From Lysinibacter sp. HNR (GTDB lineage Bacteria; Actinomycetota; Actinomycetes; Actinomycetales; Microbacteriaceae), in contig NZ_CP121684.1 of assembly GCF_029760935.1 (NCBI RefSeq), positions 558,001-622,000 on the forward strand: a stretch of DNA of 64,000 nucleotides. Direction: 5' to 3'. Shown here in pieces: positions 1-64,000 of this stretch. Under the pieces are notes generated by a model. The model made no database searches, had not been told where the DNA came from, and saw only the letters and a program-made list of their open reading frames with translations. Positions within the stretch are counted from its first letter, which is position 1. The number at the start of each line of letters is the position of its first letter. The position numbers were made by a program, and so were the translations under genes.

Positions 1-1
1 G

Positions 2-604
2 CAGTCTCGCCGTGAGCGCCTTCTCAAAGAGGCCGACAGTACCGTCCGCGCGCAACAGCGGGAGGCCGGTCGGAGCGCGGGTCCCGGCAATGCTGTTTCC
101 GACAGCGCTGTTTCCACGGATTCTACCGCTGAGACTTCGGGGTCTAGCTTTGGGAGTACCGCAGCCGCGGGCATGGCAGCAACCGCAACACTCTCCGAGA
201 CACAGTCGCCCGCAGCCTCGGGCGCTCCCTTTGTAGATCCGTCCGCCCCGGACACCGGCAAACAACCCCTACGGTTTCTCCGCAGCTTCCCCAACGCGGA
301 CACCCTAGAAAACCTCAGCTACCGCATGGTGGTGATCGGCTTTGTGTTCTGGACCTTTACCCTGATCGCCGGTTCCATCTGGGCCGAGCACGCCTGGGGT
401 CGCTACTGGGGTTGGGACACCAAAGAGGTGTGGACCTTTATCATCTGGGTTCTCTACGCCGGGTTTATCCACGCGCGGGCAACCAAGGGGTGGCGCGGAT
501 CGCGCTCCGCCTGGCTCTCGATCATCGCCTACTCCGCCGTGATTTTTAACTTCACGATTGTGAACCTGTTTTTCAAGGGCCTGCACGCCTATTCTGGCCT
601 CTAG
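2..604 (+). CDS. ccsB: Cytochrome c biogenesis protein CcsB (ResC-like), C-terminal part
   Basis: The reading frame is open from the first base, so the 5' end of the gene lies outside the window. The visible part is about 200 residues: a charged, low-complexity Ser/Ala/Thr linker of about 80 residues, then a membrane domain with the WWD-type haem-handling motif WGRYWGWDTKEVW followed by conserved FIIWVLYAGFIHARAT and a final hydrophobic helix ending near the stop. This is the C-terminal signature of CcsB/ResC/CcmF-type proteins of system II cytochrome c maturation, which move haem across the membrane and attach it to apocytochromes together with ResB. Long linkers inside actinobacterial CcsB are common. 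The adjoining menaquinone genes fit a respiratory cluster. Family assignment is confident; total length is unknown. Confidence 0.9.
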   Translation, partial: QSRRERLLKEADSTVRAQQREAGRSAGPGNAVSDSAVSTDSTAETSGSSFGSTAAAGMAATATLSETQSPAASGAPFVDPSAPDTGKQPLRFLRSFPNADTLENLSYRMVVIGFVFWTFTLIAGSIWAEHAWGRYWGWDTKEVWTFIIWVLYAGFIHARATKGWRGSRSAWLSIIAYSAVIFNFTIVNLFFKGLHAYSGL

Positions 605-665
605 AACGCACCTTGAAGTTTCTAAAACCTACCCCAATTCACCTTCACCCTCACTCCCGGGATTC

Positions 666-1670
666 CTAAATTTTATCCTCAAGGTGTTTATAGCAGCGGG
701 TAATCCGCTCTTCCCACCACCGTGTGCGGTCGCTGGGGGCCGCATAGCGAGAGAGTAACGATTCCGAGGGGGTTACCCGCCGTACCTCGATCTGACCGTT
801 CACGGGAAGAAGCGGAGCCTCGGTAACATCGCCGCCCAGGAGCGCGGCGGTTCCCAGGCCCGCCGCAAAGGGTTGAGCAGGAAGCGCTCCCGCCAGGTGC
901 AACCCCATCGAGAGTCCCACCGAGGTGTCCAGGGCGCTCGAAACCACGGTGGGAAGCCCGGCCGCATCCGAAATCGATAGTGCCGAGCGGATACCCCCCA
1001 GCGGTTGCGCCTTAATCACGACGATGTCTGCCGCTCCCTGGCGGGCAACCTCGATGGGGTCTTGTGCCTTGCGCACGCTCTCGTCCGCCGCAATGAGTAC
1101 TCGAGAGTGAGCAAGGCGCTGTCGCAGAATTGTGAGTTCAGCCACGGTTGCACAGGGTTGCTCCGCGTACTCAAGACCGTAGGGCAACAGGGCGAGGAGC
1201 GCCTCTTCTGCCTCTTTTACCGACCATCCTCCATTGGCATCCACTCGGATTTTTCCGTCTTCCCCCAGATACTCCCGTACAGCCCGCACCCGCTCCATAT
1301 CGTCTCTGAGCGTCTGGTTTTCCTCTGCAACCTTTACCTTTGCGGTGTTACAGCCGGGAAATCGATCAAGGACGCCCGCAATCTCGTGCGCCGCAATCGC
1401 CGGAACAGTGGCATTGACGTTGATTGCGGAGCGAAGGATCGGAGGAGTCTGTTCATGCCCAAACTCGATTGCAGCGGATAGCCACTGGGCGGCTTCCTCG
1501 TCCCTATATTCCGGGAAGGGCGAGAATTCTGTCCACCCCTCGGGGCCCTGCCAGAGGGCGGCCTCTCTGACACTAATACCGCGAAAGCGGGTTCGGGTGG
1601 GAATTGCCACGACTCGCAGGGAGTCGAGAATATCGTTACGAGTTGCACGCATGGTTCTATTCTTGTCCAT
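666..1670 (-). CDS. menC: o-Succinylbenzoate synthase
   Basis: This enolase-superfamily enzyme dehydrates SHCHC to o-succinylbenzoate in menaquinone synthesis. The 334-residue length is normal. Visible family marks are the KVKV segment carrying the acid/base lysine (near residue 112), the metal ligands in RVDANGGWS, YAEQP and AADES, and the second catalytic lysine in VVIKAQPLGG. It is convergent with ccsB and divergent from menB, with 86 bp between its start and the menB start. The ATG at 1670 has a GAAGG element about 9 nt upstream; a second in-frame ATG six codons on is possible. Assignment rests on the enolase motif set plus the menaquinone context. Confidence 0.92.
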   Translation of the reverse strand: MDKNRTMRATRNDILDSLRVVAIPTRTRFRGISVREAALWQGPEGWTEFSPFPEYRDEEAAQWLSAAIEFGHEQTPPILRSAINVNATVPAIAAHEIAGVLDRFPGCNTAKVKVAEENQTLRDDMERVRAVREYLGEDGKIRVDANGGWSVKEAEEALLALLPYGLEYAEQPCATVAELTILRQRLAHSRVLIAADESVRKAQDPIEVARQGAADIVVIKAQPLGGIRSALSISDAAGLPTVVSSALDTSVGLSMGLHLAGALPAQPFAAGLGTAALLGGDVTEAPLLPVNGQIEVRRVTPSESLLSRYAAPSDRTRWWEERITRCYKHLEDKI

Positions 1671-1744
1671 CTCGGGGTGCCTTCAGAATTGAATCGCGTT
1701 CGGGTTTTGTGCCGAGAAGGATAGGGTCGATACGATTCAGGCCA

Positions 1745-1750
1745 TAAGCT
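1745..1750 (+). promoter_or_regulatory. -10 box of a leaderless menB promoter
   Basis: TAAGCT ends 6 nt before the menB ATG at 1757 and no purine-rich ribosome binding site precedes the ATG. In actinobacteria the TANNNT hexamer normally lies about 7 nt before the transcript start, so the transcript probably begins at the start codon. No convincing -35 hexamer is seen. Confidence 0.5.
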
Positions 1751-1756
1751 AGAGCT

Positions 1757-2662
1757 ATGGTTTTTGTCTCAGAAATTTTTGATCCGAGCGTGTGGGTTGA
1801 GGCGTCCGGAGCGAGTCTCACCGATATCACCTACCACCACGATGTTTCCGGGCGTATTGCTCGCATCGCGTTTAATCGCCCGGAGGTTCGCAACGCTTTT
1901 CGCCCCCACACGGTTGATGAGCTTTATCGTGCTCTCGATGATGTCCGCACCAACCCGCGCATCGGTGCCGTGTTGCTCACGGGTAACGGCCCCAGCCCCA
2001 AAGACGGCGGGTGGGCGTTTTGCAGTGGCGGTGACCAGCGCATCCGGGGGCGCGACGGATATAAGTATTCGAGCGAGGCAACGGCATCGGGGATCGATCA
2101 GGCCCGCAGCGGGCGGCTTCATATTCTTGAGGTGCAGAGGCTCATCCGCTTTATGCCCAAGGTGGTCATCGCGCTTGTTCCCGGCTGGGCGGCGGGTGGG
2201 GGGCACTCGCTGAACGTTGTGTGTGATCTCAGCATCGCGAGCAGTGAGCACGCTCGTTTTAAACAGACGGACGCCGACGTGGGATCGTTTGACGCGGGAT
2301 ACGGTAGCGCGTATTTTGCCCGACAGATTGGTCAAAAGAACGCGCGGGAAATTTTCTTTCTTGCTCGCGAGTACAGCGCGCAGCGAGCATACGAGATGGG
2401 TGCTGTCAACGCCGTGGTACCGCACGCGGAGCTGGAGGTCACCGGAATTGAGTGGGCACGGGAAATTCTGGGGAAGTCTCCCACCGCTATTCGGATGCTC
2501 AAATACGCATTTAATGCGGTGGACGACGGCCTGGTGGGGCAGCAGATTTTTGCGGGAGAGGCAACACGTTTGGCCTACGGTACAGATGAGGCTGTCGAGG
2601 GTAGAGACTCTTTCCTTGAAAAACGCGACCCCGACTGGAGCGATTTTCCGTACCACTACTAG
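1757..2662 (+). CDS. menB: 1,4-Dihydroxy-2-naphthoyl-CoA synthase
   Basis: MenB is a crotonase-fold enzyme that closes the second ring of menaquinone from o-succinylbenzoyl-CoA. The protein has 301 residues. Diagnostic segments are FNRPEVRNAFRPHTVDEL, the oxyanion-hole region WAFCSGGDQRIRGRDGYKY, VPGWAAGGGHSLNVVCDL and the MenB-specific TDADVGSFDAGYGSAY. The C-terminal FLEKRDPDWSDFPYHY is also typical. The ATG at 1757 follows a TAAGCT box by 6 nt, which suggests a leaderless mRNA. It lies head to head with menC and 43 bp before the MMPL transporter. Confidence 0.96.
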   Translation: MVFVSEIFDPSVWVEASGASLTDITYHHDVSGRIARIAFNRPEVRNAFRPHTVDELYRALDDVRTNPRIGAVLLTGNGPSPKDGGWAFCSGGDQRIRGRDGYKYSSEATASGIDQARSGRLHILEVQRLIRFMPKVVIALVPGWAAGGGHSLNVVCDLSIASSEHARFKQTDADVGSFDAGYGSAYFARQIGQKNAREIFFLAREYSAQRAYEMGAVNAVVPHAELEVTGIEWAREILGKSPTAIRMLKYAFNAVDDGLVGQQIFAGEATRLAYGTDEAVEGRDSFLEKRDPDWSDFPYHY

Positions 2663-2705
2663 GGGAATTTTCCACGCAGCATGATCACATTTGGAGTATC
2701 GCACT

Positions 2706-4985
2706 ATGACCGACAATCGTCGCACTAAATCGCCCGCTCACGCTGAACACACCGCGTCGCCCGGCAACGCCGCTCAATCCGGTAGTGTCGCGCCGCCAGT
2801 CCGTACCGATCCGCCACCCCACCACACGTTTCGAAGTCGCGTACCGCGGTGGCTGAGGGTGCTGCTGCCCGCCGCGCTGATTCTCGTGTGGCTTACGGCA
2901 GCCAGCATCGGTGGACCCTACTTCGGCAAGGTGGGTGAGGCCTCAACCAACGACCCGACCACGTACCTCCCCGAGTCCGCCGATGCAACACGGGTGCAGA
3001 AAGCTCTCGGAGGCTTTAGCGACTCAAACGTGATCCCCGCGGTTGCTGTGTTTGTTGCCAAAGAGCAGCCCACGGATGCCCAGATTGAGAGCCTGAAGGC
3101 CGCCACCCTTGATCTCCCCAAAATCAAGGGAGTTGTTGACGAAGTCTCGCCGCTGATCGCTTCGGAAAACGGTCTTGCGTTTGAGGTGTTTATTCCGATT
3201 AACAATGAGGCTAACCTGGGGGACACCACCTCCGCGATTTCCTCACAGTTGGGTCAGGCTGCACCGCCCGGTGTGGAGGTTTTTGTGACCGGGCCCGCCG
3301 GGTTTACCGCTGACCTGGTGAAAGCATTCTCGGGTATCGACGGGCTGCTGTTGGCGGTGGCACTGTTTGCGGTGTTTATTATCCTCATCGTTGTTTATCG
3401 GTCTTTTCTGCTGCCGATTGCTGTGCTGTCAACCAGTTTTTTTGCGCTCACCGTAGCGTTGCTTGTTGTGTGGTGGCTCGCAAAGGACGGTGTGCTGCTA
3501 CTCAGCGGCCAGACCCAGGGTATCCTCTTTATCCTCGTGATTGGTGCCGCTACCGACTATTCGCTGCTCTACGTCTCTCGCTATCGAGAGGAGCTGCGTG
3601 TGCAGCAGGATAAGTGGGCGGCCAGCATGCGGGCGCTCCGAGGGGCTTTTGAACCTATTCTGGCTTCTGGCGGTACGGTGATTGCCGGGTTGATGTGTCT
3701 GCTTCTCAGTGACCTCAAGTCGAATAGCACCCTCGGTCCGATCGCGTCGATCGGTATCATCTTTGCCATGCTCTCGGCGCTCACGTTGTTGCCCGCGATT
3801 CTCTTTGCTTTTGGACGTGTGGCGTTTTGGCCGAGACGCCCGAAATATGAGCCTAGTGTTGTTGCTGCCGAGGGAGGAGTACCGTCGAAGGGGCTCTGGG
3901 CCTGGACGGGAAAGCTGATTCGGCGCCACTCGCGTGTTGTCTGGGTTGTTGCCACCCTTGTGCTTCTGGTGGGAGCCACCGGGGTGACCCAACTGCGGGC
4001 GCACGGTATTGCCGAGTCTGATCTGGTGCTCGGGGCCTCCGAGGCCCGTGACGGTCAGCAGGCGCTGGCCGAGCACTTTCCCAGTGGATCGGGCAGCCCG
4101 GTCTACGTTCTGGTTCCCGAGAATAGGATGCAGGATGCTGCTAATGTGCTGCTGGGTAACCCGGGATTGAGCGATGTTGCGGTGCTGAGCCACGACACCG
4201 TAGCTGGGGCGGTACCGGTTGGTGCGGACGGCATTACCGCGTTCGGTCCTCCCGGCACGCCAGCCCCCAAACCCACCGTGAGCGACGGCAGTGTGATGTT
4301 GCAGGCAACCCTGACCAACGCGTCCGAGTCCGATGCGGCTCAGAAGACGGTGCGCGACCTGCGAAAAAAGTTTGCGGGCGACAATACGGGTGCCCTAGTT
4401 GGGGGAGTCACCGCGACGGACATCGATACAAACGATGCCTCGATCCGTGATCGCACCCTCATCATCCCCGTGGTGCTTGTGGTGATTCTTGTGATCCTGA
4501 TGCTTCTGTTGCGCTCGATTCTTGCGCCGGCGCTGCTGGTTCTCACGACTCTCCTGTCGTTTGGAACGGCTCTCGGTGTCTCGGCGCTCGTGTTCAACGG
4601 CATCTTTCATTTTCCGGGAGCAGATCCTGCGGTTCCGCTCTACGGCTTTGTGTTCCTCGTGGCGCTAGGCATTGACTACAATATTTTTCTCTCCACGCGG
4701 GTGCGTGAGGAGTCGCGTCGTCACGGTACGAGGGAGGGTATCATCCGCGGGCTGTCGGCTACGGGCGGGGTGATCACCTCGGCGGGTCTGGTGCTTGCCT
4801 CTACCTTTGCTGCGCTATCGGTTATTCCGGTGCTGTTCCTTGTGCAGATTGCGTTTATCGTTGCCTTTGGCGTGCTGATCGATACCTTCCTGGTGCGTGC
4901 ACTGCTCGTTCCGTCTCTCCTATACGACATCGGCCCCGCCGTGTGGTGGCCGTCGAAGCTTGCCCGTGTGAAGGAGGGGCGCTGA
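2706..4985 (+). CDS. MMPL/RND family membrane transporter
   Basis: The 759-residue protein has the two-fold MMPL layout: one N-terminal membrane helix (around residue 60), a large extracytoplasmic domain, a bundle of five or six helices, then a second copy of that arrangement. The paired Asp-Tyr motifs of the MMPL/RND proton relay are visible as GAATDYSLLYVSRYREE in the first bundle and ALGIDYNIFLSTRVREES in the second. MMPL proteins export lipids, siderophores or drugs; the substrate cannot be told here. I chose the ATG at 2706 because GGAG lies 9 nt upstream; an in-frame TTG at 2691 is less likely. Its position between menB and menE is odd for a menaquinone cluster, and no functional link is evident. 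Confidence 0.88.
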   Translation: MTDNRRTKSPAHAEHTASPGNAAQSGSVAPPVRTDPPPHHTFRSRVPRWLRVLLPAALILVWLTAASIGGPYFGKVGEASTNDPTTYLPESADATRVQKALGGFSDSNVIPAVAVFVAKEQPTDAQIESLKAATLDLPKIKGVVDEVSPLIASENGLAFEVFIPINNEANLGDTTSAISSQLGQAAPPGVEVFVTGPAGFTADLVKAFSGIDGLLLAVALFAVFIILIVVYRSFLLPIAVLSTSFFALTVALLVVWWLAKDGVLLLSGQTQGILFILVIGAATDYSLLYVSRYREELRVQQDKWAASMRALRGAFEPILASGGTVIAGLMCLLLSDLKSNSTLGPIASIGIIFAMLSALTLLPAILFAFGRVAFWPRRPKYEPSVVAAEGGVPSKGLWAWTGKLIRRHSRVVWVVATLVLLVGATGVTQLRAHGIAESDLVLGASEARDGQQALAEHFPSGSGSPVYVLVPENRMQDAANVLLGNPGLSDVAVLSHDTVAGAVPVGADGITAFGPPGTPAPKPTVSDGSVMLQATLTNASESDAAQKTVRDLRKKFAGDNTGALVGGVTATDIDTNDASIRDRTLIIPVVLVVILVILMLLLRSILAPALLVLTTLLSFGTALGVSALVFNGIFHFPGADPAVPLYGFVFLVALGIDYNIFLSTRVREESRRHGTREGIIRGLSATGGVITSAGLVLASTFAALSVIPVLFLVQIAFIVAFGVLIDTFLVRALLVPSLLYDIGPAVWWPSKLARVKEGR

Positions 4986-4997
4986 CCCCCCGGGGGG
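4986..4997. repeat. C6G6 palindrome after the MMPL gene
   Basis: Six C then six G directly follow the MMPL stop codon. It is a perfect loopless palindrome with no T tract, so a terminator role is only a possibility. A similar C7G6 run lies inside menD at 9111-9123. Confidence 0.3.
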
Positions 4998-5045
4998 CAT
5001 GCTTGAGGTATTTGCTTCTGCCGACCTGCGTGCCGACAGAGTCTA

Positions 5046-5267
5046 TTATTCTTGCGCGAGCTGGTTTCGAGGGGTCACCAAAAACCAAGTGACCGTGCTC
5101 AGCAGAGGAAAAAGGATGACGATCACTATCCAGATGGCGCGTTGTCCCGTAGAGAGCGACCGAGCCTTGATTGCGGTGACGGCGCCCCAGACGATAAGCC
5201 CGACCCAGAACAGAGCGACAAACATAAAACCGAGACCCGACAGCGGGATGTTTGGCTCTGTAGGCAT
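5046..5267 (-). CDS. Small two-helix membrane protein, PLDc_N-like
   Basis: This 73-residue protein has two hydrophobic helices (about residues 10-32 and 42-62) separated by a short basic loop (AIKARSLSTGQRAIW) and ends in VTWFLVTPRNQLAQE. This two-helix layout resembles the short PLDc_N domain proteins of actinobacteria, whose role is unknown. I chose the ATG at 5267 because GAGGAG lies 4-5 nt upstream; a longer frame up to 5363 exists but lacks that support. It lies between the MMPL gene and menE on the opposite strand. No function is proposed. Confidence 0.6.
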   Translation of the reverse strand: MPTEPNIPLSGLGFMFVALFWVGLIVWGAVTAIKARSLSTGQRAIWIVIVILFPLLSTVTWFLVTPRNQLAQE

Positions 5268-5292
5268 GGGTCTCCTCGTCGATAAGAGTTGC

Positions 5293-5333
5293 GGGTGCAG
5301 CGCAGCGCGTTGTAGTGGCTTTGCGCTGCACCC
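5293..5333. repeat. 12-bp perfect inverted repeat with 17-nt loop
   Basis: GGGTGCAGCGCA at 5293-5304 pairs perfectly with TGCGCTGCACCC at 5322-5333. It lies just upstream of the small minus-strand membrane protein and about 200 bp before menE. It could be a leader hairpin, a terminator-like element or a protein site; there is no T run on either side. Confidence 0.5.
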
Positions 5334-5520
5334 ATGGTAGTTGGTCCTTACCTTTTCCCGCATCTTTTACTCCCTGTTGGTGATCCGACGGAGAATTTAA
5401 CTATCTTTCACGATCACCGTACAGATGTGATAAACCACCGTTCCGACACGGGTAGGTGTCCTCGGAGTTGTCGCGGGATATCTGTGCTTCGTGATTGGCG
5501 CGCACAGTGCGAGAGCAGCG

Positions 5521-5526
5521 TAGGCT
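5521..5526 (+). promoter_or_regulatory. -10 box of a leaderless menE promoter
   Basis: TAGGCT is followed by 7 nt and then a GTG start at 5534, with no ribosome binding site between. The same arrangement recurs at aspC and hemB in this window. It decides the menE start in favour of 5534 over a TTG at 5495. Confidence 0.5.
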
Positions 5527-5533
5527 TAGTGGG

Positions 5534-6751
5534 GTGAGTCTTCCCCTGCATCTTGTTTCTACCGAGAACCCTCACGGGTTATTGACCGCGCTTGAGGGTG
5601 TGCTCAACAGAGAACACGCGATTGTGCCCGTGGCCGATATCACCGGGGTTTCTCACCGTTCTCGTGCTGAGCTCTTTCCCGAGCGTGTGCCCGACGACGT
5701 CGCCCTGGTTATCCGCACCTCCGGTTCTACCGGTGTGCCAAAGAATGTGGCGCTCAGTGCCGAGGCGCTACGGGCGAGCGCGAGCGCAGCCGAGGTTGCG
5801 CTCGGCGGTGCGGGGCAGTGGGTTTCGGTGTTGCCGACCCACCTGATCTCCGGAGTTAACACGTATCTACGCTCGCTTGTCGCGGGGTATGCGCCGGTGG
5901 AGGGTTATACCGGGCCCTTCACGGCCCGCACGTTTTTGGATGACCTGGAACGGGCATCCGCCAATCGAGTTTATGCTTCCCTGGTGCCCGCGCAGCTACA
6001 CCGCCTTCTTGAACACCTGGAGGAGCATCCGCAAGAGCGCAAACGGGCGCAACGCCTAGACGCGATTCTTGTGGGTGGCCAGGGCGTGCCGTACAGCTGG
6101 CGGGAGAGGGCTGCAAAGCTCGAGATTCCGCTGCGCCGCAGTTACGGTTCCACCGAAACCTGTGGAGGATGCGTGTACGACGGGGTGGAAATTGGTGATA
6201 CTCGGGTGCGGATTCGTGCGGGACAGGTGCAGATTGCGGGTCCTACCCTTGCGCAGGGGTATCTCGGTGACTCCGAGCAGACGGAGCGCGTTTTTGTGAC
6301 GGAGGGGGAGACTCGCTGGTATCACACTGGTGACACCGGCGAGATTCTGGGTGGTGTACTCCGTGTGACGGGGCGCCTCGACAGCGTAATCATTAGCGGT
6401 GGTATCAACGTGTCTCTGGACGCCGTCGAAAATGTGGTGAGGGATGTTCCCGGCTGGTCAGACGCCATCGTTGTGGGGCAGCATGATGAGCGGTGGGGGC
6501 AGGTGCCCGTTGTGATTATGAGTGAGGCCGACGCCCAGCGTGAATTGTTGAGCGCGGATGCCTCGTCGTGGGACACGGAGGGTCGATCGCGGGGTGCGGA
6601 GGCTCTGTCCCGGATTGCGGAGGTGGTGAGGGAAGCCCTCGGTGCTGCGGCTGTTCCCCGAGCATTGCGAGTTGTGCCCGCCATACACTACCTCCCCGGC
6701 GGCAAGCCCGATCGCGGGTTCCGATACGAGAATGAGGGCTACCTCGTTTAG
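5534..6751 (+). CDS. menE: o-Succinylbenzoate-CoA ligase
   Basis: MenE activates o-succinylbenzoate to its CoA thioester through an acyl-adenylate. The 405-residue protein is an ANL-family ligase of the short actinobacterial type. Motifs in order are the P-loop-like IRTSGSTGVPKNVALS, RRSYGSTETCGGCVYDG (A5 region), WYHTGDTGEI with the ribose-binding Asp, RLDSVIISGGINVS (A8 hinge) and the C-terminal YLPGGKPDRGF carrying the A10 catalytic lysine. The start is taken as GTG 5534, directly behind a TAGGCT box. It is followed 54 bp later by menA, in normal menaquinone order. Confidence 0.93.
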   Translation: MSLPLHLVSTENPHGLLTALEGVLNREHAIVPVADITGVSHRSRAELFPERVPDDVALVIRTSGSTGVPKNVALSAEALRASASAAEVALGGAGQWVSVLPTHLISGVNTYLRSLVAGYAPVEGYTGPFTARTFLDDLERASANRVYASLVPAQLHRLLEHLEEHPQERKRAQRLDAILVGGQGVPYSWRERAAKLEIPLRRSYGSTETCGGCVYDGVEIGDTRVRIRAGQVQIAGPTLAQGYLGDSEQTERVFVTEGETRWYHTGDTGEILGGVLRVTGRLDSVIISGGINVSLDAVENVVRDVPGWSDAIVVGQHDERWGQVPVVIMSEADAQRELLSADASSWDTEGRSRGAEALSRIAEVVREALGAAAVPRALRVVPAIHYLPGGKPDRGFRYENEGYLV

Positions 6752-6805
6752 GATTATGAGAGATTTGTAACTTATCGTCCCCATTGGTCAGTGAGAAAGG
6801 ATATC

Positions 6806-7783
6806 GTGGCACGGTCAGCACCCCACAAAAAGGGCAAAGCATCCGGCAAACAGGGATCGGGTGGCGCTGGGCGCTCGGGCAACCCCGCGCGTAAAAAAGA
6901 GGAGGTCGTGCACCCGGCAACTCCGCGTGACTGGATCTCCGGGATGCGCGTACGCACACTCCCCTTGGCCGTTGCGCCGGTGCTTTTGGGCGCCGGATTT
7001 GCACAGCTTCTCAGGGCGTTTGATCTTACCCTGAGTCTCCTAGCGCTTGCAGTGGCCGTTTTCTTGCAGATCGGTGTGAACTTTGCCAACGACTACTCCG
7101 ACGGGGTGAGAGGAACCGATGCGTTCCGTGTGGGACCGCAGCGCCTGGTGGCATCGGGCAAAGCCTCACCGCGATCCGTCTTACGAGTGGCGCTTGCGAG
7201 TTTTGCGCTTGCTGCCCTGGCCGGATTGGTCATCGTGATTCTGAGCGGCCTGTGGTGGTTGCTTGCCGTGGGCGCTCTTGCCCTGGTAGCGGCCTGGTTT
7301 TATACGGGAGGCAAGAAACCCTACGGGTATATGGGCCTGGGTGAGGTGATGGTCTTCATCTTTTTTGGTCCCGTCGCCACGGTGGGAACCGTCTATATTC
7401 AAACACCAAATGTTTCCCAGGACGCCTGGGTTGCGAGCGTCGCAATCGGTTTTCTTGCGGTGGCTACTCTTATTGCAAACAACACGAGAGATATTCCTAC
7501 CGACAAGCTTGCGGGTAAGAAGACCCTCTCGGTTCGAATCGGCGATAGGGCCTCTCGTGTGCTCTACTGTGTGTTCACGCTGTTACCGTTTGCTATTGCC
7601 GGTGTCTTTGTGCTGTTTTACCCGCTCACGCTCTTTGTCTTTTTTGTCCTGTTGCTCGCTGTACCGGCCTGCATCATCATGCTCACTGCAAAGACCCCGC
7701 GGGAGCTTATTCTCGTGCTCAAGCTGACAACCTTTACCTCGCTGCTCTATGCGGGGTTGCTGGCTGTAGCCGTCGCTTTCTAG
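6806..7783 (+). CDS. menA: 1,4-Dihydroxy-2-naphthoate polyprenyltransferase
   Basis: MenA is the membrane UbiA-family prenyltransferase that joins the polyprenyl tail to DHNA. The 325-residue protein has a basic, Gly/Lys-rich N-terminus of about 35 residues and then eight or nine hydrophobic segments. Both Asp-rich motifs are present: NFANDYSDGVRGTD with PQRLVASGK after it, and NNTRDIPTDKLAGKKTLS. The start GTG 6806 is preferred because AGAAAGGA ends 4 nt upstream; a GTG at 6791 overlaps that signal. The stop overlaps the stop of the DUF4229 gene on the other strand by 4 bp. Confidence 0.94.
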   Translation: MARSAPHKKGKASGKQGSGGAGRSGNPARKKEEVVHPATPRDWISGMRVRTLPLAVAPVLLGAGFAQLLRAFDLTLSLLALAVAVFLQIGVNFANDYSDGVRGTDAFRVGPQRLVASGKASPRSVLRVALASFALAALAGLVIVILSGLWWLLAVGALALVAAWFYTGGKKPYGYMGLGEVMVFIFFGPVATVGTVYIQTPNVSQDAWVASVAIGFLAVATLIANNTRDIPTDKLAGKKTLSVRIGDRASRVLYCVFTLLPFAIAGVFVLFYPLTLFVFFVLLLAVPACIIMLTAKTPRELILVLKLTTFTSLLYAGLLAVAVAF

Positions 7784-8094
7784 CGTTTGTTTGCTTCCGG
7801 GTTTTCCGCTGGCGGTTGTGTCTTGGTGTCAGCCGGTGCAAGGGCATCATCCAGAATCTCATCTTCCGCGATATCGTCGGCGGTCCGGTCACGGTTGCGC
7901 CACTCGTATACGCTCTGGGAAGTATTGTCGCGAGCATTGCGCAGAAAAATAATCGAGAGTGACACGGCGATCAGGGTTGAGACGATCGCAGAGAGCCAGA
8001 GTTGAAAGCCCAGTGCGTCAAGGATAAGCAGTGGGACAATAAAAAAGGCTAAACGGATGACGGTGTAGAGAAGCCAGCTTTTTCGCGCAGTCAC
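7780..8094 (-). CDS. DUF4229 family membrane protein
   Basis: The 104-residue protein has two hydrophobic helices in the first 55 residues (TVIRLAFFIVPLLIL and LSAIVSTLIAVSLSIIFL), the charged RNARDNTSQSVYEWRNR segment and an acidic, Pro-rich tail. This is the DUF4229 family found beside menA and menD in many actinobacteria; its function is unknown, though the fixed neighbourhood suggests some tie to quinones or the membrane. GTG 8094 follows a TACACT box by 6 nt on the minus strand, so the transcript is probably leaderless. Confidence 0.75.
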   Translation of the reverse strand: MTARKSWLLYTVIRLAFFIVPLLILDALGFQLWLSAIVSTLIAVSLSIIFLRNARDNTSQSVYEWRNRDRTADDIAEDEILDDALAPADTKTQPPAENPEANKR

Positions 8095-8100
8095 CGTCCT

Positions 8101-8106
8101 AGTGTA
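8101..8106 (-). promoter_or_regulatory. -10 box for the DUF4229 gene
   Basis: On the minus strand TACACT is followed by 6 nt and the GTG start at 8094. It shares a 54-bp divergent intergenic region with the TAGAAT box of the opposite gene. Confidence 0.42.
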
Positions 8107-8136
8107 TCCCCATGTTTTGCTTTTAGATAAGACGGG

Positions 8137-8142
8137 TAGAAT
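8137..8142 (+). promoter_or_regulatory. -10 box of a leaderless promoter for the PLDc_N gene
   Basis: TAGAAT is followed by 6 nt and the ATG at 8149, with no ribosome binding site between. It is one of the clearest leaderless arrangements in the window. Confidence 0.55.
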
Positions 8143-8148
8143 AGAGAC

Positions 8149-8682
8149 ATGATTCGCTTCCTGCTGATTTTTGTAGTGGTTGCGGCGGTTTTTGTGCTGT
8201 ACTCACTGGTAGATGCAGTCGTGTCTGATCCCCGCCGTGCCCGTGGGGTGAGCAAGCCCGTGTGGATCATCGTGATACTGCTCCTCCCGGTGATAGGAGG
8301 GGTGCTATGGTTCACGCTCGGTCGTGGAAAGGTAGCGCCGCAGAGGGCGCAATCGCCCGATGACGACCCCGATTTTCTCAAGAATCTGGTCACGAGTGGT
8401 GAGTTTGAGCAGCGTATTCAAGATATCGAAGATGAGTTGGCTAGCCTGGACTCCGATGTGTCTCCGTCAGGTTCTGATTCACAGACTCCCGGATCTCACG
8501 CGCAAAAAACTGATGCGGAGGGGCGGGTAGGTCGTCACGAGGCAGGTGCAGGCGAAACACACCCAGACGACAAAAACTCAAACGGGCCACGCTCAAACGG
8601 GACGGGGTCGGACGCGGGTCGCCCCGACGAGAACGGACAGGGTCCCGCCCCCAAAAACGATCAATCCAAGGGTCTTCTCTAA
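8149..8682 (+). CDS. PLDc_N domain membrane protein
   Basis: The 177-residue protein carries two hydrophobic helices (about residues 3-22 and 41-58) around the motif VDAVVSDPRRARGVSKPVW, ending in the second helix with IIGG-like residues and LWFTLGRGK. This is the short PLDc_N module that is usually followed by menD in actinobacteria. The rest is an acidic coiled segment (FEQRIQDIEDELASLDSD) and a long Ser/Gly/Asp-rich, probably disordered tail. No catalytic HKD motif is present, so it is not a phospholipase. Its stop lies 4 bp before the menD start, so the two genes are probably cotranscribed. Confidence 0.8.
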   Translation: MIRFLLIFVVVAAVFVLYSLVDAVVSDPRRARGVSKPVWIIVILLLPVIGGVLWFTLGRGKVAPQRAQSPDDDPDFLKNLVTSGEFEQRIQDIEDELASLDSDVSPSGSDSQTPGSHAQKTDAEGRVGRHEAGAGETHPDDKNSNGPRSNGTGSDAGRPDENGQGPAPKNDQSKGLL

Positions 8683-8686
8683 TCAG

Positions 8687-10570
8687 ATGGTTGGGTCAAA
8701 CGCGCCCGCAATGACTTTTGCGGCTACCCTGATGAGCGCTCTTGTGGCGGGCGGAGTGCGCGATATCGTGGTGTGTCCCGGCTCGCGTTCACAGGCTCTT
8801 GCGCTTGCCGCTGCCGCGCTCGAAGAACACGGTCTGGTCCGTCTGCACGTGCGCCTTGATGAGCGTTCGGCGGGGTTCTTCGCTCTGGGTGCGGCGAGAG
8901 AATCGGGTGCCCCCGTCGTCATTATTACTTCGAGCGGTACGGCTGTTGCAAACCTCCATCCTGCGGTTCTCGAGGCGCATCACTCTTTTGTGCCGCTGAT
9001 CCTATTGACAGCTGACCGTCCCGACGAGCTCCGGGGTATCCGCAGTAATCAGACCACGGAACAGGCTCATCTGTACGGGGGTGCCGTGAGGTGGAGCCTG
9101 GATCAGCCTGCCCCCCCGGGGGGAGAATCGCTCGGCGCAACGGTCGCAGAGGAAGGTAAAGCCCGTGGTATAGCACATAGGGCTATTCGCTTTGCGAACG
9201 GTATCGAGACGCAAACCCCCGGGCCTGTTCAGCTCAATCTGGCTTTTCGCGAGCCGCTGTCCGGTGTGATACCGGATATGAGCGAGCTGGTTGCGAGGGA
9301 GAGTTCGGGTCCAGACACAATTGAGGGGCAGGGAACGGGTGAAGCCTTAGCCTCGGTTGAAAGCTCGGTTGAAAGCTCGGTTGAAAGCTCGGCTTGGGGC
9401 GAAGTTTTAGGGGACGACAAAGGCTCAGCCTCGGGTGAAAAGGTTGTTTCACCCGAGAATCAAGACTTGACCAAAAACCCGCTGTGCGATCGTGAACACA
9501 CATTTGTCCTGAGCGGTGTGGCCCGAACGGTTGTCGTTGCGGGTGCGGATGCCGGTGCCGCGGCGGAGAAGTTTGCGAGGGCGGCCGGAGTCCCACTGCT
9601 GGCAGAGGTTTCAAGTGGTGCGCGCTTTGGCCGTGAGGTGGTGGTGAACTACCGTGACCTGCTTCGTGAGCCGGGGTTTGGCGATCAGATTGAGCGGGTG
9701 ATTGTGTTTGGCCACCCCACCCTGAGCCGTGAGGTTCCCCAATTGATTCAGCGGGACGGGGTGACAACCGTGGTGGTTGCGCCCGTGGGGATGGAGGTCT
9801 ACAACCCCGGTCACCGAGTATCCACTGTTGTGCGGGAGGTGCGCGTGGGAGAATCCCACAGTACTGCCGACGGTCGTGCGTGGCTGGGTCACTGGCTTGT
9901 GGCTGATCGTGCTCTGCTTGCGGATCGTACGACCGTGCACGAACCTGATCTGCGAGCGGCCCGAGAAACCGGTTACAAGGAGCGGTCTCACTACGCGCGG
10001 GGTGAGTTAGCTGTTATGCGCGAGCGGATCTCTCGTGAACTGCTCTGCGAGTCGGTATGGCGGGCAAGCTGGCCTCACGATCGGCTGGTTGTGGGGGCAT
10101 CGCGGCTTGTAAGAGTGCTGGACGGGATTGTTCCCGGGCGTAATATTCGGGTGATTTCCAATCGTGGCCTGGCCGGAATCGACGGGACCACCGCCACTGC
10201 TTTGGGGGTTGCGAGCGTGAGCCAAGCGGCGGATGCGCCGGGGGTGACGCGTGTGATTATGGGTGACCTCACGTTTCTGCACGACGCGGGGTCGCTCATG
10301 CTTACCCCGGGAGAGGCCCGTCCGCGCATTCAAATTTTTGTGGGTAACGACGGTGGTGGAACCATCTTTGATGGTCTTGAGGTGGGGGAGAGTGCTCCCC
10401 GTGGGCTTTTTGATCGGGTGATGTATACCCCGCAAAATGTATCAATTTCTGCGCTTGCGGAGGCATACGGGTGGCAGTACGCTCGCATCACAACGCGGGG
10501 AGAGCTCGGCACCCTTTTGACGGTGCCGGTGACCGGGCCCTCCATCGTTGAGGTTCCCCTCTCACGCTAG
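8687..10570 (+). CDS. menD: SEPHCHC synthase
   Basis: MenD is the thiamine-diphosphate enzyme that adds a 2-oxoglutarate-derived succinyl group to isochorismate. The 627-residue protein begins with the classical VVCPGSRSQALALAAAALE and LHVRLDERSAGFFALG, followed by SSGTAVANLHPAVLEA, LTADRPDELRG, RGLAGIDGTTATALG and a ThDP pyrophosphate-binding region GDLTFLHDAGSLML with FVGNDGGGTIF. The ATG at 8687 is chosen because it is 4 bp after the upstream stop. Odd: between the first and middle domains there is a Ser/Glu-rich insertion of about 60 residues that includes a three-fold 12-bp repeat. No conserved motif is interrupted, so the gene should be functional. Confidence 0.94.
   Translation: MVGSNAPAMTFAATLMSALVAGGVRDIVVCPGSRSQALALAAAALEEHGLVRLHVRLDERSAGFFALGAARESGAPVVIITSSGTAVANLHPAVLEAHHSFVPLILLTADRPDELRGIRSNQTTEQAHLYGGAVRWSLDQPAPPGGESLGATVAEEGKARGIAHRAIRFANGIETQTPGPVQLNLAFREPLSGVIPDMSELVARESSGPDTIEGQGTGEALASVESSVESSVESSAWGEVLGDDKGSASGEKVVSPENQDLTKNPLCDREHTFVLSGVARTVVVAGADAGAAAEKFARAAGVPLLAEVSSGARFGREVVVNYRDLLREPGFGDQIERVIVFGHPTLSREVPQLIQRDGVTTVVVAPVGMEVYNPGHRVSTVVREVRVGESHSTADGRAWLGHWLVADRALLADRTTVHEPDLRAARETGYKERSHYARGELAVMRERISRELLCESVWRASWPHDRLVVGASRLVRVLDGIVPGRNIRVISNRGLAGIDGTTATALGVASVSQAADAPGVTRVIMGDLTFLHDAGSLMLTPGEARPRIQIFVGNDGGGTIFDGLEVGESAPRGLFDRVMYTPQNVSISALAEAYGWQYARITTRGELGTLLTVPVTGPSIVEVPLSR
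9352..9387 (+). repeat. 12-bp tandem repeat, three copies, inside menD
   Basis: The unit CTCGGTTGAAAG occurs three times head to tail and encodes repeated Ser-Val-Glu-Ser residues in the MenD interdomain linker. A fourth degenerate copy begins at 9388. The repeat is in frame, so copy-number change would alter linker length only. Confidence 0.85.
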
Positions 10571-10652
10571 AGGATGCGCTACGCGAGACGGGCTCTCCCT
10601 CCGCGGCGGTGAGAAATTTTTATGACCATCTTGAGCCGCAGACTTGCTTTTT

Positions 10653-10683
10653 TTGGCTTTATTGTAAATACTGGGGTAATAAT
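10653..10683 (+). promoter_or_regulatory. Possible promoter of the amidase operon
   Basis: TTGGCT at 10653-10658 and TAATAAT at 10677-10683 are 18 nt apart, in an AT-rich stretch between menD and the amidase gene. It would give a leader of roughly 35 nt carrying the GAGG ribosome binding site. Confidence 0.3.
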
Positions 10684-10724
10684 TTGGCTCAAAGGGGAAT
10701 CAAAAACGAAAGCTGAGGCCTTAA

Positions 10725-12140
10725 GTGAAGAACCTAGTTTTTCTAAGTGCTGACGAAATGACGTCTCATATTCGTGCAAAAGATATTAGTGTTGCAGAAT
10801 TATTAGAGGCGCATTTGCATCGGGTAGAGCAGATTAACCCTCTGATCAACGCAGTGGTTTCGCTAGACGAAGACCGTGCCCGTTCACGGGCTCGTGAGCT
10901 TGATAGGGCCCTGGCAGCGGAGGAACCTCGCTCTCGGCAACCGCTTTTTGGTCTGCCCATAGCGATTAAAGATACTCACAACACCGCCGGTATGCTCACC
11001 ACCTGGGGCTCTCCCGCCAAAAAAGATCACGTGCCCACCAGCAACGATTTGCATGTGCAGCGCATCGAAGATGCCGGGGCAATTATCTTCGGTAAAACCA
11101 ATGTTCCCGAATACGCCGCCGGTTCCCACACCTTTAACCGGCTATTTGGTGCCACCCGCAACCCCTACAACACTGAACGCTCGGCCGGAGGAAGCAGCGG
11201 GGGAGCCGCCGCTGCATTAGCCTCGGGATTCAACCCCGTTGCCGATGGCAGCGATATGGGTGGTTCCCTCCGCAACCCGGCCTCCTTCTGTAACGTCGTG
11301 GGGTTGCGACCCACCCCGGGGCTTGTGCCCAATGCGGAGGGCCCAAACATCTTTAACCCTCTGGTGACGGCGGGTCCCATGGCTCGAACGGTGCGTGATG
11401 CCGGCCTGCTCCTCTCCGTGATAGCACAACCCTCCGCGCTGCACCCCACGGGCTTTCCCACCGAAACATCTCGGTTTATCGACATACAGTCCGCCGAGCT
11501 GGCCGGACTGCGGGTGGCGTGGGCACCAACCTTGGGGGGCATGGTCCCGGTTGCACCGGAGGTTCTTCGGGTGCTTGAAGCGCAGCTGCGGGTGTTTGAA
11601 GCGGCCGGGGCCCACATTGAGGAGGCCTGCATGGATCTCAATGGTTCGCAGGAAGCCTTCACCACCATCCGTGCCGCCGAGTTCTACACGGCCTGGGCCG
11701 AGGAACAGTCGATCAACCCCGACGCTTTTAACAGCTTTGTCACCTGGAACATCCACCAGGGCAAAAACCTCACCGCCGCAGACCAGACCCGAGCCTACAA
11801 CGAGATGACCCGGCTCGTTCGACAAACGGCACGTTTTTTCGACAGCTACGATGTGCTCCTGGCACCCGTCGCGCAGGTTGCGCCCTTCCCCGTAGAGTGG
11901 GACTATCCTCGGGAGATCAACGGCGAAAAGCAAGAAAACTATCTTGAGTGGATGCGCGCCGCTTACCTCTTTACCCCGCTGGGAATCCCGGGCATCTCGG
12001 TTCCTGCGGGATTCACCGAGTCAGGACTGCCCGTGGGGGTACAGATGCTCACGGCGCACAACACCGATGCCCGCCTGCTGTCCATAGCACGAGCTTACGA
12101 AGAGCGAACCAACTACGCCCAGATTCATCCCGCCTTTTAA
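10725..12140 (+). CDS. Amidase-signature family amidohydrolase
   Basis: The 471-residue protein belongs to the amidase signature family. The Ser-cisSer-Lys triad is complete: Lys in PIAIKDTHNTAGM, cis-Ser in AGGSSGGAAAAL and the nucleophile in GSDMGGSLRNPASF. The substrate cannot be read from the sequence; relatives act on small amides, acylated amino acids, indoleacetamide or malonamate. GTG 10725 has GAGG 6 nt upstream. It opens an operon with a DUF3311 protein, a sodium/solute symporter, a CoA-transferase and a fused carboxyltransferase, so it probably releases an acid that is then activated to a CoA ester. No signal peptide is seen, so it acts in the cytoplasm after uptake. Confidence 0.88.
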   Translation: MKNLVFLSADEMTSHIRAKDISVAELLEAHLHRVEQINPLINAVVSLDEDRARSRARELDRALAAEEPRSRQPLFGLPIAIKDTHNTAGMLTTWGSPAKKDHVPTSNDLHVQRIEDAGAIIFGKTNVPEYAAGSHTFNRLFGATRNPYNTERSAGGSSGGAAAALASGFNPVADGSDMGGSLRNPASFCNVVGLRPTPGLVPNAEGPNIFNPLVTAGPMARTVRDAGLLLSVIAQPSALHPTGFPTETSRFIDIQSAELAGLRVAWAPTLGGMVPVAPEVLRVLEAQLRVFEAAGAHIEEACMDLNGSQEAFTTIRAAEFYTAWAEEQSINPDAFNSFVTWNIHQGKNLTAADQTRAYNEMTRLVRQTARFFDSYDVLLAPVAQVAPFPVEWDYPREINGEKQENYLEWMRAAYLFTPLGIPGISVPAGFTESGLPVGVQMLTAHNTDARLLSIARAYEERTNYAQIHPAF

Positions 12141-12156
12141 CACCTAGGAGACTTTC

Positions 12157-12405
12157 ATGACAGTGCGACTTGCGAGCAGGGGAAGGGTCGCTATTGCTGC
12201 GATCCCCATCGCCGGATTTTTTTCTACCCCGTTTTTTCCGTTTGCGCAGGAACCCACACTGTGGTTTGGGCTTCCCGCGGTGATGGTGTGGTTCACCGGG
12301 ATGATCGTTCTTTCCGTGGCCAGCCTGCAGGTTATTGAGCGCAGCTACATGCGTGACGGTGGCGGAGAGCTCGACCGCCTTGAAAAGGAAGGGAAAGTAC
12401 CGTGA
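12157..12405 (+). CDS. DUF3311-type small membrane partner of the symporter
   Basis: The 82-residue protein has two hydrophobic segments (around residues 12-28 and 36-59) with PFFPFAQEPTLWFGLPAVM between them, and a charged tail ending RLEKEGKVP. Small DUF3311 proteins of this shape are commonly encoded immediately before SSS-family symporters and are regarded as accessory subunits. Here its stop overlaps the symporter start by 4 bp (GTGA), which supports coupled translation. It begins 16 bp after the amidase stop. Confidence 0.72.
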   Translation: MTVRLASRGRVAIAAIPIAGFFSTPFFPFAQEPTLWFGLPAVMVWFTGMIVLSVASLQVIERSYMRDGGGELDRLEKEGKVP

Positions 12406-13871
12406 TTCTCACAATCATCATTGTTGTCGGGATCATCGGAATCGGGGCGCTGGGGGTCGCCAGCAGTCGCCGTCAGAAAAACATGTCAACCTGGACCGTG
12501 GGCAAGCGCGATTTCCCCAAGTGGACGGCGTGGTTTCTGCAGGCGGGAGAATCTCTTACCACCTTTAGCTTTCTCGGTCTTGCGGGTATCGCTTTTGCCG
12601 GAGGGGTGAGCGCCGTTTTTGCCCTGGGCTACCTCACCATGAGCTGCATTTGCATGTACTTTGTGGCTCCGCGCATCCGCGCGTTAGGTGCGAGCCGAGG
12701 CTATCTCACCATGGCCGATTTCTTCCGTGACCGTTACAAAAGCGTTCCCCTGGCAAAAATCATTGCCCTGGTCGGGGCGCTTTTTTTGATTCCCTACCTA
12801 CAATTGCAGATTACTGGATTAGGGCTCATCGTTGAGCTGGCAACGGGAAGCTCCGCAGCACGCGGATTCAGCATGATCATGGCGAGTATCCTGGTCATTA
12901 TCTTTGTCGCCTGGTCGGGTATTCGCGGTATCGCCAAAGTGGCGATCCTCAAGGACATTCTGATGGCGGTTGCTCTCGTGATTGTTTTTGTCGGTGTGGC
13001 CGTGGGAGTGTCCGGTATCCCCGACGTTTTCGCACAGGTTGCTGAAGAGGCCCCCGTGCTCCTCACCCTGCGGGCTGAAGGATACGACACCACCTTCTTT
13101 ATCACGGCGATGCTCGTCACCACGATCGGTGCCGGATTTGCGACGTTCCCGCACCTGTGGTCACCGATACTCGCCGCCGAGAGTGGAGCCGTGCTGCGAA
13201 GCAACTATAAGTGGCTGGCTGTTTATCAACTACTGCTTTTTATTCCCATCACGGTAGGGCTTGCCGCGGTTCTAGTACTCAGCCCGGATACCACGGGCAA
13301 CGCCGTCCTCCTCACGCTCACGCAAAACACACTTCCGGAGTGGCTGGTCGGTATTGTGGCTGTTGCCGGGGCGTCCGCAGCTATGGTGCCCGCGGGTGGC
13401 ATAGCCATGGGAATCTCGGCCCTAGTGTCGAACAACCTCTTAAAACCCAAAAAAGAGTCCCAGCAGATGTTTGTGACGTACGCTGTGATCATTGTTGCGG
13501 TGGGTATGGCACTTCTTTTTGGGCTGGTTCGCTCTGATATCGGTGCGCTACTCCTGCTCACCTACGGCGGCCTCACCCAGATGGCCCCGGCGGTTGCGCT
13601 TGCTCTACCCACCCGGGTGCGGGTCGGTGGTGTCCCCGTCATGCTGGGTATCATTACCGGGGCGCTCAGCGTAGCGGTCATCACGTTTGCAAATATCCCC
13701 ATCGGGAATTGGGACTCGGGACTCATCTCGCTGGCCCCCAACCTGCTTGTAGTTGCTGTGGCCGAGGCGGTGCGCAGAATCCGGCCCCGGTCGTCGGTGG
13801 CGAGCGAGACACCTGTGGGCACAAATCCGGACCCCGATCCGCGCGAGGTTTCCATCGGGGTCAGGTCATGA
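12402..13871 (+). CDS. Sodium:solute symporter (SSS family)
   Basis: The 489-residue integral membrane protein has about 12-13 hydrophobic segments. SSS features are the N-terminal MSTWTVGKRDFPKWTAWFL, then ESLTTFSFLGLAGIAFAGG, a region like YLTMADFFRDRYKS, and VAWSGIRGIAKVAILKDILM, which matches the transporter core of the PanF/PutP group. The substrate is probably a carboxylate or amide, inferred from the neighbours. It starts at a GTG overlapping the DUF3311 stop, and its own stop overlaps the CoA-transferase ATG (ATGA), so the genes form one translationally coupled unit. Confidence 0.88.
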   Translation: MILTIIIVVGIIGIGALGVASSRRQKNMSTWTVGKRDFPKWTAWFLQAGESLTTFSFLGLAGIAFAGGVSAVFALGYLTMSCICMYFVAPRIRALGASRGYLTMADFFRDRYKSVPLAKIIALVGALFLIPYLQLQITGLGLIVELATGSSAARGFSMIMASILVIIFVAWSGIRGIAKVAILKDILMAVALVIVFVGVAVGVSGIPDVFAQVAEEAPVLLTLRAEGYDTTFFITAMLVTTIGAGFATFPHLWSPILAAESGAVLRSNYKWLAVYQLLLFIPITVGLAAVLVLSPDTTGNAVLLTLTQNTLPEWLVGIVAVAGASAAMVPAGGIAMGISALVSNNLLKPKKESQQMFVTYAVIIVAVGMALLFGLVRSDIGALLLLTYGGLTQMAPAVALALPTRVRVGGVPVMLGIITGALSVAVITFANIPIGNWDSGLISLAPNLLVVAVAEAVRRIRPRSSVASETPVGTNPDPDPREVSIGVRS

Positions 13872-15070
13872 CCGTGAACGAAGAAACAGGTGGCCCGCTG
13901 GCGGGCATCCTCGTGATTGACCTGAGCCGGGCGCTCGCCGGTCCCCACGCCGCGATGATGCTGGGTGACCTGGGCGCTCGGGTCATCAAGATTGAGACGC
14001 CGCGGGGTGGCGACGATACGCGAGGGTGGGGTCCGCCTTTTGTGGGACCCGAGGACGCCCCCCAGGCCACCTATTTTTTGTCGTGTAATCGCAACAAGGA
14101 ATCCCTCGCCCTGGACCTCAAGTCCGAGGAGGGTATTTCCTCTCTGCGTGCGCTCCTTGCACGTGCCGACGTTGTGATCGAAAATTTTCGCACGGGGGTA
14201 ATGGATCGACTGGGTCTCTCCACTGCCGACCTGCTCACCCTTAATCCGCGATTGATTGTGCTCTCCATCACCGGTTTTGGCCACGATGGACCGGAGGCCG
14301 GAAGGGCCGGATACGATCAGATCGTCCAGGGCGAAGCTGGCCTGATGTCGATGACGGGGGCGGGGCCCGAGAGTGTGCAGCGGGTGGGGGTTCCCATTGC
14401 CGACCTGCTCTCGGGAATGTATGGTGCCTATGGGGTTTTGGGGGCGCTACACGAGAGAGACACCCGGACGGGCCGCGGTAAGGTCGTGAGAACGTCTCTC
14501 CTGGCGTCGGTGGTGGGGGTTCACGCTTTTCAGGGGACACGTTACACCGTAGCCGGTGAGGTTCCCGTGGCACAGGGAAACCACCACCCCTCGATCGCGC
14601 CCTACGGATTATTTCGCTGCGCAGACGGGTTTGTGCAGATCAGCGTGGGAAGTGAGGGTCTCTGGCAGAGATTCTGTGAGAGGTTTGGCATCGACCCCAA
14701 CACGTCGGAGCTGGCCACCAACAAGGAGCGGGTTATCAACAGAGACGAGACAATCCGGGTTGTGGAGAGGGCTTTTGCCGAGTACACGGCGGAGAAGCTG
14801 CTAGAAATTCTTGAGGAGGCGGGCATCCCTGCGGGTAAGGTTCGGAGCCTTGATGAGGTGTACGGGTGGGAGCAAGCTCGTTCTCAGGGGCTTCTGGTTG
14901 ATGTTGAGCATTCTGTTCTGGGGAATATTTCCCTTCCCGGCCCCCCCTTGCGTTTTTTCGACTGGGAAGGTGGTGCAGAGGTCGAGTCGACCCGCACCGC
15001 GCATCTACCGCCACCCACCCTGAACCAGCACGAAGAGAGCATCCGATCCTGGCTCGAAGGCGGTGAGTGA
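13868..15070 (+). CDS. CaiB/BaiF family CoA-transferase (class III)
   Basis: The 400-residue protein shows the class III CoA-transferase pattern: GILVIDLSRALAGPHAAMML, LGDLGARVIKIE, FLSCNRNKESLALDL, DVVIENFRTGVMDRLGL, then GYDQIVQGEAGLMSMTG with the Asp that forms the acyl anhydride. These enzymes move CoA between carboxylic acids. The ATG overlaps the symporter stop by 4 bp, so I reject a longer frame starting at 13709. It is followed after 3 bp by the carboxyltransferase. In context it probably activates the acid imported by the symporter or released by the amidase. Confidence 0.9.
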   Translation: MTVNEETGGPLAGILVIDLSRALAGPHAAMMLGDLGARVIKIETPRGGDDTRGWGPPFVGPEDAPQATYFLSCNRNKESLALDLKSEEGISSLRALLARADVVIENFRTGVMDRLGLSTADLLTLNPRLIVLSITGFGHDGPEAGRAGYDQIVQGEAGLMSMTGAGPESVQRVGVPIADLLSGMYGAYGVLGALHERDTRTGRGKVVRTSLLASVVGVHAFQGTRYTVAGEVPVAQGNHHPSIAPYGLFRCADGFVQISVGSEGLWQRFCERFGIDPNTSELATNKERVINRDETIRVVERAFAEYTAEKLLEILEEAGIPAGKVRSLDEVYGWEQARSQGLLVDVEHSVLGNISLPGPPLRFFDWEGGAEVESTRTAHLPPPTLNQHEESIRSWLEGGE

Positions 15071-15073
15071 GGA

Positions 15074-16597
15074 ATGTCTGGCGTGACACCCTCCCCCGCT
15101 CGTCTCAGCGCACACGAGCTTATCGACCTGCTCACTGATGAGGACAGCTTCGTTTCTTGGGACAGTACCCCTGTGGAGGTGACGACCACCGAGAAGTATG
15201 CCGCGGAGCTTGCGGCTGCGAGGGAACGCTCGGGTGTTGACGAGTCGGTGCTGACGGGGGAGGGACTTATCCGTGGGAGGCGCGTGGCCATTATCGTCTC
15301 GGAATTTGCCTTTCTTGCGGGGTCAATCGGTGTTGCTGCCGCCCAGCGCCTGGTGGAAGCGATTGAGAAGGCTACTTTAGAGGGACTTCCTCTGCTCGCG
15401 GGCCCGGCCTCGGGTGGAACCCGGATGCAGGAGGGCACGCTTGCTTTCCTCTCGATGGTTAAAATCTCGGCCGCCCTTTCCAAACACAAGGCGGCAAAGC
15501 TGCCCTACCTGGTGTACCTCCGTCACCCCACGACCGGGGGTGTTATGGCGTCGTGGGCGTCACTCGGCCACGTGACGGTGGCGGAGCCGGGCGCGCTCGT
15601 GGGCTTCTTGGGTCCGCGCGTGTTCGAAGCGATCTACGGGGAAAAATTTCCTGAGGGCGTTCAGGTATCTGAAAATCTCTATAGCAATGGCCTCATTGAC
15701 GGGGTGATTCCGCCGCGTAAGTTGCCCGGTATCATTAGTCGGATACTGCGGGTGTTGGACGCTCCCGTCGCAAAGACCCCGCCACCGCAGCCCGAGCCGT
15801 GGACCGGACGTGAGACCGATACCTGGGAGTCAATCGTGCGCTCTCGTGATCCTGAGCGTCCCGGTATTCGGGCCTTATTGCGGCAGGGAGCTCACAATGT
15901 GCTACCGCTTAACGGTACGGGACAGGGCGAAAAAGATCCCGGTCTCGTGTTGGCTCTTGCGCAATTTGGTAGGGTCTCGTGTGTTGTGATGGGGCAAGAT
16001 CGCCAGGCGCAGCGGGTGCGGGAACCCATGGGGCCCGCCGCGTTGCGCGAGGCTAGGCGGGGTATGCGCCTGGCAGAAGAACTCGGCCTTCCACTCGTAA
16101 CGGTGATTGACACCCCCGGTGCGGCGCTGTCGCAGAAGGCAGAGGAGGGCGGGTTGGCGGGGGAGATTGCGCGCTGTCTTCTTGAATTGGTGACGCTTCC
16201 CAGCCCCTCAATCTCATTGATCTTGGGTGAGGGAACGGGTGGGGGTGCACTTGCCCTGCTGCCCGCAGATCGTACTTTGGCGGCAGAAAACGCTTGGTTA
16301 TCACCGCTGCCGCCGGAGGGCGCGAGCGCGATTGTGTATCGTGACACGGAGCACGCCGCCCAGATGGCACAGGAACAGGGTGTGAGTTCGTTTGCGCTGC
16401 GGGAAAGTGGGATTGTCGACTGGGTGATTCCCGAGCGTCCCGACGCGGTGCAGGAACCCGAGGCGTTTTGTGCGCGAGTGGCCGAATCGCTTGAATTTCA
16501 CCTGTGGCAGTTGCGCGGGCAAAGCTCCGAGGCCAGGCTCAGTGTGCGATTTGACAGGTATCGCCGATTGGGGCTGTCCTCGACACGGCACGGATGA
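15074..16597 (+). CDS. Fused acyl-CoA carboxyltransferase (AccD-AccA type)
   Basis: The 507-residue protein joins two crotonase-fold carboxyltransferase halves. The N-terminal half (about 1-245) is AccD-like, with AGPASGGTRMQEGTLAF and PTTGGVMASWASLGHV; the Cys4 zinc finger of bacterial AccD is absent. The C-terminal half (about 255-475) is AccA-like, with EPMGPAALREARRGMRLAEE, TVIDTPGAALSQKAEEGG and LGEGTGGGALALLPADR. Such fusions occur in actinobacteria. No biotin carboxylase or biotin carrier gene is in the operon, so it either uses subunits encoded elsewhere or works in the decarboxylating direction, as the malonate decarboxylase subunits MdcD and MdcE do. The substrate is unknown. Confidence 0.85.
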   Translation: MSGVTPSPARLSAHELIDLLTDEDSFVSWDSTPVEVTTTEKYAAELAAARERSGVDESVLTGEGLIRGRRVAIIVSEFAFLAGSIGVAAAQRLVEAIEKATLEGLPLLAGPASGGTRMQEGTLAFLSMVKISAALSKHKAAKLPYLVYLRHPTTGGVMASWASLGHVTVAEPGALVGFLGPRVFEAIYGEKFPEGVQVSENLYSNGLIDGVIPPRKLPGIISRILRVLDAPVAKTPPPQPEPWTGRETDTWESIVRSRDPERPGIRALLRQGAHNVLPLNGTGQGEKDPGLVLALAQFGRVSCVVMGQDRQAQRVREPMGPAALREARRGMRLAEELGLPLVTVIDTPGAALSQKAEEGGLAGEIARCLLELVTLPSPSISLILGEGTGGGALALLPADRTLAAENAWLSPLPPEGASAIVYRDTEHAAQMAQEQGVSSFALRESGIVDWVIPERPDAVQEPEAFCARVAESLEFHLWQLRGQSSEARLSVRFDRYRRLGLSSTRHG

Positions 16598-16752
16598 TGG
16601 GACTTGTGGGACTGCTCACGTGTGGGCGAAGACCGTAATAGCGGTAGTGACGCGAGTGCAACGGTAGATGGGGTTGGTGGCTTAGAACTTGCTCTAGACT
16701 CTGGTTCTTGCAGACCAGGGTGTTAAGCTGAATAGGTTTTGTTTATATCAAC

Positions 16753-16767
16753 TTTTTTTTGGGGGGG
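16753..16767 (+). repeat. T8G7 double homopolymer before a secreted-protein gene
   Basis: Eight T and then seven G stand 5 nt before the ATG at 16773, with the G run in the place of the ribosome binding site. Runs of this length can slip in replication and would then alter the spacing or strength of translation initiation. Confidence 0.6.
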
Positions 16768-16772
16768 ATTCG

Positions 16773-17248
16773 ATGCGGCAGAGGGCTAAAATAGCGGCCG
16801 TTGTTTCCCTCGCGAGTGTTGTTGTGGGGATTCTAGGGTCGGGTCCTGTGGGGGCGCTGTGGTCTGTTCCGGGAAGCGTGGACGCTTCGGTGCGGAGTGA
16901 TCGATTGCTGGCTCCTCCTGCGGCGGTGGCGGTTATCGCCCGGGCAACAGCTACATTCCCACGCAGGGAACACGGTGCTGGTTGTATTCCGACGGCACTG
17001 CTGGGTGTGTGGGAAGCGGCGCGGCTGGTCTTTTGGGTGAGGGACCCGGGGGTCGGTTAGGGACGATTAACACCACTGCAGGAACTGTTGTGATACCCCA
17101 GAAAGTGGTGTGTTCCGCGGGTGCTGTCGCTTCCGGAACGGTGCGCGTGTTAACACCGGGCACTGCATATTTTTATCGTCTCTCATACACAATCGGTCAG
17201 TGGCAGAGTCCTCTATCGGAGGTCTTTCGAGTGAATACTGCTGCTTAG
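16773..17248 (+). pseudogene. Small secreted protein, frameshifted
   Basis: The ATG frame gives a clear signal peptide (MRQRAKIAAVVSLASVVVGI then ALW) and continues in Arg-rich sequence to a stop at 17060. From about 16900 onwards a different frame reads as a plausible exported protein with Gly/Ser/Thr-rich strands and paired cysteines (NSYIPTQGTRCWLYSDGTAG, later PGTAYFYRLSYTIGQW) and ends at 17248. Joining the two needs one frameshift near 16900-16925. I do not recognise the family. It may be a decayed gene, a sequencing error at a GC-rich spot, or a phase-variable gene. No close partner is seen in the neighbourhood. Confidence 0.5.
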
Positions 17249-17382
17249 TATCCCGTGTATGAGATCGGTTGTGAGCCGGTATGAGGCAGCAGTGAATCTC
17301 CCCCATTTCATCGAGATTTTAACGAGTCCAGTGAAAATAAAACGTGGTTTTGTGGATCCTATCTATTAGGGTTCATAGGGTG

Positions 17383-18024
17383 ATGCTTCGTTATCTACCG
17401 TTTTTTGTCGCGGCACTGGTGAATCTGGTGGCAAACGTGTCCGGGATAAAAGAGCTGATCGTTTTATCAAAGCCTCTACTTATGCCAGCACTGGTCCTTG
17501 CGGTTTTTCTGCTCTTTCCGCGACCGCGCAACAGAGCATTCTGGTTGCTTCTCATCGCTCTTTTCTGGGGGTGGCTCGGCGATATTGCTCTACTCTTTCC
17601 GGGATTTTGGTTTGTGGTCGGCCTTCTTTTCTTTTTGTGCGGGCAGATCGTTTATAGCGTGCTGTTTGGAAAGATGATCCAGAAACACCGGCCCCCGTGG
17701 TGGGCTATCTGTGGTTATGCAGTGTGGTTCTTAATGCTGCTGCTTATTGTTGGACCGCACGCGGGTGGGTTATTGATCCCCCTCGTTTGCTACGGCCTCT
17801 CCCTCGTTGTGATGGGAACGCTTGCAAGCGGTTGTCGCCCCTCTGTTGCCGCGGGAGCAGCATTTTTTGTTCTCTCCGACAGCGTGATTGCGCTCGATAA
17901 GTTTCTGCCCGGGTTCGTTCTTCCACAGGCGGGCGCGATAATCATGGCGACCTACCTGACGGCCCAGGCGCTCATCGCAGCGGGAGTCCTCCGGGAACTA
18001 TCCGATGCCAAAGAAACGCTGTAG
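17383..18024 (+). CDS. YhhN/TMEM86 family membrane protein (lysoplasmalogenase-like)
   Basis: The 213-residue protein is almost entirely hydrophobic, with about eight helices. It has the YhhN-type pattern [14 protein letters not shown] near residue 40, [16 protein letters not shown] with a conserved acidic residue, and late [18 protein letters not shown], which resembles the SDxxLA segment of the family. Some members hydrolyse lysoplasmalogens; bacterial functions are mostly untested. I take the ATG at 17383 because the upstream GTG at 17344 adds a poorly matching extension; a TAGGGT box lies 10 nt before the ATG. Its 3' end overlaps the convergent aminotransferase by 27 bp. Confidence 0.75.
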
Positions 18025-19203
18025 GCGTTGGATGCCCTCAAGAAGTGGGTCGTCGCCAAGTGCGTAGCTAAACCTCAGGTAGCCGCTGGGACCAAAAGCT
18101 TCGCCCGGAACCGCAGCCACATTGGTCTTTTCCAAAATGAGGTCGGCCAGCTCGAGTGAGGTGTGCGGGGTGATCCCCTCCCACTCCTGCCCTAGCAGGC
18201 CCGTGATATCCGGGTACGCGTAGAAGGCACCCTCGGGTGTAGGCGTTTTCATACCGGGAATCTTGTTCAGCTCGGTCACAATGGTGTGCCTGCGCCGATC
18301 AAAGGCCTGCCGCATCTGCTCTACCGGCTGCTGATCTCCCGTCAGCGCCGCGATTGCGGCACGCTGTGTCACGTTATTTACATTGGAGGTGAGGTGTGAT
18401 TGCAGGTTTGCGGCACCGGCCATGGCGTCTGCCGGGCCAACCATCCAGCCGAGGCGCCACCCCGTCATGGCGTAGGTTTTTGCCACACCGTTTACCAGGA
18501 TTGTGCGGTCGGCCAGGGCGGGAACGGCCTCCACAATTGAGACTGCCCGAGTTTCACCGTACACCAGGTTTTGGTAGATCTCATCGCTAATCACCCACAG
18601 GCCGTGGCTTTCGGCCCACTCTCCGATGGCTCGGGTCTGCTCGGGTGAATACACCGCGCCGGTGGGGTTAGAGGGGGAAACAAAGAGAAGTACCTTGGTC
18701 TTTTCCGTGCGAGCCGCCTCAAGCTGCTCAACCGTGACCAGATAGCCCTGATCCGCACCGGCAAAAACATCCACTTGCGTGCCCCCGGCAAGCTTGATCA
18801 TCTCGGGGTAGCTGGTCCAGTAGGGGGAAGGCACAAGAACCTCGTCGCCCGGGTCAAGAAGCGTCTGAAACGCCTGGTACACTGCCTGCTTACCGCCGTT
18901 GGTCACCACAACCTGGGAAGCTGGAACATCTAGACCGCTGTCCCGCGCGGTTTTGGTTGCAATAGCTTCCCGAAGTTCGGGAAGGCCCGCGGCCGGTGTG
19001 TAGCGATAGTTTTTGGGGTCGCGAATGGCTGTCTCCGCCGCCTCCACAATGTGTTGGGGGGTGGCAAAATCGGGCTCTCCCGCTGCATAGCTGATGATGG
19101 GGCGTCCCTCAGCTTTGAGAGCCTTTGCCCGAGCATCAACTTTGAGGGTGGCAGACTCGGCGATGTTGGTAATTTTTTGGGATAACCGTGGAGAATGATT
19201 CAC
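17998..19203 (-). CDS. aspC: Pyridoxal-phosphate aminotransferase, aspartate type
   Basis: The 401-residue class I aminotransferase shows [81 protein letters not shown] and the PLP lysine in [19 protein letters not shown]. This is the Ib-gamma group that includes bacterial aspartate/prephenate aminotransferases; exact substrate choice cannot be told. The GTG at 19203 follows a TAGGCT box by 7 nt on the minus strand. The 3' end overlaps the YhhN gene tail to tail. Confidence 0.9.
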
Positions 19204-19210
19204 AGGTATA

Positions 19211-19216
19211 AGCCTA
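19211..19216 (-). promoter_or_regulatory. -10 box of a leaderless aspC promoter
   Basis: Read on the minus strand, TAGGCT is followed by 7 nt and the GTG start at 19203. No ribosome binding site intervenes. Confidence 0.52.
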
Positions 19217-19438
19217 CGATATGGGCAACCGCGTATGGCCTGCTTCGAGGTAAAATATGCGAGGTGAATCGTCCTCTCGAGTCGCGTCCTGTGGGATGGT
19301 GGAGTTTCTCAATACCGTGGGGTCAGCGGTTCTCGTTTACGTGGAGTCTGCGACGGCCCTCGATATTAGCCCTCCGGTAACCTAAGCAAAAACTATATGT
19401 AGGGGAATATGTCTTTATAGCATCCGGTTGCACCTGCT

Positions 19439-20475
19439 ATGAGAGCATTCGGGTTCCTATCCTTTGGTCACTATGGCTCTGCGCTTGGATCGCGCGTGCG
19501 TACCGCCGGTGACATGCTTAAACAGACGATCGAGCTTGCAGAGGGAGCCGACGAAATTGGGGTAAATGGCGCTTATGTGCGTGTACATCATTTTGCGCGT
19601 CAGGCAGCCTCGCCATTCCCGCTGCTGACCGCGATGGCCGCTCGAACGAAGCGGATCGAGGTGGGTACGTGCGCTACGAAAACCCGCTCTATCTCGCAGA
19701 AGAGGCAGCCGCGCTCGATCTTATTTCTGACGGTAGGCTCGCTCTCGGCATAAGCCGGGGGTCGCCTGAGACTGCCCTTCGCGGCTACGAGGCTTTTGGC
19801 TACACCGGCTCCGAGGACCCTCGCGGTGCTGATATCGCCCGCACCAAATTTGAGATTTTCTTGCGGGCGATTGGGGGCGAAAAGCTGGTGGAGAGCGACA
19901 CCCGACTGGCGCCGCCGGGGCGGCTCGCTCTCGAACCGCAGTCTTCCACCCTGCGTGACCACCTCTGGTGGGGTGCGGGAACCCGCGACACTGCGGAGTG
20001 GGTCGGATACCAGGGGCTGAGTCTCATGAGTTCCACGCTACTGACAGAAGCTACCGGTCAGCCGTTCGACGTGCTACAGCGCGAACAGATTGACCGGTTT
20101 CGTGAGGCGTATCGCGCCGCCGGACACCCGGGGTCTCCGCGAGTTGCGGTCAGTCGCAGTGTGTTTCCCATCATGAACGCGGAAGACGAGAGGTATTTTG
20201 GGGTGCGCGCGGGTGTGGGCCAGGACCAGATTGGTGTTATCGATGGGTTCCGCTCCACGTTTGGTAAGACGTATGCCGACGCTCCAGATCGCCTGGTCGA
20301 GCAGTTGCTCGCTGACGAGGCTGTGATGTCTGCCGATACGTTGATGCTGACGATCCCAAACCAATTGGGTGCAGAATACAATCTGCACGTGCTTCAGGCT
20401 TTTGCTGAGTATGTGGCACCGGCCCTCGGGTGGAAGCCAAACACCGAGGGTCCGGTCCAGGGAGACACGCCGTAG
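19439..20475 (+). pseudogene. Luciferase-like flavin monooxygenase, frameshifted
   Basis: Two overlapping frames together make one LLM-class oxidoreductase of about 340 residues. The first (from 19439) gives MRAFGFLSFGHYG, GADEIGVNGAYVRVHHFA and ARTKRIEVGT; it then runs out of register. The second (from about 19669) continues with RYENPLYLAEEAAALDLISD, LALGISRGSPE and the rest through LHVLQAFAEYVAPALGW to a stop at 20475. Relatives have four or five residues between the EVGT and RYENP segments that are missing here, which fits a deletion of about 13 nt at 19664-19670. The gene is therefore probably inactive unless the assembly is wrong. It sits alone between aspC and hemL. Confidence 0.82.
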
Positions 20476-20636
20476 GCAAACGGTCACGAGCGTACCTTAC
20501 CGGGTTTTGTACTTGTGACTACGTTTTAATGTATTCAGGTAGTTCAATCTTGATTGCGATTTTTTTGGTTCACCACCAGCTATATCGCATCCAAGACTTT
20601 GAGTAAATCTCAATAGGATTAGAGAAATTTAAGCCC

Positions 20637-21965
20637 CTATGCGTGGGCTTCAGCCGCCGCCCGGGCTGCGGCGGGGAGGGCTGCCAGAACGGCGTCGAGC
20701 GCCTCGGCATCGTGCGCCGCCGTGAGGAACCACGCCTCAAACACGCTGGGGGGAAGAGAAACCCCGGCGCCCAGCATGGCGTGGAAAAACGGTGGGTAGC
20801 GCCAGGTTTCCTGCGCCTGAACCTCGTCGTAGTTGCGCGGCGGTGCGTCGGCGTAACGCTCTCCAAAAGCAAAGCTGAAGAGGCTACCGGCCCGCTGTAC
20901 CCCGTGGGCAACCCCGGCGGCGCCCAGCGCCTTGCTTGCGGCCTCCGACACCACGGCGGCGGAGTGATCCACTCGGCGATACGCTTCAGCATCCGCCAGG
21001 GTGAGCGTGGCGATACCCGCCGCCACCGCCAACGGATTACCCGATAGTGTACCCGCCTGATACACCGGACCGACCGGCGCAAGAAAGTTCATGACCTCGG
21101 CGCGGCCGCCCAGGGCGGCCAGCGGCATCCCCCCTCCGATCACCTTGCCAAACGTGATGAGGTCGGGAACGTACGGATGCTCCGCCGCCTCCAACCCCCA
21201 CCACCCGGCGGGGCCAACCCGGAACCCGGTAAGCACCTCGTCGAGGATGAGAAGCGCGCCGTTCTCGTGCGCCGTGCGGGCAAGAAACGTGTTAAACCCG
21301 GGCTCCGGTGGCACAATGCCCATATTCGCCGGGACCGCCTCGGTAATAATCGCGGCAATCCGATCCCCGAACTCGGCAAAAGCCCGGGTTATTGCATTCC
21401 GATCATTGTAGGGAAGAACAACGGTTTGAGAGGCCGTGGCTTCCGTGACCCCGGCGGACCCGGGCAGGGCAAGCGTGGCCAGGCCTGACCCCGCCGCGGC
21501 CAGTAACCCGTCGGAGTGGCCGTGATAGTGTCCGGCAAACTTCACCAGCAGGTCGCGGCCGGTAAATCCCCGGGCCAGGCGGATGGCCGTCATGGTGGCC
21601 TCCGTGCCGGTTGACACCAGGCGGAGACGCTCAACGGGTCGAACCCCGTTACACTCCACCCGATCAATCACCAGTTGGGCAAGTTCGGCCTCGCCCGCGG
21701 TGGGGGCGCCAAAGGAAAGACCGCGCGAGGCGGCCCGCTGCACGGCCTCCACAACGGTGGGATGCGCATGCCCCAGGAGCGCCGGACCCCAGGACGCAAC
21801 CAGGTCGACGTAGCGCCTGCCCTCGGCATCCGTCACGTAGGGGCCGTTCGCCGAATCGATAAAGATTGGGGTTCCTCCCACCGAACCAAAAGCTCGAACG
21901 GGCGAATTCACCCCGCCGGGAATGTTGTGCAGGCTCAGATCAAAGAGTGCAGAGTGTGTTGTCAT
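20637..21965 (-). CDS. hemL: Glutamate-1-semialdehyde 2,1-aminomutase
   Basis: HemL converts glutamate-1-semialdehyde to 5-aminolevulinate, the second step of the C5 haem route. The 442-residue protein has [71 protein letters not shown] and the PLP lysine in [16 protein letters not shown]. The start ATG overlaps the hemB stop (ATGA), so the two are coupled. The C-terminus is Ala-rich. The next upstream haem gene of the usual order, hemD, is about 26 kb away. Confidence 0.96.
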
Positions 21966-22981
21966 GCGGTGCGTCCCTCGCGTATCCAGGTGGCTAATTC
22001 GGTGGCCCAGTATGTGAGGATGCCGTCGGCCCCGGCCCGGGTGATGCTGGTGATCGATTCGAGGATGGCGCGCTCGCGCTCAATCCAGCCGCGAGCCGCC
22101 GCGGCCTCGATCATCGAGTATTCTCCCGAAACCTGGTACGCCCACACGGGGACGGTGCTGGCCGCGGCAACATCGGAGAGCACGTCCAGGTAGCTGAGCG
22201 CCGGTTTGACCATGACAATATCGGCACCCTCGGCAATATCAATGGTGGCCTCGCGCAGACCTTCGCGCCTGTTACCGGGATCAAGCTGGTAGCTACGCCG
22301 GTGCCCCACCAGCTGAGAATCCACCGCCTCGCGAAACGGTCCGTAGAGGGCCGAAGCGTACTTGGCGGAGTAGGCAAGAATGGCCACACCGCTGTGACCG
22401 TGGGAGTCGAGGGTTTTGCGCACCGCGGCAACCTGGCCGTCCATCATCCCCGAGAGGCCAAGAAGCTGTGACCCGGCCTCGGCCTGGGCGATGGCCATCT
22501 CCTGGTAACGCTCCAGGGTTGTGTCGTTGTCTACGTTTCCGTGGGCGTCAAGAACACCGCAGTGGCCGTGGTCGGTGAACTCGTCGAGGCAGAGGTCGGT
22601 CTGCACCACCAGGGTGTCTCCCGCCTCTTCTCGAGCGATTCGCGTGGCCACGTTGAGGATGCCGCCCGGGTCGGTGGCTCCGCTGCCCACGGCGTCCCTC
22701 GTGTGGGGCACCCCAAAGAGCATGACCCCGCCAATACCGGAGTCGGCTGCCCGGACAACCGTTTTGCGCAGGCTATCGAGCGTGTGCTGCACAACCCCGG
22801 GCATGGCCTCGATGGGAACGTCTTGTTCTGCGGCGGGATCGCCGGCGGACTCGCGCACAAAAATGGGTAGCGTCAGGTCTGCGGGGTGCAGCCGGGTCTC
22901 GGCAACGGATCTGCGCATGGCGTCGATCTGCCGCAATCGGCGCGGGCGAATGTGGGGAGCCTCCGGGGTGTTTACGGTCAC
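21962..22981 (-). CDS. hemB: Porphobilinogen synthase (delta-aminolevulinic acid dehydratase)
   Basis: HemB condenses two 5-aminolevulinate molecules to porphobilinogen. The 339-residue protein has [18 protein letters not shown] near the start, the metal-site segment [18 protein letters not shown], the active-site lysines in [19 protein letters not shown] and [12 protein letters not shown], and [10 protein letters not shown]. One zinc-ligand cysteine is Asp, as in many actinobacterial enzymes. GTG 22981 follows TAGGCT by 6 nt, so hemB appears to have its own leaderless promoter even though it is usually internal to a longer operon. Confidence 0.96.
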
Positions 22982-22987
22982 CCTACT

Positions 22988-22993
22988 AGCCTA
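22988..22993 (-). promoter_or_regulatory. -10 box of a leaderless hemB promoter
   Basis: On the minus strand TAGGCT is followed by 6 nt and the GTG at 22981. It would drive hemB-hemL independently of the distant hemE-hemD genes. Confidence 0.52.
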
Positions 22994-23039
22994 GAACACC
23001 CGTCTCGTTACGTGCTGAACGTCCCGATTCCCAGTGACC

Positions 23040-24107
23040 TTAATCCTGGGCCACCTGAACAACCTCCCCGGTTGCCGCCGATCTCTGAGCGGCAAGCACG
23101 ATGTCCAGGGTACGTACTCCCACGGCCGCGTCGGGTTGTGGCTGGGTGCCGGTGCGCACCCCCGAGAGGAAAGCTTCGATCATGAGCCGGTCGGTATCCA
23201 TCCCGTAGGGAAGAAAGAGGGAACTTCGCTGCGCCTCCGAAAATCCTCCTACGTGCTGGGCAAAGGGGTTGATGGTGGCAATCCCCTCGGAACCAACAAC
23301 CTGGAGGGTGAGGCCGCCCCAGGTGGGGGCGTAATCCGGTTGGCTCCACGAGCAGTCGATGGTGGCGATGAGCCCGTTTTCGTAGGTGATGGTGACGAGT
23401 CCGCCCGTCTCGGCCCGCACCTCGGGCTTGTCGGAGTGCAGGATCCGGTTGGCGGCGGCGTGCACCGAGACCGCCCGCAGCCCGGTGAGGGCATCTATCA
23501 GGTCTGCCACGTGTACAACGTGATCCACCAGGGCGCCGCCGCCCGAGAGTTCGGGATCGGTAAACCAGGCCCGGTCTCCCACCGGGATGCGCCCGTTGTT
23601 AGTGCCCGTCATGGCGAGTAGTTCGCCCAGGCGATTATCCGCGGCATAGGTCTTGAGCTGTTCAAACGCGGGGGAGAATCGCACGGGGTAGGCCGTCATG
23701 AGAATCACCCCGGCGTTCCGGCAGGCCGCCGTCATGGCGAGCGCGTCTTCGCGGGTGGTGGCGAGCGGTTTTTCGCAGAGAACGTGCGCACCCGTGAGGG
23801 CGGCCTGCTCAACAAGCTCGCGGTGCCGCGAGTTTGCGCTGGTAACAATCACGGCATCGGGCTTCCAATCGAGAAGTTCCCGGTAGCTATCCACATAGTT
23901 GATGCCCAGCTCGGTTGCCAGCGCGCGTCCCCGCAGCTCGCGATGAGCGGGTGCGGATGATGCCCCGCGATCATCCGCACCGTCGGGGTCCGTGCCCAGA
24001 AGCTCCACGCCGGGCCAGTCGGCAAGCAGCCGCGCGTAGGAGGTGGCGTGCACGTGGGCAAACGACATGATTCCCACGCGGAGCGGTGTTGTGCGTGTGT
24101 GACTCAC
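23040..24107 (-). CDS. Gfo/Idh/MocA family oxidoreductase
   Basis: The 355-residue protein has an N-terminal NAD(P)-binding region LRVGIMSFAHVHATSYARLL, then PDAVIVTSANSRHRELVEQA, HVLCEKPLATTREDALAM with the family EKP motif, and GGALVDHVVHVADLIDALTG corresponding to the GxxxDxxxH active-site region. Such enzymes oxidise sugars, inositols or their derivatives. The Gly-rich loop is modified (GIMSFAHVH rather than GxGxxG), as in some subgroups. I chose GTG 24107, 4 bp after the upstream stop and with GAGGAG 7 nt before it, over a longer frame reaching 24245. It is the last gene of the carbohydrate operon. Confidence 0.86.
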   Translation of the reverse strand: MSHTRTTPLRVGIMSFAHVHATSYARLLADWPGVELLGTDPDGADDRGASSAPAHRELRGRALATELGINYVDSYRELLDWKPDAVIVTSANSRHRELVEQAALTGAHVLCEKPLATTREDALAMTAACRNAGVILMTAYPVRFSPAFEQLKTYAADNRLGELLAMTGTNNGRIPVGDRAWFTDPELSGGGALVDHVVHVADLIDALTGLRAVSVHAAANRILHSDKPEVRAETGGLVTITYENGLIATIDCSWSQPDYAPTWGGLTLQVVGSEGIATINPFAQHVGGFSEAQRSSLFLPYGMDTDRLMIEAFLSGVRTGTQPQPDAAVGVRTLDIVLAAQRSAATGEVVQVAQD

Positions 24108-24111
24108 GGGG

Positions 24112-25137
24112 TTACTCCTCTTCCTTGCCGGAGTTACCGGGAACGATGGATGCGGGCTTGCCGGGCGCGACGGACACCGGGCGTTTGAGCCTGATCGAAA
24201 GGTTTGCGGCCTCCGCGAGTTCCACGGCCCGGGCGCCGTCCTCAAGCAGAACGCGGGGTTCTGGCCCCCCGGTGCAGGCGGCGGCGAACTCTCGAAGCTC
24301 GGTGAGGTAGGGGCTCTCCACCAGGGAGGTGTCGGGCCGCATCCCGCTCTGCGGTGCCGTGGTTCCGGCGTTGAGAGCGACGGAGCTGTCGGCCGAGGTG
24401 TCGTGGGTGAGCACGCCGAGGGTTCCGGCGAGGGAAAAACCGGTGGTAAAGGTTGTTCCCGGGGCGCCCCAGACGCCCGTTACATAGCTGAGGGCCCCGT
24501 TTTTGTGGGTGAGGGTGACCTGGGCGGATACCCGATCACCCGCTCGTGATGCGGAGCGAACCGCGTAGACGCGGGACACCTCTCCCGAGATCCACCGGGC
24601 GATATCAATATCGTGGATCATCTGGTCCATCACGATTCCACCGGAGAGCGCCTCGTCGCTGAACCAGGGTGCCCAATGGGGGTACTCGCCTATTCGGGTG
24701 AAACGGGAGACCGCCATCCGGCCAATCGAACCGCTGTCCACGGCCTGTTTGGCCAGGGCATACTCGGGGAAGAAGCGCACCACCTGCGCGGGGTAGACGC
24801 GGCGCCCCAGCCTGCGCGCCAGGTCTCCGATGGCGTCGGCATCCGCCCGGGTGAGGGCAATGGGTTTTTCGCAGATCACGTCTTTACCGGCGAGGAGGGC
24901 CGCCTCGGCGTACTCACGGTGCGTGGGGGTGGGGGTGCAGATATCAACAATGTCGGAGTGCTCAAAGAGCTCCTGCGCGGAGCCCACGATCCGAATCGGA
25001 TAGTGTTCGGCCAGGGTCTCGGCCCCCGCCAGCGCAAAAACCGTTACTGTTGCTCCGAGTTCTTGCCAGGCGGGGAGGTGTGCGTGGGTGATACCCCCGG
25101 CCCCGATGAGCCCAACCCTCAGGGGAAAGTGTGACAC
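24112..25137 (-). CDS. Gfo/Idh/MocA family oxidoreductase
   Basis: The 341-residue protein begins with a standard dinucleotide loop (LRVGLIGAGGITHAHLPAW), followed by HSDIVDICTPTPTHREYAEA, DVICEKPIALTRADADAIG and GGIVMDQMIHDIDIARWISG with the conserved active-site Asp/His. The substrate is probably a sugar or cyclitol taken up by the adjacent ABC transporter. GTG 25137 has AGAGGA 5 nt upstream; a longer open frame to 25287 only translates a repeat region and is rejected. The gene lies between the transporter permease and the other oxidoreductase. Confidence 0.87.
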   Translation of the reverse strand: MSHFPLRVGLIGAGGITHAHLPAWQELGATVTVFALAGAETLAEHYPIRIVGSAQELFEHSDIVDICTPTPTHREYAEAALLAGKDVICEKPIALTRADADAIGDLARRLGRRVYPAQVVRFFPEYALAKQAVDSGSIGRMAVSRFTRIGEYPHWAPWFSDEALSGGIVMDQMIHDIDIARWISGEVSRVYAVRSASRAGDRVSAQVTLTHKNGALSYVTGVWGAPGTTFTTGFSLAGTLGVLTHDTSADSSVALNAGTTAPQSGMRPDTSLVESPYLTELREFAAACTGGPEPRVLLEDGARAVELAEAANLSIRLKRPVSVAPGKPASIVPGNSGKEEE

Positions 25138-25167
25138 GGTTGTCCTCTCTGTGCTGCTTTCATGTTG

Positions 25168-25269
25168 TCTGTGTTGTTTCCGCGTGCCCGCTGTCTCCGC
25201 GTGCCCGCTGTTTCTGCGTCTGTGTTGTTTCCGCGTGCCCGCTGCTTCGGCGTGCCCGCTGTTTTTGGG
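25168..25269 (+). repeat. 51-bp tandem repeat, two copies
   Basis: Two 51-nt units, 25168-25218 and 25219-25269, lie head to tail between a permease gene and a Gfo/Idh gene. The first 26 nt of each are identical, and each unit contains the sequence CGTGCCCGCTG twice. In the minus-strand transcript this would fall in the spacer between the two genes. No coding role is supported. Confidence 0.8.
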
Positions 25270-25298
25270 TGCCTGCCGTGCTGACACATCCCGCGCCG

Positions 25299-26117
25299 CT
25301 ACTTGGTTCCGCTGAATGCCAGGCCGTCAATAACCCGACGCTGCAGCACGATAAACAGGATCAGGATGGGTGCCATTGCCATGACACTGGCGGCCATCAT
25401 CACGGTGTAGTCGGTGGAGACACTGCCCTGAAGTGTTGCTAACCCGGCAGAGAGCGGCATACTCTCGGCGTAGGTGGTGATAACAAGCGGCCAGAGCAGA
25501 TCGTTCCACGACCACAGGGCGGTGATGATTACCAGCGCGCTCACCCCGGGGGCGGCTAGGGGGAGCATGATTTTCCAGAACACCTGGAACGGGTTGGCGC
25601 CGTCAAGCCGCGCGGCCTCCTCAATCTCGACGGGGAGACCTAGGAAAAACTGCCGCATGAGAAACACCCCAAAGGCGCTAAAGAATCCGGGGAGCGCGAT
25701 GCCCCATACGGTATTCAAGAGGCCCAGGTTCTGGATGATCTGAAACTGGGGGATCAGGTACACCTGGCTGGGAACCATGAGGATCGAGAGGATCACTGCC
25801 AGCAAAACGCCGCGGAGGGGAAAGCGCATCCGAGCAAAGGCGTATCCCGCCATGCAGCAGAGAATAACCTGTCCGCACACCCGCAGCACCGTGATGGTGA
25901 TGGAAACCCCCAGCTGGCTGAGGAACGGAATCTTCGTGAACACGGCGGCGTAGTTTTCCCACTGCAGTTCGCCCGGCCAGAGGGTTGGCGGGGCACTCAT
26001 GACCTGGTCGTTGGTGGAGAGGGACATGACAAGTTGCCAGAGAAAGGGAAACACCATGATAAGACCCACAAGCCCCAACACGAGGTGGATCCAGGTGTTG
26101 TTTGCTCGGTTAGACAT
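25299..26117 (-). CDS. Carbohydrate ABC transporter permease (MalG-like)
   Basis: The 272-residue protein has six hydrophobic helices and the permease signature EEAARLDGANPFQVFWKIMLPLAAPG, which is the EAA loop that contacts the ATPase. The N-terminal LGLVGLIMVFPFLWQLVMSL and C-terminal QRRVIDGLAFSGTK (the GAVKG-like end) are typical of MalG-type CUT1 permeases. It overlaps the preceding permease by 8 bp. No ATPase gene is in the locus, so a shared MsiK-type ATPase encoded elsewhere is expected. Confidence 0.92.
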   Translation of the reverse strand: MSNRANNTWIHLVLGLVGLIMVFPFLWQLVMSLSTNDQVMSAPPTLWPGELQWENYAAVFTKIPFLSQLGVSITITVLRVCGQVILCCMAGYAFARMRFPLRGVLLAVILSILMVPSQVYLIPQFQIIQNLGLLNTVWGIALPGFFSAFGVFLMRQFFLGLPVEIEEAARLDGANPFQVFWKIMLPLAAPGVSALVIITALWSWNDLLWPLVITTYAESMPLSAGLATLQGSVSTDYTVMMAASVMAMAPILILFIVLQRRVIDGLAFSGTK

Positions 26118-27123
26118 AGTTCACCCACTTTTTCTGTGTGCGGAACTGGAGCCAGGTCACGAGACCGATGACCAACAGAATGAGTACCGCAATGGCGGCG
26201 GCGTATCCCCTATTGTTATGAATGAACGCCTGGTTATAGAAGATATAGACGAGTGACTGGCTCTGTTGCATGGCTGGGTTTCTCTGACCCATGATGGCGT
26301 AGAGCAAATCAAAAAGCTGAAACCCGTTGATTACCGAGATAATCGTCACAAAGAAGATGCTCGGGGTGAGAAGCGGCACCGTGATCGAGATGAATCGTTG
26401 CCACCGAGAGGCCCCGTCGAGCTCGGCAGCCTCATAAAAGTCGGGTGGGATGTTCTTGAGTCCTGCGCTCAGGATGATGATGCCAAACCCGAGTGAGGCC
26501 CACATTCCCACGATTCCTACCGAAACGATCGCAAACCCGGGGGTGGAGGTCCAGTACGGGCCCGATATTCCCAAGAGCGAGAGCACCCAGTTGAGGATGC
26601 CAAAGTCGCCGTTGTAGATCATGCGCCACACCAGTGCAACGGCCGTGGGCATCGCAATGTAGGGCATGAAGAACAGCACCCGGTAGAACGTGGCAAACCT
26701 GAGGCCCGGGCGGTTGACCAGGCTAGCGAGGAGCACGGCGAGGGGAATCCCGAGCAGCACGATTGCGGTGTACACCACCGTGTTAACCAGGGCAAGGCCC
26801 ACGTTCTCATCACCGAGCAGGCGGGAGTAGTTCTCCGTTCCCACCCAGGTTTCTCCACCAAAGGGCCCGGTCTTTGTGAAGCTCAGGTAGCCGGTCTGGA
26901 AGAGCGGCCAGATATAGAAGGCCAGGACACCGAGCAGGGTGGGGAGCACAAAGAGCCATGGCCACCAACCGTCGGTGGGGGAAGCGCCGCGTCTGGCGGA
27001 TTCGCCTCTCCTACCAAACCCGCCTTGGCGCCGCACGATTGTGCCTGCGGTGCCCCGGGACCCCCCGCGCCGGGCGGAATTACCCGCCCGAGCGCTGGGT
27101 GCCGAGTGGGCGCTGGCGGTCAT
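26110..27123 (-). CDS. Carbohydrate ABC transporter permease (MalF-like)
   Basis: The 337-residue protein has a basic, Arg/Gly/Ser-rich N-terminal extension of about 48 residues, then six helices starting at WWPWLFVLPTLLGVLAFYIW. The EAA loop is DFYEAAELDGASRWQRFISI. This is a CUT1 family permease that pairs with the MalG-like protein. Its ATG overlaps the stop of the binding-protein gene (ATGA) and its stop overlaps the next permease start. Such basic N-terminal extensions are common in actinobacterial MalF homologues. Confidence 0.92.
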   Translation of the reverse strand: MTASAHSAPSARAGNSARRGGSRGTAGTIVRRQGGFGRRGESARRGASPTDGWWPWLFVLPTLLGVLAFYIWPLFQTGYLSFTKTGPFGGETWVGTENYSRLLGDENVGLALVNTVVYTAIVLLGIPLAVLLASLVNRPGLRFATFYRVLFFMPYIAMPTAVALVWRMIYNGDFGILNWVLSLLGISGPYWTSTPGFAIVSVGIVGMWASLGFGIIILSAGLKNIPPDFYEAAELDGASRWQRFISITVPLLTPSIFFVTIISVINGFQLFDLLYAIMGQRNPAMQQSQSLVYIFYNQAFIHNNRGYAAAIAVLILLVIGLVTWLQFRTQKKWVNYV

Positions 27124-28406
27124 TCCTGGGCCAGCGCTTCGTTCATTTTGTTGGCGAGGTCCTTAGCCACCTCGGCAACCGGCTTGTCTCCCGAGAAGGC
27201 CGCGGGGAGTAGATCATCCTCAAGCTGGGTCCACTGCGCGGAATTCTTCGATACGGGATAGGGGTAGGAGTAAGCTTCCGCGTCGAGGAAGACCCCCAGA
27301 TTAAAGTGGGGAACCGACGCGATAAAGGCCTCCTGCGTGTTGTTAAAGGCGGGGTTGGCAGCACCCATTTCGGCCTGGACCGTCTGGGCCGCCTCAGAAC
27401 CCAGGTAGGTGACAAAGGCTTGCGCCGCCGCCTTGTTGGTGCTCTTGGCCGAGATGACATTGGCTAGACCGTGGATAACGGTGGCCTGACGTTCCCCACG
27501 GGGGAGCGGGGCAACGTTCAGATCCCGAGTGTTTGCGGCCTCCGAAAGTTCCGATACACTCCAGGTTCCGGAGTAGAAGAAACCCGACTTGCCGCTCGTA
27601 AACCACACGTTGGCGGGGGTATCGGAGAGCTGCTGAAGCGAGGGCATTGAGCCATCGGCGATCAGATCCCTCCAGAATTGCAGGCCGGCGATAGCCTCGG
27701 GGGAGTCATAACCACTCTCCTTTCCGTCAGTCGAGATGATTTCGCCACCGCTCTGCAGGATGGTGTTGTAGTAGCCCTCTTGGCCGCCCTTCATATTGGT
27801 AGCCATCCCGTAAATCCCTTCGGACCCCAGGGTGTCGCTGATCTTTTTGGAGGCGGTGTGAAGGTCCTCCCAGGTCCAGGCCTCAGTGGGAACCTCAACC
27901 TCCGCCTTTTCAAGAACGGCGGTGTTGTACCAGAGACCAAGCGTGTCAAAGTCTTTGGGTACACCGTATTGGGTGTCATCGTAGCTATACAGAGAGTTCA
28001 GAGCCGCGGGATAATTGCTCGGGTCAATCTCCCCGCCCTCAATCAGCGTCGTGAGGGGTTCCAATTGGTCGTTGGCGGCGTAGAGCTGAAAATTGGGGCC
28101 GTTCATCCAGAAAACATCGGGGAGGGTGTTGCTCGACGCCTGTGTCTGTAGCTTTGTCCAGTACTGCGACCACGGGGTCACATCAATTGTGACCTCAATG
28201 TTGGGATACTCCTTATTAAAATCCGCAATGTTCTGTTTGAGTGCGGGAACCTGGTTCTCGTCCCAGACCGCGTAGCTTATCGAGGCGCTCGTGTCTGCGG
28301 ACACGGGCTCATCGCTGCTCTGCGGTGAGCAAGCGGTGAGGAGAAGCGCCGCCGCCACACCCAGCGGCGCCAATCGTGTAAATCGTGTGGGGGGAGTGTG
28401 TCTCAT
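27120..28406 (-). CDS. Extracellular sugar-binding lipoprotein of the ABC transporter
   Basis: The 428-residue precursor has a lipoprotein signal peptide ending in LLLTACSPQS, with the lipid-modified Cys at about residue 26. The mature part shows type 1 solute-binding features: SISYAVWDENQVPALKQNI, FNKEYPNIEVTIDVTPWS, LQTQASSNTLPDVFWMNG and later TSGKSGFFYSGTWSVSEL. The sugar is unknown. I take the ATG at 28406, preceded by GGAAAGAG, instead of the longer frame to 28568, which would bury the signal peptide. It is directly downstream of the ROK-Gfo/Idh regulator gene. Confidence 0.92.
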   Translation of the reverse strand: MRHTPPTRFTRLAPLGVAAALLLTACSPQSSDEPVSADTSASISYAVWDENQVPALKQNIADFNKEYPNIEVTIDVTPWSQYWTKLQTQASSNTLPDVFWMNGPNFQLYAANDQLEPLTTLIEGGEIDPSNYPAALNSLYSYDDTQYGVPKDFDTLGLWYNTAVLEKAEVEVPTEAWTWEDLHTASKKISDTLGSEGIYGMATNMKGGQEGYYNTILQSGGEIISTDGKESGYDSPEAIAGLQFWRDLIADGSMPSLQQLSDTPANVWFTSGKSGFFYSGTWSVSELSEAANTRDLNVAPLPRGERQATVIHGLANVISAKSTNKAAAQAFVTYLGSEAAQTVQAEMGAANPAFNNTQEAFIASVPHFNLGVFLDAEAYSYPYPVSKNSAQWTQLEDDLLPAAFSGDKPVAEVAKDLANKMNEALAQE

Positions 28407-28464
28407 CTTTTTCTCTTTCCTATCTATTCGTGGATGTTGAGCACGCGGCCTTTGCCCGCGTCGG

Positions 28465-31023
28465 CTACCGTGTGATCTGGTTGAGGGCAAAATACTCTGC
28501 CAGGTGCGGGTCAACGGGACGGATTCTTTGGGGGGTAGAACCGTTGCGCAGGGACTCGGTGGCGGCAACGGCGGTGGCTACGGCATCGCGCGCTCCCACG
28601 GGAGAGGTATCGGTTTTATGGCCAAATCGCACAAAATTGATAAATTCCCTCATTGTGGTGCGGTCGGCGTCGCCGTGCCCCGAGGAATCATCGACAACCG
28701 GGTAGGTGACGTTGCCCGCCGGACTAAACGTGGTGCGCGAATTCCACACTCGTACCACGCTGTCCCCGCCGCCCCCGTCTCCGTGATTCTCCAGCCTACC
28801 CTCGGTGCCGATTACGGTGTAGTTACGCCAGTAGTCCGGGGTAAAGTGGCACTGCTGATAGCTGGCAAGCACGCCCGATGCGAGGCGCATCAGCACCATC
28901 GATTGATCCTCCACATCGATAACCGGATGGAGTCCCGTCTGGCTGAGCGGTGGCCAATTATCCAGCGAGAACCAGTCCCGCATAAGTTCTCCCGGGCGCT
29001 CGCGGCGGTCGGAGATATCTCCGTACACGCTCAGGTCGCCCATACCCACAACCTCTGTTGTGTGGGAATCCGCTAGCCAGTGAATAACGTCGAGGTCGTG
29101 CGCCCCCTTTTGCAGGAGCAGGCCATTGGAGCGTCTGCGGTCCGCGTGCCAGTCTTTGAAGTAATAGTCTCCACCGTTGCCGACAAAATGACGGCACCAC
29201 ACGGCCTTGACCGCGCCGATTTCGCCCCGCATAATGATGTCTCGCATGAGGCGAACAACCGCCATGTGGCGCATATTGTGGCCGATATAGAGTTTGCTGC
29301 CGCTGCGGTGGGCGATCTCGAGGAGGTCATCGGCGTCGTCCGTGGTGGTGGCGATTGGCTTGTCGAGGTAAACGGCAATACCCGCCTGGAGGAGGTGCGC
29401 CGTAATACTGTGGTGGGTATCGTCCGGCGTGACCACGATTGCGGCATCGATGAGGGTGCGATTCAGGTCGAGGTGGTTGCTCAGAAGCTCGATATTCTCT
29501 CCGAACTGTTCCGCCGCGCGGAGACGGGCGGCAGGGTCGGGGTCGACCACGGCTGTGACGAGTGCGCCCTGACCCGGCTGATGAGCCCAGGTGCTGATGC
29601 CGCTGCGCATACCAAACCCGACGATTGCTATGCGAAGGTCGGGTTCCCGAGACGCTGTCGGGGCTGAGGCGGCGCGTGATGTTGCCTCCTGTGATGCTGC
29701 TGTGGTTGCGGTGCGATGTGGCGCTTCCACCTGCCACGCTGCCTGTGACTCATCCGATATTGATCCAGAGCTTAATGCTGCGTCTTGGTGAATGAAACGG
29801 TCAAGCGCTAGACCAAAATTGTCGGTGAGGGAACCTGAGGCGGAGCTGTCCTTGAGGGGAAGGGAGAGCCGTGGCACGGGCAGATCCTCCGCGCCGTAGA
29901 TCTCTGTCGAAACAAACTCAAGTGAGCGGATAATCCCACCGATTGCCACGCCGTTTGCGCCCAGGGTGGAGCCCACTATCGCCGGTGCTGAGTTTCTTTT
30001 CACGATCCGAGCAAATTCCTCGTTGAGCAGCGTGATGAGGGGGTCTCCCGCGCGTGAAACACCCCCACCAATAACGATCAGATCGGGGTCGACTGCGAGT
30101 CCCACAAGCGCGATTCCTCGCACTATTTTGGAGGCAAATGATCGGATCTGCCGCTGAGCCGCGGGGTCTCCTTCCTCGGCCCGGGCAAAAACGTGCTCCA
30201 TCTCTTCGATGCTGTAGGACTCGGGGGTGTTGTCTTTTCCCTCTCCGGTGTAACCCCAGCCCGCAATTGCGAGGTCACCGATCTCTCCCGCTGCGTAGTG
30301 TCGACCGCGGTGCAGAGATCCACCCAGGATGAGCGCCGAGTTAATGCGGTGTCCCACCATGACAAAAACAGCGTCGGTGGCCGAGTTCGCAGAACCGGTG
30401 TGTACTTCCGCGATGGCCGCCATATTGATGTCGTTTTCGATGATAACGGGTGTGATCAGGTGTGCACCAAAACGCTCCGAGAGGCTTATGCCGTTCCACC
30501 CGGGAAGCAGATTCGATTGAATCATGCGGCCACGTTCATCCACTATGCCGGTGACGGAGATAACGGCGCAGGCCAGCTGTTTTTCGGTGATTCCGAGGGG
30601 GTGAATGGCCTTCCTCACCAGGTCTCCCACGAGAGGGAAGAGGTCGTATGCCGGGGTGTCCGCCGTCATTTTGTAGGTGAGGGAGGAGACAATGATTCCG
30701 GCAAGATCGCTGATCAGAACCGTGATCCGGTGGAGTCCGAGGTCCACGCTTGCCGTGTGTGCTGCCCGGGCGACAAAGGAAAAGTGACGGGCGGGTCGCC
30801 CCGTGCGGATGGGGCCGTGTTCTGGTTTGGGATGCTCGTGGGCGATGCCACGGGTGATGAGTTCGCCGAGGATCATGTCGACGGTGGGTCGTGAGAGACC
30901 GGTGAGCTCTGAGAGTTGGCTGAGGGTGAGTCTTGTGTGATCGCGGAGAACGGAGATGCACGCGGCAGTGTTGCGTTGATGCAGGGCCAGCATCTCGCGT
31001 TCGTGGTTTTTTGGGGGACTCAC
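28465..31023 (-). CDS. ROK-family repressor fused to a Gfo/Idh oxidoreductase
   Basis: This 852-residue protein joins three parts. Residues about 12-65 are a winged helix-turn-helix (TLSQLSELTGLSRPTVDMIL). Residues about 85-370 are a ROK domain, with the catalytic-type Asp in IIENDINMAA and GGGVSRAGDPLITLLNEEFA, but the zinc-site region has lost its His and all Cys (GEIGDLAIAGWGYTGEG instead of GH...C.C...C). After a Ser/Ala/Thr-rich linker (about 390-460), residues 462-852 are Gfo/Idh: IAIVGFGMRSGISTWAH, AVYLDKPIATTTDDAD and LLLQKGAHDLDVIHWLAD. The frame is continuous with no stop or shift. GTG 31023 has AGAGGA upstream; a TTG at 31038 is possible. It probably senses a sugar or derivative and represses its own operon while also binding NAD(H). 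Confidence 0.88.
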   Translation of the reverse strand: MSPPKNHEREMLALHQRNTAACISVLRDHTRLTLSQLSELTGLSRPTVDMILGELITRGIAHEHPKPEHGPIRTGRPARHFSFVARAAHTASVDLGLHRITVLISDLAGIIVSSLTYKMTADTPAYDLFPLVGDLVRKAIHPLGITEKQLACAVISVTGIVDERGRMIQSNLLPGWNGISLSERFGAHLITPVIIENDINMAAIAEVHTGSANSATDAVFVMVGHRINSALILGGSLHRGRHYAAGEIGDLAIAGWGYTGEGKDNTPESYSIEEMEHVFARAEEGDPAAQRQIRSFASKIVRGIALVGLAVDPDLIVIGGGVSRAGDPLITLLNEEFARIVKRNSAPAIVGSTLGANGVAIGGIIRSLEFVSTEIYGAEDLPVPRLSLPLKDSSASGSLTDNFGLALDRFIHQDAALSSGSISDESQAAWQVEAPHRTATTAASQEATSRAASAPTASREPDLRIAIVGFGMRSGISTWAHQPGQGALVTAVVDPDPAARLRAAEQFGENIELLSNHLDLNRTLIDAAIVVTPDDTHHSITAHLLQAGIAVYLDKPIATTTDDADDLLEIAHRSGSKLYIGHNMRHMAVVRLMRDIIMRGEIGAVKAVWCRHFVGNGGDYYFKDWHADRRRSNGLLLQKGAHDLDVIHWLADSHTTEVVGMGDLSVYGDISDRRERPGELMRDWFSLDNWPPLSQTGLHPVIDVEDQSMVLMRLASGVLASYQQCHFTPDYWRNYTVIGTEGRLENHGDGGGGDSVVRVWNSRTTFSPAGNVTYPVVDDSSGHGDADRTTMREFINFVRFGHKTDTSPVGARDAVATAVAATESLRNGSTPQRIRPVDPHLAEYFALNQITR

Positions 31024-31050
31024 GGTTTCCTCTCGCAACGGTGCGTCGAG

Positions 31051-31071
31051 TTATGAAACTCATATTCATAA
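31051..31071. promoter_or_regulatory. Candidate operator of the ROK-Gfo/Idh repressor
   Basis: TTATGAA (31051-31057) and TTCATAA (31065-31071) form a perfect 7-bp inverted repeat around a 7-nt spacer. It lies between the predicted transcript start (about 31079) and the GTG at 31023, where a bound repressor would block transcription. Confidence 0.55.
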
Positions 31072-31085
31072 AGGGCGTTGAGGGA

Positions 31086-31115
31086 ACACTAATAGGAAAA
31101 CGCATGGCCTGTCAA
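31086..31115 (-). promoter_or_regulatory. Promoter of the carbohydrate operon
   Basis: On the minus strand a consensus -35 TTGACA (31110-31115) is followed after 18 nt by TAGTGT (31086-31091). The transcript would start near 31079 and carry the inverted repeat at 31051-31071 in its leader. Confidence 0.55.
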
Positions 31116-31163
31116 CTTCGCGTCAATCTTAGGAATATTGGTTGCTGATTGTTGAGAGATGCT

Positions 31164-31209
31164 GGTGATTAATGTTTGGAGGCATTGGGTATCGGTGGTT
31201 AATGTTTGG
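31164..31209 (+). repeat. Imperfect 16-bp direct repeat, 30-bp spacing
   Basis: GGTGATTAATGTTTGG at 31164-31179 recurs as GGTGGTTAATGTTTGG at 31194-31209 with one mismatch. The 30-bp period is close to three helical turns, so the two copies would face the same side of the DNA and could be tandem protein sites. Confidence 0.5.
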
Positions 31210-31361
31210 TGTGTTGCGGTTGTGTGTGCTGTTAGTGATTGGAGATTTTATATTTAAATGATTAATTTGAGAAATATGCTTTTTTCCGTTAGATTCACTA
31301 ATAGTGGGTTGCCGTGTGCCTGTGTGGCAGAGGAATCCTTGCAAAAATAAGTCATTTATTA

Positions 31362-31375
31362 TCAATATATATTGA
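31362..31375. repeat. 14-bp AT palindrome upstream of the first giant gene
   Basis: TCAATATATATTGA is a perfect palindrome 33 bp before the TTG start at 31408. It could be a regulator site or part of a bent, AT-rich promoter. Confidence 0.4.
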
Positions 31376-31407
31376 GCATCAATTAATAATATTCTGGGGG
31401 GCTTAGC

Positions 31408-34400
31408 TTGCTATCCACACGGTATAGGGCAGTGCGTATCTTTTTATCGGTAACTGCCGTTCTTGCCCTGGTTGGAACTATGGGTCTTTCTCATGCAAGT
31501 CCCGCTGCGGCAGAGGGGCCACCGGTGGTCTTCTCCCTGGCCGCCATTGAACCCTCAACGGGTGCTCCCCTCACAACGGTCACTGCAGACCAACAGTTCA
31601 CCTACTTGGCGAGCGTGGGCTGCCCGGATCCGGACGGATGCGGCCCGGCTACCCTCACCAGTGTGTTCCCCGCCAACATCGAGTTTCTTGCTGACAGCTT
31701 TAACCCTCCCAGCGGGGTGAAGTTCACCTTTGCACCCACGGGAGGCCCAACAACGGGTAAGACCGTCACGCTGACCTGGGAGAACCTCTCAGCCACATCA
31801 ATCGTCTACATTCCCGCGCGCCTGCACGCCGATACCCCCGCCTCCCTCAACGGCCAGGTTCAGGGCAATGTTGCAACGCTGATCGCGGGAGAAGAACCCG
31901 ACACGAGTGAGCTGAGCGCAACGAGCGATGTCACCCTGCGCCTCTACGAGAAGCCTTCGCTCACATCCGCCTCGATGGCGTGGGCCGGCAGTACCGTCAG
32001 CGATGGAAACGGAGAAACAACCTCGGTCACCACGGCGGCAGTCGCTACCGCAAACGCTCCCAGCACACTCCTCTTTGAAAGCCCCAGCTCGGAGGCCATG
32101 CCGCGAGGGGCGATTGCTGCTTCTGAAGCTTTTGATCTGAGGGGCATCACCCTCAAGCACAATCCGGCGAGTGCTGTTATCACGTTTATTAAAGCCGACG
32201 GATCTACCACCCAGACCGAGCTATCTGCTCCCGACCGCACGATCGAGGCCCCCGCCGACTCGGTGGGTTATCGTGTTTTGGTACAGGGTCTTCCCGCGAG
32301 CGGCGGCACCTCAGCGATCCAACGAACCGTGGAAATCACCGCCGAGTATCAACTGAGAGACATCCTCCGCACCTCGGGTGAGCGAATTGTTCCTCCCGCC
32401 GCCGCCTCCACCCTGGCGCGGGCGACCGCCCAGGTGACCAACACCGTCAAAGATCCGGCACCGGGATCCCCCGCAACGGCCAGCACGTCCGTGCGCTCCG
32501 ATGTCTCTATTACGGCCCTGGCTCCCACCATCGGAGGCTCACTATCGTGGATCACGGCCTCAAGCGATGATACTTCCGTCTACGGCTCCGCCGAGGCATC
32601 AACCAGCACGGTGCGGGTTTCGAACACCGGGGTTGTTCCGCTGAGCTCTCTCCGTCTCACCGCGGGGGTGACACAGGGTGACTATTTTAACTATCAGGCG
32701 CTCACCGCGGCCCCCGGGGTGACATTTCCCGCGGGCGCGGTCTCTGCCACGGTGCAGTACAACTACGCTCAAGAACCGCGTGAGGGAGCGGCGCAGCAAT
32801 TTGTGCGCGGGGAGGCGACGCCCGACACCGCGGCGGACGGGCGTAGTCTGGACGAGGTTGCCAGCGTATCCATTCTTTTTAGCGCTGCACCAGACGGGGC
32901 GATAGCGCGTGGATGCGCCCTCGCCGATGACTCCTGTGCGGGAATGATCGTTTTTGAGTCTCAGCTACGCAACACCCACCTGGCAAACGGAAGCGCGATT
33001 GTTGCTCCCCCCTCCAGCCCGGGAAGTAGATCGGTTTACAATAGCGTTCAGATTGTTGCAACAGCCTCCACCGGCGCCGTCATAACTCAGTCCACCAACG
33101 GTGCGATTCTGACCCTTGTGAAACCGCAATACGGTGCAACCCTGGTCAAGCGCCTGGGTGACGGCAGCGATGATACCTCCTACCCTCTTACGGGAGTTGC
33201 TCAGGCCGGTGATCTCTACCATGTTGGCGTCTTTCCCCAGGATTTCCGCGACCACAGGTTTAGACTGATCGCCTCAACCGAGCGGCACGAGAGGGCAACT
33301 GAAGACTCCGGCTCACCCGGGTTTACGATTGCCGACCCCCAGACAGCACCCACCGTGGAGAAGTTGGGAGAGGACCCGTTTAACTCCACCAGGTTTAGCG
33401 CTCTGTCGAATGAGCCTGTGGCCTGCCTCACCGATGGCGGCACGGCGGTGGGAAGCACCACAACAATGATGGTGTGGGTTGTTGACCGGATAGAGTCGCC
33501 CACCTCGATCACCAAGATCGACTACGTACCCGGGCAGGATCTGAGCCTGGTTGTTGGTGTTGAGTACACCGTGCTTCCCACCGATTCCGGAGGACTCTTT
33601 CCCATCAACGTGAGCTGTGAAACTCCCTCAGAAACAACCGTTAAGTTTCGCGACAGGCTCCTGACAAGCGGTGAGATTGTGTCACCCACTACGCTGGGAT
33701 CTCCCAACACGCCGGGCCTCTACTCGGTAGGAAACACCGCCGAGCTCAATACGGGAACCAACCTGGCTACCGCCACGGGAAGCGATTCACTCTACCTGCT
33801 GCTGCTTGACGCGGCCTCCATCATCAAACACTATGACACCGATGCCCCGCATAACGGTGTGCAGGGACAATCCCCGAGAACGGCCTTCCTCTTGGCAGCC
33901 GTTCCGAACGGAGACGATAGCGTCGGGGTTCGTGTCACCGACACGGGAGTACCCGGTTCATCTCTGGATATTTTCCAGCTCAACAGCGTGCGCGACGCAA
34001 AAGTGGGTCCCGACCAGGTGATGACAATCAGTCTTTTTGACCGGGAGGGAAACCCGGTGGGACCTACCGGAACCGTAATCGGGCCCACTGAGCTTGGGGG
34101 AACCCAACTCACTGCGGAGGAGATCGAAGATTCGCAGGGCCGAGCCTACCTGAACATTCAGAAGGTGAAGCGTAAGGTCACCTGGTCCGCGGAACTCACC
34201 CCGGAGCAGGCCGCGCAGGTGTATAACGTTCAGGTTGACGTGACTCGAAGCGACCCCGACGCGGTGCTTCAGCAATACGGTGCGATTTCCGTTGTTATTG
34301 ATGTGTCACTGCGTAGCCACCGTCTCAGCAACCCCAGCGCTCCCGTGGTCGGGTCGCTTGAGGGCATAAGCCACTACAACCGTTCACAGGTCTTCTCTAC

Positions 34401-37400
34401 AAAAGACGGAATCGCCTGGGCGTCTTCATACACGGCAACGGCAAGATACGAGGTGTATGCCCCGGATCGTCTGTTGGGAGACTCCGCGGTGGATTGGCGA
34501 GCGAGCGATGGTACCGACTACGTTGTGGCACAGGATCAAACTCGATCACGTATCTCACTTGAGGCCAATAATAAAACGGCCCTGGGCGTGGCCGATGTGG
34601 CCCCCGAGGATCAGTGGCAGGCCAGGGGAAGCCTCCCGGTAGGGGTGGACTCGCTTGCGGTGGGGGTTGGTGAGGCCGATGACACGGGCAAAAACCCCTT
34701 TGCGATTGTGAACTTTAGGGGCATCACTGAGGTGATCTGGCCGGAAATGAAGGATAAACCCGCAACCGGCCCTGAAAAAGATAAGAGGGTTGATGCCGAA
34801 ATTACCTACACCTATTCTGACGGCACGAGCGACGTTGTGCGCGCCCCCGTCTCGACCCCCGTGTCCGAGCTCAACCCTCCGATCGATAAGCGCCCACTGG
34901 TGGTGGGGGTCTCGATCCTGTGGAAGCAAGACGGAAAATACGTGGGAATCAAGGCAAGCGCCACCGCTGTTCAGGCGCGATTGGTGTTTGAAACGGAGCT
35001 GAGAGATCGTGTGCGAGACGGATACTCATACAATTTCCTCTCGGGAGAACCCCTGGCCCTGGCCTCCGGAGACAGCATCGACGGTGCTTATCAGGTGCCC
35101 GGTGTTCAGATAAGTCAGGTAGCTCAGGTCTCGGCAGACTACGAGACCCGCCTGCAGAACCTTGTGAAGACTCAAAACGATGCGGCGGATACCGTATCGA
35201 TTGACGTTCTCAACAGCGCTGTTGCCGTCTCCATCCGCGCCGTTTCCACCCCCATCCTTTATCGTGACAAACTTCCCACGATGGACTGGACACTGAGCAC
35301 CCAGAACACTGGTAACACCGGAGTGTCCGCCCTGAGAAGCGCAAGCCCCAGCGAACTGTTGGACGGGGAGTCCTGGCCCACCGCAGACCCCGACGGATTC
35401 TCCCTGGAGCCGGGGAGCCTCTTCGACGCGTTTAACCTGCGACTCTTTTACGTGCAGTACCCCCTGGGTGCCACCGGTGCCACCGTGTGGTTCCGCGGGG
35501 AAGATGGTGTGTGGTCAGACGGAGTGAAGGCTTTGAACCAGTACTACCTCACACCACCGCAGAGCGGAGATGGGCCCCACACCCTAGCTCAGGTGACCGG
35601 TTTCCGGGTGCAGTTCGAGGGAAACGAAGTGACCAGGTCGCGCATCTCTAAGCTCGCATCGGGTAATGTCTACTACGGCACCTCCCTGAGGGAGACGCTT
35701 CGCAGCAACCCCGAACAGCGCTCTCCCGGAGACTCCCTGCTCAGCAACCAATCGCAGTGGGCGGTTGACACGACCGGTGCGGGAGCGTCTTACCTGGGAA
35801 CCTTTGCGGCTCCGCTCGCCCAGGTGATCGCCAATCGAGCAACCGCGTACGTCCTGCCGGGAACCCCGAGCCCACTGATGCGTAAGTATGCGGGAACATA
35901 TGATGTTGCCACTAATACCGGCTCCACAACCACCCTCGCTAACCCGGGATCGTGGGCAAATTTCTACGTGGTGCTTGCCAACTCGTCCGACGCGACGAGT
36001 GATCTCTACAACCTTATGGCGGTTGATACCTTGCCGCCCGAACTCACCTATAACGCTGCAAACCCGCTGCTCAACTGGTCAGTTGTTTCGGCGCCCACGG
36101 GTGTAAGCACCACGCCAACCATGACACTTGAGCAGGGCGCACGAACCACCATGCGTTGGAGTTGGCCCGAAGATCAGATACTGAAACCCGGTCAGCGGAT
36201 TGTGCTGCGGGTGCCCCTACAGATGGTAGACGGTGTAGCCGCGGGAACAACGGGTGTTAATCATGCCCGCCTGATGGGAACGGGGATCGAGGGCGCCCCC
36301 AGCGCGTCGATCTGCCGGGATGAGTTCTCCGTGAGCGCGTCCTGCGTCTCAACTGCAAACGCCACCTCGCTGCGAAACGACTCCGTGCGTGTGGAGTCCT
36401 ACCTCAAGCAGGGCGAACTGCTCTCCGCCACCCCCGACGGGGCCGAGTGCGACCTGACTACCCGGGCGGAATGGGACGACGGGGTGTGGGTGCGTAACCC
36501 GTGCATCGTTGAAACCACCACGGGTGATGTTCTCACCTACCGGCTGAAGCTTGTAAACTCGGGTAACAACAGCGTCAGTGCCCTGCGCTTTGTGGATGAG
36601 CTTCCCGTAAAGAACGATCGGGGAACTGTCCTCGACTCACCCCGCGGATCCGAGTGGACACCCAGTCTCATACCGGGTTCCCCCCGGCTGCTCACGGGAA
36701 CCGAGGCCACTAGCCTGGGCGCGCGCGGCGACGGTGCTCTCGCGAACGACTCCTTCCGCTACTCCACAGTGGCGGATGCGTGTCACCTCAACCCCGATGC
36801 CTACGCTGGACCGGACACACTGGGCTGCGCGACGGCCTCCTGGGGCGATACCGCCCGGGACGACTCCCGCGCGCTGAGCGCCGATATTGTCTTTGGCAAT
36901 GCCGCACAGCTGCGTGGCGGTGAGTACGTGGTTGTGGAGTTTCAAATGTCCGTTCCCGCCACCTCCACGGCGGCAACCAACTCGTGGAACTCCGCAGCCC
37001 TCTCGGGTCGGATGTCGCCCGTGAGCGAGTGGATGCCGGTCTCGGAGTCCCCGCGATCCGGTTCCCGAACGCTCGACACGGGGCTCACCGTTAACCTGGG
37101 GCTGACGGATGCCGAGGTAACCCGCTGGCACCTGGGCGCCGAAAACTATCGGGTGTTCTACAGTTGCCAGCCCGTAACCGGGAACTCCGTCCCTCTCACG
37201 GGAAGCATTCTCTTTGACGGCCTGCGCTCCGTGGAGGATACGGCCTCCGAGACTCTCGCATCGCTCCCGCGTGGCGCTGCCTGTCGGGTAACCGACGAGA
37301 ACTACCAGCCGCTCAGTACCGGTGGAAGCGCCTCCGCGCACTACGGTTTGATCAGTAACGGTGCCACGGGGTACTCCTACGTGAGTGATCCCGAGTTGCC

Positions 37401-38685
37401 CCTCGTGCTGGCGGAGGACGCTCAGCAGAACCAGCTGACCGCCACCAATGTCTTTGCGGTGAGCGATCTGACAATCGGTGTTGCCACCGCCGGATCGGCT
37501 GCGGTGCACCTGCCTGACGACGCGACCTTTACTGTGACGGTATCTTGTACCTTTGGTGGGTTTGAGGAGGAGTACGGTCCCTTCGAACTCACGGTGAACG
37601 ACACGGAACAGATCGCTAACCTCCCCGTGGGAGCCGAGTGTCAGGCAACCGAGACCAATGCTCGCGGTGCGCTCGACGTCACCGCAACCGTTGATGGTGC
37701 GAGTGCCCCGCTCGACGCACAGCGCTCACTCACCGTTTCTGATCTGACCCCGGGATCACACCGGGTCGACTTCCTCAATACCTTTGACGCGGCTGCCGAT
37801 CTTACCGTGATTAAAAATGTGACCACCCCCTCCGCCACCACGGCGATGGGAGACTTTAGGTTCCTCCTGAGCTGTACCCTGGGTGGATACCCGATCGACG
37901 TTCCGAACGGCGGTGTGTTTGGGATGAGCTTCCCCGGGGGAACCGCCACCCAGAGCGTCATCTTCCCCGGCCTCCCCGCGGGAGCCGAGTGTGTGATCAC
38001 GGAGACCGATTCGGGTAGGGCCGATATCGCCGCGGACGACCGCACGGTTACCCTCCTGAGTTCGGAACCCGTCACGGTGGAGATGCTGAACGTCTACAAC
38101 CCGGCGGCACTCGAGTTGAACAACCGGGTCGAGGGTGAGGGAGCGGCGGGGCCGCGGGTTCCACAGCTCTTTGAGGTTCAGGCATCCTGTGTTCGCGAAC
38201 TCACGATCAACGGGGTTCCCACCATCGTGACCGACCTGAACGCCTCGCACTACCTGGCGCCCGGCGAGCAACTCACGGTTGGCGGGTTGCCCGCGGGAAG
38301 CCTGTGCACGGTGAACCAGATTGGCTCGTACGACGCGGACGACACAAACCACACCTCGCTCAGCGATGAGGCCCCTGATCAGAGCGATACCGCTGACAAG
38401 GTGATTGTGTCTCTGATCGGACCCGCAGCGGCAAGTTCCCCGGCAGACGGGGTGGTGAGCGCTGTGGCGAAGGGCGCTGCGGTGCAGGCTGATATGGCGC
38501 AGAGTGCCGCGCGTTCCACGCCGGTTCTTGTGGTGAACACCTATCACTCCGCCGGGCGCAATACCAATGATCAATCCCTGTCGAGAACGGGAGTGTCTCA
38601 CGATGCTCTCGGGCTTGGCCTGTTGGTGCTCCTCGGGTTAGGTGTGATCTTCCTGGTTACCAGCAGGGTGCGTCGGGCGCTCTAG
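31408..38685 (+). CDS. Giant surface protein with DUF11-like and DUF5979-like modules
   Basis: The 2425-residue protein starts with a signal peptide (FLSVTAVLALVGTMGLSHAS, probable cleavage near residue 35). The long body consists of Thr/Ser-rich beta-strand modules. One late module (around residues 1500-1610) reads like DUF11 (LANPGSWANFYVVLANSS, then VDTLPPELTYN). The last 500 residues contain about four DUF5979-like modules, each with a Cys pair (for example FTVTVSCTFGGF and LPVGAECQATE). It ends LSRTGVSHDALGLGLL, a membrane helix and RVRRAL, which resembles a sortase sorting signal with LSRTG in place of LPxTG. The TTG start has GGGGGG 6 nt upstream. It is probably a wall-anchored adhesin or surface fibre; no ligand can be proposed. 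Confidence 0.82.
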   Translation: MLSTRYRAVRIFLSVTAVLALVGTMGLSHASPAAAEGPPVVFSLAAIEPSTGAPLTTVTADQQFTYLASVGCPDPDGCGPATLTSVFPANIEFLADSFNPPSGVKFTFAPTGGPTTGKTVTLTWENLSATSIVYIPARLHADTPASLNGQVQGNVATLIAGEEPDTSELSATSDVTLRLYEKPSLTSASMAWAGSTVSDGNGETTSVTTAAVATANAPSTLLFESPSSEAMPRGAIAASEAFDLRGITLKHNPASAVITFIKADGSTTQTELSAPDRTIEAPADSVGYRVLVQGLPASGGTSAIQRTVEITAEYQLRDILRTSGERIVPPAAASTLARATAQVTNTVKDPAPGSPATASTSVRSDVSITALAPTIGGSLSWITASSDDTSVYGSAEASTSTVRVSNTGVVPLSSLRLTAGVTQGDYFNYQALTAAPGVTFPAGAVSATVQYNYAQEPREGAAQQFVRGEATPDTAADGRSLDEVASVSILFSAAPDGAIARGCALADDSCAGMIVFESQLRNTHLANGSAIVAPPSSPGSRSVYNSVQIVATASTGAVITQSTNGAILTLVKPQYGATLVKRLGDGSDDTSYPLTGVAQAGDLYHVGVFPQDFRDHRFRLIASTERHERATEDSGSPGFTIADPQTAPTVEKLGEDPFNSTRFSALSNEPVACLTDGGTAVGSTTTMMVWVVDRIESPTSITKIDYVPGQDLSLVVGVEYTVLPTDSGGLFPINVSCETPSETTVKFRDRLLTSGEIVSPTTLGSPNTPGLYSVGNTAELNTGTNLATATGSDSLYLLLLDAASIIKHYDTDAPHNGVQGQSPRTAFLLAAVPNGDDSVGVRVTDTGVPGSSLDIFQLNSVRDAKVGPDQVMTISLFDREGNPVGPTGTVIGPTELGGTQLTAEEIEDSQGRAYLNIQKVKRKVTWSAELTPEQAAQVYNVQVDVTRSDPDAVLQQYGAISVVIDVSLRSHRLSNPSAPVVGSLEGISHYNRSQVFSTKDGIAWASSYTATARYEVYAPDRLLGDSAVDWRASDGTDYVVAQDQTRSRISLEANNKTALGVADVAPEDQWQARGSLPVGVDSLAVGVGEADDTGKNPFAIVNFRGITEVIWPEMKDKPATGPEKDKRVDAEITYTYSDGTSDVVRAPVSTPVSELNPPIDKRPLVVGVSILWKQDGKYVGIKASATAVQARLVFETELRDRVRDGYSYNFLSGEPLALASGDSIDGAYQVPGVQISQVAQVSADYETRLQNLVKTQNDAADTVSIDVLNSAVAVSIRAVSTPILYRDKLPTMDWTLSTQNTGNTGVSALRSASPSELLDGESWPTADPDGFSLEPGSLFDAFNLRLFYVQYPLGATGATVWFRGEDGVWSDGVKALNQYYLTPPQSGDGPHTLAQVTGFRVQFEGNEVTRSRISKLASGNVYYGTSLRETLRSNPEQRSPGDSLLSNQSQWAVDTTGAGASYLGTFAAPLAQVIANRATAYVLPGTPSPLMRKYAGTYDVATNTGSTTTLANPGSWANFYVVLANSSDATSDLYNLMAVDTLPPELTYNAANPLLNWSVVSAPTGVSTTPTMTLEQGARTTMRWSWPEDQILKPGQRIVLRVPLQMVDGVAAGTTGVNHARLMGTGIEGAPSASICRDEFSVSASCVSTANATSLRNDSVRVESYLKQGELLSATPDGAECDLTTRAEWDDGVWVRNPCIVETTTGDVLTYRLKLVNSGNNSVSALRFVDELPVKNDRGTVLDSPRGSEWTPSLIPGSPRLLTGTEATSLGARGDGALANDSFRYSTVADACHLNPDAYAGPDTLGCATASWGDTARDDSRALSADIVFGNAAQLRGGEYVVVEFQMSVPATSTAATNSWNSAALSGRMSPVSEWMPVSESPRSGSRTLDTGLTVNLGLTDAEVTRWHLGAENYRVFYSCQPVTGNSVPLTGSILFDGLRSVEDTASETLASLPRGAACRVTDENYQPLSTGGSASAHYGLISNGATGYSYVSDPELPLVLAEDAQQNQLTATNVFAVSDLTIGVATAGSAAVHLPDDATFTVTVSCTFGGFEEEYGPFELTVNDTEQIANLPVGAECQATETNARGALDVTATVDGASAPLDAQRSLTVSDLTPGSHRVDFLNTFDAAADLTVIKNVTTPSATTAMGDFRFLLSCTLGGYPIDVPNGGVFGMSFPGGTATQSVIFPGLPAGAECVITETDSGRADIAADDRTVTLLSSEPVTVEMLNVYNPAALELNNRVEGEGAAGPRVPQLFEVQASCVRELTINGVPTIVTDLNASHYLAPGEQLTVGGLPAGSLCTVNQIGSYDADDTNHTSLSDEAPDQSDTADKVIVSLIGPAAASSPADGVVSAVAKGAAVQADMAQSAARSTPVLVVNTYHSAGRNTNDQSLSRTGVSHDALGLGLLVLLGLGVIFLVTSRVRRAL

Positions 38686-39075
38686 AGCTAGAGTGTGTGG
38701 TGGGCAGGCGTGCCCACCTTCCCGCAGCGATTGCCGCCGGTAGAAGCTTTTCCTGGTAATGCCTGATGCCTTATTACCTTCCAATTGGTAAGTATTTAAC
38801 GGAATGTTATAAAGGCGTATTTGACCGTGGTTTTCCGGGGTTGAACGGGTGTCTTCTGCGCGGGGCTTAAGCGTTTAAGTGTTGCAAAAAGAGCACATTT
38901 GTCTTTACTTTTCTGGTAGTTGCGAATATCATATTTGAGTCAACTGTTTTTGACCAGCCTTACAAGCGGGCTGAGGTTATGGTAACGGGAGTGTTACGGA
39001 AACCGATAAATGGGGGAGCTTGTCTATTCAAGTATTACGCTATTTTGGCGTACCACTTTAAGGGGATATAACGAA
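38686..39075. other. 390-bp gap between the two giant genes
   Basis: It begins with a hairpin at 38699-38718 and contains several short palindromes (for example CTTAAGCGTTTAAG near 38868) but no gene. I see no confident promoter. The AGGGGA at 39061-39066 is the ribosome binding site for the next gene. Confidence 0.5.
38699..38718 (+). terminator. Hairpin terminator after the first giant gene
   Basis: GGTGGGCA and TGCCCACC form a perfect 8-bp stem with a GGCG loop, 14 bp after the stop codon. No T run follows, as is common for actinobacterial terminators. Confidence 0.55.
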
Positions 39076-42000
39076 GTGAAATCTTGGGGACTTTCTATAG
39101 CCGTGCGTGCTCGTGCTGTACAGGTTTCGTTGGGGTTAGTGTTATCGGCTGCGTTGCTTGCGCCGCTTGCGGTGACAACGTCCGCGTTTGCGGTCGAGCA
39201 GGATCCTGTGGTGTCAGAAACGGCACTGGAGGACGGCGCTGCTGTTTCTGAGGAAGAAGTCTCTCCGCAAGAACGGGGGGTCTCGACTGAGACCGCACTT
39301 GAAGATGCTCCCGTAACTGAGGGTGATGCCCCGAGTGTTTTTGAGCGTTTTGTAGGGTTTGCGGATGGTGTCGCGGCAATGGTGCCCGCGGCGGAAGATC
39401 CGGTAGTGGTTCCTGTTGCCGAAGAGGGTGAGGGGCCTGTTGTAACACCGAGCCCGGGTGCTCCGCGTAATGTTGTGGCTCGGGGTGGTGTGGGTCAGGT
39501 TACGTTGTCGTGGGATGAGGCTGTGCGGTTGTGGTCTGGTCTCAAGATGGTTAATGGTACGGATCTTCCGGGGTCAGCTAGTGTTGTTGCAGTTGCTAAT
39601 TCTCGTTTGTGGGCGGTGTCTGTGTCTGCTAGCGGTGATGTGGTGGCGTTGGGTCGGCCTGGTGGTGCGTTGTATGTCTCGATTGACGGGGGTAAAAATT
39701 TCGTTGAGCAAAGTACTGGGACTACTCACTCGACTTATCCGTGGGGTGTTGAGGTTTCGGGTAACGGTCTGAAGATAATTGCGTCTAGAAATGCTGGTAC
39801 TACTAGTAGTGGTGCGGTATTTGTTGGTTCTCGTGTGTCTGAGCGGGATTCGTTTTCGTGGAAGTCTGTAGCGAGTACTGTTACTGGCGATAATTTAATA
39901 ACGAGTGTTACGAATGCGTATCCTTCGTTTCGTGTTGCTTCGTCGTTTGATGGTGGAGTTTTGGTAGCGGCGCGGCCTCGCACGGGCAGTGTTGCTAATG
40001 ATACGACGGGGCCTTTGTGGGTGTCTCGTGATGGTGGCGATTCGTGGGCAGTTTCAACGAGTGCGGGCTCGTTGGATGCTGACGGTCAGTCGTGGGTTGA
40101 TGTTGCGGTGTCTGATGATGGTACGCGGGTAGTTGCTGCACGAGCATTGGGGACAAATGCGGGTGTGTATGTGTCAGGAAACTCAGGTGCGACGTTTAGC
40201 CGGCGTACGCAGATGCCTGGTAATGGTGTGTCTGCGGTTGATCTTTCTGGTGATGGTAAGACGTTGGTGGTGGCAAGTACTAGTCGTGTGTATGTGTCAA
40301 CGTCGGACACGGCTGCTGGGTTGGGTACGACTGAGAGCTTGGTGGTTCCTGCGGGTTTCCCGACGTCTGGTACGGCGGATAGTACGTGGCGGAGTGTGGC
40401 GTCCTCGGTTGATGGTCAGCGTTTGGTTGTGGGTGGTTATCATTATTTGGGGTCGATATGGTCTTCGGATGATGGTGGAAAGAATTGGTCTGAGGAGACG
40501 AGTAGTAAGGGTTCTCCTGCGTTGTCCTCGGTAGCGATAAGGGCTGATGGGTGGAGTATTTATCGTGCTAACGGTTTACGAGACGGGATCGTTGAACACT
40601 CTTCAGTACCGCGTGATGGTGGTTCGAATCTAACGAACTTTTTGGTGGAGTACACGGATCAGGATCCGAGAGGTTCTGGGTTTACCAAGGATATGTGGCA
40701 GCCACATGTGCATGAGGCTTCGATGGATAAGTCTCGGGTGGTGGATCAATTAAAGGGTGGTACTCGGTATTGGTTCCGAGTGTCTCAGGTGAATAAGACT
40801 GATACTCCGGGAGAGCCGAGTGATGCAGCATTGGCGACAACGTTGACGACGGAGTCTGCTCCAGGTGGTGTGCCGCAAGGGTTGAAGGCTCGGGGTGGTG
40901 TGGGTCAGGTTACGTTGTCGTGGGATGAGGCTGTGCGGTTGTGGTCTGGTCTCAAGATGGTTAATGGTACGGATCTTCCGGGGTCAGCTAGTGTTGTTGC
41001 AGTTGCTAATTCTCGTTTGTGGGCGGTGTCTGTGTCTGCTAGCGGTGATGTGGTGGCGTTGGGTCGGCCTGGTGGTGCGTTGTATGTCTCGATTGACGGG
41101 GGTAAAAATTTCGTTGAGCAAAGTACTGGGACTACTCACTCGACTTATCCGTGGGGTGTTGAGGTTTCGGGTAACGGTCTGAAGATAATTGCGTCTAGAA
41201 ATGCTGGTACTACTAGTAGTGGTGCGGTATTTGTTGGTTCTCGTGTGTCTGAGCGGGATTCGTTTTCGTGGAAGTCTGTAGCGAGTACTGTTACTGGCGA
41301 TAATTTAATAACGAGTGTTACGAATGCGTATCCTTCGTTTCGTGTTGCTTCGTCGTTTGATGGTGGAGTTTTGGTAGCGGCGCGGCCTCGCACGGGCAGT
41401 GTTGCTAATGATACGACGGGGCCTTTGTGGGTGTCTCGTGATGGTGGCGATTCGTGGGCAGTTTCAACGAGTGCGGGCTCGTTGGATGCTGACGGTCAGT
41501 CGTGGGTTGATGTTGCGGTGTCTGATGATGGTACGCGGGTAGTTGCTGCACGAGCATTGGGGACAAATGCGGGTGTGTATGTGTCAGGAAACTCAGGTGC
41601 GACGTTTAGCCGGCGTACGCAGATGCCTGGTAATGGTGTGTCTGCGGTTGATCTTTCTGGTGATGGTAAGACGTTGGTGGTGGCAAGTACTAGTCGTGTG
41701 TATGTGTCAACGTCGGACACGGCTGCTGGGTTGGGTACGACTGAGAGCTTGGTGGTTCCTGCGGGTTTCCCGACGTCTGGTACGGCGGATAGTACGTGGC
41801 GGAGTGTGGCGTCCTCGGTTGATGGTCAGCGTTTGGTTGTGGGTGGTTATCATTATTTGGGGTCGATATGGTCTTCGGATGATGGTGGAAAGAATTGGTC
41901 TGAGGAGACGAGTAGTAAGGGTTCTCCTGCGTTGTCCTCGGTAGCGATAAGGGCTGATGGGTGGAGTATTTATCGTGCTAACGGTTTACGAGACGGGATC

Positions 42001-45000
42001 GTTGAACACTCTTCAGCACCGGCGTTTGGTTCTAGTGTTGATGAGTGGAAAGTGGAGTACACCACAAAGAAACCCACCGATGAGGATTTCGATCCTAAAA
42101 AAGACTGGGTACCGTGGTCTCCTGAGAAGTCTGAGGACAACAAAGAGGGCAAGGTTAAGCAGTCTCCGGTGGTGGTGAAGCCGTTGGCGAATGGGCAGGA
42201 TTATTGGTTTAGGGTTGCGGCGTCAAACACGAAGGGTGATGGCCCGTTCTCTGATCCTGCGGATGCTCGTCCGCTTGGTCCGCCGGATGCTCCCACAAAC
42301 GTGGAGACGTCGGCGGGTAACCGTGAGGTGGCGGTGTCGTGGAAGGCTCCGGTGAATGATGGTGGTTTCCCGATTGTGGATTACCGGGTGTGGTATCGCG
42401 AGGTTCCTGACCCGGAGGATGACACCGCTGAAATGCCCGGCGATCATGAGGGCTGGGACTTGTATCGGTTCGTGGATGAGGAAACCGGTGAGCCTATCCG
42501 TTCGGTGGTTTCTCCTCGCACGGTCACAGGGTTGACGAATGGTCAGTGGTACGAGTTTCGTGTGGCCGCGGTGAATGAGTTTGAGGACTCTGCACTGACA
42601 GACCCTGGTCTAGGTCCGTGGAATACCCCAGAGTCTCACATTCCGGGGACGTTAACAAAGGCTCGCCCGGCGGGTGCACCCGATGCTCCTACGCTTACGG
42701 CAGAGAAGGTGTCTCCGGGTGATGGGCACGTCCTGGTGACGTGGGATGCTCCCAAGAATGACGGTGGCTCTGAGCTGACGGGTTACCGGGTGTGGCAGTG
42801 CGAGATCACCCCAGGTGATGAGTGTTCTCCCGAAAGTAAAGGGTGGAAAGAGATTCTCCCGGACGAGGGTAACGAGCTTGAGTTGTCTCGTACCGCACCG
42901 GATTTGACGAATGGTACCGTGTACGCGTTTCGGGTGACCGCGACGAATCAGTCCGGGTGGGAGAGTGAGTCATCGGACACTGTGCGGGTGACTCCGGTGG
43001 GGGCACCACAGCACGGAGTGGTATTGAACGCCGTTCCAAAGGATGGTGAGGTGGAACTGTCCTGGGTGAAACCTGAGGATAGTGATGCGTATCCGGTGAC
43101 ACGGTACGTGGTGGAGTATCGTAAAACAACCTCAGCGGATTGGATTACCAAAGATGAGTATGTGACACAGACCAGGTTCACTGTTGATGAGTTAGATAAT
43201 GGTACGCCGTATATGTTCCGGGTTACTCCCGCGAATGTGTCAGGCTTGGGTCCTGATGCGCAGCGAGAAGCAACCCCGATTGGTGTTCCGACTCCGGAGA
43301 TGGTGGTGACTGATTTAGTGGCGGTACCGGGCAATGAGTCGGTGCGTTTGGGTTGGTCACGGGTTACGAATGACACGGTGCAGAACCCGGTAACCGGGTA
43401 TTTGATGGAGTATCAAAGCGAAGAGGCACTGACGATTCTTCCTGATGTGTGGCAGAAGCGCCCTATTGTCGCGGTTCCGGGAGATACTGTCCCGAACCTG
43501 ACGAATGGGAAGAACTATGTGTTCCGGGTTACCCCGGTTAACGGGTTAGACGGTTCGGGTCGGGGAACACCCAGTGATCAGGTAATGGCGATGCCGTATG
43601 GTCCTCCGACCTCCCATCCCGCGATCACGGATGTGACTACAGCTCCGGGGTATGGTGAGGTGTTGTTGTCCTGGACGTTAGTCACGGGCACACAGCAGGT
43701 TCCGGTGACCGGTCACCGGGTGGAGTACCGTGAGGTGGTTGATGGTGTTCCAGCCGAGCGTTGGGAACAGTATCCCACCCGGCTATTAGTCACGGATGGT
43801 TTCCTCGAAGGACAGGTGAAAGATTTCCCGGTTGAGGGGTTGAAAAATAGCCAGGAGTATCAGTTCCGGGTGTATCCGTTTAATGATCACGGGGATGGTT
43901 TAGAGAGTAATAAGCCTCGTGAGACAACGTTTGGTGAACCGCTCAAGGGTGAGAAGATCACGGATCTTCGGAGTCGTCCGGGTGATGAGGCGGTGTTCTT
44001 GAAGTGGTCCGCAGCTAAAGAGTCGGTGTTGAACCCGGTGATGGGTTACACGGTGCAGGTTCGTGACACAGATGCTACTCAGGATGATGAAGCGGGCTGG
44101 GTCGACTATGACACGAACGTGGCTTTGCCTGCTGAAGACGGTGATGGTTTCATGGTGGGTGGTCTCATCAATGGTAAGTCGTATGATTTCCGGGTAGCCC
44201 CGACCAACACTATTGGTAGAGGTGATTGGAGTGACCCGAAGAGTGAGATCCCGGTGGGTTCGTTAACGGAAGCACCTGTTATTACGGATTTGAGTGGGGT
44301 GCCGGGTCGCGGCCAAGTGTTGTTGTCGTGGACGGGTGTGCCGGACACGGAAGAGACTCCGGTGACGGGGTACCGGATTGAGTATCGCCTGGTGGTGGAT
44401 GGTGTCCCAGAAGATCAGTGGACACCCTACCGGGGAACCGAGAACGTGGACGGGTTCTTCGTGCCGCAGGCAGAACGCTTTGACAACTACCCGGTGACGG
44501 GCCTTGCGGATGCGAGTATGTATGACTTCCGGGTTGTGCCGTTCAATATCAGAGGGGATGGGCTGTCTAGTAACGAGGTTCGTGAGGGTACGTTTGGGTT
44601 GCCGTTGACGGATGAGAAGATCACGGATCTTCGGACTCGTCCGGGTGATGAGGCGGTGTTCTTGAAGTGGTCCGCAGCGAAAGAGTCGGTGTTGAGCCCG
44701 GTGGCAGGTTACACGGTGGAGTACCGTAAAACAGATAACACCCTTGGTCCTGAGGAGGGATGGGACCCCTATGCCACGAATGTGGCTTTGCCTGCGGAAG
44801 ACGGTGACGGTTTTACCGTTGGTGGCCTCACGAATGGTCAGTCGTATGATTTCCGGGTGGTTCCGACGAATACTGTGGGCAGGGGTGTGCCAAGTACACC
44901 TAAGAGTGAGATCCCGGTGGGTTCGTTAACGGAAGCACCCGCGATTACAGACCTGAGCGGGGTGCCTGGCCACCGACAAGTGCTTCTGTCATGGACGGGT

Positions 45001-48000
45001 ATGCCTGACACGGAAGAGACTCCGGTGACGGGTTACCGGATTGAGTATCGCCTGGTTGTGGATGGTGTCCCGCAAGATCAGTGGACAACCTACCGGGGGC
45101 CTGAGAACGTGGATGGGTTCTTTGTGCCGCAGGCAGAGCGTTTTGACAACTACCCGGTGACGGGCCTTGCAGATGCGAGTGTGTATGACTTCCGAGTTAT
45201 CCCGTTCAATACGCGTGGTGACGGACTGCCCAGTAACGAGGTTCGTGAGGGTACGTTTGGGTTGCCGTTGACGGATGAGAAGATCACGGATCTTCGGACT
45301 CGTCCGGGTGATGAGGCGGTGTTCTTGAAGTGGTCCGCAGCGAAAGAGTCGGTATTGAACCCGGTGACGGGTTACACAGTGCAGGTTCGTGAAACAGATA
45401 ACACCCTCGGTCCCGATGAGGGTTGGGGTGACTATGACACGAATGTGCCTTTGCCTGCTGAGGACGGTGACGGTTTCACAGTTGGTGGGTTAACCAATGG
45501 TAAGTCGTATGATTTCCGGGTGATCCCCACGAACGCTGTGGGTGATGGTGTGCCCAGTGACCCGAAGAGTGATACCCCGTATGGTCCTGTTCTTGCGGAT
45601 ACGAAGGTGACCGATCTGACCGCGGCTGCGGGCCACACATCAGGAATCGTGGTATTGAACTGGAGCCGGGCCGGGCACACGGAGACGAACCCGGTGCTGG
45701 AGTACCAGATTATGTACCGTGTGGCTGTTGGTGAGGATGAAGAGGAGAATTCGTGGAGTCCGTATAAGAAGAGGGCTCCGGGGGATGAAACCCGCAACTT
45801 TTTGGTGGAGGGGTTGACGGATGGTGACCGGTATGAGTTCCAGGTGATCCCTGTGAATGGGCATAGCACGGGGCCAGAGAGTAACACTGCGGACGCGGTA
45901 CCGTATGGTGCCCCCTCACAAGACAACGTTATTGATGATCTGAAAGCGAAGCCGGGTTCCGAGAAAGTGACCTTGTCCTGGACCAAGGCGCAGGGCACAC
46001 TCGCACAGCCGGTGACGGGATACACGGTGCAGTACCGTAAAACGGTTGAGGGCCAGGGCCCTGAAGTCGGGTGGGGTAGTCACGCGACGAATGTTACGAA
46101 CACGAAAGACTTCGTGGTGGAGCCGTTAGAGAATGATCAGCCGTATGATTTCCGGGTGATTCCGACGAATGATCGTGCAGAGGCTGGAAAGGAAAGTAAC
46201 ACGGACACAGCCACCCCACGGGTCGCGGTGACAGTGGATGATGTGTCCCTCAATGTGCACGCGGATACGGTGGCACGGTTCAATGCTCTAGAGTACGTGA
46301 CGGGTGAGAACTCTCCCGCCCTGGTGAGCGTGGATAACCTGACCCCGGATGAGGGAAGTATCACGTTTGATACGCAAACGGGTGAGATAGCGTATACCCC
46401 CACCCAGGATTTCCCGGCGGGTGAGGTGACAAAAACGGTATCGTTCACGTTCACGGTGCGAGATGCGTCAGACGCAGAAGACACCGGCACTGTCTCTATT
46501 ACGGTGTACGTGGTTCCGACGGCCGGGGCGGATCGTGTGGTGAAGGTTCCCGCGAGTAGTGAAACATTACTTCCCGTCCTCGCAGATGCGACAGGGTATA
46601 ACCTGACTCTGGTTGACCCGGTAAGCCCTGTTCCGGAGCAGGGTTCTGTCCGGGTGGGCTCTGACGGGCTGTACTACACGGCGACAAATTCTGCTGTGAC
46701 GACGACGGATTCGTTCTCGTACCGGGTGAAAGACGGCCTGGGGCGGGAATCCGAGACCGCCACGGTCAGTGTGAGGATTCAGGGTGTCCCGTTGGCAGCT
46801 GATGATGAGATGAACGCGGGCCTCACCGGCACGGGGACGATTCTGCTGGGTGAGAAGTATGCGTTCTCGACCATTGCTGATCTGCTCAAGAGCAGCGTCA
46901 CGGTGGGTCAGGGGCAATACGGCACAACAGAGTTCGACAAGGCTTCAGGCCGTGTGATCTATACGACGGGGCAGGTTCCTGATGGTGTGATGGAAGACAC
47001 GTTTACGTATACGCTCACGGATGATCTGGGTCAGGTTGCGACCGGTACGATCACGGTGAAACTGGTCGAGGGCCCGGTGGTGACTTCCACGATCCGTGAG
47101 ATCGGGGTAAAGGGTGAGGTCACGGTTGATCTGAACGACCTCGCTACGGGTGAGGGCATCACCATTGCCGGCTTCGGTGGGGCCTTAGGGGCTGTGGTTG
47201 AAGATCCGGACGCGAAGGGTGTGGTGACGTATACTCCGAAGCGGGACTTCACCGGGTATGACGCGTTCGCGTACGAGGCCAAGGATATGTATGGTCAAAG
47301 CGCGTTTGGTGTGGTGCGGGTCACGGTGTTCAGCCTTCCTCAAGCGGTGGATTACAAAGACCTGGTGGTGAAGCAGGACGGACTATTGGTTCATAACGTG
47401 TTTACCAACGATGAACAGGCCCCGGATGTGGCTGCCACGGTGTCTCCCACAAACACGACAGGCACCCGGGCAGATGCTCAGGCAATTGATGTTCAGGAAA
47501 CTGATGTTCAGGTATCGAGTGTGGAGGATGCCCTGAAGGATATTCCGCAGGAGTCTCGTGTGGTGTATGCGCCGAAGAGTGTGGTGGCGATTGAGCAGGC
47601 GATCAATGGTCACACGGAGGTCGTGGATGGTGCTGCCGGGTTGGTGCGGTATCAATCTGCTCTGGGGAACTATCTTCCTGACACGGTGAAGTACCGGGTA
47701 GAAGACAGTGTGGCGCAGGCTGTGTCGGGTGAGTTAGTGTTCACCGTGCAGACGCTCCCTGAGGTAACGGGTGACTCGAAGGGTGAGGTGGCACAAGACA
47801 GCGCCTACGAGTTCACCCCGGAAGTGGTTACGACGGGATCGCTGCAGAACGTGTCGCTTCAGGCTCCGGTTCAGGCCCCGGGTGGGGTGTTTACGGGTCG
47901 GGTAGAAACCGGACTAGGTGCTGTTCCGGGCACGGGAAGCATCCGGTTTGTGGCGGGTGATACTCCCAAGGGTGTGTATCGGTTCACGGTGGACTTCACG

Positions 48001-48930
48001 GATAATCTCGGACAGGTCACCTCGGTGGAGTACGAGGTGAAGGTGTTCACGAAGTTGAGTGTGCAGGATCAGGGCAAGAAGGTTGCGGTTAACGGAAACG
48101 TCCGTTTTGACGAGGCCGTGAGTGTTGACGGTGAGATTAAGGAACGCCACGCACAGGCCCTAGACGCTGAGGAGATGGTTCGTGGTGGTCACGGTTTCAC
48201 CGGAGATATCACGAAGCATGTCAGCCTGGATCAGGATGGTGTGGTGTCGTTTGACGCGGACGGGTTAGCACCCGGAACGTATGGGTTCAAGGTGAAGTAC
48301 ACGGATGATCGTGACTTGACCGCGACGGCGAAGTACACGGTGACGGTGCAGGCCCCACCCACGGGTGAGGGCAAAACAATCACTGTTCCGTTGGGTGTGA
48401 GTCCGGTGGTGATTGACCCGTTCGCAGACATCACCGGTACCGGGTTGCAGGCGCTTCGTGAGGAAGACCTGGATGAGGCCGAGTACGGTCAGGTGGCTCT
48501 TGCTGCGCAGGTTGATGGTCGGACTGTGGTGCATTATGTTCCAGAAACAGACCGGTTAGGGTCTGACGAGTTCACGGTGCGGGTGTTTGATGATCTTGGC
48601 CAGAGTGTCGAGGTCACGTACACGGTTGTGGTTGTTCCGGTGGGTCAGGATGAGGACACCCCGGGTACGGGCGAGGGTGAGGATATCCCGGGTACCGTGC
48701 TTGAAGGCCCGGACGCCGGGTTGCAGAACACCGGTTCGGGTGGTTCTGAGGCGACACGGTTAACTCTCACGGGTGACACGTCGTTGCCTGTGCTGGGTGC
48801 CTTCGGAATGCTGTTGCTGGTACTCGGGGCTGGTTTTGTGGTGATTCGTCGTCGGAGGAATACCGCAGCATCCGCGGCAGTGTCTGTATCGGTATCCGTT
48901 GTGGGGCAGGGGTCGGTGACAGAGGAGTAG
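39076..48930 (+). CDS. Giant surface protein: beta-propellers nested in FN3 domains, FN3 array, Ig-like repeats
   Basis: From GTG 39076 (AGGGGA 9 nt upstream; GTG and not the frame start at 39010) the protein has 3284 residues. It has a signal peptide (VSLGLVLSAALLAPLAVTTS, cleavage after about residue 39) and an acidic spacer. Two units follow (about 130-590 and 600-1065). Each starts as an FN3 domain (ARGGVGQVTLSWDEA), is interrupted by seven Asp-box-type blades (SIDGGKNF, SRDGGDSW, SSDDGGKNW and others), and resumes as FN3 (FLVEYT, TRYWFRVSQVNKT). Twelve ordinary FN3 domains follow (about 1069-2380), then several Ig/cadherin-like repeats to about 3190. The end has LQNTG, then LTLTG just before a membrane helix, RRRR and an unusually long 27-residue tail. 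It is probably a wall-anchored adhesin that binds glycan or polymer. Confidence 0.85.
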   Translation: MKSWGLSIAVRARAVQVSLGLVLSAALLAPLAVTTSAFAVEQDPVVSETALEDGAAVSEEEVSPQERGVSTETALEDAPVTEGDAPSVFERFVGFADGVAAMVPAAEDPVVVPVAEEGEGPVVTPSPGAPRNVVARGGVGQVTLSWDEAVRLWSGLKMVNGTDLPGSASVVAVANSRLWAVSVSASGDVVALGRPGGALYVSIDGGKNFVEQSTGTTHSTYPWGVEVSGNGLKIIASRNAGTTSSGAVFVGSRVSERDSFSWKSVASTVTGDNLITSVTNAYPSFRVASSFDGGVLVAARPRTGSVANDTTGPLWVSRDGGDSWAVSTSAGSLDADGQSWVDVAVSDDGTRVVAARALGTNAGVYVSGNSGATFSRRTQMPGNGVSAVDLSGDGKTLVVASTSRVYVSTSDTAAGLGTTESLVVPAGFPTSGTADSTWRSVASSVDGQRLVVGGYHYLGSIWSSDDGGKNWSEETSSKGSPALSSVAIRADGWSIYRANGLRDGIVEHSSVPRDGGSNLTNFLVEYTDQDPRGSGFTKDMWQPHVHEASMDKSRVVDQLKGGTRYWFRVSQVNKTDTPGEPSDAALATTLTTESAPGGVPQGLKARGGVGQVTLSWDEAVRLWSGLKMVNGTDLPGSASVVAVANSRLWAVSVSASGDVVALGRPGGALYVSIDGGKNFVEQSTGTTHSTYPWGVEVSGNGLKIIASRNAGTTSSGAVFVGSRVSERDSFSWKSVASTVTGDNLITSVTNAYPSFRVASSFDGGVLVAARPRTGSVANDTTGPLWVSRDGGDSWAVSTSAGSLDADGQSWVDVAVSDDGTRVVAARALGTNAGVYVSGNSGATFSRRTQMPGNGVSAVDLSGDGKTLVVASTSRVYVSTSDTAAGLGTTESLVVPAGFPTSGTADSTWRSVASSVDGQRLVVGGYHYLGSIWSSDDGGKNWSEETSSKGSPALSSVAIRADGWSIYRANGLRDGIVEHSSAPAFGSSVDEWKVEYTTKKPTDEDFDPKKDWVPWSPEKSEDNKEGKVKQSPVVVKPLANGQDYWFRVAASNTKGDGPFSDPADARPLGPPDAPTNVETSAGNREVAVSWKAPVNDGGFPIVDYRVWYREVPDPEDDTAEMPGDHEGWDLYRFVDEETGEPIRSVVSPRTVTGLTNGQWYEFRVAAVNEFEDSALTDPGLGPWNTPESHIPGTLTKARPAGAPDAPTLTAEKVSPGDGHVLVTWDAPKNDGGSELTGYRVWQCEITPGDECSPESKGWKEILPDEGNELELSRTAPDLTNGTVYAFRVTATNQSGWESESSDTVRVTPVGAPQHGVVLNAVPKDGEVELSWVKPEDSDAYPVTRYVVEYRKTTSADWITKDEYVTQTRFTVDELDNGTPYMFRVTPANVSGLGPDAQREATPIGVPTPEMVVTDLVAVPGNESVRLGWSRVTNDTVQNPVTGYLMEYQSEEALTILPDVWQKRPIVAVPGDTVPNLTNGKNYVFRVTPVNGLDGSGRGTPSDQVMAMPYGPPTSHPAITDVTTAPGYGEVLLSWTLVTGTQQVPVTGHRVEYREVVDGVPAERWEQYPTRLLVTDGFLEGQVKDFPVEGLKNSQEYQFRVYPFNDHGDGLESNKPRETTFGEPLKGEKITDLRSRPGDEAVFLKWSAAKESVLNPVMGYTVQVRDTDATQDDEAGWVDYDTNVALPAEDGDGFMVGGLINGKSYDFRVAPTNTIGRGDWSDPKSEIPVGSLTEAPVITDLSGVPGRGQVLLSWTGVPDTEETPVTGYRIEYRLVVDGVPEDQWTPYRGTENVDGFFVPQAERFDNYPVTGLADASMYDFRVVPFNIRGDGLSSNEVREGTFGLPLTDEKITDLRTRPGDEAVFLKWSAAKESVLSPVAGYTVEYRKTDNTLGPEEGWDPYATNVALPAEDGDGFTVGGLTNGQSYDFRVVPTNTVGRGVPSTPKSEIPVGSLTEAPAITDLSGVPGHRQVLLSWTGMPDTEETPVTGYRIEYRLVVDGVPQDQWTTYRGPENVDGFFVPQAERFDNYPVTGLADASVYDFRVIPFNTRGDGLPSNEVREGTFGLPLTDEKITDLRTRPGDEAVFLKWSAAKESVLNPVTGYTVQVRETDNTLGPDEGWGDYDTNVPLPAEDGDGFTVGGLTNGKSYDFRVIPTNAVGDGVPSDPKSDTPYGPVLADTKVTDLTAAAGHTSGIVVLNWSRAGHTETNPVLEYQIMYRVAVGEDEEENSWSPYKKRAPGDETRNFLVEGLTDGDRYEFQVIPVNGHSTGPESNTADAVPYGAPSQDNVIDDLKAKPGSEKVTLSWTKAQGTLAQPVTGYTVQYRKTVEGQGPEVGWGSHATNVTNTKDFVVEPLENDQPYDFRVIPTNDRAEAGKESNTDTATPRVAVTVDDVSLNVHADTVARFNALEYVTGENSPALVSVDNLTPDEGSITFDTQTGEIAYTPTQDFPAGEVTKTVSFTFTVRDASDAEDTGTVSITVYVVPTAGADRVVKVPASSETLLPVLADATGYNLTLVDPVSPVPEQGSVRVGSDGLYYTATNSAVTTTDSFSYRVKDGLGRESETATVSVRIQGVPLAADDEMNAGLTGTGTILLGEKYAFSTIADLLKSSVTVGQGQYGTTEFDKASGRVIYTTGQVPDGVMEDTFTYTLTDDLGQVATGTITVKLVEGPVVTSTIREIGVKGEVTVDLNDLATGEGITIAGFGGALGAVVEDPDAKGVVTYTPKRDFTGYDAFAYEAKDMYGQSAFGVVRVTVFSLPQAVDYKDLVVKQDGLLVHNVFTNDEQAPDVAATVSPTNTTGTRADAQAIDVQETDVQVSSVEDALKDIPQESRVVYAPKSVVAIEQAINGHTEVVDGAAGLVRYQSALGNYLPDTVKYRVEDSVAQAVSGELVFTVQTLPEVTGDSKGEVAQDSAYEFTPEVVTTGSLQNVSLQAPVQAPGGVFTGRVETGLGAVPGTGSIRFVAGDTPKGVYRFTVDFTDNLGQVTSVEYEVKVFTKLSVQDQGKKVAVNGNVRFDEAVSVDGEIKERHAQALDAEEMVRGGHGFTGDITKHVSLDQDGVVSFDADGLAPGTYGFKVKYTDDRDLTATAKYTVTVQAPPTGEGKTITVPLGVSPVVIDPFADITGTGLQALREEDLDEAEYGQVALAAQVDGRTVVHYVPETDRLGSDEFTVRVFDDLGQSVEVTYTVVVVPVGQDEDTPGTGEGEDIPGTVLEGPDAGLQNTGSGGSEATRLTLTGDTSLPVLGAFGMLLLVLGAGFVVIRRRRNTAASAAVSVSVSVVGQGSVTEE
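39477..40606 (+). repeat. 1,130-bp direct repeat, copy 1
   Basis: This segment is identical to 40887-42016 as far as I can compare line by line. It encodes the first strands of an FN3 domain and a whole seven-bladed propeller. The flanking parts of the same FN3 domains differ, so the identity stops sharply at both ends. Confidence 0.92.
40887..42016 (+). repeat. 1,130-bp direct repeat, copy 2
   Basis: Second copy, offset by 1,410 bp from the first. In-frame duplication keeps the reading frame. Recombination between the copies would delete exactly one propeller unit (470 codons). Confidence 0.92.
43951..45276 (+). repeat. 663-bp tandem repeat of FN3 pairs
   Basis: Two successive 663-bp units (43951-44613 and 44614-45276) each encode a pair of FN3 domains of alternating type: one with ITDLR, RPGDEAVFLKWSAAKES and DFRV, the next with ITDLSGVPG and GYRIEYRLVVDGVP. 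A third unit begins at 45277 and covers only the first FN3. The copies are similar but not identical. Confidence 0.85.
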
Positions 48931-48970
48931 GGAGGGGTTGGTTTCCTCACGGTTGTGGGGCGAGTAACGG

Positions 48971-49014
48971 GTTGAGTGTTCATTCGGGCGGTGATTACCG
49001 AGTGGGCACTCAAC
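48971..49014. terminator. Long hairpin between the giant gene and hemD
   Basis: A 17-bp stem (48971-48987 with 48998-49014, three G-U wobbles in RNA) closes a 10-nt loop. It lies 40 bp after the giant gene stop and about 100 bp after the hemD stop on the other strand. It probably ends transcription from one or both sides; there is no T tract. Confidence 0.6.
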
Positions 49015-49116
49015 CACTTCTGTTCAGAGCCAAGATCTTTCCTTGCTCTCTACTCGTGATGGTGATGATCGGGCTGCGTTTTTTACGGCAAGGATGCACA
49101 CGAGAGGTGAGGAACC

Positions 49117-50001
49117 CTAAAGAACCTCAAGCATCCCGGGTACGCTTTGCACACGTGCAACCGTAGCGACGGCCAGGCCAAGCGCGGTGCAGGCGCGAGC
49201 CGAGGACTCTCCGATGCACACAAGTTGGGTTGTGTGGGGCAGGGGAGCAAGCTGTTCTGCAACCTGCGTGGCCACGCTCGCGCTCGTGATGAGGATCACG
49301 TCAACCCCGCCATCGGTTACTCGCTGACGCTCTTCGGGAGAAAGCCTAACCGGTACCGTCTGATAGGCCTCCACCCGTTGAACGCTGAGGCCCAGCTTGT
49401 GGATGCCGTCCGCGAGGGTGGGCGGGGAAAGCTGAGATCCCAGGACAAGAGCGGATGATCCCCTGCGATCGCGTGGCCATTGCGCCACCAGGTCCGTGGC
49501 AGAGCTGGTTCCCGAAGGCACCAGGTCAACCCGAAACCCGACCTGCGTGAGGGTGTGGGCCGTGGCCTCTCCCACCGCGGCAACACGGGTTTCCGGGGGA
49601 AGAGCGGCGGCGTAGTTGGCAACCGGGGGAACCGCGTTGGCACTGGCCACTACAAGCCAGTCAAACTCGCTTGCGCTCAGCCGTTCAAGGGCCGTGTGGA
49701 GCTCCTTCGGTGTGCCGCTCGGTGCCGTGGTGATAAGCGGAACCATGACGGGAATAAAGCCACGCTCGTGAACCTGCCGTGCCGCGCGTTCTCCCCACTC
49801 CCCGCCGCGGGGGATGAGAATGCGCGGTGCGTTGGCAGGGGGAAAAGCGTGAGCGTCGGTGGGCGGAGTTGTACGCGTGTTGCCGTGTATATCGGTGTAC
49901 GGAGTCTCGTGTGCGTTGCCGTGTGTGTTGGCTTGCGGAATATCGCGTGCGGTATCGCGCGGGGTGCCGTCACGGCGCTTATCGCGATCGCGGCTCATCA
50001 T
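49117..50001 (-). CDS. hemD: Uroporphyrinogen-III synthase
   Basis: HemD closes the hydroxymethylbilane ring with inversion of ring D. The 294-residue protein has the two-lobed layout with PRILIPRGGEWGERAARQV, FDWLVVASANAVPPV, VAAVGEATAHTLTQVGF, then VQRVEAYQTVPV and ILITSASVATQVAEQL. HemD is poorly conserved, so position between hemC and the end of the run adds weight. Odd: the first 58 residues are a Thr/His/Asn/Arg-rich low-complexity extension with near-repeats (PPTDAHA, PYTDIHGN) and no internal start to avoid it. The ATG directly abuts the hemC stop. Confidence 0.9.
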   Translation of the reverse strand: MMSRDRDKRRDGTPRDTARDIPQANTHGNAHETPYTDIHGNTRTTPPTDAHAFPPANAPRILIPRGGEWGERAARQVHERGFIPVMVPLITTAPSGTPKELHTALERLSASEFDWLVVASANAVPPVANYAAALPPETRVAAVGEATAHTLTQVGFRVDLVPSGTSSATDLVAQWPRDRRGSSALVLGSQLSPPTLADGIHKLGLSVQRVEAYQTVPVRLSPEERQRVTDGGVDVILITSASVATQVAEQLAPLPHTTQLVCIGESSARACTALGLAVATVARVQSVPGMLEVL

Positions 50002-51009
50002 CTAATAGCCCAGTGGTGCCAATTGGGCGGCACCGGCGTCAAGAAGCTCGCGTGCCAGATCCCGCCCGAGTTCCTCCGCAGCCCGCACGGGGTCTGCTGC
50101 GTCTCGCGGGAGGGGCCGACTCGCCGAGAGGGAGGCGTGCCCGTCGAGGGCGTATACGCGTGCCACAACCTCGTGCCCCTGCGCCTCGCCCACCAGGTTC
50201 TCAGAACCCACAACGTGAGAACCCACAACCTCGTGCGCCGCCCCGGACCCGTGCGATACGGAAAGAGTGGACACTCCCACGGGTGCCGCACACCCGGCCT
50301 CCAGCGCAGCCAGCACGCCGCGTTCGGCAACAACCGACGCTCGCGTGTGGGCATCGTCAAGAGCCGTCACCACCTCGGATACGGCAGAGCCCTCTCGGGT
50401 TTCCACAGCCAGGGCTCCCTGCCCGGGGGCGGTGGGCCACTCCGCAAGCGGCAGGATCTCGGTTATGAGGTGGGAGCGGCCCAGGCGGGTGAGACCTGCC
50501 CGCGCCAAGATCACCGCGTCTAGGTCTTTGCTCACCCGGCCCAGGCGGGTGTCGATGTTGCCGCGAATATCGTGGATATCAAGATCCGGTCGGCGCGAGA
50601 GTAACTGTGCCACTCGCCTGGGGGATCCCGTACCCACCCGCGCACCCGCGGGGAGGGTTGCGAGGGTAAAACCGTCGCGGGCACACAGGGCGTCCTCGGC
50701 GCCCTCTCTCACGGGGATACCGCTCACAACCAGGCCGGGGCAGGGCGCGGTGGGAAGATCTTTGAGCGAGTGCACCACCAGGTCGCACTCGCCCGCAAGA
50801 AGTGCCTCTCGAAGCGCCGTCGCAAAAACCCCGGTTCCTCCGAGGGATGAGAGGGAGGCCCGGGTCACATCCCCGTGGGTTGTGACCCGCACCAACTCAA
50901 CAGGAATCCCGGTGAGTGCTGTGATGCGATCGGCCACCTGCTGACTCTGGGTGACGGCCAGCGCGCTGGCGCGGGTTCCCAACCTGAGCCGTGAGAGAGT
51001 TTCGCCCAT
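50002..51009 (-). CDS. hemC: Hydroxymethylbilane synthase
   Basis: HemC polymerises four porphobilinogens. The 335-residue protein has LRLGTRASALAVTQSQQVAD, TTHGDVTRASLSSLGGTGVF, DLVVHSLKDLPTAP with the catalytic Asp, VGTGSPRRVAQLL, DIRGNIDTRLGRV, and the dipyrromethane-cofactor Cys in LEAGCAAPVGV. I take the ATG at 51009, 4 bp after the hemH stop, and not the frame start at 51063, which reaches into hemH. It is cotranscribed with hemH upstream and hemD downstream. Confidence 0.95.
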   Translation of the reverse strand: MGETLSRLRLGTRASALAVTQSQQVADRITALTGIPVELVRVTTHGDVTRASLSSLGGTGVFATALREALLAGECDLVVHSLKDLPTAPCPGLVVSGIPVREGAEDALCARDGFTLATLPAGARVGTGSPRRVAQLLSRRPDLDIHDIRGNIDTRLGRVSKDLDAVILARAGLTRLGRSHLITEILPLAEWPTAPGQGALAVETREGSAVSEVVTALDDAHTRASVVAERGVLAALEAGCAAPVGVSTLSVSHGSGAAHEVVGSHVVGSENLVGEAQGHEVVARVYALDGHASLSASRPLPRDAADPVRAAEELGRDLARELLDAGAAQLAPLGY

Positions 51010-51013
51010 AGGA

Positions 51014-52090
51014 CTAACTAGCGGCCATAGCTGATGGCGCGATCCCGCCCGGGTGGGGTGCACCCACCGTGGGGTGATCAGGCCACGGTCCCAGCGGGGT
51101 GAGCGCGGGGCGCTCCTCCACGGGAGTTCCGTTCACCCTTTCCATCACCAGATCGATGAGTCCCGATACAAACTCGGGATGAATTCCCGGGGTGGGAACA
51201 CGGATTGCTCGGATATTGTTGTTCTCCGCCGTTTCGATGGCCTCATTATCCAGATCCCACAGAACCTCCATGTGGTCGCTCACAAAACCAAACGGAACAA
51301 TCACGATGCCGCGAACGCTCTCGGCTCCCATCTCCTCAATGGCGTCGTTAATGTCGGGTTCTAGCCAGGGAATACGCGGATCTCCGCTGCGTGACTGATA
51401 CACAAGAGACCAGGGGATATCGGGTGCTGCTCGATCCGAGATAGCCTGCGCGGCGGCCAGGTGCTGCGCGACGTACGCGCCACCCTCGCCAAACTCGGGA
51501 CCAGACTCGTTGGCCGCGCTATTGGGAATGGAGTGGGTGACAAAAACGATGCGCACCCCGTCGCTCACCCCCTGGGCCGCCAGGTCGGACACTGCCCGTT
51601 TAACACCCTCAACCAGGGGATTAATAAACCCGGGGTGATCAAAGAACTCGCGAATCCGATCGATCGAGACCACCTCGGTCAGACCGGTTTCCGCCAGGCA
51701 CTTCTCAAAGTCTTCACGATACTGCCCCACCCCCGAGTAGGAGGTGTAAGCGCTGGTGACCAGGCCGAGCAGGCGGGTGTGGCCGTTATTGTAAGCCTCC
51801 TGTACCGCCTCGGGAAAATAGGGTGCCCAGTTACGGTTCCCCCAATAAACCGGAAGGTCGATTTCTCGCCTGGCCAGCTCTGCCTCAAGGGCGGCTTTGA
51901 GCTGCCGGTTTTGCTCATTGATTGGGCTTACCCCGCCAAAATGCCGGTAGTGGTGTGCAACCTCTTCGAGGCGCTCCTCGGGGATGCCCCGTCCGTGCGT
52001 GACGTTCTTAAGGAAGGGAATAACGTCTTCCTGACCTTCCGGGCCACCAAAGCTGGAGAGCAAAATTGCATCGTAGTTGTTTATGCTCAC
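51014..52090 (-). CDS. hemH: Coproporphyrin ferrochelatase
   Basis: This enzyme (CpfC in newer naming) inserts iron into coproporphyrin III in the pathway used by Gram-positive bacteria. The 358-residue protein has ILLSSFGGPEGQEDVIPFL, HFGGVSPINEQNRQL, PVYWGNRNWAPYFPEA, the catalytic His in FVTHSIPNSA, and PFGFVSDHMEVLWDLD. The GTG start overlaps the hemQ stop (GTGA). The company of HemQ and HemY supports the coproporphyrin-dependent route. Confidence 0.95.
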   Translation of the reverse strand: MSINNYDAILLSSFGGPEGQEDVIPFLKNVTHGRGIPEERLEEVAHHYRHFGGVSPINEQNRQLKAALEAELARREIDLPVYWGNRNWAPYFPEAVQEAYNNGHTRLLGLVTSAYTSYSGVGQYREDFEKCLAETGLTEVVSIDRIREFFDHPGFINPLVEGVKRAVSDLAAQGVSDGVRIVFVTHSIPNSAANESGPEFGEGGAYVAQHLAAAQAISDRAAPDIPWSLVYQSRSGDPRIPWLEPDINDAIEEMGAESVRGIVIVPFGFVSDHMEVLWDLDNEAIETAENNNIRAIRVPTPGIHPEFVSGLIDLVMERVNGTPVEERPALTPLGPWPDHPTVGAPHPGGIAPSAMAAS

Positions 52091-52791
52091 TGTAGTACCT
52101 CAACAATCTCGGCCGTCTCAATGCGGCGGCCGGTGTAGAACGGAACCTCTTCACGCACGTGGCGGCGGGCATCCGTCGCGCGAAGATCGCGCATCAGATC
52201 AACCAGATCAACCAGGTGATCGGATTCGAGGGGGATTAACCATTCGTAGTCGCCCAGGGTAAAGGACGCTACCGTGTGGGCAACAACACTCGTGAATGCG
52301 GCTCCTTTTCGGCCGTGTTCGGCGAGCATGGCGCGGCGTTCCTCCTCGGGGAGCAGATACCACTCGTAGGAACGGACAAATGGGTAAACGGTAAGCCACT
52401 GACGTGGTTCCTCACCGCGGAGAAAACCGGGAACGTGGGAGCGGTTAAACTCCGCGTCTCGGTGAACCCCCATGGCATTCCAGGAGGGCAGGAGTGATCT
52501 GAGTAGGTCGCTGCGACGCAGCACGCGCAGTGACCACTGTAGATTTTCGGCGGAGTCGCCGTGAAGCCAGAGCATCACATCAGCGTCGGCGCGCATACCG
52601 CTTACATCGTAGATTCCTCGCAGAACGACACCCTCATCTTTTATCTCGGTGACGAGGTCGTCGAGCTGTTGGACCAGGCGTGGAACATCTCCACCGTCGT
52701 ATTCGCCACGGTGATTGGGGTTTCTGCGCAGTACGGCAAAGAGAGTGAATCCATGGGGGCCTTCTTGTGGCTCCGAAGTGTTTTCCGTCAT
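52087..52791 (-). CDS. hemQ: Coproheme decarboxylase (HemQ)
   Basis: HemQ (ChdC) decarboxylates coproheme to haem b using hydrogen peroxide. The 234-residue protein is of the chlorite-dismutase-like fold, with FTLFAVLRRNP, YDVSGMRADADVMLWLHG, YPFVRSYEWYLLPEEERRAM with the radical-forming Tyr, and the region FTLGDYEWLIPLESD. The chlorite-dismutase distal Arg is not evident, consistent with HemQ. The ATG at 52791 sits behind AGGAAGG. Its stop overlaps the hemH start. Confidence 0.95.
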   Translation of the reverse strand: MTENTSEPQEGPHGFTLFAVLRRNPNHRGEYDGGDVPRLVQQLDDLVTEIKDEGVVLRGIYDVSGMRADADVMLWLHGDSAENLQWSLRVLRRSDLLRSLLPSWNAMGVHRDAEFNRSHVPGFLRGEEPRQWLTVYPFVRSYEWYLLPEEERRAMLAEHGRKGAAFTSVVAHTVASFTLGDYEWLIPLESDHLVDLVDLMRDLRATDARRHVREEVPFYTGRRIETAEIVEVLQ

Positions 52792-52795
52792 AATG

Positions 52796-54226
52796 TTATT
52801 TTCCTTCCTGTAGCGCTGTCTGACAAACCCTGTTTGCCTCGTCTATCGAACCCGGAATGACAGATGCAAGACCCGTTCCTGTTACCCAGGAGCCCGTGAC
52901 GCCGAGGCCCGGATAGTGTGGCACCCGCGTCCGAACGCTGCGCACCGACTCCGGGGTAACCTGCCACTGTGTCCAGGTGACGGCATTGTTATCAACGAGG
53001 GTGTTCTTATTGAGCGGCACGCCCATGAGGGTGCTCGCGTCGAGAAGGGCGCGGCCGGGATCTACGTTGCGCACGATCTCTCCGCCCGTTGTTTGTGACG
53101 CATCCTCTCGATAGGAGAGCCGAATCACGTGGGTTCCAGGGGACAGCCGTTCCCGCAGCCAGGCCCACTTTGCAGAGAGGTGGGTGAGCGCTTTTGCCCC
53201 CACGAGACCGTGGGTCTCCCCCAGAAGAACACCGGTTCCCCGAGGGGCAGAGTTCAGAAGCGGCTGATGTACCACGAGGGTTTCTATGCGGGTCGAGTTG
53301 GGCTGTCCGGTGAAGGGAACCAACTCGCTGTTGACACCGCTGAGCAGGGTTGCGGCTGACATGGGGTTGCACGCAATAATAACCGCATCTGCCGCGAAGG
53401 TGTCGTCGACCAACCATCCGGACTCGCGGCGACGCAGTCGCAGCGCCCGATGATTGGTCTGGATCTCGGCACCGTTTTGGAGTAGTTCCCGGGTGATTGC
53501 TCGCACTATCTCATAGTTTCCGCCGATCACTCCGCGCACGGCGGAACCGGGCTCCGCCCGGGCCGTGAGAGAGGTAACGGCGCGGGTGAGCGATCCCGTT
53601 TTTCGCAGTTCCGCACGAAGGCTGGGTGAGATCGAATCCACCGCGAGAGTGTCGGGATCCGCCGCATAGACCCCTCCCACAACGGGCCGCACCAGCTGGT
53701 TGAGGGTGGCCTCCCCCAGCCGCCGTCGGACTAGCTCGCCCAGGCTCAGCGCGTCAAAGGAGGAATCCGGCTTTTTCCAGCGGTCGGACGATGCCCGCAG
53801 GGCGCCCGCTAGCCCGATCACTCGGCGCACATCGGGGGCGAGTGGATTACCCGGAATTCCCAGGAGCCCGGTTTTTGGAAGCGGTGCTGCGTGTTTTTTG
53901 CCGTTCTTATCCGCGCTGAACACCCAGGCCCCCACCGGATTGGGAGACACAATGTTCTCACCGAGGCCCAGGCCCTTAAGAAACGGAGGAATACGGGGAC
54001 TTCTGGTGGCGAAGCTTTCGGCCCCGGCATCCAGATCAATACCACCCAGCGTGTGACGGGATACGATCCCGCCGCTGACGGAGGCTTCCTCGAGCACGAT
54101 TACCCGGTGCCCGTTTCTTGCGCAGACGAGTGCCGCAGTGAGGCCCGCAATTCCACCGCCGATTATCACGGTGGTGAGAGGTCGTGAGGGTTGCTGCGGG
54201 GGGAGCGGCATCGCTGGTTGGGTCAC
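52796..54226 (-). CDS. hemY: Coproporphyrinogen III oxidase (HemY/CgoX)
   Basis: This FAD enzyme oxidises coproporphyrinogen III to coproporphyrin III. The 476-residue protein begins with a Rossmann FAD motif (VIIGGGIAGLTAALVCARNG then VIVLEEASVSGGIV) and has the oxidase features GGIDLDAGAESFATRSP, RPVVGGVYAADPDTLAVDSI and the C-terminal VTGSWVTGTGLASVIPGSID. The GTG start overlaps the hemE stop by 4 bp. hemQ starts 5 bp after its stop, so hemE-hemY-hemQ-hemH-hemC-hemD form one operon. Confidence 0.94.
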   Translation of the reverse strand: MTQPAMPLPPQQPSRPLTTVIIGGGIAGLTAALVCARNGHRVIVLEEASVSGGIVSRHTLGGIDLDAGAESFATRSPRIPPFLKGLGLGENIVSPNPVGAWVFSADKNGKKHAAPLPKTGLLGIPGNPLAPDVRRVIGLAGALRASSDRWKKPDSSFDALSLGELVRRRLGEATLNQLVRPVVGGVYAADPDTLAVDSISPSLRAELRKTGSLTRAVTSLTARAEPGSAVRGVIGGNYEIVRAITRELLQNGAEIQTNHRALRLRRRESGWLVDDTFAADAVIIACNPMSAATLLSGVNSELVPFTGQPNSTRIETLVVHQPLLNSAPRGTGVLLGETHGLVGAKALTHLSAKWAWLRERLSPGTHVIRLSYREDASQTTGGEIVRNVDPGRALLDASTLMGVPLNKNTLVDNNAVTWTQWQVTPESVRSVRTRVPHYPGLGVTGSWVTGTGLASVIPGSIDEANRVCQTALQEGK

Positions 54227-55401
54227 GGGGCAGCAGCTTTCTGGGTTGATGAGGACTGTGGGCTTGCGTGGGTAAGCGTATCAACATCGATGGAGTGGAT
54301 GAGTTCAACCAGGCGGGTAAGCACGGTCGGGTCCGTCTCCGGGGGCACCCCGTGCCCGAGGTTTGCCACGTGGCTGCGCGCGCTGCGGCCCCGGCGAAGG
54401 ACCTCGTGGGTGTCATCCGCGAGGCGGTCCCACGGTGCCGCGAGCAGGGCCGGGTCGATATTGCCCTGCAGGGTGACATCAGAACCCAGCTGTGCGGCGG
54501 CCTCGTCAAGGGGGGTGCGGTAGTCCACGCCCACGGCATCCACAAATCGACGTTCGGTGCCCAGGGTGCGAAACTCGGGGAGCAGTTGTGGACCCACCAG
54601 CCCAAAGTGAATGAGCGGAACGTGGCGGGTTTCGCCTCCTACCGTGTAGGGGGTGTTACGCACCGCGTCAAAAGCGCGCACGGAGGCCGGGGCCACGTAG
54701 CGCACATAATCTGCCCGCGAGAGAGAACCGGCCCAGGAGTCAAAAAGCTGCGCGGCGCTCGCCCCGGCCTCCACCTGGGCCGAGAGAAATTTACCGGTGA
54801 TGTGCGCGGTCCAGCCCATGAGCGCTGTCCACGTCTCTGGCTGAGAACGCATGAGGGTGCGGGCGCGGATGTGATCCTTTGATGGGCCGCCCTCCACCAG
54901 GTAGGCCGCGAGGGTGAAGGGTGCTCCCGCAAAACCAATGAGGGGTGTTGCACCAAGCTCCGCCACGGTGTGGGCAACACCCTCCCGTACTGGGTCGAGG
55001 GCTGCAGGGTCGAGGTCTGGGAGGGAAAGGACGTCCTCCATCGTACGAATAGGATGTGCAAAAACGGGCCCTTTGCCCGCGATAATCTCTACATCAACAC
55101 CCGCAAGCTTCAGAGGAACCACAATATCGCTGAAGAAAATTCCGGCGTCAACCCCGTGGCGCCTCACCGGCTGGAGAGTGATTTCACTGCTCAGCTCCGG
55201 GTCGAGACAGGCATCGAGCATCCTCACCCCCACGCGCAGGTCGCGATACTCGGGCAGTGATCGACCCGCCTGCCGCATAAACCACACGGGGGTGCGCTTC
55301 TGCCGCACACCCTGGTAGGCGCGCACCAGCGGCGACTCGGCGGTAACACCGGATACCAGCGGATGGTTGTGATCAAGGACTGTTGATACTGCGGCGGGCA
55401 T
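54223..55401 (-). CDS. hemE: Uroporphyrinogen decarboxylase
   Basis: HemE removes four carboxyl groups from uroporphyrinogen III to give coproporphyrinogen III. The 392-residue protein has the substrate-binding RQAGRSLPEYRDLR near residue 45, GIFFSDIVVPLKLAGVDVEI, GFAGAPFTLAAYLVEGGPSK and LQGNIDPALLAAP. It is slightly longer than usual owing to short Ala-rich ends. It opens the minus-strand haem operon, and a TATAGT box lies about 22 bp before its ATG. Confidence 0.96.
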   Translation of the reverse strand: MPAAVSTVLDHNHPLVSGVTAESPLVRAYQGVRQKRTPVWFMRQAGRSLPEYRDLRVGVRMLDACLDPELSSEITLQPVRRHGVDAGIFFSDIVVPLKLAGVDVEIIAGKGPVFAHPIRTMEDVLSLPDLDPAALDPVREGVAHTVAELGATPLIGFAGAPFTLAAYLVEGGPSKDHIRARTLMRSQPETWTALMGWTAHITGKFLSAQVEAGASAAQLFDSWAGSLSRADYVRYVAPASVRAFDAVRNTPYTVGGETRHVPLIHFGLVGPQLLPEFRTLGTERRFVDAVGVDYRTPLDEAAAQLGSDVTLQGNIDPALLAAPWDRLADDTHEVLRRGRSARSHVANLGHGVPPETDPTVLTRLVELIHSIDVDTLTHASPQSSSTQKAAAP

Positions 55402-55422
55402 AGGTTTTATTCTTTCAGAAAA

Positions 55423-55428
55423 ACTATA
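55423..55428 (-). promoter_or_regulatory. Possible -10 box of the hemE operon
   Basis: On the minus strand TATAGT lies 21 nt before the hemE ATG, leaving room for a short leader with GAAAG as a weak ribosome binding site. No clear -35 is seen. Confidence 0.38.
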
Positions 55429-55495
55429 AAACGTGGTGTGACCGGGATAGCGGCTTTCCTGAGCGTGTATCCAGGAAGAAGTGTGATGTAGCGGT

Positions 55496-55501
55496 TAGAA
55501 T
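55496..55501 (+). promoter_or_regulatory. -10 box of a leaderless hemA promoter
   Basis: TAGAAT is followed by 7 nt and the GTG at 55509. There is no ribosome binding site between, so the hemA transcript probably starts at or next to the GTG. Confidence 0.58.
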
Positions 55502-55508
55502 CGTAGCC

Positions 55509-56906
55509 GTGCTGTTGTGTCTATCTGCAAGTCACAAGAACGCCGATTTTGAAACCCTTGAGGTTCTTTCGCAGGGTATGGGCGGCTTGTCCCTTCGGGT
55601 TGCCGAGGAGATGTCTTTTATCGTGGGTACCGTCACGATCGCCACGTGCAACAGGGTTGAGGTGTACGTTGACGTTGAAGAACCCGTCACCGCGATTCAG
55701 GCCGTCACCGTTGAGGGACTGGTCGAGTGCATAGCTGCCGAGGTGGGGCTCGACTTTCAGCACGTACGTGACTCCTTTGCCGTCTACCTCAATATGGATG
55801 TTGCCGAGCACCTTTTTCGTGTTTCGAGCGGGCTTGAGTCCCTAGCTGTGGGTGAAGACGAGATTGCCGGACAGGTGCGGCGCGCGCTTGAAGCTGCCCG
55901 GGCAACGGGAACCACAAGCGCCGATCTTGAGCGTCTTTTTCAGCGTGCCTCTCAAACCTCCCGCGGAATTAAGAGCGCCGCCGGTGTTGGTGAGGCTCAG
56001 CGTTCGCTTGCCCGTCTGGCCTTTGAACTTGTCGAGAGCCGGGTGATCGACTGGCAGGCGGTGCGTGTTCTTCTTGTTGGCACCGGGTCATACGCTCGTG
56101 TGGCTTTGGCCGCGCTTCGCGAGCGGAGGGTCATCAACCTCTCCGTGTATTCTGTGTCCGGGCGTGCCGAGGAGTTTGCCCGCAGGCGAGAGCTTGTTCC
56201 CGTGTCTCACGGCGATTACACCTCGGCGGCGGCATCTGCCGATCTCATCGTCTGCTGTACGACGGGGGATGGATTTGTCATCGAGGCCGATACCCTGCTT
56301 CGGGGTCGCTCTCAGCTTATTCCCGGTTCCGGCGCCCTGCTTGATATGTCGGTTGAGTGCCCCGTGGGGCGCGACACAGAAAGCATCTCGCTCGCGGCCG
56401 TGGACCCGCTCGGCACCGCAAAGATGTCGCAGATTGTGGTGGACTTAGGACTTCCGCGCAATGTTAATCCCAATATCGCGGATGTGTCGGGGGTGGAACT
56501 GCTTGATCTTGAAACGATCCGGTTGCACTCTCCCGTGACCGCGCTGCGGGCATCGCAAAAAGCGGAGGAGCTTGTTGACCGGGCGGTGCGAAAATTTTCT
56601 CGGGTTACCGAGGAACAAAATTTGGCACCGGCTATGGTGGCAATCCGAGAGTATTTTCTTGATCATGCCGATGACGAGATCGAGAGAGTTCGTGCGCGCG
56701 GAGGAAATACCGGCCCCACCGAGGTTGCGCTCCGCCACCTGGTGAGTGTGTTGCTGCACGAGCCGATGGTGCGTGCGCGGGAGCTTGCGCGTCAGGGAGA
56801 GGGAACGCGTTACACCGAGGCCCTTAACGCTCTCTTCGGAATTGTTGTGGCGGGAGAGGCAGACGAACAAAACGGCGGAGAATCCGCTGTGGAGAGTGCG
56901 GGATAA
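55509..56906 (+). CDS. hemA: Glutamyl-tRNA reductase
   Basis: HemA reduces glutamyl-tRNA to glutamate-1-semialdehyde, the first committed step of haem synthesis. The 465-residue protein has CLSASHKNADFETLEVL, TIATCNRVEVYVDVEE with the catalytic Cys, GLESLAVGEDEIAGQVRRAL, FQRASQTSRGIKSAAGVGEA, the NADPH region VRVLLVGTGSYARVALAAL, and DLGLPRNVNPNIADVSGVEL. The C-terminal dimerisation helix is present. It is divergent from hemE with 107 bp between and is coupled to the next gene (TAATG overlap). Confidence 0.96.
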   Translation: MLLCLSASHKNADFETLEVLSQGMGGLSLRVAEEMSFIVGTVTIATCNRVEVYVDVEEPVTAIQAVTVEGLVECIAAEVGLDFQHVRDSFAVYLNMDVAEHLFRVSSGLESLAVGEDEIAGQVRRALEAARATGTTSADLERLFQRASQTSRGIKSAAGVGEAQRSLARLAFELVESRVIDWQAVRVLLVGTGSYARVALAALRERRVINLSVYSVSGRAEEFARRRELVPVSHGDYTSAAASADLIVCCTTGDGFVIEADTLLRGRSQLIPGSGALLDMSVECPVGRDTESISLAAVDPLGTAKMSQIVVDLGLPRNVNPNIADVSGVELLDLETIRLHSPVTALRASQKAEELVDRAVRKFSRVTEEQNLAPAMVAIREYFLDHADDEIERVRARGGNTGPTEVALRHLVSVLLHEPMVRARELARQGEGTRYTEALNALFGIVVAGEADEQNGGESAVESAG

Positions 56907-57781
56907 TGACATCTCATGAGGGTTCGAGACTGGGCCTACTTCTTGATGTGGACGGGCCAATTGCTAGCCCGGTGACACGAACAATTAATATTCCCGAGAT
57001 TGCACAGCTTCTTGTACAGCTTGCGGGCCGTGGAGTGCCCGTTGTGTTTAATACGGGTCGCTCCGACGCTTTTCTTCGGGACACTGTTTTACCGCCGCTT
57101 CGTGAGGCCGGGTTGGCAGACGACACCGTGCTGTACGGGGTCTGCGAAAAGGGGGCCGTCTGGTTTCGCTTTACCGCGAGCGGTATCGGGGAGATCACTG
57201 TTGATCCCGAGACCTCGGTTCCCGCAGGGTTCTCCGAGTGGGCGGAGGGTGTGATCACCTCTCGATTCTCAGAGACCGTCTTCTTTGACACCACGAAGCG
57301 GGCGATGGTCTCGATAGAGCAGCACACCCACGTATCTTCGGATGATTATCTTGCGCTGCAGCCCACAATCGACCGGGTTTTCTTCGACGAGCTTGTGCGT
57401 CTGGGGCACGGAGTTGAACGGCTCGACCGTGTGACATCAGACGCCACGGGGAAGGTGTCTTTCCGGATTGACCCCACCATTATTTCTACGGATATTGAGA
57501 GTGTTCTCCTGGGTAAGGATCGCGGGGCGAGGCGTGCTTTTGAGCTGATTGGTGAGGACAGCGAGCTTCCTCTGGAGTGGCGCACCCTCGGCGACTCGCG
57601 CACCGACTACGCGATGGCAGACTGGCTGCACGAGCGCGGTTACACGGTAGAGCATGCCGATGTTCGCCCCTCCGACGGGCTGCTTGACCGTCCCTACCCC
57701 GTGCGCACCGCAGGGGAACTCATCCACGATGAGGCCGGTGTGGTGTTTCTGCGGGAGTGGCTGGAGCTCGCCGGGCGATGA
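56906..57781 (+). CDS. HAD-superfamily hydrolase
   Basis: The 291-residue protein has HAD motif I in LGLLLDVDGPIASPVTR, motif II in VVFNTGRSDAFL, a motif III lysine probably in SVLLGKDRGARRAFEL, and motif IV in WRTLGDSRTDYAMADWL. The insertion between motifs II and III is of the Cof/sucrose-phosphatase-like cap type. The first aspartate pair is intact (DVDG), so it should be a phosphatase; the substrate is unknown. Its ATG overlaps the hemA stop (TAATG), and its own stop overlaps the next ATG, so it is expressed with hemA. A link to haem synthesis is not established. Confidence 0.82.
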   Translation: MTSHEGSRLGLLLDVDGPIASPVTRTINIPEIAQLLVQLAGRGVPVVFNTGRSDAFLRDTVLPPLREAGLADDTVLYGVCEKGAVWFRFTASGIGEITVDPETSVPAGFSEWAEGVITSRFSETVFFDTTKRAMVSIEQHTHVSSDDYLALQPTIDRVFFDELVRLGHGVERLDRVTSDATGKVSFRIDPTIISTDIESVLLGKDRGARRAFELIGEDSELPLEWRTLGDSRTDYAMADWLHERGYTVEHADVRPSDGLLDRPYPVRTAGELIHDEAGVVFLREWLELAGR

Positions 57782-58308
57782 GCGTGCACTCCCTTGAGCT
57801 CAGCGCCCGAACGCTGCTCTTTACCGAGGAGATTACCGGTCTAGAGGATTTTGTCCACCACCCGGATGACGTGCTGGTGGACATTATCGAGCAGCCCGAA
57901 GAGTCGGCCACCCTGTGGCGCGAGAGGCGCTTGCTGATTCCGGGGTGGAGTGCAGGTGCGGTGCTGATCGGTTACGGCGGGAAGCCCCTCATTGATCTCA
58001 CCATGTGGGACGCCGTCTGGCCGTTGTGGTCGCATCTGGTGACGGTTGTTGAGGAGTATCTTGATGCGGGGCGGAGCGAAATTAGTTTTCCCACCCAACC
58101 CATCGATTTTCTGCTCTACGATCGTGGAGGCAACACTTTTGCGCTGGTGGGTGATACCGAGATGGATGTTCATCGTGAGAGCTTCATCGATCAATTGCTT
58201 TTGGCTGCACACCAGTTTTTTGACTGGATAGAAGAGTTCACCGATGACGACGCCGCACACGAGCTGGAGCGGGTGGCGGAACTTCTGGCGGCTCGCCGGG
58301 CGGAATAA
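57778..58308 (+). CDS. Hypothetical protein coupled to the HAD gene
   Basis: I do not recognise this 176-residue protein. It is acidic, with no signal peptide or membrane helix. It has a mixed alpha/beta look, with LLIPGWSAGAVLIGYGGKPL and ISFPTQPIDFLLYDRGGNTF as the most ordered parts, and a C-terminal helix rich in Glu and Ala. The ATG at 57778 overlaps the HAD stop (ATGA), which fixes the start over the longer frame at 57757. It closes the hemA-HAD operon. Codon use is like its neighbours, so it is a real gene. Confidence 0.7.
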   Translation: MSVHSLELSARTLLFTEEITGLEDFVHHPDDVLVDIIEQPEESATLWRERRLLIPGWSAGAVLIGYGGKPLIDLTMWDAVWPLWSHLVTVVEEYLDAGRSEISFPTQPIDFLLYDRGGNTFALVGDTEMDVHRESFIDQLLLAAHQFFDWIEEFTDDDAAHELERVAELLAARRAE

Positions 58309-58347
58309 TTTTTAATACCGGACCGAGACTTCACAGGCTTCATAGCG

Positions 58348-58353
58348 TAGAAT
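58348..58353 (+). promoter_or_regulatory. Possible -10 box of the helicase gene
   Basis: TAGAAT lies about 207 nt before the helicase ATG. If used, the mRNA would have a leader of about 200 nt containing an inverted repeat. No matching -35 is evident. Confidence 0.4.
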
Positions 58354-58417
58354 AACTCTGTCGGCTCTAGACACTGCACACGTTGTGCGGATGGGTTTGT
58401 AAGTCTGGTGGGCCGGT

Positions 58418-58441
58418 TTTATACGCAATACCGCGTATAAA
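58418..58441. promoter_or_regulatory. 9-bp inverted repeat in the helicase leader
   Basis: TTTATACGC (58418-58426) and GCGTATAAA (58433-58441) are perfectly complementary around AATACC. It may be an RNA hairpin in the leader or a protein site. Confidence 0.5.
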
Positions 58442-58559
58442 TACACTGATGTGAACGGTCCCGGTCAGCATCCCGGGTAACAAGAGAGTTGTTGCAGCTT
58501 ATATTTATGCTGCGCTGTGACTCACGCGATTCATGCACGAGTACAACCCGGAAAGTATC

Positions 58560-60689
58560 ATGCCCAAAAAGACGAAAAAGGGTGGCTTTAAAGCTGCCAA
58601 AAATTATATTCCTCAGGGATCAAAGACAAAGCATCGCAGTGCGGGGTCGGATCAACCGGGTGCCAAGAAGGCACGCTGGACGCTAGAGGAACGCGAGGCG
58701 CGTCGCGAACGCACCGACCGTTTCCCGCGAGATATCCGAGACGCGCGCGGTTACCGAGTCCGCTCGGCAGACCACGATTCCCGAGACAGACACCAGACCC
58801 GCGAAGAATCAGCGTTTCGTTCTGAGCGTGGCGGCTACGGAAGCAGCGACGGCGGGGGGTCCTTCTCGCGTACGCGGGGTGAGTACAATCGTTATGGTTC
58901 CGGAGGCCGCGATGGACGCGGGCGTGACGAGCGCGGACGCAACGACTACGCTCGTAGCGAGCGTGGACGCAACAGCTATGCCCGTAGTGACCGGGGGCGT
59001 GATGGCTATGCACGTGACGAGCGGGAACGCAATGATCGTGGACATGCGCGATTTGAAAGCCGTGCTCAAAAAAACGGTGCTCATGGTGGCGGTTACAGCG
59101 GAAATACCCGATACGACCGTAACTCTCAGCGTGAGCGGGGCAGGTCAGCACAGACTAATCATCCAAACCATGACTCCCACGGGGGGCCTTCAAACTCCGG
59201 TGAACGTTTGACACGTCGCTACTTTGATGAGAGCGGCACCGAGCGTGGGTTTAGTAACTACACCGATCGTAAGGGAGATTTCCGCGAAGGCCGCGCTTCC
59301 CGCGAGAGTCGTGTTCCCCGTGAAGGTCGTGCCCTGCGGGGTTCTCGTGAAGGTTATGTTCCCCGTGAGGACCGCTTTTCCCGTGGAAACCGCGATCTCC
59401 GTGCTTCTCGCCGCGAGGAGCGCGGCGCGAGCGACGGCTATCAGCCCTCTGAGAGTGCCGGACGCTCCCGGTTCGTTCCGGAGGAAGATGTCGTGCTGGA
59501 GCGTCTGGAAGCCCGAGCCACGGTTGCTGCCGATGTGAGCGACCTGAGCTGGCAGGACCTGGGCTTGGGTGGCAATATTACTCGCGCTCTTACAGAGCTG
59601 GGTGCAGCAACCCCCTTCCCCATTCAGGCCGCCACCATCCCTGACGTTCTCAAGGGACGCGATGTGCTGGGTAGGGGGCGCACGGGATCGGGTAAGACCA
59701 TTGCCTTTGGTGCTCCCCTTGTTGAAAAACTGATGGAAAACGGTGGGGGCCGCAACCGTGGACCGGGTCGCAATCCTCGGGCTCTCATCCTTGCGCCGAC
59801 TCGCGAGCTTGCCCTGCAGATTGATCGCACGGTTCAGCCCATCGCACGCTCGGTGGGGTTGTTTACCACCCAAATTTACGGTGGGGTGCCGCAGGGTCGC
59901 CAGGTTGGAGCCATCAATCGTGGTGTGGACATCATCATTGGAACGCCGGGTCGCATTCAAGATCTCATTGATCAGGGCAGGCTTGATCTTTCCGACATTG
60001 CGCTAACCGTTCTTGATGAGGCGGATCATATGTGTGACTTGGGATTCCTGGAACCGGTTCAGAAGATACTGCAACATACCAAGCGTGGTGGGCAGAAGCT
60101 TCTTTTCTCCGCGACTCTCGATAAGGGTGTTAAGACACTGATTGATGAGTTTCTTGTGAATCCTGCCATACACGAGGTCGCGGGTGAGGACCAGGCCTCG
60201 GGCACCATTGATCACCGCGTATTGCTGGTGGATCGCGCCGATAAAGAGCTGGTCATTGAGCAGCTTGCCGATCGTCAAGACGGTGCAAAAACCCTGATTT
60301 TCTCTCGTACTCGCTCCTATGCGGAGCGTCTCACCGAGCTTTTGGAAGACGCTGGTATTGCCGCAGTAAGCCTGCACGGTGACCTTAACCAGGCTCGCCG
60401 TACGCGCAACCTGGATAAGTTAGCCCGGGGGCGGGTGAACGTTCTTGTTGCGACGGATGTTGCTGCACGAGGAATCCACGTTGACGATATCGACCTGGTG
60501 ATTCAGGCGGATCCGCCGGAGGAGTATAAGACCTACATGCACCGCGCCGGTCGTACTGGTCGTGCGGGACGCACGGGGACGGTTGTGACTTTGATTCCAC
60601 GGACGCGTCAGCGCCGCACCAGAGAGTTACTTGAGAGGGCCGAGATTACGGCGGACTTCACACCGTTTTATCCCGGCGACAGCCTCTAA
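58560..60689 (+). CDS. DEAD-box RNA helicase with Arg/Gly-rich N-terminal extension
   Basis: The 709-residue protein has a basic N-terminus (MPKKTKKGGFKAAKNYIP) and an Arg/Gly/Asp/Ser-rich, repeat-like extension to about residue 320 (units such as RGRNDYARSE). The helicase core follows: Q motif FPIQAATIPDVLKGRDVLG, Walker A GRGRTGSGKT (near 371), PTRELALQI, GTPGRIQDL, DEAD in VLDEADHM (486-489), SAT, TLIFSRTRSYAERLTELL, ATDVAARGIHVDDIDLV and HRAGRTGRAGRTG. It remodels RNA, probably in ribosome assembly or cold adaptation. I chose the ATG at 58560, which has GGAAAG 4 nt upstream, over the ATG at 58533. The stop overlaps the stop of the next gene on the other strand. Confidence 0.92.
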   Translation: MPKKTKKGGFKAAKNYIPQGSKTKHRSAGSDQPGAKKARWTLEEREARRERTDRFPRDIRDARGYRVRSADHDSRDRHQTREESAFRSERGGYGSSDGGGSFSRTRGEYNRYGSGGRDGRGRDERGRNDYARSERGRNSYARSDRGRDGYARDERERNDRGHARFESRAQKNGAHGGGYSGNTRYDRNSQRERGRSAQTNHPNHDSHGGPSNSGERLTRRYFDESGTERGFSNYTDRKGDFREGRASRESRVPREGRALRGSREGYVPREDRFSRGNRDLRASRREERGASDGYQPSESAGRSRFVPEEDVVLERLEARATVAADVSDLSWQDLGLGGNITRALTELGAATPFPIQAATIPDVLKGRDVLGRGRTGSGKTIAFGAPLVEKLMENGGGRNRGPGRNPRALILAPTRELALQIDRTVQPIARSVGLFTTQIYGGVPQGRQVGAINRGVDIIIGTPGRIQDLIDQGRLDLSDIALTVLDEADHMCDLGFLEPVQKILQHTKRGGQKLLFSATLDKGVKTLIDEFLVNPAIHEVAGEDQASGTIDHRVLLVDRADKELVIEQLADRQDGAKTLIFSRTRSYAERLTELLEDAGIAAVSLHGDLNQARRTRNLDKLARGRVNVLVATDVAARGIHVDDIDLVIQADPPEEYKTYMHRAGRTGRAGRTGTVVTLIPRTRQRRTRELLERAEITADFTPFYPGDSL

Positions 60690-62473
60690 CTATCTATACT
60701 GAGTCCCCGGGAGGATAGGTATGCACCAACAACGGCGCTATCTTCCTCTTCGGTGAGGCTCTGCAGGCCCGGTTCGGGGGAGGGGTCACTCAGCAGTTGG
60801 TTCAGGGCGCTGAGTTGAAACCCACAGGAAAGATCCGCTATTTCTATGGGGTCTCCCTCTCCCGCAGTGTCGCTTATCGCGTGTCCTTGAGCGAGTAGTG
60901 CCAGGGTCGGACCGTTCCGAAGATTGAGCGCCGAAATATCCTTGGAAACGGAACTGAGAGTCGCGCCAGCCTGGAGCGCAGCGTCGATCGCGATCTCTTG
61001 AGGCGCGCCCCCCGCAACCGCGAGCACCGCTCCGTCCAGGGCAGCGGATAGTGCATCAAGGGTAACGCTGTGTGCCATACCCGTGGCAGAGATGATGATT
61101 GCGGCCTGAGCTACCGTCTGGGTGAGGGGCGCTACCGGATACCCGTCAAAGGTTGCTTCCGCTGCTCGAACGGGATTGGTCTCACACACGGTTACCTTGC
61201 CGCCCAGGGCGGAGACCTGGCGTGCAATGCCGCGGCCGACTGCCCCATAACCGATGACCACCACACGGGTTGCGGTGAGCGGTGTGCTGTGCAGACCGCT
61301 CAGCAGATTGAGGACGGTGAATACGGTTGACTGTCCCCTACCGTAACCTTTGTCGAAGAGTTTTTTATATCCGCTGCCCTCGGTCGTAATAACGGGGAAG
61401 CGTAGCGATTGTAGCCCGTCTGCGGCGTCATCGGTCGCCCCCAGCACGGTATCAAGAACGTGGGGAAGCTCTGAATGGGCTAGGCGGATGAGGTGAGAAT
61501 CGCTGTCGATGATGAGCTGTGGGCGTTGTTCCAAGAGGGTGAGGGATGCTTCCCGGTCTTGTTCGGGTGTGTTGCCGCTGTGAGCATACACGGTAACACC
61601 GGCGTCGGTGAGGGCTGCCGCCAGGTCATCATCGGTTTCTGGGGCGGTGCACAGCACGGTCACGTGCGCTCCGCTCCGTGCGAGGTTCAGGGCGAGCACC
61701 GCTATCTTGGGGTCGAGTACTCGGCGAATAGCCACGCGCAAGCCTGAGATTTTCCCCCCGGCGGCCAGCTTCTCGCAGAACAACCGTGTGAGCGGCATAA
61801 AACGGGCGGCCCATTCGATGCGGCTTTTTCCCGCAGCGGCGGAGACGGGAGAGCTGTGTACACCGTGAAAGTCGCTCAGAAGCATCGCACTGGTGTTAAG
61901 CAACTCCGATTGTGAGCCGTGGCGGGGGACAACAAAAACATCTTTTTGGCCAAGGCGATAACGAGTGATCCCGGAGCGAGGGCTGTCTGGGACAAGCCCG
62001 GAATTGACGCTGGCGGTATCAAACCCTTCAAGGTCGATTCCCGGATGCAGCGCTCCGGCATCCACAATGAGGGTGTTTGGGGCAATGTCGGGGAGGTTCT
62101 CGGGGCCCGTCAGGGAAGACGATTCCCCGGTATCAATAAGGTAGCGCAACGCTCCCTGAGGGACTCTCTCCCGTGCCAGAGAAGAATTGCTATACACGTG
62201 CGCGCCCATGGCCCGGAGCGTGGGGAGCAGGTAGTGGGCGAGTGGGCCGTTTCCCCTCAGGAGAATTGTGGCTCCCGAAATAAGCAGGTTTGTGGTCGAG
62301 GCCAGGTGACGGATAAATCGTTCGCCGTGCTGAACCGTGGCTAGGGTGTGCCCAGCATGGCGGCTCCCCGGAGCTGCCGGACCCTGGCTAACAATCTCGT
62401 GTATCATCCCATTTATGGTAGCCCGGGCGAAGGTTCTTGTGCACTCATCCTTTGGTAGGGTTCTTGTATTCAC
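60686..62473 (-). CDS. S-adenosylhomocysteine hydrolase-like protein, probably divergent in function
   Basis: The 595-residue protein has an SAHH-like C-terminal part with VITTEGSGYKKLFDKGYGRG, the NAD loop VVVIGYGAVGRGIARQVSAL, IIISATGMAHSVTLDALSAA and IADLSCGFQLSALNQLL. In front, residues about 30-190 look like a second, degenerate Rossmann domain of the same type (LISGATILLRGNGPLAHYLL). By eye, the SAHH His and Glu of the active site (in CLHM and EETTTG contexts) are missing and Asn of FDN is Lys, while the adjacent Asp and one Lys remain. So it may not be a working hydrolase. GTG 62473 has AAGGG upstream; ATG 62407 behind a TACCAT box is an alternative. It is convergent with the helicase gene. 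Confidence 0.72.
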   Translation of the reverse strand: MNTRTLPKDECTRTFARATINGMIHEIVSQGPAAPGSRHAGHTLATVQHGERFIRHLASTTNLLISGATILLRGNGPLAHYLLPTLRAMGAHVYSNSSLARERVPQGALRYLIDTGESSSLTGPENLPDIAPNTLIVDAGALHPGIDLEGFDTASVNSGLVPDSPRSGITRYRLGQKDVFVVPRHGSQSELLNTSAMLLSDFHGVHSSPVSAAAGKSRIEWAARFMPLTRLFCEKLAAGGKISGLRVAIRRVLDPKIAVLALNLARSGAHVTVLCTAPETDDDLAAALTDAGVTVYAHSGNTPEQDREASLTLLEQRPQLIIDSDSHLIRLAHSELPHVLDTVLGATDDAADGLQSLRFPVITTEGSGYKKLFDKGYGRGQSTVFTVLNLLSGLHSTPLTATRVVVIGYGAVGRGIARQVSALGGKVTVCETNPVRAAEATFDGYPVAPLTQTVAQAAIIISATGMAHSVTLDALSAALDGAVLAVAGGAPQEIAIDAALQAGATLSSVSKDISALNLRNGPTLALLAQGHAISDTAGEGDPIEIADLSCGFQLSALNQLLSDPSPEPGLQSLTEEEDSAVVGAYLSSRGLSIDS

Positions 62474-62633
62474 CCGATTTCCCTTGAGCCGGAGGAATGC
62501 AGGCTTTTCAAGGAAAGCGATGAGGTTTCTCGGGTAGGCTTTGACCGGAAGCTCTTGTTTAGGGTGAGTTCCACACCATACCCCGCGCCAATTGGGTCGG
62601 GAAAAGTTAGATCACTAAGACCAAGGATTACGT

Positions 62634-63326
62634 ATGAAGCGTTATATTCTGCCCTCTACGATTGTGGGCGGGTTGCTAGCCATCTCTTTTGCTCCCGCAG
62701 CTCAGGCTCACGTTGTTGCCGATCCCACTTCGATTAGCGCGGGGGAACGCTCTACCGTGAGCTTTACATTTGAACACGGTTGTGACGCGTCGCCCACCAC
62801 GGGGCTGGTCGTGAGCATTCCCGAGGGTGTGGAGTCGGTCGCTCCTGTGCTCGACCCGGCCTGGAACATTACCACTCAGATGACGGGCGATGTTATTACC
62901 TCCGTCACCTATCAGGCTGTTGAACCTGTTGTGGACGGTATCTTTGCGGCCGCGCAAATGCGCATCCTTACCGCAGACGATGTGGCGGGTGAAACGCTGA
63001 GCTTCCCCACCCTACAGACCTGCGAGGTGGGCGAGACTAACTGGTCCGAGATAGCCGAGTCCGGTCAGGATGCTCACTCACTCGACCTGCCCGCGCCCGT
63101 GGTCTCCGTGTTCTCTGCCGACTCGAATGAACAGGGCACGATTGCGGTTGTTCCCGCTTCAGAAGCTGCGCCTCCCGTTGATATTTTTGCTCGGGTGCTG
63201 TCAATCATCGCGATTGTTGCCGCCCTTGCCGCGGGTGGTTCATCCTTTGCGGTTGCCCGGTCGGTCAAGCGTCTACAGGCCTCGTTGGTTTCCAGAGGCG
63301 GATCCTCCGACGCGAGCTCTCACTAA
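62634..63326 (+). CDS. ycnI: YcnI-like copper-binding protein (DUF1775)
   Basis: The 230-residue protein has a signal peptide ending in FAPAAQAHVVADPTSIS, so the mature protein begins with His as needed for the copper site of YcnI. It has the FEHGCDASPTTGLVVSIPEGV segment and Trp in LDPAWNITTQ. A C-terminal helix (ILSIIAIVAALAAGGSSF-like) anchors it in the membrane. The ATG has AAGGA about 6 nt upstream. It is followed within 3 bp by a CopC gene, the usual partner in copper handling. Confidence 0.9.
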   Translation: MKRYILPSTIVGGLLAISFAPAAQAHVVADPTSISAGERSTVSFTFEHGCDASPTTGLVVSIPEGVESVAPVLDPAWNITTQMTGDVITSVTYQAVEPVVDGIFAAAQMRILTADDVAGETLSFPTLQTCEVGETNWSEIAESGQDAHSLDLPAPVVSVFSADSNEQGTIAVVPASEAAPPVDIFARVLSIIAIVAALAAGGSSFAVARSVKRLQASLVSRGGSSDASSH

Positions 63327-63328
63327 TA

Positions 63329-64000
63329 ATGTTGGTACGTAGCGTTCGAAGGATAGCGGTCGGTAGCCTTTTTGTCGGTCTGGTTGCGGTTACCGGCTTC
63401 ACGCTGGGTCTCACGTCTGTGGCCAACGCACACAACTACGTTGTTTCTACAACACCGGCTGAAGGATCCACGATCACGGAGCAGCCCGATGAGATTCGGG
63501 TTCGTACAAACGACCGAATTCTGGAGGCCGGAGCCGCTCTGGTAGTGCAGGGACCCGATGGAAACTACTATAACGACGGCTGTGCCGCTGTAGACGGAGT
63601 GTCGATTACAGGCACGGCTTCGCTCGGTGTTCCCGGAACCTACACCGTCATCTGGGCTCTCACATCTGCCGATGGGCACCCCCTCTCCGAGGAGTTCACC
63701 TTCGACTGGGCGCCGGCAGACGGGGTTGTACAGGCAACCGGCGTACCGACGCTGCCCGTGTGTGGTGTCGAAATAACAGACAGTGACAACCCGGCTATCT
63801 CAGCCAACTCCGGGGAGGCGCAGGAAGCAAACGGTGAGGAGGGGTTCCCCTGGGGAACGGTGGCCCTGATTGCCCTTGTGTCTTTGGGCGCTATTGCTGT
63901 GGGAGTCCTGGTGATGGTTCGCATGGGGCGCTCACTGAAACAACCGGGCCCTCCCATCACGGAGCCGGAAGACGGTAAATCCTCGAGCGGACCGCAGGCC
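63329..64000 (+). CDS. copC: CopC-domain copper resistance/transport protein, 3' end outside the window
   Basis: The frame starts at an ATG 2 nt after the ycnI stop and stays open to the last base (224 codons visible). A signal peptide (SLFVGLVAVTGFTLGLTSVA) ends in NAHNYVVSTTPAEGSTITE, placing the copper-ligand His at the mature N-terminus. The CopC fold continues with PDEIRVRTNDRIL, VVQGPDGNYYNDG and WALTSADGHPLSEEFTF with the second His. A hydrophobic helix (TVALIALVSLGAIAVGVLVM) and a cytoplasmic tail follow. The stop codon is not seen, but the C-terminal tail suggests little is missing. Confidence 0.9.
   Translation, partial: MLVRSVRRIAVGSLFVGLVAVTGFTLGLTSVANAHNYVVSTTPAEGSTITEQPDEIRVRTNDRILEAGAALVVQGPDGNYYNDGCAAVDGVSITGTASLGVPGTYTVIWALTSADGHPLSEEFTFDWAPADGVVQATGVPTLPVCGVEITDSDNPAISANSGEAQEANGEEGFPWGTVALIALVSLGAIAVGVLVMVRMGRSLKQPGPPITEPEDGKSSSGPQA

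Follow-up and report, generated by a model that had tools for sequence, protein, structure and literature searches.

A giant wall-anchored protein of Lysinibacter sp. HNR with beta-propeller heads probably inserted in fibronectin type III domains

This work concerns a giant surface protein of Lysinibacter sp. HNR in which fibronectin type III (FN3) domains appear to be interrupted by beta-propellers. Two questions arise: whether the segments on either side of a propeller make up one FN3 domain, and how two adjoining copies came to share a long block of identical DNA. The gene lies in a 64,000-nucleotide stretch of contig NZ_CP121684.1 (positions 558,001 to 622,000), referred to here as the window. 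Both of its units, W1 and W2, run from FN3 strands A-B through a beta-propeller to FN3 strands C-G (Table 1). For the whole protein, Pfam gives a total of 14 fn3 stretches. The C-terminal sorting signal scores 21.1 bits against TIGR01167, above the cutoff of 15.9, and 19.3 bits against Pfam Gram_pos_anchor, just under the cutoff of 20; two sortase genes are present in the genome (PF04203 matches over the cutoff).

Table 1. Features of the giant protein gene, in window coordinates
Feature	Position	Strand	Remarks
Giant surface protein	39076..48930	+	3,284 aa if started at GTG 39076; the open frame extends back to ATG 39010
Nested unit W1	39460..40869	+	470 codons
W1 FN3 strands A-B, first half	39460..39522	+	FN3 model positions 12-30; joined Pfam match
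Identical block, copy 1	39477..40606	+	1,130 bp
W1 propeller	39523..40602	+	360 aa; fold match indicates seven blades
W1 FN3 strands C-G, second half	40603..40869	+	Internal type
Nested unit W2	40870..42279	+	470 codons
W2 FN3 strands A-B	40870..40932	+	
Identical block, copy 2	40887..42016	+	1,130 bp
W2 propeller	40933..42012	+	Protein sequence identical to that of W1
W2 FN3 strands C-G	42013..42279	+	Array-terminal type
Stalk, 12 uninterrupted FN3 domains	42280..46212	+	Limits by motif and by eye
Ig/cadherin-like stalk (Big_9, Cadherin_5)	46213..48768	+	Pfam; approximate limits
LPXTG-type cell-wall sorting signal	48769..48861	+	TIGR01167, Pfam Gram_pos_anchor

The initial annotation described the unit as occurring twice, which is correct for this gene; genome-wide, there are 11 nested units, distributed over three giant genes with 2, 2, and 7 units. 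To these we applied a custom FN3 model built from 20 uninterrupted FN3 domains, 12 from the giant protein and 8 from a paralogue. In all 11 units, the match of the first half began at model positions 11-13 and ended at 30, and that of the second half began at 31-41. Of the 200 controls scored for each unit, none equalled the joined halves in 9 of the 11 units, the exceptions being B2 (equalled by 3 of 200) and B4 (6 of 200). Pfam fn3 (PF00041) was used at its 25-bit curated cutoff on ten units (all save B6), with controls confined to the custom model. The joined halves covered most of the profile in every one of the ten, from position 2-4 (10 in B3) to 77-83 of 84, and nine passed the cutoff, with A1 at 24.6 bits. 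The second half alone passed in five; the gain from joining was small for B2 (2.0 bits) and B3 (1.3 bits). The proposed interruption at the B-C loop, with the domain resuming from strand C onward, is thus borne out at the level of sequence.

For the propeller, two AlphaFold models were obtained. The first, from a 2-row alignment, had a mean pLDDT of 47.6. The second used alignment A5, comprising 12 rows that included viral relatives and trimmed for a seven-blade register; this alignment misplaces part of blade 3, as MAFFT shifted its first strands unless stray tails were kept. Residues 43-389 of the second model superpose on a solved seven-bladed propeller over 285 of its 286 residues (Z 26.7, rmsd 3.0), giving a closed propeller of four-stranded blades, albeit in a low-confidence model with a mean pLDDT of only 58.5 and values below 50 at residues 117-160 (blades 2-3). 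Its first propeller strand falls at residues 46-50, outside the RxWSGL stretch. The first FN3 half has pLDDT <50 in both models, and in the second, residues 23-37 are drawn as a helix. Pfam BNR and Sortilin-Vps10 each weakly match 7 of the 11 units (best E values, 5.1e-8 and 2.2e-7, respectively). Each of the 11 units has two to four Asp boxes, whether counted by the strict or the loose pattern; the W unit has four by the loose pattern and two by the strict one. Of the seven Asp-box blades first described, the seven-bladed fold therefore stands by fold match, but some blades lack an Asp box. A G-x-H loop in blade 6, which is one example of the loops conserved between the paralogues, occurs in seven of the eight units displayed; such loops may contribute to a ligand pocket.

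The two copies of the identical block match without a single mismatch over 1,130 bp at an offset of 1,410 bp (470 codons). Upstream, identity in steps of 25 bp falls immediately to 4-10 matching bases; downstream, it is 6-11 of 25, leaving aside the step that straddles the block end (14 of 25). The 3' limit lies 4 bp beyond the propeller as cut here. The 5' limit lies inside FN3 strand A, at unit codon 6/7, so that the identity reported for the first FN3 strands and the entire propeller holds for the propeller, but begins only partway into strand A. The adjoining second FN3 halves of W1 and W2 differ, as noted initially, and are 42% identical. A second gene of the genome contains a longer identical repeat of 2,551 bp at an offset of 1,482 bp, and in two different genes the 5' limit of the repeat falls at unit nucleotide 17. 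Such sharp limits of identity point to recent recombination.

The two parts of the unit yield conflicting trees. Propellers unite by gene (W1 with the identical W2, A1 with A2, and B5-B7), whereas second FN3 halves unite by array position (W1+A1 and W2+A2+B7, each at 89/91, with no branch at the starred support level). In approximately unbiased (AU) tests, for which the groups were chosen once a first tree was known, the second halves reject W1+W2 (p 0.00036), A1+A2 (p 0.00054), and B5-B7 (p 0.005), and the propellers reject W2+A2+B7 (p 3.6e-7, with the identical rows W1 and W2 left free); W1+A1 and W2+A2 are not evaluable for propellers because W1 and W2 are identical. Duplication, gene conversion, and a swappable cassette had all been proposed. 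Recent recombination is retained from that proposal, and the conflict between propeller and second-half trees favors conversion within the gene. We read the block identity as within-gene recombination, most likely gene conversion, in which the propeller was copied and the second FN3 half left as it was.

Other accounts of the same data deserve consideration. A plain, recent tandem duplication of the whole unit, followed by divergence of the second FN3 half under positional selection, would suit the in-frame 1,410-bp spacing and has a precedent in the 5,113-codon paralogue, where B5 and B6 duplicate each other throughout the unit, in the second half as well. We nevertheless give it little credence, as second halves this divergent sit beside 1,130 bp without a mismatch, and that of W1 groups with A1 and that of W2 with A2, contrary to the W1+W2 pairing. 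An assembler that had duplicated the second block would likewise leave exact identity, and the initial annotation had raised this concern. This is very improbable: the two copies have different flanks, their distinct second FN3 halves have positional counterparts in two other genes, and the genome is a single 2.92-Mb contig, 99.9% complete, which argues against an assembly error without excluding it. The FN3 domain might instead be circularly permuted, with strands C-G of one unit pairing with A-B of the next and the propellers serving as linkers rather than inserts. The C-G half of unit 1 does directly adjoin the A-B half of unit 2 in the chain, and a linear profile cannot separate the permuted from the nested reading. 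By eye, however, every array opens with an A-B half and closes with a C-G half, beyond which another domain begins; in each of the three proteins, two halves per array would thus lack a partner under permutation and none under nesting. In addition, the stretch from strand G to the next strand A resembles, by eye, the linkers between uninterrupted FN3 domains, and permutation seems quite unlikely.

The remaining alternative concerns function, namely, that the propeller is a wall-displayed hydrolase resembling a sialidase, a GH74 enzyme, or a carrageenase. GH33 sialidases have an RIP motif and, in the pocket, an arginine triad and a nucleophile; GH74 xyloglucanases consist of two tandem propellers with catalytic aspartates. 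Besides the Asp boxes, some matches favor an enzyme. The propeller profile finds a GH74 xyloglucanase as its best match among solved sequences (E 1.2e-5), although over 133 of 367 positions, followed by the BNR glycosyl hydrolase 3b7f (E 0.009). Foldseek likewise ranks a GH74 enzyme first (E 3.3e-12), but the TM scores are 0.37/0.27 and the rmsd is 7.1, and a lambda-carrageenase propeller model weakly matches 1 of the 11 units (E 0.0027). These resemblances are limited to portions of the propeller, and a single-sequence search of solved structures gave nothing under E 0.6. The sialidase-like propeller of the initial annotation, read as catalytic, was dropped: the RIP motif (pattern [FYVLW]R[ILV]P) occurs in 0 of the 11 units, and solved sialidases match the propeller profile only at E 0.14 or worse. 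Overall, a hydrolase is improbable, and the propeller would most likely serve as a binding head without enzymatic activity, carried on a long stalk that is anchored to the wall.

Among the genomes sampled in the family, order, class, and phylum, the complete nested unit is known only from the source genome, and only there did matches extend over the full unit or the full propeller. That genome was the only one retrieved by a one-protein search of relatives (1 of 59), by the propeller profile in the phylum at E 1e-10 (1 of 396), and by the unit profile in the class at E 1e-15 (1 of 394); these genome draws overlap, and the family, phylum, order, and class profile searches scored no more than four or five candidates from any one genome. 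In the order, the propeller profile at E 1e-6 matched 2 of 396 genomes, the source genome and G1066, the latter by a partial match in which no split FN3 was apparent by eye. In the family, the unit profile at E 1e-3 matched 72 of 398 genomes, the source genome included. Among the matches listed for the other 71, almost all fall within the second half of FN3 (from about profile position 332 onward); four of the longer ones (L023, L030, L033, and L042) proved by eye to be uninterrupted FN3 domains. Two genomes, G234 and G340, matched blades, G234 with one FN3 domain in addition. Plasmid and phage records gave no match at E 1e-3. Genome contigs gave none with one protein and five weak loci with the unit profile, and viral contigs gave one weak locus with the profile, none with query L016, and only the query itself with L021.

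We regard it as probable that the giant protein is anchored to the cell wall and presents a binding-head tip on a long stalk, with seven-bladed Asp-box-type propellers inserted in FN3 B-C loops and the heads homogenized within the gene. Insertion at this loop would set the head beside the stalk, with the chain running on through an otherwise ordinary FN3 domain. Both propeller ends would meet in blade 7, the last strand of which may come from the N-terminal RxWSGL stretch, and, with its ends together, the propeller would allow the FN3 domain to close. The heads may bind but not cleave a ligand, which could be a glycan or another polymer. Recombination inside each gene, most simply gene conversion, would homogenize the heads, and packing against the next domain may hold the second FN3 half fixed. 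A more far-reaching proposal, which we consider rather unlikely, is a display scaffold in which whole propeller heads are borne on the FN3 B-C loops of three paralogous arrays and recombination with a preferred 5' limit in strand A copies or swaps heads while leaving the second half untouched, yielding a head-swapping adhesin of variable copy number.

The component parts are known, and their nesting is unusual. FN3-rich LPXTG-anchored surface proteins occur in Gram-positive bacteria, and the giant protein likewise combines a tandem FN3 and Ig-like stalk with a C-terminal sorting signal and genomic sortases; their binding domains, however, are usually separate tip modules rather than nested in stalk domains. 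Asp-box propellers encoded on viral contigs (for example, the IMG/VR loci L063, L066, L124, and L129), selected for roughly six successive Asp boxes, align blade by blade with the unit, at 23-35% identity to W1 (10 rows aligned), but have more regular blades; by eye, L063 and L066 have a short stretch ahead of blade 1. Variation of an adhesin in Mycoplasma genitalium reportedly arises by recombination between gene copies (gene conversion). Here, in contrast, the copies form a tandem array inside a single gene and are known from one genome. Sequence variation of the mycoplasma gene is described in PMC2169797. The Asp-box beta-propeller family, as presented in the main text of PMC2716378, resembles the unit in its propeller fold and in having Asp boxes in some blades. 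Its "type 2" members have a domain inserted into the propeller, whereas in the present unit the propeller is itself inserted into a host FN3 domain; that main text does not contain the word fibronectin. Among the papers listed in literature searches, judged by titles and abstract openings, none dealt with a propeller inside an FN3 domain, which does not imply absence from print.

If the nesting holds structurally, it would show how a tandem stalk can carry a large binding domain that is not joined to it end to end by a linker. The FN3 B-C loop is an engineered site in monobodies, and the unit would, under the same condition, offer a natural model for grafting a whole domain into this loop. With 11 units in one genome and differing histories for propeller and FN3 half, within-gene conversion of surface heads becomes directly testable. 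If recombination continues, copy-number steps of unit size, 1.41 kb in the giant gene and 1.48 kb in the 5,113-codon paralogue, would be expected because the repeats are in frame.

The window protein carries two nested units, W1 and W2, in each of which a propeller separates the first half of an FN3 domain from the second. The genome, a single contig of 2.92 Mb, holds the unit in two more open frames, here called paralogues A (units A1 and A2) and B (units B1 to B7). Our own FN3 model was built from 20 uninterrupted FN3 domains, 12 from the window protein and 8 from one paralogue. In all 11 units, the first half matches this model from position 11 to 13 through position 30, the second half starts at positions 31 to 41, and the joined halves outscore either half alone. 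Each joined score was set against 200 controls (100 shuffled first halves and 100 propeller fragments, each placed before the second half); no control reached it in 9 of the 11 units, the exceptions being B2 (3/200) and B4 (6/200). Pfam fn3, which is independent of our model, was used to compare joined halves with second halves alone in 10 units (all but B6). The joined halves matched in every case, nine above the 25-bit cutoff and A1 at 24.6 bits, and joining added 1.3 to 9.9 bits over the second half alone in all 10. By itself, the second half cleared the cutoff in 5 of the 10 units, with matches starting at profile positions 20 to 31 (51 in B7). At the level of sequence, though not yet of structure, the nesting of a propeller inside FN3 is well supported, in agreement with the initial annotation, which had described an FN3 domain broken by a propeller and then resumed.

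Features of the window and of the unit-bearing genes
Feature	Position (nt)	Strand	Size	Content
Two-domain open frame	28465-31038	-	857 aa	Matches ROK, then GFO/IDH/MocA oxidoreductase domains; possible gene fusion; adjoins ABC-transporter genes
Second giant surface protein, directly upstream	31408-38685	+	2,425 aa	DUF5979; LPXTG-like tail similar to that of the propeller gene
Propeller gene	39076-48930	+	3,284 aa	Units W1 and W2
Direct repeat, copy 1	39477-40606	+	1,130 bp	Identical to copy 2
Direct repeat, copy 2	40887-42016	+	1,130 bp	Identical to copy 1
Tandem repeat in FN3 stalk	43857-45482		663-bp period	About one FN3 pair, three times in tandem
Haem synthesis cluster, downstream	49117-56906			Includes ferrochelatase and a chlorite-dismutase-type protein
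Nested unit (W1, W2)			470 codons each	21 residues (about FN3 strands A and B), 360-residue propeller, 89 residues (about strands C to G)
Paralogue A			1,747 codons	Two units (A1, A2)
Paralogue B			5,113 codons	Seven units (B1 to B7)

The insert itself is a propeller according to structure prediction, and the seven blades claimed for it fit the model: residues 43 to 389 align in VIA-align to 285 of the 286 residues of 7big_A, a designed seven-bladed propeller (Z 26.7, rmsd 3.0), the remaining matches listed having Z scores of 25.3 to 26.5. AlphaFold2, run with 12 rows, gave a mean pLDDT of 58.5 and a pTM of 0.62; blades 3 to 7 lie mostly at 65 to 87, and residues 117 to 160 (blades 2 and 3) and the first FN3 half fall below 50. 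Among the 11 units, 7 are matched by Pfam BNR and 7 by Sortilin-Vps10. Viral relatives, selected because they carry roughly six consecutive Asp boxes, align blade by blade with the unit, and two of them (L063 and L066) begin, by eye, with a short stretch ahead of blade 1. The conserved RxWSGL stretch of the unit may be the matching strand, since B5 leaves too little room between the FN3 B strand and blade 1 for much else; it would then join both propeller ends in blade 7. The model places the first propeller strand at residues 46 to 50, in a low-confidence region, and does not confirm this reading of RxWSGL. Viral contigs (L129, L124, and L120/L080) encode proteins with at least two runs of about six Asp boxes, the pattern that a tandem series of propellers would give.

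The claims of identical DNA in two copies within one gene, and of sharp limits to that identity, both stand. The direct repeats in the window gene agree at every base for exactly 1,130 bp, offset by 1,410 bp (470 codons), and right outside the block identity is low, with agreement at 21 of the first 60 bases 3′ of it. Given its length, such a match is not due to chance. In paralogue B, units B5 to B7 contain an exact repeat 2,551 bp long, with copies offset by 1,482 bp (494 codons), from which B7 diverges after 1,069 bp. Exact matches of at least 30 bp are absent among the three unit-bearing genes, so the same kind of event occurred in at least two of them. Identity opens at the same point of the unit in W1/W2 and in B5/B6, namely nucleotide 17 (codon 6/7, in FN3 strand A); its 3′ limit is at codon 382 to 383 in W but near codon 362 in B6/B7. 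Two events are too few to establish a hot spot.

Propellers and second FN3 halves have separate histories. The propellers cluster by gene (W1 and W2 are the same, A1 and A2 are 63% identical, and B5 to B7 are 96 to 100% identical), whereas the second halves cluster by position, W1 with A1 (54%) and W2 with A2 (63%) and B7; the second halves of W1 and W2 are 42% identical and those of A1 and A2 44%. The AU test rejects gene grouping of the second halves (W1+W2, P = 0.00036; A1+A2, P = 0.00054; B5 to B7, P = 0.005) and, with the identical W1/W2 pair left free, position grouping W2+A2+B7 of the propellers (P = 3.6e-7); these values call for some reserve, as the groups were chosen after a first tree and no second-half branch was starred. 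Most simply, the ancestor would already have possessed one internal and one terminal unit, and the propeller would have been overwritten afterwards by recombination within each gene. Gene conversion would achieve this in one step; two unequal crossovers could have the same outcome. In paralogue B, there was whole-unit duplication (B5/B6) in addition. The components are already known; what is unusual is that they are nested and that the insert and its host domain have separate histories.

Draws of 59, 398, 396, 396, and 394 genomes, which overlap and each include the organism's own, turned up no other genome with a complete nested unit or a complete propeller match. This restriction may stem from sampling, since the relatives sampled include no genome of the same genus. 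Among the matches listed by full-text literature searches, there was no account of a propeller nested in FN3.

Following W1 and W2, the window protein has 12 uninterrupted FN3 domains (delimited by motif and by eye), Ig/cadherin-like domains, and an LPXTG-type sorting signal; the genome encodes two sortases. Over a 300-nt reference stretch of the 663-bp period in the stalk, copies are 77 to 79% identical, and these tandem copies imply that the stalk, too, grows by duplication. The downstream haem cluster gives no hint to the function of the propeller protein. The initial annotation had proposed a sialidase-like or polymer-binding head on an FN3 stalk. The sialidase part finds no backing: a pattern search for [FYVLW]R[ILV]P found it in 0 of 11 units, and in comparisons of the propeller profile with solved structures, sialidases score no better than E = 0.14. 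For the BNR glycosyl hydrolase 3b7f the value is 0.009, and a GH74 xyloglucanase reaches 1.2e-5 over 133 of 367 positions; the top Foldseek row is likewise a GH74 enzyme, with poor superposition, and a lambda-carrageenase propeller model matches weakly in 1 of 11 units. With the motif absent from all units and matches to solved enzymes weak or partial, an enzymatic role is less likely. A wall anchor, an extended stalk, and propeller heads placed at the N-terminal end point to a putative binding protein. One account of Asp-box propellers assigns function to their top face (PMC2716378). Some propeller loops are conserved between paralogues, which would fit a common ligand. In an FN3 domain, the B-C loop is located at the N-terminal pole; with the C terminus of the whole protein in the wall, the heads would face away from the cell.
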